Source of the DNA: an uncultured Pseudomonadota bacterium
Lineage (GTDB): Bacteria > Pseudomonadota > Alphaproteobacteria > RF32 > CAG-239
NCBI GenBank assembly: GCA_949297185.1
Contig: CASFRM010000016.1
Span: forward strand, 1-40,803
Length of the DNA stretch: 40,803 bases
Direction: 5' to 3'
Shown here: in pieces, positions 1 through 40,803 of the stretch
How positions within the stretch are numbered: the stretch's first letter is position 1
Layout of the letters: the number at the start of each line of letters is the position of its first letter
Position numbers and translations under genes: made by a program
Notes under the pieces: generated by a model
Seen by the model: the letters and a program-made list of their open reading frames with translations, nothing else
What the model was told of the DNA's origin: nothing
Databases searched by the model: none

Positions 1-80
1 TTTGACCACGCTCGTTGGCGTGGAGCGGTGTTGTTCCAACACCTCGGCATTCAGCCCCGAGTAAACTCGGGGTTTTCTGT
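1..80 (+). other. Three consecutive hairpins ending in a terminator (3' end of an unseen element)
   Basis: Three perfect stem-loops follow each other: CCACGC/GCGTGG (6-23), GGTGTTG/CAACACC (27-43) and CCCCGAG/CTCGGGG (55-72), the last followed by TTTTCT. Such a series suits the end of a structured RNA or of an IS200/IS605-type element, whose 3' ends are rich in hairpins. One plus-strand frame stays open from the edge to a TAA at 62-64, but its 20 residues match nothing I recognise, so no CDS is called. The direct repeat starts about ten bases after this block. Confidence 0.4.
55..77 (+). terminator. Rho-independent terminator
   Basis: A perfect 7-bp stem (CCCCGAG/CTCGGGG) with a TAAA loop is followed by TTTTCT. 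It would end a plus-strand transcript entering from the left edge. Confidence 0.7.
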
Positions 81-137
81 AAGGCAACTAATAAAAAAAC
101 GCCTTGGGCTCAAAAAGCCTAGGCGTTGGTGGTTTAA

Positions 138-194
138 AAACAAAAAAGCGACCTAATTATCTTAGGTCACCTCATGATACACTAATGTATCATA
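138..194 (-). ncRNA. Possible short terminated transcript (repeat copy 1)
   Basis: The promoter at 201-229 should start transcription near 194. The RNA would fold the ATGATACA/TGTATCAT inverted repeat and then reach the GACCTAA/TTAGGTC hairpin followed by a T-run, giving a product of about 55 nt. This is inferred only from promoter and terminator spacing. It could equally be an attenuated leader. Confidence 0.25.
142..170 (-). terminator. Terminator in repeat copy 1
   Basis: Read on the minus strand, the stem GACCTAA/TTAGGTC is followed by CGCTTTTTTG. A second hairpin (AACGCCT/AGGCGTT, about 97-127) followed by a T-run lies immediately downstream. Confidence 0.6.
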
Positions 195-200
195 CCTATA

Positions 201-229
201 TTTGTACACCAGCCCGACGGCTTAGTCAA
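201..229 (-). promoter_or_regulatory. Promoter inside repeat copy 1
   Basis: On the minus strand TTGACT and TACAAA are separated by exactly 17 bases. The identical arrangement occurs in copy 2. Transcription would run left through two terminators towards position 90. Confidence 0.5.
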
Positions 230-335
230 TATCCTGTGAAAAAATAAATTAAAAATTGTGGATAAATTAACTTGTGCTCAATGCTTGTTTTCACCAACTA
301 CCCGCTCCGAACCCAATGTCTTCTTCAACTCTGTT

Positions 336-388
336 AGTATCACCAATAAAAAAGCCTCCACAAGGGAGGCTATTTTATTGGTGATACT
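336..388. terminator. Long near-perfect hairpin, probable bidirectional terminator
   Basis: The arms run AGTATCACCAAT...GCCTCC and GGAGGC...ATTGGTGATACT and pair over about 24 bp with one mismatch around an ACAA loop, with A/T-runs flanking the GC core. The same hairpin type lies at 1925-1972, and a related one follows tRNA-Glu at 3118-3159. All share the outer ACCAAT/ATTGGTGAT arms. Confidence 0.6.
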
Positions 389-454
389 GTTAGCCTAGAG
401 TTGCAGAAACCTCCCCTAGTTACAAGTTATTTGTGATCATCACGATGGCTGAAT

Positions 455-775
455 TTATATATTAAAAAAATTAGTAAAATAGATATATCTCGCCAAATAA
501 ACAAAAGCCGGAATGGATAGAACTATGTAGGCTTTTTTGAGATTTGTTTTACGCTTCTTCCAAGCATAAACCGAAGGTGCAATTATTATAAATAAATCTA
601 TTATCGTAAAAATGGTATAGTTAAACCTATTTTCGTATGCCCAACCTAATGCTTCTGCATTCCATGGCATGCTGTCACTTGTCATATCATCTGGATATGT
701 TACTGCAATGACAAAAACTGCAAAGGTATATAATCCTGACAATAGATAAAACGGTATTAGTTTGATTTTTTTCAT
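455..775 (-). CDS. Small membrane protein, possible immunity partner of the upstream DUF2778 protein
   Basis: I do not recognise the family. The protein has about 106 residues with three hydrophobic segments: an N-terminal one (LIPFYLLSGLYTFAVFVIAV), a middle one (IFTIIDLFIIIAPSVYAW) and a C-terminal one (AYIVLSIPAFVYLARYIYF), with a KKRK cluster between the last two. I chose the ATG at 775 because GAAGGTG stands seven bases upstream and the protein then begins MKKIK before a membrane segment. An ATG at 817 (120 aa) also has an AAGG sequence and cannot be excluded. The gene follows the L,D-transpeptidase-like gene by about 60 nt on the same strand, and both lie inside one repeat-bracketed cassette. 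A membrane protein just downstream of a cell-wall-targeting enzyme suggests immunity, but that is inference from context only. Confidence 0.6.
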   Translation of the reverse strand: MKKIKLIPFYLLSGLYTFAVFVIAVTYPDDMTSDSMPWNAEALGWAYENRFNYTIFTIIDLFIIIAPSVYAWKKRKTNLKKAYIVLSIPAFVYLARYIYFTNFFNI

Positions 776-838
776 AATTGCACCTTCGGTTAAATTTTCT
801 TTTAATATATTCAGCATTTACCTTAAATACAATAAAAA

Positions 839-1660
839 TCACCAACAATCTTTATCATATTTTACATTAAGTATCATATCATGCCCATATTTCTTAAATT
901 TATTGGTAAATTCATCCATCTTATCTGTTAAATCAATACACCCTCCTGAGCCATATTCTTTACCGCCATGAATGGATATACCTGTTCTGTTTTTATTATC
1001 TGTTCCTTGAGCGGGTTCCAACCAAATGCGGTTATTTCCCCAAGAATCTTTTCCTCCTGGCCATCTTCCTTTTCCAAGATTATTTTTTAATTTGTCCCAT
1101 ACTGTTTGAGTTTGGTCATAATTCTGATGTTGAGATTGTCTTACCAACCATTTTCCCTCAGGCAATGGTCCTTTATCTTTTACGCTGTCATATTCTTTAC
1201 ATTGATAATCTGGCTTACCCGACATTGCTTTCCATGAATTAGTTACCTCATTGTTTTGATGCCAACGTAATTCTTGTCCATTAAAATCGAGATATGCATT
1301 GTTGTTTTGCGTTAACGGGACATCGGTTACCTGCTGTTTGAAATTTTGAGCCTGATTTTGAACATTTAGCACGGGCGTGTTTTGCATATTCTCAATATTT
1401 GAGGATATTTGCGAAGTACCGAAGCCGAAGTTGTTGTCAGGTGAACTGCCCCAAAAGTTATTGCCTGATTGCGGATAATCTTGGGTTATGCCTTGATTGT
1501 TGTAGTTCTTAATAATTTGGTTTTCTCTTTGTTGACGAGCCATTTGATAGGCTATCTCATCACGCAATGTGAACCCGCTGTGGTCAACGCCATAGCTATC
1601 AATCTGATTTTCACCGGTTTGATAACCAAGCGGCGATTTATACTTATTGAACATGTCCAT
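839..1660 (-). CDS. DUF2778 / Tlde1-like L,D-transpeptidase-fold protein, candidate peptidoglycan-targeting toxin
   Basis: This 273-aa protein has two parts. Residues 1-115 are rich in Asn, Gln and Ser and have no signal peptide. Residues ~120-270 resemble the DUF2778 (Tlde1) domain: LDFNGQELRWHQ at 124-135, KGPLPEGKW at 163-171, RTGISIHGG at 225-233 and GSGGCIDL at 237-244, where His231 and Cys241 would be the catalytic pair. Characterised members are type VI secretion effectors that cleave or exchange peptidoglycan cross-link peptides in the periplasm of rival cells. The lack of a signal peptide and the low-complexity N-terminus fit a secreted effector, but no secretion genes are in the window. 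AGGGA stands seven bases before the ATG. The gene starts just beyond repeat copy 2, whose promoter and two terminators form its leader. The domain assignment is fairly firm; the toxin role is inferred. Confidence 0.75.
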   Translation of the reverse strand: MDMFNKYKSPLGYQTGENQIDSYGVDHSGFTLRDEIAYQMARQQRENQIIKNYNNQGITQDYPQSGNNFWGSSPDNNFGFGTSQISSNIENMQNTPVLNVQNQAQNFKQQVTDVPLTQNNNAYLDFNGQELRWHQNNEVTNSWKAMSGKPDYQCKEYDSVKDKGPLPEGKWLVRQSQHQNYDQTQTVWDKLKNNLGKGRWPGGKDSWGNNRIWLEPAQGTDNKNRTGISIHGGKEYGSGGCIDLTDKMDEFTNKFKKYGHDMILNVKYDKDCW

Positions 1661-1726
1661 TTACTATTCCCTTTCATAAAAAAACGCCTTAGGCTTAAAA
1701 AAAGCCCAAAGCGTTGGTGATTTAAA

Positions 1727-1782
1727 AACAAAAAAGCGACCTAATTCTCTTAGGTCGCCTCATGATACACTAATATATCATA
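1727..1782 (-). ncRNA. Possible short terminated transcript or attenuated leader (repeat copy 2)
   Basis: As in copy 1, promoter and terminator spacing predicts an RNA of about 55 nt. Here it would be the 5' leader of the DUF2778 gene, so the terminators could act as an attenuator. Confidence 0.25.
1731..1759 (-). terminator. Leader terminator upstream of the DUF2778 gene
   Basis: Read on the minus strand, the perfect stem GCGACCTAA/TTAGGTCGC is followed by TTTTTTGTTTTT. A second hairpin followed by TTTTTTT (about 1678-1715) stands directly before the Shine-Dalgarno sequence of the DUF2778 gene. Confidence 0.65.
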
Positions 1783-1788
1783 CCTACA

Positions 1789-1817
1789 TTTGTACACTAG
1801 CCCGACGGCTTAGTCAA
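1789..1817 (-). promoter_or_regulatory. Promoter upstream of the DUF2778 toxin candidate
   Basis: On the minus strand TTGACT and TACAAA are separated by 17 bases, as in copy 1. Transcription would start near 1782 and reach the DUF2778 start codon at 1660 only if it reads through two terminator hairpins (1731-1759 and about 1681-1715). Confidence 0.5.
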
Positions 1818-1924
1818 TATCTTGCGAAAAAATAAATTAAAAATTGTGGATAAGTTAACCTGTACTCAATGCTTGTTTTCACCAACTACCCGCTCCGAAC
1901 CCAATGTCTTCTTAACTCTGTTAG

Positions 1925-1972
1925 TATCACCAATAAAAAAGCCTCCACAAGGGAGGCTATTTTATTGGTGAT
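1925..1972 (-). terminator. Terminator after the ADP-ribosyltransferase-like gene
   Basis: A long hairpin (ATCACCAATAAAA..GCCTCC / GGGAGGC..TTTTATTGGTGAT) lies about 20 bases beyond the stop codon of the upstream gene. It belongs to the same family as 336-388 and 3118-3159. Confidence 0.6.
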
Positions 1973-1993
1973 GCTTAACTCACGTTTTACGAA

Positions 1994-2758
1994 CTAGTTT
2001 CTTGAATGCATATTCCTTAAAATCATTGACACAGGCAAAGCCTGCTGTTTTTTCTCCGGTAAAAATTGTTTGGTTAAATCAGTATTTTTATTGCCTAGTC
2101 CATCATAAACATCAACAACTTCTAATTCTTTGTTTCCTACATATTTAAATGCTACATTATGACAAGATAGCCCCTCTTTCAATAATTCATTATATTCCTT
2201 TAAATATCCGTCAGAATGAGTGAACATGTAATCATTAAGAGCTTGTTCACAACCAGAATACAACAGATTTCCTTCATATAATGCCAGTCTGGCATTAGAT
2301 TTATTAGGTTCTATCAAAATTCTTACGGTACCATATTTTGTCTCATTTGCAAACAACAATTCAAATCCATTTTCGTCAAGATTTTTTAAATCTTCCTTAT
2401 AATTACAAGACGTAGAAAGTTTCTCCTTATATTTTACAAATAACTTAGCTAACTTTGTACACATCTGTTTTTGTTTTTCATAATCAGTATCGGTAAAGTT
2501 TCCTAAAGCCTCATAATCAATTTGCCATTGAGGATATTTAACCTCATCTTCGGGTACTTTAATTTTGCAGATAACAGGATTATCACATTTATATCCACCT
2601 AAATATTCTTTTGCTTTTTCTATATTGTTCCAAACATAAAATCCATCACTCTGTCCGCCGGCTCCTTCTCCCCGGCATGATACCGGAATGTTAGCATTTT
2701 CAATGCGAACATCTTCTGATTTTCTAAAACCATGATACAAAAATAAATCACCTGACAT
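1994..2758 (-). CDS. ADP-ribosyltransferase-like protein (DUF3990-type N-terminus), candidate toxin
   Basis: This 254-aa protein has no signal peptide and no membrane segment. Its N-terminus reads LFLYHGF (5-11) and then QSDGFYVWNNIEKAKEYLGG (36-55). That spacing resembles the DUF3990 group of the ADP-ribosyltransferase superfamily, where a 'YHGS' strand is followed by 'GFYlT...QAkeWA'. The rest, which includes several cysteines and a KYGTVRILIEP strand (142-152), is unassigned. The start has AGGAT about seven bases upstream. The gene stands alone between the tRNA-Glu remnant and repeat copy 2 and ends in its own hairpin terminator. With the neighbouring DUF2778 gene it suggests a toxin island. 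No immunity gene is evident beside it, so a role in host interaction or phage defence is also possible. The fold assignment rests on short motifs. Confidence 0.5.
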   Translation of the reverse strand: MSGDLFLYHGFRKSEDVRIENANIPVSCRGEGAGGQSDGFYVWNNIEKAKEYLGGYKCDNPVICKIKVPEDEVKYPQWQIDYEALGNFTDTDYEKQKQMCTKLAKLFVKYKEKLSTSCNYKEDLKNLDENGFELLFANETKYGTVRILIEPNKSNARLALYEGNLLYSGCEQALNDYMFTHSDGYLKEYNELLKEGLSCHNVAFKYVGNKELEVVDVYDGLGNKNTDLTKQFLPEKKQQALPVSMILRNMHSRN

Positions 2759-2935
2759 CAGTATATCCTATTTAAATGGTTAATCTGCAACAATTATATT
2801 CTAAATTAGATATATTTTCAATCACAAACAATAACCAATTGAAAAATAAAGAAATACAAACAAACGAGTTCGAAAAAACATCCCAAAATGCAATTTTTGA
2901 AAATGAAACATCCGAACTTGATGAAAGCCTTGGAA

Positions 2936-2967
2936 ATAAAAGAAAAAGCAGCCATTTTCATGACTGC
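2936..2967 (-). terminator. Terminator beyond the tRNA-Glu remnant
   Basis: Read on the minus strand, GCAGTCAT/ATGGCTGC pairs around a short GAAA loop with one G-U pair and is followed by TTTTTCTTTT. It lies eight bases beyond the tRNA 3'-end copy at 2975-2995, where a tRNA terminator would be expected. Confidence 0.5.
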
Positions 2968-2974
2968 CGTTTGA

Positions 2975-3107
2975 ATTGGTGATCCCAACGGGATTGGCTT
3001 GTTCGCTTTGCTCTCTGCGCCTCTGCGTCCTCGCTCGGCTAAAGCCTCACCGGCATACTTCCGTCTGCCTCTCGTCCTTGTCAAACCCATTTCTATGGGT
3101 TCGAATC
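2975..3107 (-). pseudogene. tRNA-Glu 3'-end remnant split by an 88-bp GC-rich insert
   Basis: Positions 2975-2995 repeat exactly the 21 bases at 3158-3178, the acceptor end, CCA and half of the T-arm of tRNA-Glu. The tRNA sequence should continue CGAACCCAT. Instead there is an 88-bp GC-rich insert (about 2996-3083) and then AACCCAT resumes. A further 14-base piece of the T-arm (TATGGGTTCGAATC, 3094-3107) follows in inverted orientation relative to the intact gene (3175-3188). The insert is clearly richer in GC than its surroundings. With the terminators at 2936-2967 and 3118-3159, this accounts for the gene-free stretch 2759-3159; a divergent 68-codon frame there looks spurious. Confidence 0.65.
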
Positions 3108-3117
3108 AATTAAATTA

Positions 3118-3159
3118 CCAATACAAAAAAGGCCTCCATAAAGGAGACCTTTTTTGTAT
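3118..3159 (-). terminator. tRNA-Glu terminator
   Basis: The hairpin AAAAAAGGTCTCC/GGAGGCCTTTTTT, extended by the outer CCAATAC/GTATTGG arms, begins directly at the CCA end of the tRNA on the minus strand. Confidence 0.75.
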
Positions 3160-3234
3160 TGGTGATCCCAACGGGATTCGAACCCATATTACCACCGTGA
3201 AAGGGTGATGTCCTAACCATTAGACGATGGGACC
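3160..3234 (-). tRNA. tRNA-Glu (anticodon TTC)
   Basis: The minus strand reads GGTCCCA at the 5' end and TGGGATC plus A and a genomically encoded CCA at the 3' end, forming a 7-bp acceptor stem with one G-T pair. The D-arm is TCTAATGGTTAGGA, the anticodon loop is CTTTCAC (anticodon TTC) between ACC and GGT stem strands, and the T-arm contains GGGTTCGAATCCC. The length is 75 nt including CCA. Its 3' end faces the accessory island, the usual side for tRNA-targeted integration. Confidence 0.97.
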
Positions 3235-3310
3235 AGTGTTAGTGACAAGGTGGTTTATACAGATATTTTTTTTATCGGTCAAGCTTTTTTTTTATTATTT
3301 TTGATTTTTT

Positions 3311-4498
3311 TTATTTTTTATCAAAACTAGGATGCAAAACTTTTATGGCTTCGCTCAAATGTATCAGCCTTATTCCTTTGTTTGGCAAGCTCGGGAGCCA
3401 TTCTTGAAGTGCGGCAAAGGTCGCTGTTTTCGGGTGTCCTATGGCTATTGCATAGCCGTTCTTTTGTGCCAACTTTTCTACTTTAGCTAACTGTCCTAAT
3501 ACATATGCCTTATCATTATTATTATCTAAAAATATATGACGATGAGCATAGGCTATTCCCTCTTCCGCGGCGGCCTCCTCTGCTCTTGATTTTGCTGATG
3601 TCTTGGAATCTAAAAAGAACATACCGCGTTTTTTTAATATCTGCATTATCACCGCCATTCTGGATTTGTCTTCGGTCAGCTTGCTGCCCATATGATTATT
3701 TATCCCTTTTATTTCGGGGAAATTATTTAACATATTTTCAAAATTTGCAGCAAGCTCTTCTAAGCTCATCTTGGTGGTTAATACATCAGGTGCCGCATCT
3801 ATATTGCTAGACGCCTCCATGGGAGTATGCAGCATTATCTCGTGCCCCGCCTTTTTTGCTGCTGCGACCTGCGCATCAAGATTGTTCCCGTAAGTCAAAA
3901 ATGCTGCAGTCAAAGGATAGTGCAAGCTTATTATATCCGCAGTGCGTTTTTTGCTTATTCCCATATCATCAATTACAATAACAACCTTGGGCTCATCACC
4001 CCAATATGCAGGCTTGTGCGGCGGTACAAATGTAACTTCTTTTAAATGCGGCTTCTTTGCTTTGATACTTTCGTCGATTACATCATCAGGAAGCTCTTCT
4101 TCATAGAGCTTGTCCAACATTTCATGCATATCGCCGTTAAACTCAAGATTTACATCATAACCATTACCGGCAATTAATGATATCTTTTGTCGTAAGTCCT
4201 CATCTATTTCGCCGGTGTCCATCAAAACAACATTTGGTGTATCTTCTTGCGCCTTTTTTTCCTGTGGCTTTGATATCTGCCAACAATTTATATCCTTATT
4301 ATTGGCGCAAAACAATTCATAAGATGATATTTCTTGTAAAACCGGTAATTCAGGCTCAATTGTCGCTGCTTGGGGCGCCGAACTATCTTTGCCTGTATTA
4401 AAGTAGAAAAACAACATCATACATAACACCAACACAACCAAGATATGCAAGCTCTTGATAAGTATATATCTTAATTGTGTCGGCGTTAGTTTAGGCAA
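3311..4498 (-). CDS. Divergent polysaccharide deacetylase (DUF610/YibQ family), membrane-anchored
   Basis: This 395-aa protein has a signal anchor at about 14-30 (SLHILVVLVLCMMLFFYF), a variable linker, and a divergent polysaccharide deacetylase domain (Polysacc_deac_2) at about 170-390. Recognisable motifs are VVIVIDDMGISKKRT, GHEIMLHTPMEA, GINNHMGSKLT, MFFLDSKTS and AIAIGHPKTAT. The conserved Asp and His residues are typical of this NodB-like family, whose substrate is uncertain; relatives are thought to act on envelope polysaccharide in the periplasm. The start is TTG at 4498, three bases after the lysS stop codon, because the next in-frame Met (residue 26) would cut into the signal anchor. 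The gene is therefore co-transcribed with lysS. A link to lysS beyond position is not apparent. Confidence 0.88.
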   Translation of the reverse strand: MPKLTPTQLRYILIKSLHILVVLVLCMMLFFYFNTGKDSSAPQAATIEPELPVLQEISSYELFCANNKDINCWQISKPQEKKAQEDTPNVVLMDTGEIDEDLRQKISLIAGNGYDVNLEFNGDMHEMLDKLYEEELPDDVIDESIKAKKPHLKEVTFVPPHKPAYWGDEPKVVIVIDDMGISKKRTADIISLHYPLTAAFLTYGNNLDAQVAAAKKAGHEIMLHTPMEASSNIDAAPDVLTTKMSLEELAANFENMLNNFPEIKGINNHMGSKLTEDKSRMAVIMQILKKRGMFFLDSKTSAKSRAEEAAAEEGIAYAHRHIFLDNNNDKAYVLGQLAKVEKLAQKNGYAIAIGHPKTATFAALQEWLPSLPNKGIRLIHLSEAIKVLHPSFDKK

Positions 4499-4501
4499 GT
4501 T

Positions 4502-5974
4502 CTAGTCTTTTCTTCTCATGGTCGGAAAGGCAATAACATCACGAATGGTTTCGGCATTGGTGAGCAAAATTGCTAATCTGTCTATTCCCATTCCCATACC
4601 TCCACTGGGCGGAAAACCATTTTCCAGTGCGTTTACAAAGTCTTCATCCAACATTTGAGCTTCGTCATCGCCTTTTTCTCTGTCGGCACATTGAGCCTCA
4701 AAACGTTCTCTTTGCTCTAACGGATTGGACAATTCCGAGTATGCACAGCCCATTTCCATACCGCAAACATAGGCATCAAAATGCTCTACCAAACGGGGAT
4801 TATCACGATGTGTTTTGGCTAACGGTGATATATCTCTCGGCATATCCATTACCAATATCGGCTGTATCAAATTGGCTTCTACCTTGGCATCAAACACCTC
4901 GGAAATTACCTTACCCCAAGAAATGCAGTCAGAAGCGTCAACCCCTACCGATTTGGCCATAGCTTGAGCCTCTTCCAAGGTATTGGCTTCCATAAAATCT
5001 ACTCCGGCATATTCTTTGACCAAATCTATCATTGATTTTTTGGCAAACGGTTTGGCTAAATCAATCTCATTGCCTCTGAAATTTATCACGGTAGTACCCA
5101 AAACTTCTTTGGCAACAAAACGCATTAAATCAGGAATTAATTCTGCCATATCGTTATAGTCGGCGTAGGCTTGATAGGCTTCCAATCCTGTAAATTCGGG
5201 ATTATGGGTCTTGTCTATACCTTCGTTTCTGAAGTTGCGGCCGATTTCAAAAACTCTGTCAAAGCCACCGACAACCAATTTCTTTAAATACAATTCCGGC
5301 GCTATACGCAAGAATAAGTCCATATCAAGCTTGTTGTGGTGAGTAATGAACGGTTTGGCATTAGCGCCGCCCATAATCGGGTGCAACATCGGAGTTTCAA
5401 CCTCTAAAAATCCGTGTTGTTCAAAATAATGGCGAACAGCCGAGGTTATGGCGCATCTTTTGCGGAATATTTCCTTGCTGTCGTCATTCATGATAAAATC
5501 TACATATCTCTGACGATAACGAGCTTCGATATCGGTTAAACCGTGGAATTTTTCCGGCAAAGCTTGCAAGGACTTTGATATTATATCAAATTTTTCGGCG
5601 GCAATTGACAACTCGCCACGCGGAGTGCGGCGAACATAGCCAGAAACACCAACAATATCACCGACATCAAGATTTTTTAATAATTCTTGATCTTCTTCTG
5701 ACAAATGATTTTTATGGCAAAAAGCCTGTATTTTACCGCTAATGTCTTTTATATCTATAAACATACCATTGTTACGAACGGCCATTGCTCTTCCTGCAAC
5801 AACAACCCTGTCTTCGGTATCGGTACCTGCTGCCAAATCCTTGTATTTATCTTGCAGATCTGCGGCAAAGGCCGTGGGCTTAAATCTGTAGGGATACGGA
5901 TTGTAGCCCATTTGCTGAAGATTTTTTAACTTATTAAGTCTTGATTCGCGATGAATATTGCTTTCAACTGTCAT
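4502..5974 (-). CDS. lysS: Lysyl-tRNA synthetase, class II
   Basis: This 490-aa enzyme charges tRNA-Lys with lysine in the cytosol. The N-terminal OB-fold anticodon-binding domain covers about residues 55-150, with [21 protein letters not shown] at its core. The catalytic domain shows class II motif 2 ([20 protein letters not shown]) and motif 3 ([16 protein letters not shown] near the C-terminus). The length is normal for bacterial LysS. The ATG has AGGAAAC upstream, and a candidate promoter lies at 6016-6044, divergent from lexA. The deacetylase gene follows after three bases. Confidence 0.98.
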
Positions 5975-6015
5975 TTCTGTTTCCTAAAAAAGTTTCTTAT
6001 AAACAACTATTTCCG

Positions 6016-6044
6016 ATATAAGCATATTCAAAAAATTTTTTCAA
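6016..6044 (-). promoter_or_regulatory. Candidate lysS promoter
   Basis: On the minus strand TTGAAA and TTATAT are separated by 17 bases, about 40 bases upstream of the lysS start codon. The region is AT-rich, so chance matches are possible. Confidence 0.4.
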
Positions 6045-6089
6045 TAAATATTTGTTATCCATATAATCTTTTATACTTGCTAAAAATCG

Positions 6090-6118
6090 TTGACATCCTT
6101 AAAGAACTAAATTAGAAC
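6090..6118 (+). promoter_or_regulatory. lexA promoter
   Basis: TTGACA at 6090-6095 is followed after 17 bases by TAGAAC at 6113-6118. The weak -10 is embedded in the LexA box, so bound LexA would block RNA polymerase. Confidence 0.55.
6104..6118 (+). promoter_or_regulatory. LexA box (alphaproteobacterial type)
   Basis: GAAC-TAAATTA-GAAC is a perfect GAAC-N7-GAAC direct repeat, the SOS operator described for alphaproteobacteria. It is unlike the enterobacterial CTGT-N8-ACAG palindrome. Its place just before lexA indicates autoregulation. Confidence 0.85.
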
Positions 6119-6152
6119 ATATATATAACAACCAAAGGGGAGATTATACAAA

Positions 6153-6809
6153 ATGTTGACACCTAAACAGTATCGTCTTTTGATGTTTATTCATAAAACA
6201 ACAAGAGAAACCGGATGTTGTCCGTCTTTTGACGAGATGAAAGAAGCTCTCGGCTTAAAGTCAAAATCGGGCATTCACGCCTTGTTAGATGCTTTGGTCG
6301 AACGCGGGTTCATTCGCAAACTCCCCCACAAGGCTCGTGCATTGGAAGTGCTGAAACTTCCCAAACTTAAGCCCTCAAGCATTGTTGCGGAAGAAAAAGC
6401 CAAAGAAAAACTTTCTGCCGCAAATGATGTAGAAATTCCTCTCTATGGAAAAATCGCTGCAGGAACTCCGATTGAGGCTATTGCAAACGAAACCGATAAA
6501 ATTTCTCTGCCGGCAGATATGCTCGGAAACGGAGAATATTATGCCCTTAAAATTGAAGGTGACTCAATGATAGAGGCCGGTATTCTTAACGGTGATACCG
6601 TCATTATTAAAAAGGCCGATACTGCACAAAACGGTGATATAGTCGTTGCCTTGGTGGATAATACTGAAGCTACTCTTAAACAAATTAAAAAAGATGGACC
6701 TGATGTTTTGTTAATCCCCAAAAATGAGGCTTACGAAACCAGAAGATTCCCCGCCTCAAGAGTTAAAGTTCAAGGAATCCTGAGCTCGCTTATCAGAACT
6801 TATCACTAG
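6153..6809 (+). CDS. lexA: LexA repressor
   Basis: This 218-aa SOS repressor/autoprotease has an N-terminal winged helix (1-70, beginning [13 protein letters not shown]) with the recognition helix around [12 protein letters not shown]. The cleavage site is Ala103-Gly104 (IAAGTP). The catalytic dyad is Ser138 (GDSMIEAG) and Lys176 (ATLKQI) in the C-terminal S24 domain. RecA filaments would trigger self-cleavage and derepress SOS genes. GGGGAG stands about ten bases before the ATG. The LexA box at 6104-6118 marks autoregulation. A lipoprotein gene follows 61 bases downstream with no terminator between them, so it may be read through. Confidence 0.98.
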
Positions 6810-6870
6810 TTGAAAATTTTTAATCAAGACTTATCTATACTTATGGATTTTTTTATAAGGAGATAAGCTG

Positions 6871-7293
6871 ATGAGTTTTTTTCGCAAAATAATGACTGTT
6901 GGTGCCGTTGCTACACTTACTGCTTGTGCGACAGCTCAAGACTATGACAATATGCTTAACAAATATATGGGGGCATCAGAAGGCGAAATCATTAAAAAAT
7001 TCGGTACCCCTTCGGCCATAAAAATTATAAACGATAATACGACAGTATTGGCTTATACTAATATTGATGATGTTTTTGTGCCTTCCGAATATTACACTTA
7101 TGCCCCTGCCGGTGAGCTTTACGGACAAGATGATGTGTATTACCCGTTTTTGAATGAATATCAGCTTGATGGTCCGTTCTGGTCTCCGGGATATGAAGTG
7201 GAGTATATGTGTAAGACCGTATTTTTATTAAACGACAATAAAGTTGTTGCGTGGAAATGGCAAGGAAACAACTGTGTCGCATCTAAATGGTAA
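6871..7293 (+). CDS. Small lipoprotein, BamE/SmpA-like
   Basis: This 140-aa protein has a lipoprotein signal with lipobox LTAC, so Cys19 would be lipidated. After it comes a stretch resembling the BamE/SmpA fold pattern: GASEGEIIKKFGTPSAIKII followed by a strand (TTVLAYT). Tyr-rich and acidic segments and two further cysteines (in YMCKTVF and NNCVASKW), which could form a disulfide, follow. The start has AAGGAG upstream. It lies directly downstream of lexA on the same strand, and a strong terminator follows. Membrane anchoring is well supported; the BamE-like role is only a resemblance. It could instead be an orphan envelope lipoprotein. Confidence 0.8.
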   Translation: MSFFRKIMTVGAVATLTACATAQDYDNMLNKYMGASEGEIIKKFGTPSAIKIINDNTTVLAYTNIDDVFVPSEYYTYAPAGELYGQDDVYYPFLNEYQLDGPFWSPGYEVEYMCKTVFLLNDNKVVAWKWQGNNCVASKW

Positions 7294-7310
7294 TAATTAT
7301 TGAGTATTTT

Positions 7311-7340
7311 CCTGCCGCGAAAACGGCAGGATTTTTTTTG
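7311..7340 (+). terminator. Terminator after lexA and the lipoprotein gene
   Basis: The stem CCTGCCG/CGGCAGG is followed by ATTTTTTTTG. Confidence 0.85.
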
Positions 7341-7463
7341 TAAAAAAATCTTTCGTTAAACTAATTCTTAACTTTAATCTGGTTGACTCATTTCATATTG
7401 AAAATAGTGAGCGAGTCTTACTTAAAATAAAAGATATAAAATTTTAAAAGGCACTTAGATATT

Positions 7464-7784
7464 ATGGATTTCGGCTTGGACATTCAAAAAAAATTCAGAC
7501 AATATTGGTTGATATTAATCAGCTGTTTTATTGTAGTATATTTCGGATTTCATAGTTTTTGCGGAGAAAGAAACATATATCGATATTTTGCCTTAAAAGA
7601 AGAAATTGCCCAAGCTCAGAAAACAGCACAACAATACTCCGAGCAACTACAAAGGCTGCAAAGAAAAGTACAGCACCTCTCTGACAACAGCTTAGACATA
7701 GACTTGTTAGATGAAAGAGCTCGAGTAGTTTTAAATATGGCTGCCGATGATGAATTTATTATATTAGACAGCGACATTGATTAA
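7464..7784 (+). CDS. ftsB: Cell-division protein FtsB (septum formation initiator)
   Basis: This 106-aa bitopic membrane protein is of the DivIC/FtsB family. It has a short cytoplasmic N-terminus, one membrane helix (YWLILISCFIVVYFGFHSF, about 14-32), a periplasmic coiled coil (LKEEIAQAQKTAQQYSEQLQ onward, about 42-75) and the typical alphaproteobacterial C-terminal motif LLDERARVVLNMAADDEFII. In division FtsB joins FtsQ and FtsL in the divisome. The size and arrangement are typical. It is not beside eno here; it stands alone between terminators and converges on murE. Confidence 0.9.
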   Translation: MDFGLDIQKKFRQYWLILISCFIVVYFGFHSFCGERNIYRYFALKEEIAQAQKTAQQYSEQLQRLQRKVQHLSDNSLDIDLLDERARVVLNMAADDEFIILDSDID

Positions 7785-7785
7785 G

Positions 7786-7822
7786 AAAAAAAGGCTTGAA
7801 CCTAAAGTTCAAGCCTTTTTCG
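7786..7822. terminator. Bidirectional terminator between ftsB and murE
   Basis: The perfect stem AAAAGGCTTGAAC/GTTCAAGCCTTTT with a CTAAA loop serves the two convergent genes. Confidence 0.9.
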
Positions 7823-7825
7823 TAT

Positions 7826-9232
7826 CTATATGTTTTTCAATATTTCTTCGTGATCGCTAAATGGCTTTACCTCGCCCTTGATATATTGACCGGTTTCGTG
7901 CCCTTTACCGGCCACAACCAAAACATCTCCGGGCAGGAGATTATCTATGGCCATTTGAATAGCTTTGGCTCTATCACCGATATTATAGGCTCCGGGGCAT
8001 GCCGGAATGATTTCATTTCTGATATCTTCGGCTTCTTCAAAACGAGGATTATCATCGGTAACATAAACGACATCTGCCAAGTCGTGAGCTATTTTTCCCA
8101 TAATCGGGCGTTTGCCGGAATCGCGATTTCCGCCACAACCAAAAACAACATGAAGTTTGCCTTGAGTGTGCGGACGCAATGCTTGCAATACATTTTCCAG
8201 AGCATCGGGGGTATGAGCATAATCAACATAAACTCCGGCACCGTTGGCTGTGGTTGCAACAAGCTCTAAACGACCTTTTGCACCTTTGATTTTGCCAATA
8301 TAGTTTATTACATCATCGGGTAAACCGGTAAATGCTGCAAGCATTCCCAATGCGCACAAAACATTCATAGCCTGAAATTTTCCGGCCAATGGAATTTCGA
8401 TGCTTTTTTGTTGCCCGAAATATTCAATATCAAGTCTTTGACCATGAGGAAGTGCTTCGGAATTTAGTAGTTTTATATCTTGACCGCCAACACCGTAAGA
8501 AATTATTTTCTGACCTCTTTGTTCGCAGACTGCAGCAATTTTTCCGTAGACATCTATATCTGCGTTTAAAACCGCCGTTCCGCCTTGCTTTAGATTTTGC
8601 CTAAATAAAATCAGTTTTGCGTCAAGATAGTTTTCGAAAGTTTTGTGATAATCAAGATGGTCTCTTGTTAAATTAGTAAAACCGGCCACCTCAAAAGTTA
8701 ATCCACCAAGGCGATTTTGGTGAAGACCATGGCTTGAGGCCTCTAAAATTGTGTAATTAACTCCATCATCGGCTATTTTCTTTAGCTCTCTATGCAAAGC
8801 GACATTGTTGGGAGTAGTATTTGGCGAAGGAATCGGCGCCTCGTTACCAACTATAAGTCCCAAGGTCCCGATACTGGCTGCTTTATATCCCATCATAGTA
8901 AGAACTTGTCGTACAAAGTCGGCAATAGAGGTTTTGCCGTTAGTACCGGTTATTGCTGCCAAATGCTCCGGTGTTTTACCAAAATATTTAGCAACCGCCT
9001 GAGCGTAGGTATAAGATGGATTTTCTGAGTGAATAAACTCCACACCTTTTGCCTCGCCTTCGTAATCTTGTGGGACAATAATTGCTGCAGCACCCTTGGA
9101 AACAGCATCGGCAACATACGTGGTATCCGGAACCGCCCCAAACAAAAAACCAGGTGCAACCTCTCTTGAATCGTTGGTTATCCCTTTTATTTCAATATCT
9201 GCTAAAGTATTCACCAATTTGTTTAATTTCAT
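7826..9232 (-). CDS. murE: UDP-N-acetylmuramoyl-L-alanyl-D-glutamate:meso-diaminopimelate ligase
   Basis: This 468-aa cytosolic Mur ligase adds the third residue of the peptidoglycan stem peptide. The N-terminal domain binds the UDP precursor (DSREVAPGFLFGA at 21-33). The ATP-binding loop is GTNGKTS (96-102), the central domain contains NLTRDHLDYH (187-196), and the C-terminal domain carries DNPR at 394-397, the signature for meso-diaminopimelate rather than lysine. A GHETGQ motif lies near the end. The ATG has GAGGAA upstream. Its usual dcw-cluster neighbours (murF, mraY, ftsI) are absent, so the cluster is dispersed in this genome. Confidence 0.97.
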   Translation of the reverse strand: MKLNKLVNTLADIEIKGITNDSREVAPGFLFGAVPDTTYVADAVSKGAAAIIVPQDYEGEAKGVEFIHSENPSYTYAQAVAKYFGKTPEHLAAITGTNGKTSIADFVRQVLTMMGYKAASIGTLGLIVGNEAPIPSPNTTPNNVALHRELKKIADDGVNYTILEASSHGLHQNRLGGLTFEVAGFTNLTRDHLDYHKTFENYLDAKLILFRQNLKQGGTAVLNADIDVYGKIAAVCEQRGQKIISYGVGGQDIKLLNSEALPHGQRLDIEYFGQQKSIEIPLAGKFQAMNVLCALGMLAAFTGLPDDVINYIGKIKGAKGRLELVATTANGAGVYVDYAHTPDALENVLQALRPHTQGKLHVVFGCGGNRDSGKRPIMGKIAHDLADVVYVTDDNPRFEEAEDIRNEIIPACPGAYNIGDRAKAIQMAIDNLLPGDVLVVAGKGHETGQYIKGEVKPFSDHEEILKNI

Positions 9233-9324
9233 TGTAATTCCTCGGTTATGTTAAAGATTATTTTAATAATTTAACTATAAACTACTAAAAAGTATTTAAT
9301 TTTTGACCATAGCGGAGTAAAAAA

Positions 9325-9789
9325 ATGAAATATGCCGCATTGCTATTTAGCTTGTTTTTAGGCGCTACTTTTAGAACCGAAGCTGCAGAGCTGTACTTAT
9401 TTTATAGTGCAGCAAGCGATAATCTCAATGAGCTCAACATAACAAAAGAAGAAACATTTAATGTCTTTGACGGAGAATTCGGACCGGCTTCCGATGAACT
9501 TCCTAAAGAAGTTAGATTTGAGGATTTCTATGTAGCAAAATATCCTAATCAGGATTTTGTATTTATTCTTAACGCTCCTTTTAACTGCGGTCAACTAGGA
9601 TGCAACACTTTGGTTTTTGCCAGAGATGATGATGGTGATTTGATTGAAAAAGATGCGGTTATTCCCGTGAAATGTAAAGTTTACGATTCAGATAAATTAT
9701 TATGTACCGAAGGCGGATATAAACCGGAAATTAAAAACGACAAAAAACCTACAAAAAAAATATTGCATTTTCCGGCCCCAAAACAATAG
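9325..9789 (+). CDS. Secreted protein of unknown function
   Basis: I do not recognise this 154-aa protein. It has a cleavable signal peptide (MKYAALLFSLFLGATFRTEAA) with a likely cut before ELYLF. The mature part is acidic and has four cysteines, two in NCGQLGCNTLVF (around 88-99) and two further on (VKCKV, LLCTEG), which suggests two disulfides in the periplasm. The tail is Lys/Pro-rich. GGAG stands ten bases upstream of the ATG. It is divergent from murE and followed at some distance by a lipoprotein gene. Confidence 0.75.
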   Translation: MKYAALLFSLFLGATFRTEAAELYLFYSAASDNLNELNITKEETFNVFDGEFGPASDELPKEVRFEDFYVAKYPNQDFVFILNAPFNCGQLGCNTLVFARDDDGDLIEKDAVIPVKCKVYDSDKLLCTEGGYKPEIKNDKKPTKKILHFPAPKQ

Positions 9790-9815
9790 GATGGACTTAC
9801 CAAAAATTTAAAAGC

Positions 9816-9844
9816 TTGATTTTAGGTTAGATATTATATATATT
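9816..9844 (+). promoter_or_regulatory. Candidate promoter of the Cys-rich lipoprotein gene
   Basis: TTGATT and TATATT are separated by 17 bases, about 55 bases upstream of the start codon. Confidence 0.4.
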
Positions 9845-9898
9845 GGATAAAAATTGGAGTTTTTTGGACAAAATAAAATATTTTAGAGGGGTTTTAAT

Positions 9899-10393
9899 AT
9901 GAAAAAGTTTTTAGGAATAGTCTTAGCTGCCGCTGCTTTGTCAGCTTGTGCTTGCTTTGATTCAAATGATGAACCGGTAAGAACCTACAGAACCGTCACT
10001 CAAGCTCCTGCCGATTGTGATTATTTTGATGGCAGAACTTGCTATAGATATACATATAGAAAAGTTCAGCAAGTTGCTCCGGTTCAAGAGTTTCGCTATC
10101 GCGAATCGAATCGATGCAGAAATTGCTGTCCGCCGGTTAGAATCGTTTCGGCACAAAACAATTGTGGCTGTGCTTCTTGCGGATGCCCACAAAATAACTG
10201 CGCTCCTACAGTCACCGAAACTAAAGAACCTGTAGAGGTCGTATACAAAAAAACAACTACCAGAACCGTATATGAGCCCAAAACTTCTTCGGAAGTTTCT
10301 TACGAAAGAGTTTCGTGCGAAGGAGCATCTTGCGGCAATAATCAAGTAATGTTTAGAAACGGTAATGCCGTTGTGGTTGAAGAAGTAAAATAA
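9899..10393 (+). CDS. Cys-rich lipoprotein of unknown function
   Basis: This 164-aa protein has a lipoprotein signal (MKKFLGIVLAAAALSAC) with lipobox LSAC and Cys17 as lipid anchor. The mature part contains many cysteines, with a dense cluster in NRCRNCCPP and NNCGCASCGCPQNNC (about 80-102). Tyr/Arg/Thr-rich strands follow (VVYKKTTTRTVYEPKTSSEV). The cluster could bind metal or form disulfides. GAGGGG precedes the ATG. The gene has its own candidate promoter and a strong terminator, so it is a single-gene unit. I do not recognise the family. Confidence 0.75.
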   Translation: MKKFLGIVLAAAALSACACFDSNDEPVRTYRTVTQAPADCDYFDGRTCYRYTYRKVQQVAPVQEFRYRESNRCRNCCPPVRIVSAQNNCGCASCGCPQNNCAPTVTETKEPVEVVYKKTTTRTVYEPKTSSEVSYERVSCEGASCGNNQVMFRNGNAVVVEEVK

Positions 10394-10401
10394 AATATAG
10401 C

Positions 10402-10444
10402 AACAAAAAAGCGCTGCTACTTTAATAGCGGCGCTTTTTTGTTG
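10402..10444. terminator. Strong bidirectional terminator
   Basis: The stem AACAAAAAAGCGC.GCTA/TAGC.GCGCTTTTTTGTT is symmetrical, with A-runs and T-runs on either side. Confidence 0.9.
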
Positions 10445-10513
10445 GATTAAACCTAATTTATAATTGAATAAAAATTCTTGTAACGGCATATTAAACTCTG
10501 AGGAGGATGCCAT

Positions 10514-11296
10514 ATGGAAGATATATACAAAATATTTTATCAGGACAGTTTTGAATTTATGAAAAACACTCCTGATGCGTCTTTTGATATGATTTTTGCC
10601 GACCCTCCTTATATGATCTCTAATGTAGGAACGAGCTGCCAAAATGGTAAACTTGTTTCAATAAATAAAGGAAAATGGGATAGTTGCCGTGGTGTTGAGG
10701 CTAATTTTGAGTTTCACAAAAAATGGCTTGCTGAGTGCCAAAGATTATTAAAACCAAACGGGACCATTTGGGTATCGGGAACTTATCACAGCATCCACCC
10801 TTGTGGATTTGCCATGCAACAGTTAGGCTTTCATATTCTTAATGATGTTATCTGGTTTAAGCCGAATGCAAGCCCTAACCTTTCTTGTAAGTATTTTACC
10901 GCTAGTCATGAAAGTTTGGTATGGGCCAGAAAAAATAAAAAAGCCAAGCACTATTTTAACTATCCGGCGATGAAAAACGGTAATTTTCCAAAAGATTTTA
11001 TAAAAAAACCCAATCATCAAATGCGAACCGTTTGGGCCATAGCGGCAACGCCTCCGGAAGAAAAGAAATTTGGAAAGCACCCTACACAAAAACCATTGGC
11101 CTTACTAACCAGAATTATTGAAGCCTCTACACACGAAGGAGATTTGATATTTGACCCGTTTATGGGAAGCGGTTCAACCGGAGTTGCCGCGGTTATGCTT
11201 AATCGCAAATTTGTCGGGGTTGACAATAATGAGGAATACTGCGCCCTTGCTAAGCGTAGGATTGAAGATGCCTTAAACAGAAAAGGTTTATTCTGA
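10514..11296 (+). CDS. Solitary DpnA-like DNA N6-adenine methyltransferase (beta class)
   Basis: This 260-aa protein has catalytic motif IV, FADPPYMISN (28-37), ahead of the SAM-binding motif FDPFMGSGSTG (213-223), which is the beta-class order. The intervening sequence closely resembles DpnA (M2.DpnII) as I recall it: VSINKGKWDS, PNGTIWVSGTYH, SPNLSCKYFTASHESLVWARK and KHPTQKPLALLTRIIEAS. DpnA methylates adenine in GATC, also on single-stranded DNA. The size matches that family and is too short for CcrM, which carries a C-terminal extension. No restriction endonuclease or second methylase is adjacent, so it is probably an orphan. GAGGAGG lies just upstream of the ATG. GATC specificity is inferred, not visible. 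Confidence 0.9.
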   Translation: MEDIYKIFYQDSFEFMKNTPDASFDMIFADPPYMISNVGTSCQNGKLVSINKGKWDSCRGVEANFEFHKKWLAECQRLLKPNGTIWVSGTYHSIHPCGFAMQQLGFHILNDVIWFKPNASPNLSCKYFTASHESLVWARKNKKAKHYFNYPAMKNGNFPKDFIKKPNHQMRTVWAIAATPPEEKKFGKHPTQKPLALLTRIIEASTHEGDLIFDPFMGSGSTGVAAVMLNRKFVGVDNNEEYCALAKRRIEDALNRKGLF

Positions 11297-11313
11297 TTTT
11301 TTTATTTTTATTC

Positions 11314-12186
11314 TTAGAAGTGGTATCTGACACCGAAGTTAATTTCGGTTATATATTTCATGAAGTCACCATCAATTTTGGTCCAGCGCCCCATAATTCT
11401 AAATGCTAGGTGCTTACTTAGCCATATCTCGGCGCCGCCACCAACACGCCAAGCCCATTTAGAATCAGTAAACTTTTCGCTTGTTGAGCGCAGGTTATTG
11501 TGCGAGGTGTCCTCATAGGCCATGACTTTTACCTTGGCTTCGGCATCATATTTGCCGACGCCGACAGATGCTATGAAGTCAATATTATCATTTATCGGAA
11601 TATAACCCAATAAATCAAGACCATAAACTTTGTAAGAAACCGTATATTCACCACGGGCAAATTCTGGATAATGGCTGTAGCTTTCGGTATAGGTAACCTT
11701 GTTATCGTCTAATGATGTTTGATAAAACGCCTCTAACCCAATATAACGAAGCGGGCGCCAACCAATATTAAGCGACAAGGAGTTAAAACTACGATCGAGA
11801 TCCTTGGTATCAGAAACATAGTCTTTACCATCGGTTAGTGCAGCATCCACCACAAAATCAACTGTTTTGTAAGATGAATAACCTAATACATAATCAGCAC
11901 CAACAGATATTTGACCGATTTCACGTTGCTTTTTAGGCTGCACCTTATGCGGAGCATAATAGTTTGTACCAGGAACATAATTATTGTTCGCAACTGGCTG
12001 CGCAGCACTATTGGCATTACCATAATTTGCTGTCGTCTGTCCGACACCAGCGTAGTTACCAGTATTGTAACTACCGCTATAACTTCCGGTATTATAGTAA
12101 CCGGCATTATAATAACCTCCGTAGTATTGAGCATAGGATACTACAGGGAACATACTTAATACCGTAATTACTAAAAATTTTTTCAT
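11314..12186 (-). CDS. Outer-membrane beta-barrel protein, Tyr/Gly/Asn-rich N-terminus
   Basis: This 290-aa protein has a signal peptide (MKKFLVITVLSMFPVVSYA) and then a low-complexity Tyr/Gly/Asn/Ser stretch (about 20-75, GGYYNAGYYNTGSY-like). An 8-10-stranded OmpA/Opa-like barrel follows, with alternating strands such as GLEAFYQTSL, YGLDLLGYIPI and WAWRVGGGAEIWL, and a C-terminal Phe (FGVRYHF), the classic outer-membrane sorting signal. It is paralogous to the upstream gene: both contain SxWAWRVGGG and end in a similar last strand. The 25-base gap suggests one operon. The function is unknown; the family covers adhesion, stability and porin roles. Confidence 0.85.
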   Translation of the reverse strand: MKKFLVITVLSMFPVVSYAQYYGGYYNAGYYNTGSYSGSYNTGNYAGVGQTTANYGNANSAAQPVANNNYVPGTNYYAPHKVQPKKQREIGQISVGADYVLGYSSYKTVDFVVDAALTDGKDYVSDTKDLDRSFNSLSLNIGWRPLRYIGLEAFYQTSLDDNKVTYTESYSHYPEFARGEYTVSYKVYGLDLLGYIPINDNIDFIASVGVGKYDAEAKVKVMAYEDTSHNNLRSTSEKFTDSKWAWRVGGGAEIWLSKHLAFRIMGRWTKIDGDFMKYITEINFGVRYHF

Positions 12187-12211
12187 ATACTAGAGTTTCC
12201 TTTCTTTGACC

Positions 12212-13099
12212 TTAGAACAAGAAACGAATACCAACCGAAAATTCTTGCAAATATTTGACTGCATCACCATTAACCTTTATAAAGCGATACATGCTTCTTA
12301 AGACAACACCTCTGGCGATGTTAAATTGTATACCTCCACCGACACGCCATGCCCACTGGCTTTCACTAAAATCGAAAGATGATGTATCGACCGCTGGTGA
12401 GCCGGTACCGCCTTCAAGATAATTCTTTTCAAATGTTGCTTCGTTGTCAAATTCATATTTTCCGAGACCGACGAAAGCCAAAAAATCAAAATAATCGGTA
12501 ACCGGAAGATATCCGATTAAATCTATACCATAAGCCTGATATTTACTGACGAAAGTGTTGACCATATGGTAATCTACATTGCCTATGGTGTCATTATCGA
12601 TTTGGGTTACGGTATTTTTGCTATATGAACGATTATAGAATGCTTCAATGCCAAAGTTTTTATGCGGCCTAGTTCCAAGAACTATTCCGATATTATCTTG
12701 GTCGTCTAGCATCAAATCATTAGGAACATCCAGTCCATTGACCTGAGAAAATATTATATCGTCAAAATTGGTAACTCCGTCGGCAGCCTTAAACTGAGAT
12801 TTATTATAATCGACACCGACATAATACTTGAAGCTTTTGGCTGTTTGAAAGGCTTTTTTAGTTTGACGTTCTACTTCTCGCAAATCTTTCTCGAGAGTTT
12901 TTTTGTAGCCGTCAAAAGTAGAATCGCAAGGACACATAACTGTTGTACCAAGCACTTCTGCTCCTTCCGGACCGTAGCGGTCATCGGGATTGCATGGACA
13001 CCATTCGACATGGTACAAATCGCCGTACTCGGTTGCATAAGAAGCCGAATACGGAAGCAAAAAGGCTACTAAAACGAGTAGGAGTCCCAACCTTTTCAT
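12212..13099 (-). CDS. Outer-membrane beta-barrel protein, paralogue of the next gene
   Basis: This 295-aa protein has a signal peptide (MKRLGLLLVLVAFLLPYSASYA). A short Cys-containing segment follows (HVEWCPCNPDDRYG ... TTVMCPCDST) with two CPC motifs, and then a charged helix (LEKDLREVERQTKKAFQTAK). The barrel domain begins around KYYVGVDYN and ends with VGIRFLF. Strands such as GIEAFYNRSYS, YGIDLIGYLPV and WAWRVGGGIQF align with the paralogue downstream. The N-terminal CPC pair is unusual for this family and may form disulfides in the periplasm. AGGGAT precedes the ATG. It is probably the first gene of a two-gene operon. Confidence 0.85.
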   Translation of the reverse strand: MKRLGLLLVLVAFLLPYSASYATEYGDLYHVEWCPCNPDDRYGPEGAEVLGTTVMCPCDSTFDGYKKTLEKDLREVERQTKKAFQTAKSFKYYVGVDYNKSQFKAADGVTNFDDIIFSQVNGLDVPNDLMLDDQDNIGIVLGTRPHKNFGIEAFYNRSYSKNTVTQIDNDTIGNVDYHMVNTFVSKYQAYGIDLIGYLPVTDYFDFLAFVGLGKYEFDNEATFEKNYLEGGTGSPAVDTSSFDFSESQWAWRVGGGIQFNIARGVVLRSMYRFIKVNGDAVKYLQEFSVGIRFLF

Positions 13100-13180
13100 T
13101 CAAAAATCCCTAGTTAAACCAAAACTTTTTCTATAAGGTATGACAAGCTTATTAAAACTACAAGCGCGCCTTGAGTTTAT

Positions 13181-13195
13181 ACACAATTTTTGTGT
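13181..13195. promoter_or_regulatory. Small palindrome in the divergent intergenic region
   Basis: ACACAA-TTT-TTGTGT is a perfect inverted repeat between the barrel operon and the large charged-protein gene. It could be a repressor site, but the AT-rich context allows a chance match. Confidence 0.25.
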
Positions 13196-13234
13196 TACAA
13201 GTTTGTTAATTTTGACAAAAATTTGACATATTAA

Positions 13235-13263
13235 TTGATAATTAACCCATTTGATGGTATTAT
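13235..13263 (+). promoter_or_regulatory. Promoter of the 893-aa protein gene
   Basis: TTGATA and TATTAT are separated by 17 bases. Transcription would start near 13270, which excludes an upstream in-frame start at 13235 and supports the ATG at 13301. Confidence 0.55.
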
Positions 13264-13300
13264 TTGTACATATAACATTGTTTTAGTAGGAGTATTTGAA

Positions 13301-15982
13301 ATGCCCATAAATGACAACGATACATCACCGGAGTTTGAAAATATAAACAATAATCAAGACCGCCGCGAATATGTAGGAAGAGAGTTTATGAGCGGAGAAT
13401 TTAGCTCCCGAAAAAGCTTTGATTTCTTTTTAGATCAATATCTTAAGGGAGAACTAGTTATTGATAATACACCTGAAAATAAAGAAAAACTAAAAGAACT
13501 CTTAGGCGGTGATCAAGGTATTTTGCAAGCACAAGAAAAAATAGCTGCCAAGGCGGTGAAAGATTTTGCTTCCGATCGCAAGGTCAGAGCCGGTGTGGCT
13601 ACTACGGGTATGGCGGTCAGTGAGAACATGGTCGAGGTAGACGCTAAAGAGCTGACAGATGCAATCTCCTCATATAAAAAACGCAGTAGCAAAGACGATG
13701 TTAACGATTTGATTAAAGAAGCTCAAATTGCAACGGCAACATATAGATTTGACGGCGGTTTCAGTATTAATAGACAATTACAACAAACATTGGAAAATAA
13801 GAAAGATAGCCTGTCTTTTTGGAAGGTCGGGCAAAAATTAAAACTGGAAAAGGCCATACGCGATATGGATCCTTCGGCATATTGGAGTACGAAAAAAACA
13901 AATGCCGGAAATTGGTTTACAAATCAATATTATAAAGCACGAGGTTGGTTCGCAGACCGAAATGATAATGCGGTCGAAAGAAACACTCAAAAACTTGAAG
14001 CGGTTATGAAACTCAAAAACATAGATGCGTCAACAAAGTGGATGAGTAAGCAATTTGGTAAAAAACTGGGCGCTAAGTTTAAGTTGTTTTTTAGAGCTTC
14101 GGAAGAGCGATTGCAAAAAAGAATATTAAAAAGAGCAAATCAGAGTGATTTGAAAAAATTGCAAGACAAAATTGCCGGATTTACCGCCGAAAACTCAGGT
14201 AACCAATATTTTGACAGAAAGCTTCTGGAAGCTCAAGCTAAAAGAGCTGCTCAGCTTGAGGCTATGAGTAAAGCCTGCACCGAACGCAGCTCAGAGTTAG
14301 AAAAATTAAAGGAAACAACTCTCGAATCATTGGGTGCTAGAGAATTTAACAGCAAAGATAAACCTTTGGATAAGCTTAATACAATATTGAATGACAAAGT
14401 TGCTAAGATTCAATATCAGTATGCCGAGGCCATGGCAAAAGACCCTAAATTACAAGCATACATGAAATTAAACGGAGGTCAGCTACCGGAAAATGAGTTG
14501 GTCAATCGCGAGATAATTACGACAGATGCCGTTTTGCAGCAGATGTGCAAAGATTTGGGATTTGAAAGTGCTGATGCTTTCTTAAAAGCACAGGGGCTTT
14601 CCGACAATGAAATTGAGAGCATAAAACAAAAAATAACCGCTAAAAAATCTGCTAATGAAGAAAAAACTGCGGAAGAAGAACAAAGCGATAATCAACAAGA
14701 AACAATTCATCAAGAACAACAAAATGCAACCACTTTAGAGGCTGAGGCAGCACAATATCAGAACCAAGCCGAAGAAGTAAAAGAAACCGCCCCAGCCGGT
14801 CGAGCTTCGATAATGGGGAGTGAGTATAATTATGATGATAGGTTCTTTAACTTTAGTCTTGATGGTTACGCCAAAGGTGATGGTGAGAATTTCTATACTG
14901 CCGAAAATGGCAACACCTTGGTTGTAGGAGCCAGCAAAGATAGTAATGATTATTTTATCTCAGCGCGTGATGCCGAGGGACAGAGACGCTCTCCGGAAGG
15001 TAACGAAATAGACATCTTGGTAAAACAAATGGTTGCCGATGGAATTACCAATGTTAATCTAAACGGTGATTTTGACGGTGCCACCAAAGAGGCAATGCTT
15101 CAAAAATTTGCCGAGAATAACATCGTAGTAAATAATCGCGAAGAGGTAGAAAAAGAGGTTGCTCTGTGGAAAGAAAAACAACCACAAGAAAAGGTGCTAG
15201 ATCAAGAAGTTAAACAAGCTGAGCCTGAGGTTAGACCTACAAATGAGGAGACAAAGCAACCAGAAACAGAGGCTAAGACATTAGAGGAGCAAGCCAAAAA
15301 CAACGAAACAAATGCAAATACTGCAGAACAATCACCTAAGGTTCAAACACCAAATGCAGATAAGGTAGCGGAAGAAAAAATGAGCATGGAGAAGGTTATG
15401 ATTAATGCAGTAACCAATTCGGCCTCACAAGAAGAACAAATAAAAAAGATAAAAATGATTGAGAGTATCCAAAAAGGAGAAAAAATAGCTTTTGCCGAAA
15501 TTAATGATACATTTGGTGCAAAATCTGCAGAAGCGGTATTTTTAAGAGAAGTTGCCGCGGCTAAAGAGCTTCAGGGATTGAACGAATATCTGGACAATAA
15601 AGAATGGATTAAAGACGAAAAAACGAATGCCGGTATAAGGGATGTTCACGATAGTAATAAGGTTACTATCGTTTCGACAGTAGCAAAAATGGCAGAAAAA
15701 TTTAAGGATAAGGATATAAAAGATGTTGAAAGTGATGATGCATTTAAATTGCTGCCTAAATATGCTCAACAAGGGGTTAAGAATTTGATAAGTGTTGAAA
15801 ATTCCAAAGATTTGACTCCGAAACAAAAAACTACGTTCCGTGGGCAAATTTTAGGTAAAGTTGTTGAAGGAAAAATGTCTACCATCAATAAAGCTAACTC
15901 CGGCAAAAACAGAGCTAAGGCAGCAGAAAAAATTAATTTAAGTGAAGTAGTAAGAAGTCACAATTCTGCTCGACGAGCTTGA
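13301..15982 (+). CDS. Large charged, partly coiled-coil protein of unknown function (893 aa)
   Basis: I do not recognise this protein. The start is the ATG at 13301, with TAGGAG upstream and the promoter at 13235-13263. It has no signal peptide or membrane segment. Residues 1-420 are helical and Lys/Glu-rich. Residues ~440-500 are Glu/Gln low complexity. Residues ~505-610 look globular (YDDRFFNFSLDGYAKGDG ... VADGITNVNLNGDFDGATKE ... FAENNIVV). That last pattern loosely recalls large polyvalent protein-associated domains (LPD7-like), seen in mobile-element and effector polyproteins. Residues ~630-690 are another Glu/Thr/Asn-rich linker, and the C-terminal ~180 residues are helical. The architecture resembles that of the 1234-aa protein at 36992. 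A structural or secreted effector role is possible but unproven. Confidence 0.7.
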   Translation: MPINDNDTSPEFENINNNQDRREYVGREFMSGEFSSRKSFDFFLDQYLKGELVIDNTPENKEKLKELLGGDQGILQAQEKIAAKAVKDFASDRKVRAGVATTGMAVSENMVEVDAKELTDAISSYKKRSSKDDVNDLIKEAQIATATYRFDGGFSINRQLQQTLENKKDSLSFWKVGQKLKLEKAIRDMDPSAYWSTKKTNAGNWFTNQYYKARGWFADRNDNAVERNTQKLEAVMKLKNIDASTKWMSKQFGKKLGAKFKLFFRASEERLQKRILKRANQSDLKKLQDKIAGFTAENSGNQYFDRKLLEAQAKRAAQLEAMSKACTERSSELEKLKETTLESLGAREFNSKDKPLDKLNTILNDKVAKIQYQYAEAMAKDPKLQAYMKLNGGQLPENELVNREIITTDAVLQQMCKDLGFESADAFLKAQGLSDNEIESIKQKITAKKSANEEKTAEEEQSDNQQETIHQEQQNATTLEAEAAQYQNQAEEVKETAPAGRASIMGSEYNYDDRFFNFSLDGYAKGDGENFYTAENGNTLVVGASKDSNDYFISARDAEGQRRSPEGNEIDILVKQMVADGITNVNLNGDFDGATKEAMLQKFAENNIVVNNREEVEKEVALWKEKQPQEKVLDQEVKQAEPEVRPTNEETKQPETEAKTLEEQAKNNETNANTAEQSPKVQTPNADKVAEEKMSMEKVMINAVTNSASQEEQIKKIKMIESIQKGEKIAFAEINDTFGAKSAEAVFLREVAAAKELQGLNEYLDNKEWIKDEKTNAGIRDVHDSNKVTIVSTVAKMAEKFKDKDIKDVESDDAFKLLPKYAQQGVKNLISVENSKDLTPKQKTTFRGQILGKVVEGKMSTINKANSGKNRAKAAEKINLSEVVRSHNSARRA

Positions 15983-16027
15983 TAATATCATCAGCGATAA
16001 AACTTTGTTTTGAGTACTTTATAAAAG

Positions 16028-16050
16028 GCCCCGAGTATCCTCGGGGCTTT
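16028..16050 (+). terminator. Terminator after the 893-aa protein gene
   Basis: The perfect stem GCCCCGAG/CTCGGGGC with a TATC loop is followed by TTT. Confidence 0.75.
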
Positions 16051-16157
16051 GGTGTAAATAAGATAGAACAACCTTGCAATATTTTAATGCCTCTTCAATC
16101 AATAATATTTAAGGCTTAGTTACAGCAAGTAGTTGACCTAATGATAATATGAACTTA

Positions 16158-16195
16158 CAAAAACCAATCCCCCGCCCTATTGCTAGGGCTGGGGG
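16158..16195 (-). terminator. Terminator after the giant Cys-rich protein gene
   Basis: Read on the minus strand, CCCCCAGCCCTA pairs with TAGGGCGGGGG with one bulge and is followed by ATTGGTTTTTG. It lies about 45 bases beyond the stop codon. Confidence 0.65.
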
Positions 16196-16239
16196 AAAGA
16201 TTCTATAATTCAGTGTTGTATAAATTGAAAACCACGGCT

Positions 16240-19200
16240 TTATATTGCGCATTGAATTGTATTATCTGATCTATACGTACACTGGGTTGAATCTCTTTGA
16301 CAGTGTACATATTTGTATCCACCTACTGTCATACTTCCTCTGGTAGGTGTTCCGTATGAAACATTCATTTCTGTACCTGTTCTGTGAGTACCATTTTTAT
16401 CTATGCAGAAGGTCCAATAGCAACTGGCGGCATCAGTGCCATCATATCCTGCACAATATCTAACTATTGTGTCTGTAACAGGATATGTTCTTTTAGAACA
16501 TGTACATTCGCGCCAATCATAGTGAGATATGTTATCAGAATCTGTACATTTTTCACTGGCATTATTTAATGAACATTTAACACTATCTGTTGTTATCTTA
16601 CCATTTGTTCCATCTTGGCCTTGTTCATGTCCATATCTGAAGCATACGGGAGCTTCTATTTTTCCTTGCTGTAAACCAGGTGTTTTTAAGTTAGGATCTC
16701 CATCTTTTGACCAATTATACGTGTATACATTGTCTATGCAACTCTTATCTTTGTTATACTTCTTTGCATCACAAAGGCATTTTTCGTATAACTTGAATTC
16801 ACCTCCGACATCACTGCTATCAACCGCACTGCTTGCCCAAGAATTAGTTAAATCCAATACTTTTCCTCCAGCAGTTAGCATACTCTTGCCATTCAAACTT
16901 TGACTTAATGTGTAACACTCTGTTTTAGTGCGATAATTAGATACAGCAGTTTTATCGTTAATACATTTTGCATAAGCTTTTTTAGCGCAGTCAAATGTTA
17001 TAGTAGCATTCATCCAATGTCCACACTGTGTTTGTATTTTGGATTTTACAGCTGTCAGTGTTTCTTTATTTGTTAAATCTGATATCGAATCATATGATCC
17101 CGAGAATATTTTTGTATATCCAGTCATCGGCGTACAGCAAAGAGATTTGTTTGGAAAATAAAAACTTCTTATTCCAATAGGACCTATGTTTTGGCAGAAG
17201 CGCATACCAGAAGAAACTTCTGTAGAAACACTAGCTCCTTTATTATCACAATATGCTTCTGCATCGGCTGCTATTAGGCCTATTATGCTTGTATCAAAAA
17301 TAGAAGGATCACAACTACATGATGAGTAAAATTTTTCGCTACTATCAGGAAGCAGGCAATATTGCGATGACTTTATATGTATATTATCATTACATCTACT
17401 ATCACTAATATTATAGCCAAACGGACATTTGCAGCTGGTAGCCAGACCTGTTTCGGACTCATGTATTGTTCCGTCTGATGTTGCTTCTATATCTCTACAA
17501 ACATTGCCATCATTTGGTACGGCAACATTATCCCCTCCTCCACATACTACTGTTTCATCTCTGCTACAGACGCACTTTGCGTATAGTTTTGTTCCATTGA
17601 CATCACAATATGGTATATCTGTTTGATCAAATTGAAAGATTGTTGATTTACAATCTAGTTTATACTGTGGTTTACAAATACATCCTTTGTAAAACGTATC
17701 ATTAACTTTGAATCCTCCTTCGCTGGTTGGAACGACACCTCTGACCGCACATGCCCCCTCTGCTACATTCACCATAGCTCCGGTTTTTGCATTGCAATCA
17801 GCGACAGAAACGGAATATTCCGGTGCACAATCGCAACCTTTGTAAAACTTGGAAGCGTTTATTTGGCAATAATCATTTTCATAGCCGGAGGGGAGAACCT
17901 CACCAGCAGATGCTCCTGAACACGAATATTTGTAATCTGCAGCACATTCGCAACTCTTATAGTATTTGGTTCTTTTTTCTTGAGTCGAGGTAGAGGTTTC
18001 TCCGGTATCAAGATCGGTGGTGGTTGTAGTTGAAGTTTCTACAACTTCGCAGTAGTCATTGCCACTGGGCGGAACAATTCCCTTATTACCGGTTTCTTCC
18101 GCCTGACAGGTGTATTTATATTTAGTGCGATCACACTCGCAAGTAGAATAAACCGTGGTACCAAAACTGCCATCAGAATTCAAAGGTGTGCATTTTTTGC
18201 CTTTGGTAGCATTCTGAGTATCGCAGGTTTTGTAACTGCTTGGGCAAGGACATGATTTATATAATTTATTGCCATTTTCATCGACACAAGATTCACCAAG
18301 ATACGCAGGATCATAACCGGAACATGAATATTTGAAGCCATTGGTCAAACAATTATTTGTATCTCTGCAGGAAGCATATTTAACAACGCTGGTGGAGGTT
18401 GATGATCCGTCTTCACCGGTACCGGTTGTGACAGAAGTGCAGCTTCCTCCCTCACCAATTTGAGCTGAAGTACAAACCTTGTAAGTTTCTTCTTGGAACG
18501 GTGTACAGGTAGCGGACGAAGCATTGCACTCACTCCAATAGGTAACCTTGCTGCCATCGGCATTAGTTTGAGTACATTTATCTCCGCTACCGCCTTCGCA
18601 AGCTTGCCAGTTGCTAGGACATTTACACAAATATTTTATGGTCTGTTTGCCTTCGGAATCGGTCGATACACAAGGAGAATAACTTTCTTGATTGGTATCA
18701 CAGGCAGTAACATGTCCCGGCGTACATTCGTTGGTTTCCGGCTTGGTGCATTCTTTGTAATATTTTACACCGTTTAGTTCGCAATAGTTGCCAACACCTA
18801 CCTCACCTTCACCGCAAACCTTGTCATAACCATTGGCGCAGGTACAAGATTCATAATAAGTTGTATTATCTCTGGTACAAGGATTAACTCCTATTTGCAA
18901 AGGACCAGAGCAGGTTTCGGTTGCCAAAGATGTACAATTCGTTTGAGGTTTGCAACTCTTATAATACGACACACCTTTGAGGTTGCATGGTTCGCCCTCT
19001 CCGACCTGTCCTTCAGGACAAATTTTATATTCTTGAGGACAAGCACAGGCCTTGTAGCCTCCAACATTTCCTTGATTATCTTGGCAAGCCTGACCAACCG
19101 GAATTAGCGGAGCATCGCATTTTTCGGTATATTCCCAGGTACACTCAATAACCGAACACTGGTAGTATTTCTTGCCACAACCGTTATCTTTCCATACACC

Positions 19201-22200
19201 GGTGGGCTTTTTGCCACCGGGGCATCCATAGTAGTTATCAGCCCAGTTTTCGGGTAATTCATCGGGCACACATTGACAAGACTTATACTTGCCGTTGCAA
19301 GCGGTGCCGACGCCTTGATAACGACCGCTGCCGTCTTCATCACAAACTTCGGTATATTCGGCTGAGCATTCACAATAAGGATACAACGGTAAGCTCTGTC
19401 CTAGTTTTAGATATCCTTCGTTAACCGCTTCGTTAACCGAAGAATCTCTATTCATAAAGTCTGAGGTTATTTCTTGCTGGCATGCATTGCCTGAGAGCAA
19501 ACCGCCACAGTTGTACTTATGATGCTTATAAGCACTGGCACAAGAACATTCTTTCCAGGTCTTTTTACCATTAATTATTACATAATCGCCGGTCAAATCA
19601 TGACGGACGCCGCAGTTTGCTGTGGTATATTTAAACTCGGTCGGGTCATAATAGCAGTTGTAGGCTCTCTTATATCCGGTATCGGCTCCGTATTCGCACA
19701 ACTGAACCGAAATTCCGGGACCATGTTTGGAAGTACATTCGTTTTCGCTGTTAACTACTGATGCAATAGATAAAGAAGTAACTTTTTCTCCGTTTATCAT
19801 AACATTTTTGCCGCATTCACTCAACTCTTTGAGAATTTTGCAAGCTCCGTCAAGATAATGCGGACGACCGTTTTTCATCAGTGTCGAACCGTCACCGTAT
19901 TTGCAGAAATTACTTCCATCCGGTTGATCATAAGGATAATCACAAGGATCGGAATAGGTTGAGCTATCACAACTTACTTGCCATTTTTCTGCACCATCTA
20001 AGGTGCATTTCTTTATTTCTGCTCCGGAGCCATAGGTGTTTACCAACTCTTGATATTCTTTTGAAATATCCTCAATAGCTATGGTTGAGCTTTCGTCTTG
20101 GCATTCGGCAAAGCTACATGCGCTGTAATAGGTGATATCACCGGAGCGGCATATGGTAGCATTTTCGGCCGGCAATTGATTATCTTCCGAACACCTTTGA
20201 AAATATTTAGGACAATAACATGGATAAACTAAGGTATTATTTGCAGAGCAGTAAGTTTGACTTTTGAAACCAAATTTGGCGCCATTTCCCATCTCCATCT
20301 TGCACAAAGCAGCGGTTGGGGTAGCTTCTTCGGAACTTAGATATCTGTAGGCTCCGGTTTGGGCGGCATCAGCCAATACTGCCTCACATTTGGCAACGCA
20401 GTCACGATATTTGAGATTATCGTTGCCTTCCAAATCACAGGTTATTCCGCTGGGCTCGGCAGTATAATCATTTGATTTTATTTCTTTATTGTCATCTTCA
20501 ATAGTAACATTTTGAATCTCGCAATAGTCCTCATCTCCTTCACTCGATGCTGGATCATAATAAGTGCTTAAGCATTTGCAAACTGCACGTTGGTTGGCGT
20601 TTTCATCATTACAGATATAGTCAAGTTCACCACCGATAAACTGACAGTCTTCCTCACTATAATAAAGTGGGCGGTCAGAAGGGCAAAGACGCATATAATC
20701 AGCATATTTGTAGTTGCCAATATCATAGCGACAAACAGTACCAGATCCTGTATAATTTCGAATACACTCGCTGTACTCTTCAGTCATACTGCCATCTTCG
20801 TTAAACCCAAACTTGTTACTACACCAATCAATTAGGGTTTCAAAACCTATTGGGCATGCACATATATACCTTTCGGACTTATCAGATGCCATTACGCACA
20901 TTTCAGGATTCGTCACCCCTCCCCTGATTTCTGCAGGATAAGCTCCTACATTAGGGCAATCATTGATTGTCTCAGAATACTCACGAGCAAAAGGAGAACC
21001 GCAAACATAATTACAATTAGAGTATTTTGCAATGTAGTTGCCATTTTCATCTCTATCGTACTCGCATTTTAATCCACTACGTTGCTTATTCTCATCATCA
21101 CATGTAGCTCCGTAGCTTTCAGGACATTTGCAAACATATCTCTTTCCGCTTTCGTTATATACACCGCTTTCTGCATCTGGTATATAACATTCATCGGCCA
21201 CGGGCGCAGATACTTCATCTCCCTCTACTTTACAGTCATCTAATGTAGTAGCCGTATTTACTCCTTCTGGGCATTTGAGAACAATCCCTCTATATTTTTT
21301 ATCGCCCTCATCACCAGTCTGGACATATAAAACATCGCACGATTCTCCTGATCCAGCATAGTCATCACAATTTTCAATATTTTTTTCCGCACAAAATTCG
21401 GTCTTAGTCTTATAGTCGAATGGACAATCGAAACTTTCGTATACCGTTTCATTATATTCACTATTTGCCGGATAAGTTTGACAAGTTTCTCCAACTCCGA
21501 CAACAAAGCCGCTAGCGCATCTATCTATATCTTCGTGGCCACTTGTATTTTTGAGTCCGAACGCATGGTTTTCATAGCAAAAATCTTTTTTAGTTTTCCA
21601 ACCCGTCGGGCATGTACATCCGGCATAGGTACCTGTTGTACTATTAGCACCACTTTGAAATGGACATGAGCTTGCTGTTCCATTTACTAAGGCACAAGCT
21701 TCGTCTGCCGAGTTTTTGTCTGTGTAATAGTTTGGGCAATACAAACATATGTTTTTTAATACATTCTGACCCGAGGCATTTTTTTCCACACAGCTATCAG
21801 GCTTTGGAGCAGGACTACCGGCAAATGATTTGCAATTAGGAGAACTTGTATAATAATAGCCAACCTTATATTGATCTTCCAAAGATTTACAGGTTTTTTT
21901 TCTAGCCCACTCACTTGTAGCACATTTGTATATGCTATTGCCGTCGGTATCTTTTTCTATTGTGCACGGATCTGAACCACAATAAGCCTGTTCCAAACAT
22001 TGGTCATAGTCTGGTTTTCTTGCACAGTAATCTTCTTTGGTTATAAAATCTGAATCACATGTGCATTTATATACGGTTGTTGTATCCCCCCCAACGCCAA
22101 TATCATTGTCGTATTCACAGCTCTCATATTGACCACATTCCGCTGTTGTCGGTGCGTCATCAAGATTGAAACCTTTACAATAAAAACCTACATAATTTAC

Positions 22201-22902
22201 TTTATTAGTCTCTGTGTTTTTACATGCTATAGGAGCCTTTGTATTATAGCTATCAACTGGACCAAATACTTTTCTTGCATCTTGATTATTATTTATCAAA
22301 TCACTACATGAAGACAATGTTGATCTAACATCGCATGTGAAAGCCAAATAGAGATTATCGTCATTTCTATTACCTGGATCATATGTAATACACGGAAAAT
22401 AATTAAAATTCTGATCTACACCTCCATAATCCATATCATTTAATACACCGTTGCAACTTTCATTCTGTATGTTATATCTTGCGGCTGTTGTTTCTCCTTT
22501 ACATTGTGGATATGTAAGATAATGTTTACCTTCTGATGGATCTTTATACCGATAGTAAACGAGAATATCGGAACCCTTAATACAATCGAATTCATCATTA
22601 TAAAGTCCATTATACCTATCTATGTTGCTCGTAGTATAATTTGCGAGGAATGAAGCACTTAACCCTGTATCATCGCACTCAGGAGTTGTGGATTGAGGTT
22701 GGGCGGGAGATTGAGATGCCGGAGGCGTAATTCCGGAATCTTGAGAGCTACCGCCTGGAATCGGGGTTTGGTTATAGGTGGTGGCACGAACAACATAATT
22801 CGTGTCTGATAACGAGGTGACTGCTGCATAGCCTATGCCGTGCAGACTTATTAATGCAGAAATACCTAAAACTATCTTCCATATTCTCGACATTTTGCCC
22901 AT
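16240..22902 (-). CDS. Giant secreted cysteine-rich repeat protein (2220 aa)
   Basis: I do not recognise the family. A signal peptide (about 1-27, hydrophobic core KIVLGISALISLHGIGYAA) is followed by a Ser/Pro/Gln linker (about 45-73). The rest consists of cysteine-spaced units, most regular between residues ~1080 and 1900. There the consensus is roughly C-x-CP-x-x-YK-x-x-C-(x)8-15-G-x-x-C-(x)5-15-YYKSC, repeated at least 15 times, for example CACPQEYKICPEGQVGEGEP followed by C...YYKSC. The N-terminal half has more degenerate units such as CKCLSTYYDP. Disulfide-rich tandem modules suggest an extended surface or secreted fibre formed in the oxidising envelope, perhaps for adhesion or protection. 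There is no C-terminal anchor or autotransporter barrel. GGGG four bases before the ATG supports the start. The gene stands alone between terminators. Confidence 0.8.
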   Translation of the reverse strand: MGKMSRIWKIVLGISALISLHGIGYAAVTSLSDTNYVVRATTYNQTPIPGGSSQDSGITPPASQSPAQPQSTTPECDDTGLSASFLANYTTSNIDRYNGLYNDEFDCIKGSDILVYYRYKDPSEGKHYLTYPQCKGETTAARYNIQNESCNGVLNDMDYGGVDQNFNYFPCITYDPGNRNDDNLYLAFTCDVRSTLSSCSDLINNNQDARKVFGPVDSYNTKAPIACKNTETNKVNYVGFYCKGFNLDDAPTTAECGQYESCEYDNDIGVGGDTTTVYKCTCDSDFITKEDYCARKPDYDQCLEQAYCGSDPCTIEKDTDGNSIYKCATSEWARKKTCKSLEDQYKVGYYYTSSPNCKSFAGSPAPKPDSCVEKNASGQNVLKNICLYCPNYYTDKNSADEACALVNGTASSCPFQSGANSTTGTYAGCTCPTGWKTKKDFCYENHAFGLKNTSGHEDIDRCASGFVVGVGETCQTYPANSEYNETVYESFDCPFDYKTKTEFCAEKNIENCDDYAGSGESCDVLYVQTGDEGDKKYRGIVLKCPEGVNTATTLDDCKVEGDEVSAPVADECYIPDAESGVYNESGKRYVCKCPESYGATCDDENKQRSGLKCEYDRDENGNYIAKYSNCNYVCGSPFAREYSETINDCPNVGAYPAEIRGGVTNPEMCVMASDKSERYICACPIGFETLIDWCSNKFGFNEDGSMTEEYSECIRNYTGSGTVCRYDIGNYKYADYMRLCPSDRPLYYSEEDCQFIGGELDYICNDENANQRAVCKCLSTYYDPASSEGDEDYCEIQNVTIEDDNKEIKSNDYTAEPSGITCDLEGNDNLKYRDCVAKCEAVLADAAQTGAYRYLSSEEATPTAALCKMEMGNGAKFGFKSQTYCSANNTLVYPCYCPKYFQRCSEDNQLPAENATICRSGDITYYSACSFAECQDESSTIAIEDISKEYQELVNTYGSGAEIKKCTLDGAEKWQVSCDSSTYSDPCDYPYDQPDGSNFCKYGDGSTLMKNGRPHYLDGACKILKELSECGKNVMINGEKVTSLSIASVVNSENECTSKHGPGISVQLCEYGADTGYKRAYNCYYDPTEFKYTTANCGVRHDLTGDYVIINGKKTWKECSCASAYKHHKYNCGGLLSGNACQQEITSDFMNRDSSVNEAVNEGYLKLGQSLPLYPYCECSAEYTEVCDEDGSGRYQGVGTACNGKYKSCQCVPDELPENWADNYYGCPGGKKPTGVWKDNGCGKKYYQCSVIECTWEYTEKCDAPLIPVGQACQDNQGNVGGYKACACPQEYKICPEGQVGEGEPCNLKGVSYYKSCKPQTNCTSLATETCSGPLQIGVNPCTRDNTTYYESCTCANGYDKVCGEGEVGVGNYCELNGVKYYKECTKPETNECTPGHVTACDTNQESYSPCVSTDSEGKQTIKYLCKCPSNWQACEGGSGDKCTQTNADGSKVTYWSECNASSATCTPFQEETYKVCTSAQIGEGGSCTSVTTGTGEDGSSTSTSVVKYASCRDTNNCLTNGFKYSCSGYDPAYLGESCVDENGNKLYKSCPCPSSYKTCDTQNATKGKKCTPLNSDGSFGTTVYSTCECDRTKYKYTCQAEETGNKGIVPPSGNDYCEVVETSTTTTTDLDTGETSTSTQEKRTKYYKSCECAADYKYSCSGASAGEVLPSGYENDYCQINASKFYKGCDCAPEYSVSVADCNAKTGAMVNVAEGACAVRGVVPTSEGGFKVNDTFYKGCICKPQYKLDCKSTIFQFDQTDIPYCDVNGTKLYAKCVCSRDETVVCGGGDNVAVPNDGNVCRDIEATSDGTIHESETGLATSCKCPFGYNISDSRCNDNIHIKSSQYCLLPDSSEKFYSSCSCDPSIFDTSIIGLIAADAEAYCDNKGASVSTEVSSGMRFCQNIGPIGIRSFYFPNKSLCCTPMTGYTKIFSGSYDSISDLTNKETLTAVKSKIQTQCGHWMNATITFDCAKKAYAKCINDKTAVSNYRTKTECYTLSQSLNGKSMLTAGGKVLDLTNSWASSAVDSSDVGGEFKLYEKCLCDAKKYNKDKSCIDNVYTYNWSKDGDPNLKTPGLQQGKIEAPVCFRYGHEQGQDGTNGKITTDSVKCSLNNASEKCTDSDNISHYDWRECTCSKRTYPVTDTIVRYCAGYDGTDAASCYWTFCIDKNGTHRTGTEMNVSYGTPTRGSMTVGGYKYVHCQRDSTQCTYRSDNTIQCAI

Positions 22903-23025
22903 AGTACCCCTTTAATTGTATTTTATTTTAAATGCAATCTTGCTACATGTTAGCATAACTTTACAAGCTTTGGCAATGCTATTTTTCTATTTTTGCAACA
23001 TTATTTCTGAAATATAGACAAAATT

Positions 23026-23055
23026 AAGCCCTCATCTTTGGGGATGAGGGCTTTG
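23026..23055 (-). terminator. Terminator of the efflux operon
   Basis: The stem AAGCCCTCATC/GATGAGGGCTT lies about 17 bases beyond the acrB stop codon, with a modest T-rich tail on the minus strand. Confidence 0.7.
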
Positions 23056-23071
23056 GTTGTTTAGACAAGAT

Positions 23072-26000
23072 TTACTGCTGTGATTTGCGCTTGCCTACCG
23101 TTATCTGGTACAAGCTCTCAAATAATACATAAAGCAAAGGTATTACTATCAAGCCAAGTGCCGTTCCTAACAGCATTCCGTAAAATACCGGAACACCTAT
23201 CGCTACACGGCTGGCTGCACCGGCACCGGTGGCGATAATCATCGGGAACACACCTAAAATAAAGGTAAAGGCTGTCATCAATACCGCTCTGAACCTTTCT
23301 TTGGTGCCGACCATTGCCGCTTTGACCAATGTTGAACCTTTTTCATGCTCCTCTTTGGCAAACTCGACAATCAAAATCGCGTTCTTACTGGCAAGACCAA
23401 CCAACAGTATCAAACCTAATTGAGCGTAAATACTCAAAGGTAAACCGGTGATAAACAATCCGACCAGAGCTCCCAACATAGCAACCGCAACCGAGGTTAA
23501 CACCGGCAGAGGCGTAATCCAACTCTCGTACTGGGCGACCAAGAACAAGTATCCGAATATTACAGCCAAAGTTATCAAATATCCAATCTGACCTTGTGAG
23601 GATTTTTCTTGGTAGCTGATACCAGACCACTCATAACCGAATCCTTCAGGCATGGTTTTAGCCAATTCTTCAACAGCAGCCATAGCCTCACCGGTACTTA
23701 CCGCCGGATTTTGTACCGCGGTTATCGAGGCCGACGGATATTGGTTATAACGGCTTACTACACGCGGTGATAATACTTTGCTCAAGCTTAGCACGCTATC
23801 CAACGGTACCATCTCGCCATTTTCGCTTTGGACATGCAAATTCTTTATCGAATCGATATCTTTGCGGTTCTTCCAGTCAGCTTGTATCATAACTTTGTTA
23901 ACTTGCGTACCGAAGTTTACATCGTTGATATATGCAGAACCTAAGTAATACTGCAAGGTTGAGAATATGCTACCGACACTTACTTTCATGGCTTCGGCTT
24001 TTACTCTGTCTATATCTACGTAGATATTCGGGGTTTTGGCCGTATAGGTCGTATAGGCATAGGAAATTTCCGGCAGAGCATTCATCTTACCCAAAAAGGC
24101 CATCAATGCTGCTTCAATCTCTTGCGGATCATCAGTATCCATAGACTGTAAACGGAAATCCATACCACCGCTCATACCAAGACCCATAATTGCAGGAGGC
24201 TCAAACATTTGAACATCAGCTTCGGAATATTCGCTTAATTTTGCTCTGAGCCTGTTCATTATGTTGGTGGAATAGAGTTCATCGCCCTTTCGTTCGTTCC
24301 ATGGTTTTAACACTGTAATAACCATAGCAACGTTCTCACCGGTACCACCAATCATACTAACACCGGTAATTGTCATTACAGCATCAACACCTGGTTCATT
24401 TTTGATAACGGGTATTATCTTATCAATAAATGCTTTAGTACGTTCTCTTGATGCACCTTCGGGAAGTTGAATATTACCCATAATCATACCTTGGTCTTCT
24501 GAGGGTATAAACGAAGTTTGACTGATGTTTAAGATACCGGCAATTACAATCAATGCCAAACCATAAACGACGGCTACTACTCCAATCTTACGACCAAAGA
24601 TACCAACAATTCCAGCATAGGTATCACGGCTCTTATTAACGACATGGTTAAACCAGAACAAAGGACCATGTTCCACCGGCTTTAGCGGACGCAATATCGT
24701 CGCGCAAAGTGCCGGAGATAGGGTCAGAGCATTTAGTGCTGAGAAAGCAACAGATACAGAAATCGTAACCGCGAATTGTTGGTATATCTTACCGGTAATT
24801 CCACCCATAAAGCCAACCGGTACGAAAATTGCCAACAGAACCAAGGTCGTTGCCACAATAGCTCCGGAAACTTCGCTCATGGCTTTAATAGTGGCTTCTT
24901 TTGGTGTGAGGTTCTCTTGCTCCATAAGCGCCAAAACGCGCTCGACCACCACAATAGCATCATCTACCACCAAACCGATTGCCAAGACCAAACCAAATAG
25001 TGTCAACATATTTAAGCTGTAGCCCAAAGCCAGCATTACGGCAAAAGTTGCAAGCAAAGATACCGGAATGGTTAAACTCGGAACCAAGGTTGAACGCCAG
25101 TCTTGTAAGAAAATATAGCAAACAAATATAACCAAAGTAAAAGTGAAAATTAAGGTTAATACGACTTCCTCAATTGAAGCAGTAATGTATTTGGTTGAGT
25201 CATAACCAATCAAATAGTCTACCCCCTCGGGAAAGTTGGCTTTTAAGCGTTCCAACTCGGCTTTTAGATTATTCATTGCATCCAAAGCATTGGCTCCGGT
25301 TAATTGGTTAATTGCTATTGCCACATTGGGAACTCCGTTGTATTTTGAGGCAGCACGATAGCTCTCTTCACCAATTTCAATTCTGGCAATATCTTTTAGT
25401 TGTACCAAACCACCCTCTTCGGCCGTACGAACAATAATGTTCTTAAAGTCTTCAACCTCATTGATACGACCTTGGGTTTGCAAAGCATATACAATTTGCT
25501 GTTTGCCGTCTCCGGGCATTGAACCTACTTTACCTAATGAAGGTTGGTAGTTTTGACCTTCAATCGCTGCAACTATTTGCTCCAACGGCAAATTAAGCGC
25601 CGCAATCTTGTCGGCATCTAACCATACGCGCATACTCAATCTGGCAGAATATACATTTACTTCACCAACACCATCTACACGTGCCAAACTATTCTTCATA
25701 TTGTTTTGTACATAGTCTGCCAATTCAGAGCTGCTTAGGCTGTTATCGGGTGAAAATACCGAAACAAAGCCTAAAATATTCGATGAACGACTACGTACGG
25801 TCAAGCCTTGTCTTTGCACCTCGGTAGGTAACATTGAAGTGGCTTGTTGAATACGGTTTTGAACCTTTACTTGTGCCATATCGGGATCGGTTCCTACCTT
25901 AAAGGTAATAGTCAACTGATATGAAGAGTCTTCTGATGAGGAAGACATGTAAATCATATCCTCAACACCGTTTACCTGCTCTTCCAACGGAATACCGATG

Positions 26001-26182
26001 GTTCTGGCCACAACTTCTGCCGAAGCTCCGGGATAGGTTGCCGAAACAACAATCTCCGGAGGAGTAATCTCTGGATATAACGCAATCGGAAGCGAAAATA
26101 CCGATATCAATCCGGCCAATGATAAAACGATGGATATTACCATCGCAAAACGAGGGCGTTCAATAAAAATCCTTGAAAACAT
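23072..26182 (-). CDS. acrB: RND multidrug efflux transporter, AcrB/MexB (HAE1) family
   Basis: This 1036-aa inner-membrane proton/drug antiporter has the first membrane helix after [20 protein letters not shown], the two porter-loop regions, and twelve expected helices. The proton-relay aspartates are in [20 protein letters not shown], matching Asp407/Asp408 of E. coli AcrB, and the relay lysine is in [18 protein letters not shown]. The length is normal for the family. It would form a tripartite pump with the adaptor encoded two bases upstream. No outer-membrane TolC-type gene is in the operon, so the channel must be encoded elsewhere. The symbol is given at family level; the substrate range cannot be read from sequence. 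Confidence 0.95.
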
Positions 26183-26184
26183 TC

Positions 26185-27342
26185 TTATTTAGCCTCCTCT
26201 GTCTGATTTGAGACCAAGCTGGCTCTTACTTTAGAGCCATCTTTTACTTTTTGCAAACCGCTAACTATAATCTTTTCATTACCTTCAAGACCTGATAAAA
26301 CAATTTGCTTATCTTCAAACAATCCGTCTAACTGTACTCTCCTTTCGCTGACATTGCCTTCTGAATCTACAACAAAGACATAAGAGCCGTTAGTATCTTG
26401 CATTACTGCCGCCGGTGAAATAATTATTGCCGGTGTCTCTTTGGCTGATGATAATATTACATTTACATAGTTACCGGCAACCAACATTCTGTCTTGGTTT
26501 GCGTACTCCAAATAAATCGGAATGGTTGCAGTATTTTTATTTACTTCGTTGTTTACGAAATAAGAAACCATGTTTTCGTTTAGAATACTACCATCAGGCA
26601 ACACCAAACGTGTTTTTAGACCGCTGGAACCCAATTTTTTGAAAAACAGATTGTCTTTATCAGGAACCGAGAATGCTACTCTTATCGGCGAAGCTTGAAT
26701 GATGCGAGCCAAGGTTTGGGTATTGGAGCTTACATAGTTGCCTTCGGTAACCTCTGCTTTACCTATTAAACCGGTTATGGGGGCTTTAATTTCAGTGTGC
26801 TCCAAATCAATTTGAGCTAACTCTAAATTGGCTTCGGCTTGAGCAACTGCGGCTTTGGCTTGTAAATAAGCACTCTCTGCAGTATCTAAGGTAGATTTAG
26901 ATGCATATTGTTGACTGCTTAGGGCTTTTTGTCTTCTGTAATCCCTTTCGGTTTTAACCAAGTTGGCCTTGGCACTGTCGAGTGCAGCTTTACTCAAATC
27001 TACATTGGCAATATATCTATCTTGTTCGATGACAAACAATATATCGCCTTCTTTTACAACTGATCCTTCTTGAAATAAAACTTTATCAACATAACCTGAA
27101 ACCTGAGGTATCAGGTCAACACTCTTTATAGCCTCTACCGATGCTATATAATTTCTTTGCGGAGAAACATCCGTCTTTACGACATCTTCTACCAACACAT
27201 GCGGAACGGTCATTCCTGCCCCGCCCATCATTGAGGTTACAGGTGTAAGTTTAGCTTTTAGGTACCAACCTATGCCGATACACAACATTATAACCACAAA
27301 ATTTAGTATAATTTTTCTTTTTTGAACCTTTACTACTTGCAT
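26185..27342 (-). CDS. acrA: RND efflux periplasmic adaptor (membrane fusion protein)
   Basis: This 385-aa adaptor links the RND pump to an outer-membrane channel. The N-terminal membrane anchor ([18 protein letters not shown], about 11-28) has no lipobox, so it is anchored by a helix rather than lipid. The barrel-sandwich half-motif [20 protein letters not shown] (about 79-98) is followed by the alpha-helical hairpin ([20 protein letters not shown], then ... [20 protein letters not shown]) and [16 protein letters not shown], then the beta-barrel and membrane-proximal domains. It is translated as an operon with the regulator (3-base gap) and acrB (2-base gap). Confidence 0.94.
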
Positions 27343-27345
27343 CTT

Positions 27346-27960
27346 TTATTTCTCCACTCTAACACCATTCATAATCATATCAAAACCTTGAGTAATCATA
27401 TAAGAAAGCGTCTTATTTTGTTTAACTCCCGATATATATTTATCGATTGTACCTTTCCAAAAGGCGGTAAGGACTTCTGAAAGTTCTTGAATATCGGTAT
27501 TTTGCTTTAACTCACCATGTTCTTTCAAGAACAGTAGAACTTCTCCCAATTTTTTATCGGGAAGTTCACATAGTTCTCCCACCTCGGACCATACTTTATC
27601 AAATACGGCTGTAGACCATTCCATACGGTAAACCATAAAAAACAGAAATCTCTTAAAATCAACATCCTTTTCAATAATGTTGGCACGACATACAACTGCT
27701 TGTCGCAGTTCTTCAATCGTTGTGGGCATTCCTTGCGGGTATAGCTTCCTTTGAGAGGTTATTTTTTGCACTATAATCGCGCTTATTAAGTCTGTTTTAT
27801 TACGAAAATGCCAGTAGACAGCTCCTTTGGTTAGGTTAATGCGACGAGCTATCTCGTCAAATGTTGTCCTTGAGAAGCCTTTTTCGTAAAAAGTCTGCAA
27901 GGCAGAATCGAGAATCGCCTGTCTTGTCTGTTCGGCATCTTCTTTGGTTTTTCTTGCCAT
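27346..27960 (-). CDS. TetR/AcrR-family repressor of the efflux operon
   Basis: This 204-aa regulator has an N-terminal TetR helix-turn-helix (about 10-57): RQAILDSALQTFYEKGFSRT, TTFDEIARRINLTKGAVYWHF and RNKTDLISAI. The C-terminal ligand-binding domain is of AcrR/TtgR type (FMVYRMEWSTAVFDKVWSEV, AFWKGTIDKYISGVKQ). It is the first gene of the operon with acrA and acrB, so it should control its own synthesis. A palindrome resembling the E. coli AcrR site overlaps the promoter just upstream (27986-28010). Confidence 0.92.
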   Translation of the reverse strand: MARKTKEDAEQTRQAILDSALQTFYEKGFSRTTFDEIARRINLTKGAVYWHFRNKTDLISAIIVQKITSQRKLYPQGMPTTIEELRQAVVCRANIIEKDVDFKRFLFFMVYRMEWSTAVFDKVWSEVGELCELPDKKLGEVLLFLKEHGELKQNTDIQELSEVLTAFWKGTIDKYISGVKQNKTLSYMITQGFDMIMNGVRVEK

Positions 27961-27985
27961 ATCGATAGTTTCCGTCCTAAAATTT

Positions 27986-28010
27986 TACATACATTCGGGT
28001 GGTATGTATA
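27986..28010. promoter_or_regulatory. AcrR-like operator
   Basis: Inverted half-sites ACATAC (27987-27992) and GTATGT (28002-28007) are separated by nine bases. The left half extends to TACATACATT, the same as the E. coli AcrR operator as I recall it. The right half overlaps the candidate -10 of the efflux operon. Confidence 0.65.
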
Positions 28011-28032
28011 TACTGATTTTATTAAAAATCAA
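28005..28032 (-). promoter_or_regulatory. Promoter of the efflux operon
   Basis: On the minus strand TTGATT and TATACA are separated by 16 bases. The -10 lies in the AcrR-like palindrome, consistent with repression by occlusion. Confidence 0.45.
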
Positions 28033-28047
28033 TAAATTTTTTATATT

Positions 28048-28698
28048 TTAGTCACAAAAAATTGTTCTAACCGATAATATGGCCTCTTTTGTATCATGGT
28101 AAATATAATCACAAAACTGTGTATTTGCAGCACTTATTTTATCACCTATTCCAACAGTAATAAAACCAAGTTTTTTTGCTGCTTGCAAGTTATCACCGTT
28201 ATCTTCAAAAACTATACATTCCGATGCAGATAAACCGTACTTTTGCAAAAATCTGTTGAATCCTACTCCTGTACATTTGAACGAGTATTTCATATCATGC
28301 CCGTCAAAAATTTCTTTAAACAACTCCTTATCAACTTTAATCTGAGATAATACATCTGTCACATGTTTTTTGGTGCTGTCGGTGATAATATATTTTTCAT
28401 TGGGCAAATTATGCAGCACGGCATTTAATTCTAAATCTTGAGGCAAAGTACTTACATCTACATCACAGATATATTCTAAAAATTCTTGCTTGGAAAAAGG
28501 ATATTCTTTTCCAAGAGCATCTGCATCATAATAATACCTCTCCCGCAAATTTTTTATAAGCTCAACGGCATCTTTTTCATCTATTTGCAATTTGTTTTTA
28601 AAAAAACTAACTACCGCTCTATCAACAAGCTTTTCTATTGTTTCGGAAGCCTTATATAGAGTACCGTCTAAATCAAATACAAATTTCTTTGCACTCAT
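28048..28698 (-). CDS. HAD-superfamily phosphatase, pyrimidine 5'-nucleotidase-like
   Basis: This 216-aa cytosolic hydrolase shows HAD motif I FDLDGTLY (8-15; the first Asp is the nucleophile), motif II IITDST (about 109-114), a motif III lysine in the KCTGVGFNRFL region and motif IV VFEDNGDN. The helical cap after motif I (ERYYYDADALGKEYPFS) fits the SDT1/PHM8-like group of pyrimidine nucleotidases and phosphoglycolate-type enzymes. It begins three bases after the malQ stop codon and so is the last gene of the glycogen operon. A sugar-phosphate substrate is possible from context but not shown. Confidence 0.85.
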   Translation of the reverse strand: MSAKKFVFDLDGTLYKASETIEKLVDRAVVSFFKNKLQIDEKDAVELIKNLRERYYYDADALGKEYPFSKQEFLEYICDVDVSTLPQDLELNAVLHNLPNEKYIITDSTKKHVTDVLSQIKVDKELFKEIFDGHDMKYSFKCTGVGFNRFLQKYGLSASECIVFEDNGDNLQAAKKLGFITVGIGDKISAANTQFCDYIYHDTKEAILSVRTIFCD

Positions 28699-28701
28699 TT
28701 C

Positions 28702-30825
28702 TTATCTAACCGTAGAAATTGCCGTTACGCAGCGCTTGTAGCGTTCGTCATCTTTCATATCTTCCAAATCAAGCGGCAGTTTGCGCCTCCAATTTGGGTA
28801 TTTATCGCGATCGGTTCCGGGGAAATTTTGCAACTTATCGACGCCGAAAATATCTTCAAGTTGAGCCAAAAATACCGGAGGGTTACTCTTTGCCATAAAC
28901 TTCATTACAGCTTCTTCTATCCCTTCGGGATATTGTTCCCCATATATGTAATCACCACTACGAGGTTTGTCTTGCGGCCAAACTCTTGCAACATCGAGTG
29001 CTGACAGCAGATATTTACGGTCGTTTTCGCGTTTGTGATACATTTCGGCTTTTTCGTTTAAATCACTTAACAGACCAACCTCGTAATTTAGCTCTATATC
29101 ATAGCCAAACCACCACATCTTTAGCGGTGCGATATCGTGAGTGCCTACCGAAACAAAAGCATTTGACGGATAGGCGTCAGGCTGTCTGAAATCACCCCAA
29201 CCGCAATCCCATCTTTCGGCCCACAGTATACTTAAAGCATATATATTTTTTGATGATAAGGTACTTAAAAATCCTTCTGGGACATTACCTATGCTTTCTC
29301 CTACTATCATACATTTATTTAGCCAACTCTCAATCGCTACAATATTCAGCATATCGGCAAAATTATAATACACATATGAGCCGCCTTTCGTAGTATCCGG
29401 TATGATGTATAAGCGCATTAGACTCATTACATGATCCATGCGCAAAGCTCCGGCATTTTGCATATTGGCCCGCAAAATATTTATAAACGGCAAATATTTT
29501 TCTTCTTTTAGTTTCTGAGGCAAAAATGCTCCCAACTCCCATCTTTGTCCGGCAGGGAAAAACGCATCAGGAGGAGCTCCGGCACCGGCTGAGGGAATAA
29601 ATAAATCATGATTGCCCCAATATTCCGCACTATCCTTACCTACACCGACTGCTAAATCGCGATATAAGCCTATCTTCATATTGCATGAATCAATAACTTC
29701 TTTTACCAAAGCAAATTGCCTGTCGGCTTCAAACTGCATAAATTTAAAAAATTCAACCCTGTCTTTGTGCTCTGACAAAAATTCTTTAATACCTGAGGCC
29801 TTGGGCGAAGAATATTTTTGCGGCCAAGCTTGCCAGCCACCCCAGGCTTTGTCTTTTTCGGCTTCGTATATAGCTTGAAACAAAGCCAAACTTTCCAAAC
29901 TTTTACCTTTGGCATTGCAGTAGTCCTTATATGCCTTTTGGCGCTTTTTATCATCACCTTTTTGAAAACGCGCAAAACACAATTCTAACATTTTTACTTT
30001 GAGCGGATATGCTTTTTCATACAAAACCAAATCGGAATTGCGTAGCTCTTGAAGAAGTTTTTCCAGTGGCTTTTTGTCTTCTGCCGTAAACTCGGGAACC
30101 TTTTCTACATCAATATATATCGGATTTAGAAACTCTCGCGAGATTGAAGAATACGGACTGGCATTTTCGGGGAAATCGTGGCACAAAACATTTAACGGAT
30201 TAAGCCCTATAATATCCGCACCGGAAGCAGAACACAACTTTACCAGCTCTTCCAAATCGGTAAAATCTCCAACACCCCAATTACGTTTACTTCTTATTGC
30301 ATAAAGTTGAACTGCATAACCCCAGATTTTTTTGTCTTGTGGCAAATTATCATAACACTTTTCCGGAGCTATGGCCAATACGCTATCATACTTTTTGCCG
30401 CCTAAGGTAATTTTGATATCATAATAGCCCACTTCTAACGGAGTGGTGATACGCAGGCTCTCTTTGTACAGATTTTCGTGATTTTGCGTATCTCTCATGT
30501 ATTCGTAGGTAAGTTTTTTTATCTCTCCATTGCTATCTTTTGCTTCTATCTCTATATTCGATAAATCCGGTGAAACGACATCGATAACTACATCATTTTG
30601 CACCCTTACATATATCGGCTCGAGAGCTTTTTGCCAACGCAAATTATCAAGCTTGTCTAAAGACTGATTTATTTCATCAGCAGAGCTTGCCGGATAACCT
30701 AAAGAAGAAGCCAAAAAACTGATTACTTTTTCATCGACCTCATATTTTTTGCTCTTTAGTCCTCCGTCAGAAAACTCTGTTGCAATACCTAACTTTTCTG
30801 CAAGCTCTGATAATTTTGCATTCAT
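28702..30825 (-). CDS. malQ: 4-alpha-glucanotransferase (amylomaltase), GH77
   Basis: This 707-aa enzyme transfers maltodextrin segments between 1,4-alpha-glucans. The N-terminal ~140 residues form the extra beta-sandwich region seen in E. coli-type MalQ. The GH77 barrel follows, with the nucleophile Asp in ALRMDHVMSLMRLYIIP, the acid/base Glu in CMIVGESIGNVPEGF and the third Asp in VSVGTHDIAPLKMWW. The start has AAGGAAAC upstream and lies eleven bases after the glgX stop codon. With GlgX it would process limit dextrins released from glycogen. Confidence 0.96.
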   Translation of the reverse strand: MNAKLSELAEKLGIATEFSDGGLKSKKYEVDEKVISFLASSLGYPASSADEINQSLDKLDNLRWQKALEPIYVRVQNDVVIDVVSPDLSNIEIEAKDSNGEIKKLTYEYMRDTQNHENLYKESLRITTPLEVGYYDIKITLGGKKYDSVLAIAPEKCYDNLPQDKKIWGYAVQLYAIRSKRNWGVGDFTDLEELVKLCSASGADIIGLNPLNVLCHDFPENASPYSSISREFLNPIYIDVEKVPEFTAEDKKPLEKLLQELRNSDLVLYEKAYPLKVKMLELCFARFQKGDDKKRQKAYKDYCNAKGKSLESLALFQAIYEAEKDKAWGGWQAWPQKYSSPKASGIKEFLSEHKDRVEFFKFMQFEADRQFALVKEVIDSCNMKIGLYRDLAVGVGKDSAEYWGNHDLFIPSAGAGAPPDAFFPAGQRWELGAFLPQKLKEEKYLPFINILRANMQNAGALRMDHVMSLMRLYIIPDTTKGGSYVYYNFADMLNIVAIESWLNKCMIVGESIGNVPEGFLSTLSSKNIYALSILWAERWDCGWGDFRQPDAYPSNAFVSVGTHDIAPLKMWWFGYDIELNYEVGLLSDLNEKAEMYHKRENDRKYLLSALDVARVWPQDKPRSGDYIYGEQYPEGIEEAVMKFMAKSNPPVFLAQLEDIFGVDKLQNFPGTDRDKYPNWRRKLPLDLEDMKDDERYKRCVTAISTVR

Positions 30826-30835
30826 ATCCGTTTCC

Positions 30836-32914
30836 TTATCTTATCTCTACTAAAATCACACACCATGACGGAACAGATATTATTTTTCCGCCACCTAATT
30901 TTTCCGTATCACTAAACCGACCGGAAGAATCCAAAAGCAATCGCCATTTACCTCTGGCTAAATTAGACGGAAGTTTCCACTGAGTTTCGTGATAATTGGC
31001 ATTGAATATTGCCAACACAAAGCCGTCACCGTCTTTAACCAAATAAGAAATACTGTGACGATTGCCGTCATGCCAATCCGAACTCCCGAATTCTTTGCCG
31101 TCTTCTTTGTACCATGCCAAATCTTTGTGGCCTTTGTTGTCAACGACTGCTCCGGTAAAAAACATGTTGCGTTTGAACATATCCAACCTTTTACGCAACC
31201 TGACTAATTTTCGGAAATATGATATCAGTTGTTTTTGCTCGGCTGATATTCCTTCCCATGTAACCCAAGTTATTGCATTATCCTGACAGTATGGATTGTT
31301 GTTACCCATTTGGGTGCGGTAAAATTCATCGCCGAAAACAACCATCGGAGTACCAAACGATAGCATCAAGGTTGCCAACATTGCTTTTACTCTGTCACGA
31401 CGATTAGTTCTAACCAACCGGCTATCGGTCTCTCCTTCGGCTCCTGAATTCCAACTCCAGTTGCTGTTGTTGCCGTCGCGATTGTCTTCACCGTTGGCAC
31501 TGTTATGCTTGCCGTTATAACTTACCAAATCATAGAGCGTAAACCCGTCGTGAGCAGTTACAAAATTGACACTTGAAAATATACTGCGGTTATCGTGGTT
31601 AAATAAATCACTGGAACCGGTCAGTCTCGAAGCAAGCTCAGCAATTTGATATTGATCTCCTTTCCAAAAACGGCGAACATTGTCACGATATTTATCATTC
31701 CATTCTGCCCAGCCCGGCATGAAGTTTCCGACCTGATAACCGCCAAAACCTACATCCCAAGGCTCGGCTATCAATTTTACTTTTTGTAAGATTTCATCTT
31801 GTGAAACCGCGTACAGAAATCCGCTGTCCTGCGAGTAATTTCCGTTGCGGCGACATAGTGTGGTTGCCAAATCGAATCTAAAGCCGTCAACATGCATTTT
31901 TTCAACCCAATAACGCAGGGAATCCATCACAAGTCTTAAGACATCGTGATTTTGCAAATTGAAACTGGCACCGCAACCTGTAGTATCTACATAATATCTC
32001 TTATTTTCGGGATTTAGAATATAGTAAGACTGATTATCTATACCGCGATAGCATAGTGTCGGTCCAAGTTGATTACCTTCTCCGGTATGGTTGTATACCA
32101 CATCGAGTATCACCTCCAAACCGTGGGCATGCATTTTTTTGACCATATCCTTAATTTCGTTGATATCACCACCAGAAAGATATGATTGCTCGGGGGCAAA
32201 GAAACTAAAGCTCTCATACCCCCAGTAATTATCAATCACATACCCCCTTTTATGGCGATTGCCGAAAAACGCATGTATGGGCAAAAATTCTACCGCGGTA
32301 ACGCCCAAATGTTTTAGATAATTGATTGTCGAATCATCACTAAAACCGGCGAAAGTTCCGCGTTTGGAATCGGGCAAAAACGGGCTTAATTTAGTAGCGC
32401 CACGAAGATGAGTTTCGTATATTATGCTTGATGATAAATCATAGTTTGGCGAAGCATCGTCTTTCCAATCATAGTCATTGTCGTCAACCACTACCGACTT
32501 GGGAACATAAGGTGCGGAATCCAGTTCGGAAAAAGATAAATCTTTATCCGGACTATCAACATCATATCCAAAAATAGCCTTGTTCCAAATCAGCGTTCCA
32601 ACCAACTTTTTACCATAAGGGTCTATAAGCAATTTATTGTGATTAAATCTCTGTCCCATTAGTGGATTGTATGGGCCATAAACTCTGTAACCATATACCG
32701 TACCAGGTTTTGCACCTTCTAGATATATGTGCCATATGTTATTCTCGCTTGAAGGAATGGTATAGCGCGATATTTCTTCCGAGCCACTTTGATTGAAAAG
32801 ACATAACTCCACCTTAGTTGCATGCGCCGAAAACAGAGCAAAATTGACTCCCTTTCCGTCATAGGTGGCACCCAGAGGATACGGCCTACCATTCGAAACC
32901 TTCAAACCTGACAT
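30836..32914 (-). CDS. glgX: Glycogen debranching enzyme GlgX (isoamylase type), GH13
   Basis: This 692-aa enzyme hydrolyses alpha-1,6 branches of glycogen. The N-terminal CBM48 domain (GRPYPLGATYDGKGVNFALF, about 10-100) is followed by the GH13 barrel. The nucleophile Asp is in HVDGFRFDLATTLCR, the acid/base Glu in KLIAEPWDVGFGGYQVGNF, and the third Asp in FVTAHDGFTLYDLVSYN with the GlgX-typical KHNSANGEDNRDG. I place the start at ATG 32914: AGGAG ends five bases before it, whereas the in-frame GTG at 32920 overlaps the Shine-Dalgarno sequence. The gene follows glgB by nine bases. Confidence 0.96.
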   Translation of the reverse strand: MSGLKVSNGRPYPLGATYDGKGVNFALFSAHATKVELCLFNQSGSEEISRYTIPSSENNIWHIYLEGAKPGTVYGYRVYGPYNPLMGQRFNHNKLLIDPYGKKLVGTLIWNKAIFGYDVDSPDKDLSFSELDSAPYVPKSVVVDDNDYDWKDDASPNYDLSSSIIYETHLRGATKLSPFLPDSKRGTFAGFSDDSTINYLKHLGVTAVEFLPIHAFFGNRHKRGYVIDNYWGYESFSFFAPEQSYLSGGDINEIKDMVKKMHAHGLEVILDVVYNHTGEGNQLGPTLCYRGIDNQSYYILNPENKRYYVDTTGCGASFNLQNHDVLRLVMDSLRYWVEKMHVDGFRFDLATTLCRRNGNYSQDSGFLYAVSQDEILQKVKLIAEPWDVGFGGYQVGNFMPGWAEWNDKYRDNVRRFWKGDQYQIAELASRLTGSSDLFNHDNRSIFSSVNFVTAHDGFTLYDLVSYNGKHNSANGEDNRDGNNSNWSWNSGAEGETDSRLVRTNRRDRVKAMLATLMLSFGTPMVVFGDEFYRTQMGNNNPYCQDNAITWVTWEGISAEQKQLISYFRKLVRLRKRLDMFKRNMFFTGAVVDNKGHKDLAWYKEDGKEFGSSDWHDGNRHSISYLVKDGDGFVLAIFNANYHETQWKLPSNLARGKWRLLLDSSGRFSDTEKLGGGKIISVPSWCVILVEIR

Positions 32915-32923
32915 AAACACTCC

Positions 32924-35116
32924 TTAGCGAATAGGTTTTATTACTATGGTTGCAAGCGGTGGCAAACGAAGTTCGATTGAAAACGGCTTGTAGTTGCACT
33001 CAACATTTTGTGCCTGCATAAAACCTTCGTTTTTAACACCGCTACCCCAGTAGTTTACATCATCACTGTTAAAAATTTCTTGATATTGGCAATCTTCCGG
33101 AACACCCAGACGATAACCTTCTCTAACCACCGGTGTAAAGTTGCAAACAACAATCATATAGTCTCCGGGGTTATAGCCTTTTCTCATATAGGCAATAACA
33201 CTGTCATCGGCATTGGAATGATCTATCCATTCAAATCCTCTGTAGTCAAAATCCTGCTGATAAAAAGGTGCATTTCCTTTATACATCAAGTTTAAATCTC
33301 TGAGACAGTTTTGCATACCTTTGTACATCGGATAATCAAGCAAGAACCAGCGCAGTCCTTCTTCGGAATTCCACTCATAATCCTGACCGAATTCGCAGCC
33401 CATAAACAGCAATTTCTTTCCGGGGTGAGTGTACATAAAGCCATAGTATGCACGCAAATTTGCAAATTTCTGCCATTCGTCACCGGGCATTTTTGAAAGC
33501 ATTGAACCCTTGCCGTGAACAACTTCGTCGTGCGAAATCGGCAAGATAAAGTTTTCATTAAACGCATACAACAAACCGAATGTCAGCATGCCATGGTGAT
33601 ATTTACGATGAACCGGCTCGTGAGAAATATAACGCAGAGTGTCATTCATCCATCCCATATTCCACTTATAACCAAATCCCAATCCACCCATTGAGGTCGG
33701 ACGAGAAACCATCGGCCATGCAGTTGACTCTTCGGCAAAAGTTGCGGCGCCGTCAACCTGTGAATATGCAAGTTCATTCATACGACGCAAAAAGGCAATA
33801 GCTTCGATATTTTCATTACCGCCGTACTGATTGGGAATCCATTCGCCGTTTTTACGCGAATAATCCAAATAAAGCATTGAAGCAACCGCATCTACACGCA
33901 AGCCATCAATGTGATATTCTTTTAACCAATACAAAGCACTTGCACACAAGAAGTTTGATACTTCGGCACGACCATAGTTGTAGATTTTTGTACCCCAGTC
34001 GGTGTGTTCGCCTTTTCTGGGGTCGGCGTGTTCGTATAAATGCGTCCCGTCGAACTCGTTTAAACCATGACCATCTTTGGGGAAATGCGCCGGAACCCAA
34101 TCCATAATCACACCTATGCCGGCTTGATGGAATCTATCGACCAAATATCTGAAATCATCAGGTGTTCCGAAACGAGATGTCGGAGCAAACATTCCTATAA
34201 CCTGATATCCCCAAGAACTATCGAGCGGGTGCTCCGCAACTGGCAAAAATTCGACATGAGTAAAGCCCATATTAACTACATATGGAACCAAAGTATCGGC
34301 CAATTCGCGATAGGTTAAATATTCGTTATTTTCTTTACGACGCCATGAACCCAAATGTACTTCATAAACCGACAAAGGCTTATCAAAAGAATTGTGTTCG
34401 CGACGATAATTCATCCACTCGGCGTCGTTCCAAATGTAGTGATTTAAATCATAAACTATGGAGGCGGTATTAGGTCTTTTCTCGGCAAAAAATGCAACCG
34501 GATCAGACTTCAAAAACACATTGTCATTTTGAGTTTTAATTTCATATTTATAGAGTTCTCCCTCACCTATTCCGGGGATGAAAATATCCCACACGCCGCA
34601 AGAGGGATGCTTGCGCATAACATTGACTCTGCCATCCCAATTATTGAAAGCACCGACCACGCTTACTCTCTTTGCATTGGGTGCCCAGACAGCAAAACTT
34701 ACGCCTTTAACTCCGTTCATTTCTCGGATGTGTGCACCGAGCTTTTTATACATCTCGAGATGGTTACCTTCTGCCAACAAATATATATCCATATCGCCTA
34801 ATGTCGGCATGAAGCTATAAGCATCATCTGCTATGTAGGTATAGTCTTTATCGTTGGTGATGCGAAACTTATAATCAAAATCATCGGTACGACCTAATTC
34901 TATCTGGTAGAATCCTCTTTCATCAAGCTTGGTCATCATACCTAACGAGGCTCCGTTTTTATCAACAACCTCTACCGTTTTTGAGTGGGGTAAATATGCG
35001 CGGATAAATACCTCTTTTGAACCTTTATTTTTGTGAATTCCCAAGACCGCAAAAACATTGCCGTGATCGCCGTTTATAACGGCTTCCATTTCTTCTTTTG
35101 ATAATAAATTTTGCAT
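32924..35116 (-). CDS. glgB: 1,4-alpha-glucan branching enzyme GlgB, GH13
   Basis: This 730-aa full-length GlgB introduces alpha-1,6 branches into glycogen. It has the extra N1 module (about 1-110), a CBM48 domain (GVSFAVWAPNAKRVSVVGAF, NNWDGRVNVM) and the GH13 catalytic barrel. The nucleophile Asp is in HIDGLRVDAVASMLYLDY, the acid/base Glu in AATFAEESTAWP, and the third Asp in LPISHDEVVHGKGSM. The C-terminal beta domain follows. AAGGAA lies before the ATG, and a good promoter is at 35185-35213. It is the first gene of the operon glgB-glgX-malQ-HAD. The synthesis genes glgC and glgA and the phosphorylase glgP are not in this window. Confidence 0.97.
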   Translation of the reverse strand: MQNLLSKEEMEAVINGDHGNVFAVLGIHKNKGSKEVFIRAYLPHSKTVEVVDKNGASLGMMTKLDERGFYQIELGRTDDFDYKFRITNDKDYTYIADDAYSFMPTLGDMDIYLLAEGNHLEMYKKLGAHIREMNGVKGVSFAVWAPNAKRVSVVGAFNNWDGRVNVMRKHPSCGVWDIFIPGIGEGELYKYEIKTQNDNVFLKSDPVAFFAEKRPNTASIVYDLNHYIWNDAEWMNYRREHNSFDKPLSVYEVHLGSWRRKENNEYLTYRELADTLVPYVVNMGFTHVEFLPVAEHPLDSSWGYQVIGMFAPTSRFGTPDDFRYLVDRFHQAGIGVIMDWVPAHFPKDGHGLNEFDGTHLYEHADPRKGEHTDWGTKIYNYGRAEVSNFLCASALYWLKEYHIDGLRVDAVASMLYLDYSRKNGEWIPNQYGGNENIEAIAFLRRMNELAYSQVDGAATFAEESTAWPMVSRPTSMGGLGFGYKWNMGWMNDTLRYISHEPVHRKYHHGMLTFGLLYAFNENFILPISHDEVVHGKGSMLSKMPGDEWQKFANLRAYYGFMYTHPGKKLLFMGCEFGQDYEWNSEEGLRWFLLDYPMYKGMQNCLRDLNLMYKGNAPFYQQDFDYRGFEWIDHSNADDSVIAYMRKGYNPGDYMIVVCNFTPVVREGYRLGVPEDCQYQEIFNSDDVNYWGSGVKNEGFMQAQNVECNYKPFSIELRLPPLATIVIKPIR

Positions 35117-35184
35117 GAAAAATTCCTTAAATTTAACAACATAATCTTTGGTGTTTTTTTTGCCTTTTTTTACACCATGTTTTA

Positions 35185-35213
35185 TCTATAAAATCTTATC
35201 TTTTTAAATGCAA
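35185..35213 (-). promoter_or_regulatory. Promoter of the glycogen operon
   Basis: On the minus strand TTGCAT and TATAGA are separated by 17 bases, about 70 bases before the glgB start codon. Confidence 0.5.
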
Positions 35214-35283
35214 GCTTTTAATTAAAATCGTATTAAAATTTTTACTTATTTTTGTTTTTTTCTGCAATATGTCGGATTAGCTA

Positions 35284-35311
35284 TTGACGGATAAAATTTT
35301 GTATGTATATT
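35284..35311 (+). promoter_or_regulatory. Promoter of the DUF2934 gene
   Basis: TTGACG and TATATT are separated by 16 bases, about 40 bases upstream of the start codon. Confidence 0.45.
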
Positions 35312-35351
35312 GAATAATGTTTATTGAAATTTTTATTTGGAGTTAGTGATT

Positions 35352-35564
35352 ATGGTAAACAATGAACAAGCAATCAGAGAAGCTGCTTATTACATCTGGC
35401 AAAATGCCGGTTGCCCGTCTGGTCAAGACGAGTATTTCTGGTCTATGGCCGTAGAGCAAATCTCTAAAAATTGCAACAAATCTTCTTGCTCGAAGAAGTC
35501 ATCTTCTTCTTGCGCTAAGAAGTCTTCTTGCAGCAAAAAATCTTCTACAAAAAAATCTAAATAA
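35352..35564 (+). CDS. Small DUF2934 protein with Cys/Ser/Lys-rich tail
   Basis: This 70-aa protein consists of a DUF2934 helix pair (1-38, IREAAYYIWQNAGCPSGQDE and then YFWSMAVEQI, matching the family pattern of Ala-Tyr-x-x-Trp and Gly-x-P-x-Gly) and a low-complexity tail of Cys, Ser and Lys (about 41-70) with five cysteines. I chose the ATG at 35352, nine bases after GGAG; the in-frame TTG at 35337 overlaps that site. It is a single-gene unit with its own promoter and a strong terminator. The family has no established function. The basic Cys-rich tail could bind nucleic acid or metal, which is inference. Confidence 0.8.
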   Translation: MVNNEQAIREAAYYIWQNAGCPSGQDEYFWSMAVEQISKNCNKSSCSKKSSSSCAKKSSCSKKSSTKKSK

Positions 35565-35584
35565 GTTTCTTTTGTAAAGTAAAG

Positions 35585-35614
35585 AATCCTCGCTCTTTAG
35601 CGAGGATTTTTTTT
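35585..35614 (+). terminator. Terminator after the DUF2934 gene
   Basis: The stem ATCCTCGCT/AGCGAGGAT with a CTTT loop is followed by eight T. Confidence 0.9.
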
Positions 35615-36749
35615 ACATCTTTTGCGCTGTAATTATGTATCCATAAACATCTTTATCACCTTCTTTGCGAAGGCAAATTTCTTCTTTTTTTATAGTAGAA
35701 AAATTAGTATCTTTAAGCAGCTTTGTAATGTATTTTTCGGAATGTATAAAACGAGATGATGTAGTTAAAAAATAATCCATATTGTTGATGATATTTTTTG
35801 TTATAGTGAACACAAAAATTCCCTTAGAATCCAGCGCATTATAAACAGCAGAAAAAATTTGATCCAATGCTCCAAAATAGGTAAATACATCTGATGAAAC
35901 AACCGCATTAAAACTAGAATCAAACTTGGCAAAACAATCTTGGATATCACTCTTAATCAAATCATCGTATATACCTTTTTGTTCTGCTTGCTTGAGCATT
36001 TGTGCAGATATATCAACTCCGAATATTTTACAATCTGGAAAATTTTCTTTGATATATTTTCCGCACAACCCGCTGCCGCATCCCAAGTCTAAAATCCTCA
36101 AAATAGAAGTCTTTTTTTCTGCATTAAAATATTCGCTCAAGTAATCACTGATTAATTGCGGAGAATGATATTCCAGTTCGCTTAACACCGCATCAAAATC
36201 AGGAGCAAAAATATCAAACAAATTTTCGACATATTCTGCCTCGGAGCGAGTGAAATTTTTATCATAAAAAAATGATTTATAACATTGTTTGCAAACTGCA
36301 TTATCGGGATATTTTTCGTACCATTTTTTTATCTGCGGCAAAACAAACTCTTTTCCCTTTTCATCGGAAACTTCGTATAAGGTATAGGCTAAGTTAAGTT
36401 GATGCTCCATAGCCCCGTTGCTTAATGTTACTGCCAACCACCCTTCATCCAATGCCTCTGGAAATTTTCCTTGTTTTTGCAAAGACTGAGATAAATAGTT
36501 ATGCCACCATGGATTATTGTAATCTTTTTTGATAACCAAATAAAATTTTTCTGCTGCCTTTTCATATTCTCCCAATTCAAAATATGAAACTGCCAAATTG
36601 GCCAGTGCCGCAAAATGATTTGCATCTTTTTGTAAAATTTTTTGATATAGCTTGGACGCTTCGGCAAATTTTTCTTTTTCATATAATAAATTTGCTTTTT
36701 GCAAAAGCTTTGGAATAAGGAAACGATTACCGAGTAAAAAATCAAACAT
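35613..36749 (-). CDS. TPR-repeat SAM-dependent methyltransferase (COG4976-like)
   Basis: This 378-aa protein has two parts. Residues ~15-130 hold tetratricopeptide repeats (KEKFAEASKLYQKILQKDAN, FAALANLAVSYFELGEYEKA). The C-terminal half is a class I methyltransferase with motif I ILDLGCGSGLCGKYI, an acidic ribose-binding loop FGVDISAQMLKQAEQKG and the post-motif VVSSDVFTYFG. The combination matches the predicted methyltransferases with TPR repeats grouped as COG4976; the substrate is unknown. I place the start at ATG 36749, since the GTG at 36761 overlaps the Shine-Dalgarno GAGG. It converges on the DUF2934 gene and shares its terminator region. Confidence 0.85.
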   Translation of the reverse strand: MFDFLLGNRFLIPKLLQKANLLYEKEKFAEASKLYQKILQKDANHFAALANLAVSYFELGEYEKAAEKFYLVIKKDYNNPWWHNYLSQSLQKQGKFPEALDEGWLAVTLSNGAMEHQLNLAYTLYEVSDEKGKEFVLPQIKKWYEKYPDNAVCKQCYKSFFYDKNFTRSEAEYVENLFDIFAPDFDAVLSELEYHSPQLISDYLSEYFNAEKKTSILRILDLGCGSGLCGKYIKENFPDCKIFGVDISAQMLKQAEQKGIYDDLIKSDIQDCFAKFDSSFNAVVSSDVFTYFGALDQIFSAVYNALDSKGIFVFTITKNIINNMDYFLTTSSRFIHSEKYITKLLKDTNFSTIKKEEICLRKEGDKDVYGYIITAQKM

Positions 36750-36929
36750 TATCTGTAGCACCTCATGTTTTTAGAATAATCTTTTTTGGTTAATAATTAT
36801 ATAATTACATTTTGCCTCCGCGTATCGTTATTTAGACAAAACAAACGCCCGATTTTGTTGTTTTTCAAAGTGTTATTGCTAAGATTTGTAATTATTTTTA
36901 AAAAAAATCAAAATTTTGACAAAAAAGTC

Positions 36930-36958
36930 TTGAGCTTATCGAAAAAATAGTGTATATA
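36930..36958 (+). promoter_or_regulatory. Promoter of the 1234-aa protein gene
   Basis: TTGAGC and TATATA are separated by 17 bases, about 34 bases before the start codon. The rest of the intergenic region 36750-36929 is AT-rich with no other clear signal. Confidence 0.5.
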
Positions 36959-36991
36959 TAAGGCATTCATTTTTATTCGGTGAGGTTTCAA

Positions 36992-39900
36992 ATGGCAGAA
37001 AACAAAGACTTTTTTAATGAATGGCTGGAAAATTCGGCTGACGAAGAAGACAGAAAAATAATAGATCTTATGACCCTTTTTAATGAAAAAGGTTGCTTCT
37101 ATTCGAGCTCTGATGTTGAAAATATATATCAATCGCTCAAAAACAAGTCTGTAAACGGTGAATTGCAAGATAATTTTGATGTTTTAAATGAAAAACTTAA
37201 TAAATTAAACATCAAAAAAAGTTTGACCGATAAAATCGAAATTGTAAAAACAGATGAGTTTGGCAGCGAATTGCTTGATGCCAGCGGAAAAAATGTTCTT
37301 GTTGAAGGTGAAGAAAAAGAACAGTATTTTAAAACCGTAGCTGAAAACATCAGAATGAAGATTTTGTTTAGAAATCTTTTGTCTTCTGATTTTTCACGGC
37401 TTCAAGATGCTTCTCAAAACGATAAGTTAAAAGATGAGTTTGACAACGAATCCTCGTTAGAACTGGCTATTATGGCCGGCGCCGAAGGCTTAAAAAATCC
37501 TGAAGAACGCGATTTCTTAAATCCGCTGTCTTATGAAAAAGCTCAAACTTCCGGCGTATTTGATAATGTAAAGTCTTTCTTTACCTCTAATAAAAAAGTC
37601 CGTATATCAGATAATATGTTTGTGGCTTCTCATGCAGACCATTCAACCAGATTTAAGGGCTTGCTGGATGTGTTCTCAAATGTATTGTCTAAGGAGACAA
37701 CAAACAAATTAAAATTAAAATTAGGTAACTCAATCAATTTTGCTAAAAAACTTTGGCAGAATAAGTATGAGATTACATCTAATGTAGCCGAGAGCCTTGC
37801 TAATAATTCACTGCGTACCGTTGTCGGTATAGGTGCAAGTTTGGCAGTTACTGCATCGGTCGGAACATTTTGGGCTATACCTGCCGTAGCTGCTTATGGT
37901 GCTTATTCTTGGGCTTCGGGTAAAATATGGCCGATTGTTCAAGAACGCCAGAAAATGATGAAACAAGAAAATGACGGTAAAAAGCTGTGGGGCAGTTGGC
38001 TATTTAAGAAAGACCTGTGGAATAACAAGCAAAAATGGCAAGAAGCCAAAAAAAGAGCATTGGAAAAACCGGGATATAAAGCAAGAGTTGTTACCGGATA
38101 CATGTCTGCAGGTGTTGCTTTGCTAACTTGCGGCGGATTGTCATTATCATGGAGCGATGCTTTTACCAATGGTATTAAAGCAAAAGTCGGTATGTCTTTG
38201 TTGAATACTTTTGGTGCTTCGGCCGCTCAAGTGACTGAGGTTGCTCATTCTGTGTCTGATTACAGAAATAATAAAAGCGAAGAAAATCGCAAAAACATGA
38301 ATTCGGCAATTTATGGCGCAGTAGCCGGTTTGGCCGCTGCTGGTTTAGGTACATATTTTGCAATCAACAGATTGGAAGGAACTCAGGCTGAGTTGCAAAA
38401 TGTGGTTTCTGAAAAAACTTCTTCAACCAATACCGTTAACAATGTGGTAGATACTGTAAAGAACCAAAATGCAAACCAACCGCTGGTAACTGATACAACA
38501 AAAGTTGCCGTTGACACAGTTAAAACCACTAATGATACCACTTTAGTCGAAGGTCAGCCGAAGGCGGCTCCGCAAACCGTGATTGAAGAACAACAGCCTA
38601 AGGCTGCTCCGAAGTCTGTTGTTGAAGAACAGCCTAAAGCTAAAACAACTGCTCCGAAGTCTGTTGTTGAGGAACAACCTAAAGCTAAAACAACTGCTCC
38701 GAAGCCTGTTGTTGAGGAACAACCTAAAGCTAAAGCAACTGCTCCGAAGTCTGTTGTTGAGGAACAACCTAAAGCTAAAACAACTGCTCCGAAGTCTGTT
38801 GTTGAGGAACAACCTAAAGCTAAAGCAACTGCTCCGAAATCTGTTGTTCCAAAAACAATTGTTGAAGAACAACAGCCCAAGGCTGCTCCGAAGACAGTGG
38901 TCGAAGATAAGTCGGTTGCTGAACAGAAAATATCTGAGCCGATGGTTGAAGAAAAAACTGAAGCGGCTGTTGAACAAAAAGTTACTCCTAAATCTGATAC
39001 TCAGACAGTAAGTAAAGTTGTTGAACCTGAGTTTGTTTTGCCGGAAATGAACGAAAAAGAACAAGCTCTGTTTGATGTTCTAAAAGGCAGATATGCCGAG
39101 AGCAATCCTGATATGGCTGATAAATTGGCAGCACAAACTTTAATGACTTATAAGCAATCATTGGGAAATGCCGAATTTGATGATGCTAACGACTTGATGG
39201 TCAAAACCCATAACTACTTTGAAGAAAACGAAGTAGATGCTGCCAGAAAAGAAGCTTACACTGTAGAATCAGGTGATAATAAACGCTTAGCAAAACTCAA
39301 AGGTCTCGCTAAATCGGCCTTTAATGATGCCGAAAATGCAACCAAAAAATTTGCAGCAATTGATAAGAAACTGCAAGAGTATATTGAACAACATCCAGAG
39401 TCCGTTCCGGCGAAAGCGGTATCGGAAGAACTGAGTAATCAACCAACTACAGATGTTGCTGCCGAAGGAACCTCCGCAGCGGCTGAGAATGTTGAGACCA
39501 CAACATCTACCGAGGCAGTAACAGAAAATACTCAGAAAACTGATGTACTTGATCCGTTGAATGCTGACCATGAACTTTTGAAACTACAAAAGCAACACAG
39601 TGACTTGATGAAAGATATGGTTGAAAAACAACTAAAATCATCACAGTTGGATCTTGATTTACGTAAATTGCAATTACATCAAGACGTGATTGATGCTGGT
39701 AAAGATGAAGCTCAGTTGAAAAAAGACCTTAAGCTTTGGGAAAAGCTGGAAAAAGCAATTAATAAACTTGATGCTGAGTTGTCTAAACTTCGCCTTGGCG
39801 AATTTGATAACGATGCAAAAGAAAATTTAAGTGATGTTCCGGTTGAAAATGTTGAACCTTCGGACAAGAACTTAATGACCGCAACGGAAAACTTGAAAAA

Positions 39901-40696
39901 ATATGAGCATGCACAGTTGTTGGATAAAGAAAAACAAGGATTATTGAAGCAACAAGATGCTATCGTTGACAAGGTTGTTAGAGAAGAGGATATAGAAGTA
40001 TATAAAGAGTTACCAGAAGGTGAAGCTGCTGAAAATGCCGTACCGGAAGAGAAGACCGGTAGAGAAATTTTGACGGAAGCTATAGAAAACAAAAAATCTG
40101 AAATCAGAGAGATGAAAGCTGAAATCAAATCTATCCGCAGAGGTACTCAGACCGAAGTTGAAATCTTTAATGTAGATGAATATGAAGGTTCGGAACAACA
40201 AAAGGCCGCCGGAGATATGGCTCAGGATTATCAGAAAGAGACTCAAACAGTTGAGACTTCTGAGAATGTATCTGAGACAGAGCCCGCTACAGAAATTGAT
40301 AGCACGGCAAGCCAGGCAGAAAATTCAGAAGAAGTTAAGGCTGAAAACACTGATGCCGGAAAGACTATAGAAGCCGAATTTGCCGATAATCCGTCGAAAG
40401 AATTCCACAATATGGAAAAAGAACTCATCGAGAATGCGGTTAAAATCGATAGCAAGGATGAAAACGGAGTGTTTACCGTTATGTTCACGATGGAGGATGG
40501 CTCAAAAACTTCTGTTACCAGAACTCCCAGCGGTAAAGCTATTGTATTCCAGGGTAATAAGATTACTTCTTTTGCGGCCGATGGCGCAAAACAGGAATAT
40601 ACCAATACCGGTAAGGAATTTGTTGATAGTCAAGGTAAAACATACAATGCAACTGCGTTGGTAAAAAATCTGACAAGTCAAAATAGCGGAAGATAA
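36992..40696 (+). CDS. Large membrane-associated repeat protein of unknown function (1234 aa)
   Basis: I do not recognise this protein. The start is ATG 36992 with GAGG six bases away; the upstream GTG at 36980 overlaps that site. It has no signal peptide. Residues ~1-260 are charged and helical. Three hydrophobic, Ala/Gly-rich segments follow (about 275-310, 366-386 and 439-461, such as IGASLAVTASVGTFWAIPAV and AIYGAVAGLAAAGLGTYFAI). They recall pore-forming or membrane-inserting regions. Residues ~528-635 are a Pro/Lys/Glu repeat (unit PKAKTTAPKSVVEEQ). The rest is coiled coil (EHAQLLDKEKQGLLKQQDAI) and acidic linker, with a small C-terminal domain (GVFTVMFTMEDGSKTSVTRT). The architecture resembles that of the 893-aa protein. 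A secreted effector or a structural membrane protein are both possible. Confidence 0.7.
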   Translation: MAENKDFFNEWLENSADEEDRKIIDLMTLFNEKGCFYSSSDVENIYQSLKNKSVNGELQDNFDVLNEKLNKLNIKKSLTDKIEIVKTDEFGSELLDASGKNVLVEGEEKEQYFKTVAENIRMKILFRNLLSSDFSRLQDASQNDKLKDEFDNESSLELAIMAGAEGLKNPEERDFLNPLSYEKAQTSGVFDNVKSFFTSNKKVRISDNMFVASHADHSTRFKGLLDVFSNVLSKETTNKLKLKLGNSINFAKKLWQNKYEITSNVAESLANNSLRTVVGIGASLAVTASVGTFWAIPAVAAYGAYSWASGKIWPIVQERQKMMKQENDGKKLWGSWLFKKDLWNNKQKWQEAKKRALEKPGYKARVVTGYMSAGVALLTCGGLSLSWSDAFTNGIKAKVGMSLLNTFGASAAQVTEVAHSVSDYRNNKSEENRKNMNSAIYGAVAGLAAAGLGTYFAINRLEGTQAELQNVVSEKTSSTNTVNNVVDTVKNQNANQPLVTDTTKVAVDTVKTTNDTTLVEGQPKAAPQTVIEEQQPKAAPKSVVEEQPKAKTTAPKSVVEEQPKAKTTAPKPVVEEQPKAKATAPKSVVEEQPKAKTTAPKSVVEEQPKAKATAPKSVVPKTIVEEQQPKAAPKTVVEDKSVAEQKISEPMVEEKTEAAVEQKVTPKSDTQTVSKVVEPEFVLPEMNEKEQALFDVLKGRYAESNPDMADKLAAQTLMTYKQSLGNAEFDDANDLMVKTHNYFEENEVDAARKEAYTVESGDNKRLAKLKGLAKSAFNDAENATKKFAAIDKKLQEYIEQHPESVPAKAVSEELSNQPTTDVAAEGTSAAAENVETTTSTEAVTENTQKTDVLDPLNADHELLKLQKQHSDLMKDMVEKQLKSSQLDLDLRKLQLHQDVIDAGKDEAQLKKDLKLWEKLEKAINKLDAELSKLRLGEFDNDAKENLSDVPVENVEPSDKNLMTATENLKKYEHAQLLDKEKQGLLKQQDAIVDKVVREEDIEVYKELPEGEAAENAVPEEKTGREILTEAIENKKSEIREMKAEIKSIRRGTQTEVEIFNVDEYEGSEQQKAAGDMAQDYQKETQTVETSENVSETEPATEIDSTASQAENSEEVKAENTDAGKTIEAEFADNPSKEFHNMEKELIENAVKIDSKDENGVFTVMFTMEDGSKTSVTRTPSGKAIVFQGNKITSFAADGAKQEYTNTGKEFVDSQGKTYNATALVKNLTSQNSGR
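38633..38848 (+). repeat. 45-bp in-frame tandem repeat within the 1234-aa protein gene
   Basis: Five nearly identical 45-base units begin at 38633, 38678, 38723, 38768 and 38813 (the last is shorter). Each encodes PKAK-T/A-TAPK-S/P-VVEEQ. More diverged flanking copies (KAAPKSVVEEQ, KAAPKTVVED) extend the region to about 38575-38905. High DNA identity between units suggests recent expansion and contraction. Confidence 0.95.
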
Positions 40697-40713
40697 TGCT
40701 TTACACATGAAAC

Positions 40714-40745
40714 TCCACCGGCTAATGCCGGTGGTATCATTTTAG
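40714..40745. terminator. Terminator shared by convergent genes
   Basis: The stem CCACCGGC/GCCGGTGG with a TAAT loop is followed on the plus strand by TATCATTTT. It lies about 18 bases after the 1234-aa gene stop codon and overlaps the end of the minus-strand gene. Confidence 0.7.
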
Positions 40746-40803
40746 TTCAAGCCAAGCTTGCCCCATATCTTCGCGCCCTTGGTGTTCAATGTAGCGTTGT
40801 ATC
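40737..40803 (-). CDS. C-terminal end of a protein entering from the right edge
   Basis: The minus strand is open from the window edge for 21 codons to a TGA at 40737-40739, reading ...QRYIEHQGREDMGQAWLELK. Codon use looks protein-like, and the frame ends next to a terminator hairpin. The fragment is too short to assign a family. Confidence 0.5.
   Translation of the reverse strand, partial: IQRYIEHQGREDMGQAWLELK

Follow-up and report, generated by a model that had tools for sequence, protein, structure and literature searches.

Large proteins built from disulfide modules are common in animals and protists and rare in bacteria, and the question raised by this locus is what a cysteine-rich protein of 2220 residues does in an uncultured alphaproteobacterium. 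The window, meaning the whole stretch of 40,803 nucleotides that was analysed, comes from the lineage CAG-239 in an order whose name we take to be RF32, the bacterium probably lives in an animal gut, and the habitat of the whole lineage is presumably the gut. On balance, we favour the view that the protein is a Sec-exported giant of disulfide modules, probably a stalk, fibre or adhesin outside the cytoplasm.

Gene and exported product

The gene lies on the minus strand (the first-pass annotation had given no strand) and is an uninterrupted ORF that begins with ATG; its features are collected in Table 1. The product contains 173 cysteines (7.8%) with a high C-x-C content, and only 0.8% histidine. 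Cleavage of the signal peptide, as read from the sequence, falls between MGKMSRIWKIVLGISALISLHGIGYA and AV, and starts resembling signal peptides were observed in 15 further orthologs listed. The intact ORF, the cysteine content and the signal peptide bear out the earlier description of a secreted cysteine-rich protein, and its export is well supported. Past residue 40, the 19-residue hydropathy peaks at 1.07, so there is no clear second membrane segment, in agreement with the claim that a membrane anchor is missing. A surface anchor or a secretion signal other than the Sec peptide was not recognised in the giant protein. The pattern [AG]-[VI]-x-x-[ILV]-x-[DE] describes the mature N-terminus of all 16 orthologs and of 3 of 10 divergent giant homologs, and it is possible that this conserved segment acts as a sorting or assembly signal.

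Table 1. Coordinates of the giant gene, the regions of its product and the neighbouring elements within the window
Feature	Position	Strand	Basis
CDS, 2220-aa cysteine-rich secreted protein	16240..22902	-	stop codon 16240-16242
Signal peptide, aa 1-26, cleavage after GYA	22825..22902	-	read from sequence
Mature N-terminus, aa 27-38, AVTSLSDTNYVV	22789..22824	-	ortholog pattern
Fast-evolving N-terminal part, aa 39-589	21136..22788	-	rate and identity comparison
Conserved cysteine core, aa 590-1862	17317..21135	-	ortholog alignment
Most conserved tandem four-Cys units, aa 1177-1590	18133..19374	-	patterns, profiles, rates
Fast-evolving C-terminal part, aa 1863-2220	16243..17316	-	identity, rates
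TetR, membrane-fusion and RND (AcrB-type) genes, neighbours outside the protein	23072..27960	-	
Intrinsic-terminator-like hairpin between RND gene and giant gene	23026..23053	-	
Sigma-70-like promoter match TTGCCA-18-TAACAT, TG before second hexamer	22947..22976	-	consensus match only
Terminator-like hairpin downstream of giant gene	16028..16047	-	

Repeat unit

The repeat unit is a four-cysteine block of about 30 residues, C-P..Y..C..G.G..C...YY..C. A full-unit pattern, written after the protein had been seen, matched 11 times in the giant protein, against a mean of 0.12 (maximum 2) in 1000 full shuffles and of 1.7 (maximum 6) in 1000 shuffles that kept the cysteine positions. Moreover, a profile built from proteins of other genera alone found 13 units above 8 bits; no such unit arose in 300 full shuffles, and 300 cysteine-keeping shuffles gave one at most. 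By eye, about 17 units can be counted in residues 1177-1862 when the degenerate ones are included. The units 1286-1317 and 1353-1385, read from the sequence, have four cysteines each besides the preceding one; alignment A5 was chosen by the four-cysteine pattern and is thus no independent test of the number of cysteines per module. A within-protein profile trained on seven units of residues 1177-1588 reached 9.1 bits in residues 250-1176, where two units exceeded 8 bits and the shuffles peaked at 7.9 and 6.9. In residues 1588-1900 its best score was 5.7 bits, which is below the shuffle maxima of 7.0 and 8.6 and therefore not above chance. Beyond the central block, the repeat consists mostly of cysteine spacing with tyrosine and glycine. 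The at least 15 units of the first-pass annotation thus stand as a repeat, but the literal signature given for them is rarer (C.CP eight times, YYKSC twice) and the regularity is mostly central. The AlphaFold model of residues 580-1177 has a mean pLDDT of 84.7 and many short strands, and that of residues 1119-1777, where the units are most regular, is of medium quality (mean pLDDT 73.4, pTM 0.33).

Conservation along the protein

The core contains 113 cysteines, 108 of them invariant in the aligned orthologs. Identity within the core is 0.99 for cysteine versus 0.44 for the other residues, and tyrosine and glycine are conserved alongside cysteine. Compared with the nearest relative, residues 1177-1590 are 95% identical with a dN/dS of 0.03, residues 1-589 are 44% identical (dN/dS 0.34) and the C-terminal part 33% (0.26). 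By this measure, taken from a single genome pair with high dS (0.95-2.8), the centre resembles the RND gene (0.024) and the ends do not. The ends are also lower in GC (0.388 for residues 1-590 and 0.361 for 1862-2220) than the middle (0.444 for 1177-1590), as had been noticed before; the mosaic growth suggested from this was not demonstrated, the ends being fast-evolving.

Family and distribution

Searches with the giant protein against Pfam (E up to 1), PDB sequences (up to 1) and NCBIfam (up to 0.01) gave no match, which upholds the earlier statement that no family is recognisable. When 15 members were scanned with Pfam, only LZ3wCH (0.15) and Phage_lambda_P (0.33) appeared, in one member each. 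The protein is not a one-off, because 25 of the 35 genomes of the genus, counting its own, contain a match to it and the unit is found in 12 of the 17 genera of the order (68 of 153 genomes). In a class-wide sample the unit occurred in 4 of 385 genomes, all 4 of the same family. The giants have 1,191-2,559 residues and about 16-106 predicted disulfides. In other genera the unit resides in shorter secreted proteins, with about 17-19 different loci per single genome among the matches listed. Two of 10 scanned unit-bearing relatives from other genera carry an Lcl_C or pectate-lyase-like adhesive domain above the Pfam cut-off, and the giant carries neither; Lcl is an adhesin. Judged by these comparisons, the giant is a member of a lineage-specific protein group matching no family in the libraries searched. 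A description of these proteins was not found in literature listings on RF32, CAG-239, cysteine-rich proteins and gut Alphaproteobacteria.

Evidence for disulfide pairing

Of the 26 complete giant homologs examined, 25 have an even number of mature cysteines: 15 of 16 orthologs (totals 164-212) and all 10 divergent giants with complete ORFs. The sole odd count is that of the window's own protein (173). The naive chance of at least 25 even counts in 26 is 4e-7 with shared ancestry ignored; since a module has four cysteines, gain or loss of a whole module keeps parity. The homologs in this count share ancestry. Cleavage sites were set by a pattern for orthologs, and at residue 24 and then by reading for divergent giants. 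L073 with its copy L051 (169, odd) and L074/L054 were left out because they run off the contig end; L060, which stops early, was kept (164, even), and L053 and L045 were dropped as copies of L072 and L064. Among 31 cysteine-rich ORFs with a crude cleavage site, 18 were even, or 15 of 28 without the three giants already counted, which is no bias.

In addition, cysteines change in pairs. C1288 and C1306 (a and c of one unit) are replaced together in L069 and L071; C953 and C976 (b and d) are jointly absent in one clade and jointly present in the other; a and c of one unit are jointly missing in L116 and L141, of one genus. These three events, the only ones verified on alignments or sequences and used as paired evidence, fit 1-3, 2-4 bonding within the block. 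Disulfide pairing of the cysteines is indirectly supported by these sequence comparisons. A census of pair losses by pattern (ac 3, bd 1, ab 4, cd 10, ad 19 and bc 0) was set aside: the inspected cases were mostly wrong-register units or out-of-unit stretches, and one of its ac matches, in L069, is not a clear unit. A separate census by local profile gave mostly edge effects. Six core cysteines are lost in L072 (five gaps, one replaced by valine) and two in L066 by gaps, not resolved into module pairs. L072 and L066, which carry these eight other losses, are divergent sequences. Columns Y1617 and V1700 of P0001, considered as single cysteine changes, read in the alignment as shifted neighbours and were not counted.

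Proposed role and alternatives

We hypothesize that the Sec-exported giant would be a chain of modules in tandem, about 30 residues long, in each of which the four cysteines (a-d) pair a with c and b with d. Short linkers, often of one residue, would join the modules and give rise to the C-x-C signature, and the chain may form a stiff string that resists proteases and contains about 86 disulfides. The protein would act outside the cytoplasm as a stalk, fibre or adhesin, most likely on the cell surface or released, with the conserved centre as a structural shaft and the fast-evolving N- and C-terminal parts serving contact or recognition. Its oxidation would proceed through DsbA to an electron acceptor that has still to be found. 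We infer the surface location, the stalk or fibre shape and the attachment to host, protist or plant particles. It is plausible that the protein serves as a surface fibre or in interaction with a host, given the surface-type domains on 2 of 10 relatives and the fast-varying ends. In Myxococcus xanthus, TraA has a signal peptide, a variable part and long cysteine-rich tandem repeats, and the repeats were proposed to form a disulfide-stiffened surface presentation stalk of beta-hairpins (PMC3325183, PMC12045341). The giant has the same layout as TraA/TIGR04201, but it belongs to a different taxon and has 173 cysteines, compared with the "more than 70" stated for TraA's region. The PA14 domain, a TraA feature, was not detected, as the giant matched nothing in Pfam with E up to 1, and TIGR04201 and MYXO-CTERM gave no NCBIfam match at or below 0.01 in the giant or, with E up to 1, in 7 relatives, in a library presumed to hold both models.

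A disulfide-crosslinked coat of the periplasm or envelope, unexposed and comparable to that of the chlamydial cysteine-rich envelope proteins, is an unlikely alternative that would suit a signal of Sec type only and two outer-membrane barrel genes nearby; however, the fast-evolving ends and the surface-type domains of relatives point outward, and inter-molecular crosslinks would not need even cysteine numbers. It is improbable that the cysteines are reduced and bind metal in a metallothionein-like C-x-C manner, as a metal or redox buffer perhaps tied to the neighbouring efflux pump. The very high cysteine and C-x-C content would agree with this, as would the RND gene that immediately precedes the giant gene in 14 of 17 other orthologous loci and the missing DsbB and VKOR. 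On the other hand, the three events alter cysteines by twos and not by threes or fours, the totals are even in nearly all giants, tyrosine and glycine are conserved with cysteine, and histidine is scarce. Furthermore, the pump is of the AcrB type, scoring 346.7 against a cut-off of 701.45 on the CusA/CzcA heavy-metal model, and a terminator-like hairpin lies between the genes.

The same adjacency could suggest a pump accessory that replaces the outer-membrane factor in the operon, which we regard as very improbable. A hairpin precedes 15 of the 18 homologs examined and is present in 14 of the 15 loci with RND there, window included (raw counts, without a shuffle control), L042 has no pump, and the 11.6-19.9 kb retrieved around each of the 10 divergent homologs gave no RND match; the evolutionary rates of pump and giant also differ strongly at the giant's ends. 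Small cysteine modules in tandem, with C-x-C and G..YY..C spacing superficially like EGF or Kazal, might also point to an array of Kazal/TIL/EGF-like modules, either inhibitors of proteases or decoys that resist them, released to protect the cell in the gut. The EGF-like look noted at first holds for the spacing, with C-x-C followed by an aromatic residue and a closing cysteine, and for the proposed 1-3, 2-4 bonds. EGF and Kazal modules have six cysteines, bonded 1-3, 2-4 and 5-6 in EGF, whereas the present module has four. No Pfam match to EGF, Kazal or TIL families was obtained (E up to 1) in the giant, 14 orthologs and 10 relatives from other genera, and the unit profile had no match in PDB sequences with E up to 10; such an array is thus quite improbable.

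Oxidation and wider meaning

Of the DsbA/DsbB pair to which the first-pass annotation had pointed, DsbA with CGFC is present in the window's genome, but neither DsbB nor VKOR was found in any of 152 family genomes. A wider reading, put forward tentatively, is that in this probably anaerobic gut family of Alphaproteobacteria an undescribed four-cysteine disulfide module serves as a general building block of exported proteins, from shorter ones to giants, and is oxidised without DsbB or VKOR via a DsbA-recycling route still to be found. Obligate anaerobes reportedly tend to keep cysteines out of the proteins that they export (PMC12453122). If true, the wider reading would run against this; the lineage, probably one of the gut, seems to depart from the anaerobe trend, with both known membrane oxidants not found in it. 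Cysteine-rich export together with the missing DsbB and VKOR leads to a testable question, namely what re-oxidises DsbA. With the unit profile, moreover, many secreted proteins that are largely unnamed in the libraries fall into one group, and the profile predicts specific disulfides.

Upstream palindrome

Counted by its core ATGCAT, the palindrome AAATGCATTT occurs upstream in 10 of 17 relatives, with no exact copy there in the window. All 10 ORF-proximal copies of AAATGCATTT in 681 kb, DNA mostly taken around the giant gene, precede that gene.

A lineage-specific family of giant cysteine-module proteins

The giant protein is a real, lineage-specific cysteine-module protein and represents a new sequence family of a general kind that is already known. 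The first-pass annotation had found no recognisable family, a signal peptide and no membrane anchor, and all three points were borne out. Pfam (to E = 1), NCBIfam (to 0.01) and the PDB sequences (to 1) gave no match; the N-terminus reads as a signal peptide cut after GYA, and beyond residue 40 there is no strongly hydrophobic segment (19-residue hydropathy maximum 1.07).

Features of the window
Feature	Position	Strand	Description
Giant-protein ORF	16240-22902	-	ATG start, 2220 residues, 173 Cys
1238-aa ORF	36980-40696	+	Tandem PKAKTTAPKSVVEEQ-like repeats at about 38500-39000; nothing in Pfam to E = 0.01
164-aa protein	9899-10393	+	Lipoprotein-like start, dense Cys cluster CRNCCPPVRIVSAQNNCGCASCGC; Pfam and NCBIfam empty to E = 0.01
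Two tandem outer-membrane beta-barrel proteins	11314-13099	-	Pfam match, OMP_b-brl
Convergent 915-aa ORF	13235-15982	+	No family match

The unit can be written C(a)-P-x-x-Y-x(2-3)-C(b)-x(5-16)-G-x-G-x-x-C(c)-x(3-15)-Y-Y-x-x-C(d). Before the next a comes a brief linker, in many cases a single residue, which accounts for the C-x-C noted earlier. A strict form of this pattern, composed after the protein had been seen, occurs 11 times, compared with a mean of 0.12 (maximum 2) in 1000 shuffles and 1.7 (maximum 6) when the Cys positions were kept. A profile whose training proteins all came from other genera detected 13 units above 8 bits; it found none in 300 full shuffles and at most one unit in 300 Cys-keeping shuffles. 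The modular organization proposed earlier was supported. The regular block covers aa 1177-1862, and a profile trained on seven of its units, from aa 1177-1588, scored 5.7 bits against aa 1588-1900, not above the shuffle maxima of 7.0 and 8.6, and 9.1 bits against aa 250-1176, slightly over the maxima of 7.9 and 6.9. Thus, the units have diverged far within one protein.

Matches to the giant protein were found in 25 of 35 genomes of the genus, including its own genome (1.51 Mb, 44 contigs, 94% complete), where a protein search gave a single copy and all nine matches of its unit profile up to E = 1 lie within the giant ORF. The 17 named relatives are MAGs labelled Alphaproteobacteria (13) or proteobacterium (4), with roe deer cecum given for one. 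When 15 sequences were aligned (3525 columns), the cysteines of the core (aa 590-1862) were nearly all invariant. Identity was 0.99 at core Cys and 0.44 at the other residues, with Tyr at 0.73 and Gly at 0.71 ranking next. Within the family, 45 of 152 genomes (10 of 16 genera) matched the core alignment; within the order, 68 of 153 (12 of 17 genera) matched the unit alignment, which was selected by the unit pattern. In a class-wide sample the unit was present in 4/385 genomes, all of the same family and the own genome among them.

Twenty stretches from other genera were fetched for unit-bearing proteins. These are shorter and often have a signal peptide, a 'C..LGYT..C...CP(F/Y)D..Y..C' module and runs of units, then dissimilar C-terminal parts. 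Among ten searched against Pfam, two exceeded the cut-off, with Lcl_C (5e-9) and Pectate_lyase_5 (1.5e-5; 'putative pectate lyase-like adhesive domain' in Pfam), two had sub-cut-off matches to YdcK solenoid (1.4e-5) and Lcl_C (0.0016), and the remaining six had no such match. The Lcl_C-type region of one unit protein (L108:3548-5605, minus strand) also matches phrog_4245, of unknown function (E 2.5e-11). At least 36-52 unit matches per genome were obtained in seven genomes of genus g7 (G066, G068-G070, G072-G074) and in G136 of genus g15, both of the same order; among the matches listed, about 17 different loci belong to G070 and 19 to G136. Several G070 ORFs differ in length yet have an identical unit score. 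The G070 ORFs suggest a repeated cassette that was joined to unlike C-terminal parts, and they may form a variable family of surface proteins.

Proposed disulfide pairing, and the oxidation machinery

The mature Cys count is even in 15 of 16 orthologs (totals 164 to 212; naive one-sided P 2.6e-4) and in all ten divergent giant homologs that were fetched with complete ORFs (114, 126, 82, 86, 86, 144, 90, 32, 68 and 48). Pooled, 25/26 giants, with best-hit identities of 24-87%, are even; the naive P of 4e-7 takes no account of common ancestry. This ancestry, together with the four Cys that each whole module brings, means that the counts are not independent trials. Even so, close relatives also have totals two apart (198/200, 204/206, 202/204). 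Other Cys-rich ORFs, with a crudely placed cleavage site, had no parity bias (18/31 even; 15/28 without three giants already counted). The sole odd count belongs to the window's own protein. Relative to L058, the closest homolog, the core is equal at 113 Cys, the N-terminal part has ten fewer and the C-terminal part 23 instead of 22, so the odd Cys lies in aa 1863-2220 (window 16243-17316). It could be a real free Cys, an inter-chain bond or a sequence error.

Furthermore, three events changed Cys in pairs. The relatives L069 and L071 have replacements at both C1288 and C1306, the a and c positions of a single unit. In L116 and L141, which belong to the same genus, a unit has likewise had both its a and its c replaced. 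C953 and C976, which are b and d in a different unit from C1288 and C1306, are both absent in the window's clade and both present in the other. All three changes fit 1-3, 2-4 bonding. Against pairing, L072 lacks six core Cys and L066 two, mostly in gaps with no clear module pairing.

The suggested check for a DsbA/DsbB system gave DsbA but no DsbB. A DsbA search of the own genome gave two matches (E 2.4e-22 and 4.6e-4), one protein having CGFC and a hydrophobic segment at its N-terminus, the second having CTHC. On the other hand, DsbB was not found in the own genome, in 35 genomes of the genus or in 152 of the family (control search positive in 6/14 genomes, Caulobacter included), nor VKOR in the own genome or the 152 (control positive in 3/14); 109 of the 152 reach 90% completeness or more, with contamination no higher than 5%. 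According to PMC12453122, obligate anaerobes tend to keep cysteines out of their exported proteins, a significant excess of even Cys numbers in a bacterium generally goes with DsbA plus DsbB or VKOR, and one clostridial DsbA is active without a partner, being recycled by glutathione disulfide or ergothioneine. This lineage therefore has exported proteins that are very rich in Cys but no recognised partner for DsbA.

Evolution along the protein and comparison with TraA

Against the single relative L058 (dS 0.95-2.8), dN/dS rose from 0.03 in aa 1177-1590 to 0.08 in aa 590-1176 and 0.17 in aa 1591-1862, compared with 0.34 in aa 1-589 and 0.26 in aa 1863-2220; the adjoining RND gene had 0.024. The conserved centre and fast ends suggest a shaft with contact surfaces, although relaxed constraint at the ends would give an identical picture. 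The AT-richness reported for the ends was confirmed (GC 0.388 and 0.361, centre 0.444), but fast ends do not prove the mosaic growth that it was taken to hint at. The pattern [AG]-[VI]-x-x-[ILV]-x-[DE] opens the mature protein in 16/16 orthologs and 3/10 divergent homologs, even though the next ~500 residues vary strongly; the pattern may be a sorting or assembly signal.

In function, the nearest parallel that we found is the Myxococcus protein TraA; according to PMC3325183 and PMC12045341, its cysteine-rich repeats are proposed to form a rigid, disulfide-stiffened beta-hairpin stalk. By analogy, the giant protein plausibly works like such a stalk. The giant protein is not assigned to the TraA group, as it has no Pfam match up to E = 1, hence no PA14, and no NCBIfam match up to 0.01.

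Gene neighbourhood and transcription

Directly upstream of the giant gene are TetR, membrane-fusion and AcrB-type RND genes. Of 17 other orthologous loci, 14 have an RND homolog beside the giant gene, two reach a contig edge and L042 has none; no RND homolog was found in the stretches fetched around the ten divergent homologs. Both OMP_b-brl genes also adjoin the giant gene in L038, L039, L040 and L043. Counterparts of the 915-aa ORF in the same place have 91% identity in L038 and only 31-34% in L039, L040, L041 and L043.

The giant gene is probably its own transcription unit. A terminator-like hairpin with differing stem sequences (counted without a shuffle control) lies 5' of 15/18 homologs, namely 14 out of 15 in which the RND gene occupies that place, and L067, whose upstream gene lies beyond the contig edge; terminator-like sites numbered 18 in a 12.9 kb region against a shuffle mean of 9.2. 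Promoter-like and palindromic elements come after the upstream hairpin. The palindrome ATGCAT lies ~30 bases ahead of the start codon in 10/17 relatives; at its place in the window (22925-22940) it is degenerate, and L060 has another palindrome, ACGCGT. In 681 kb of fetched DNA, mostly around the giant gene, all ten ORF-proximal copies of [AT]AATGCATT[AT] precede the giant gene.
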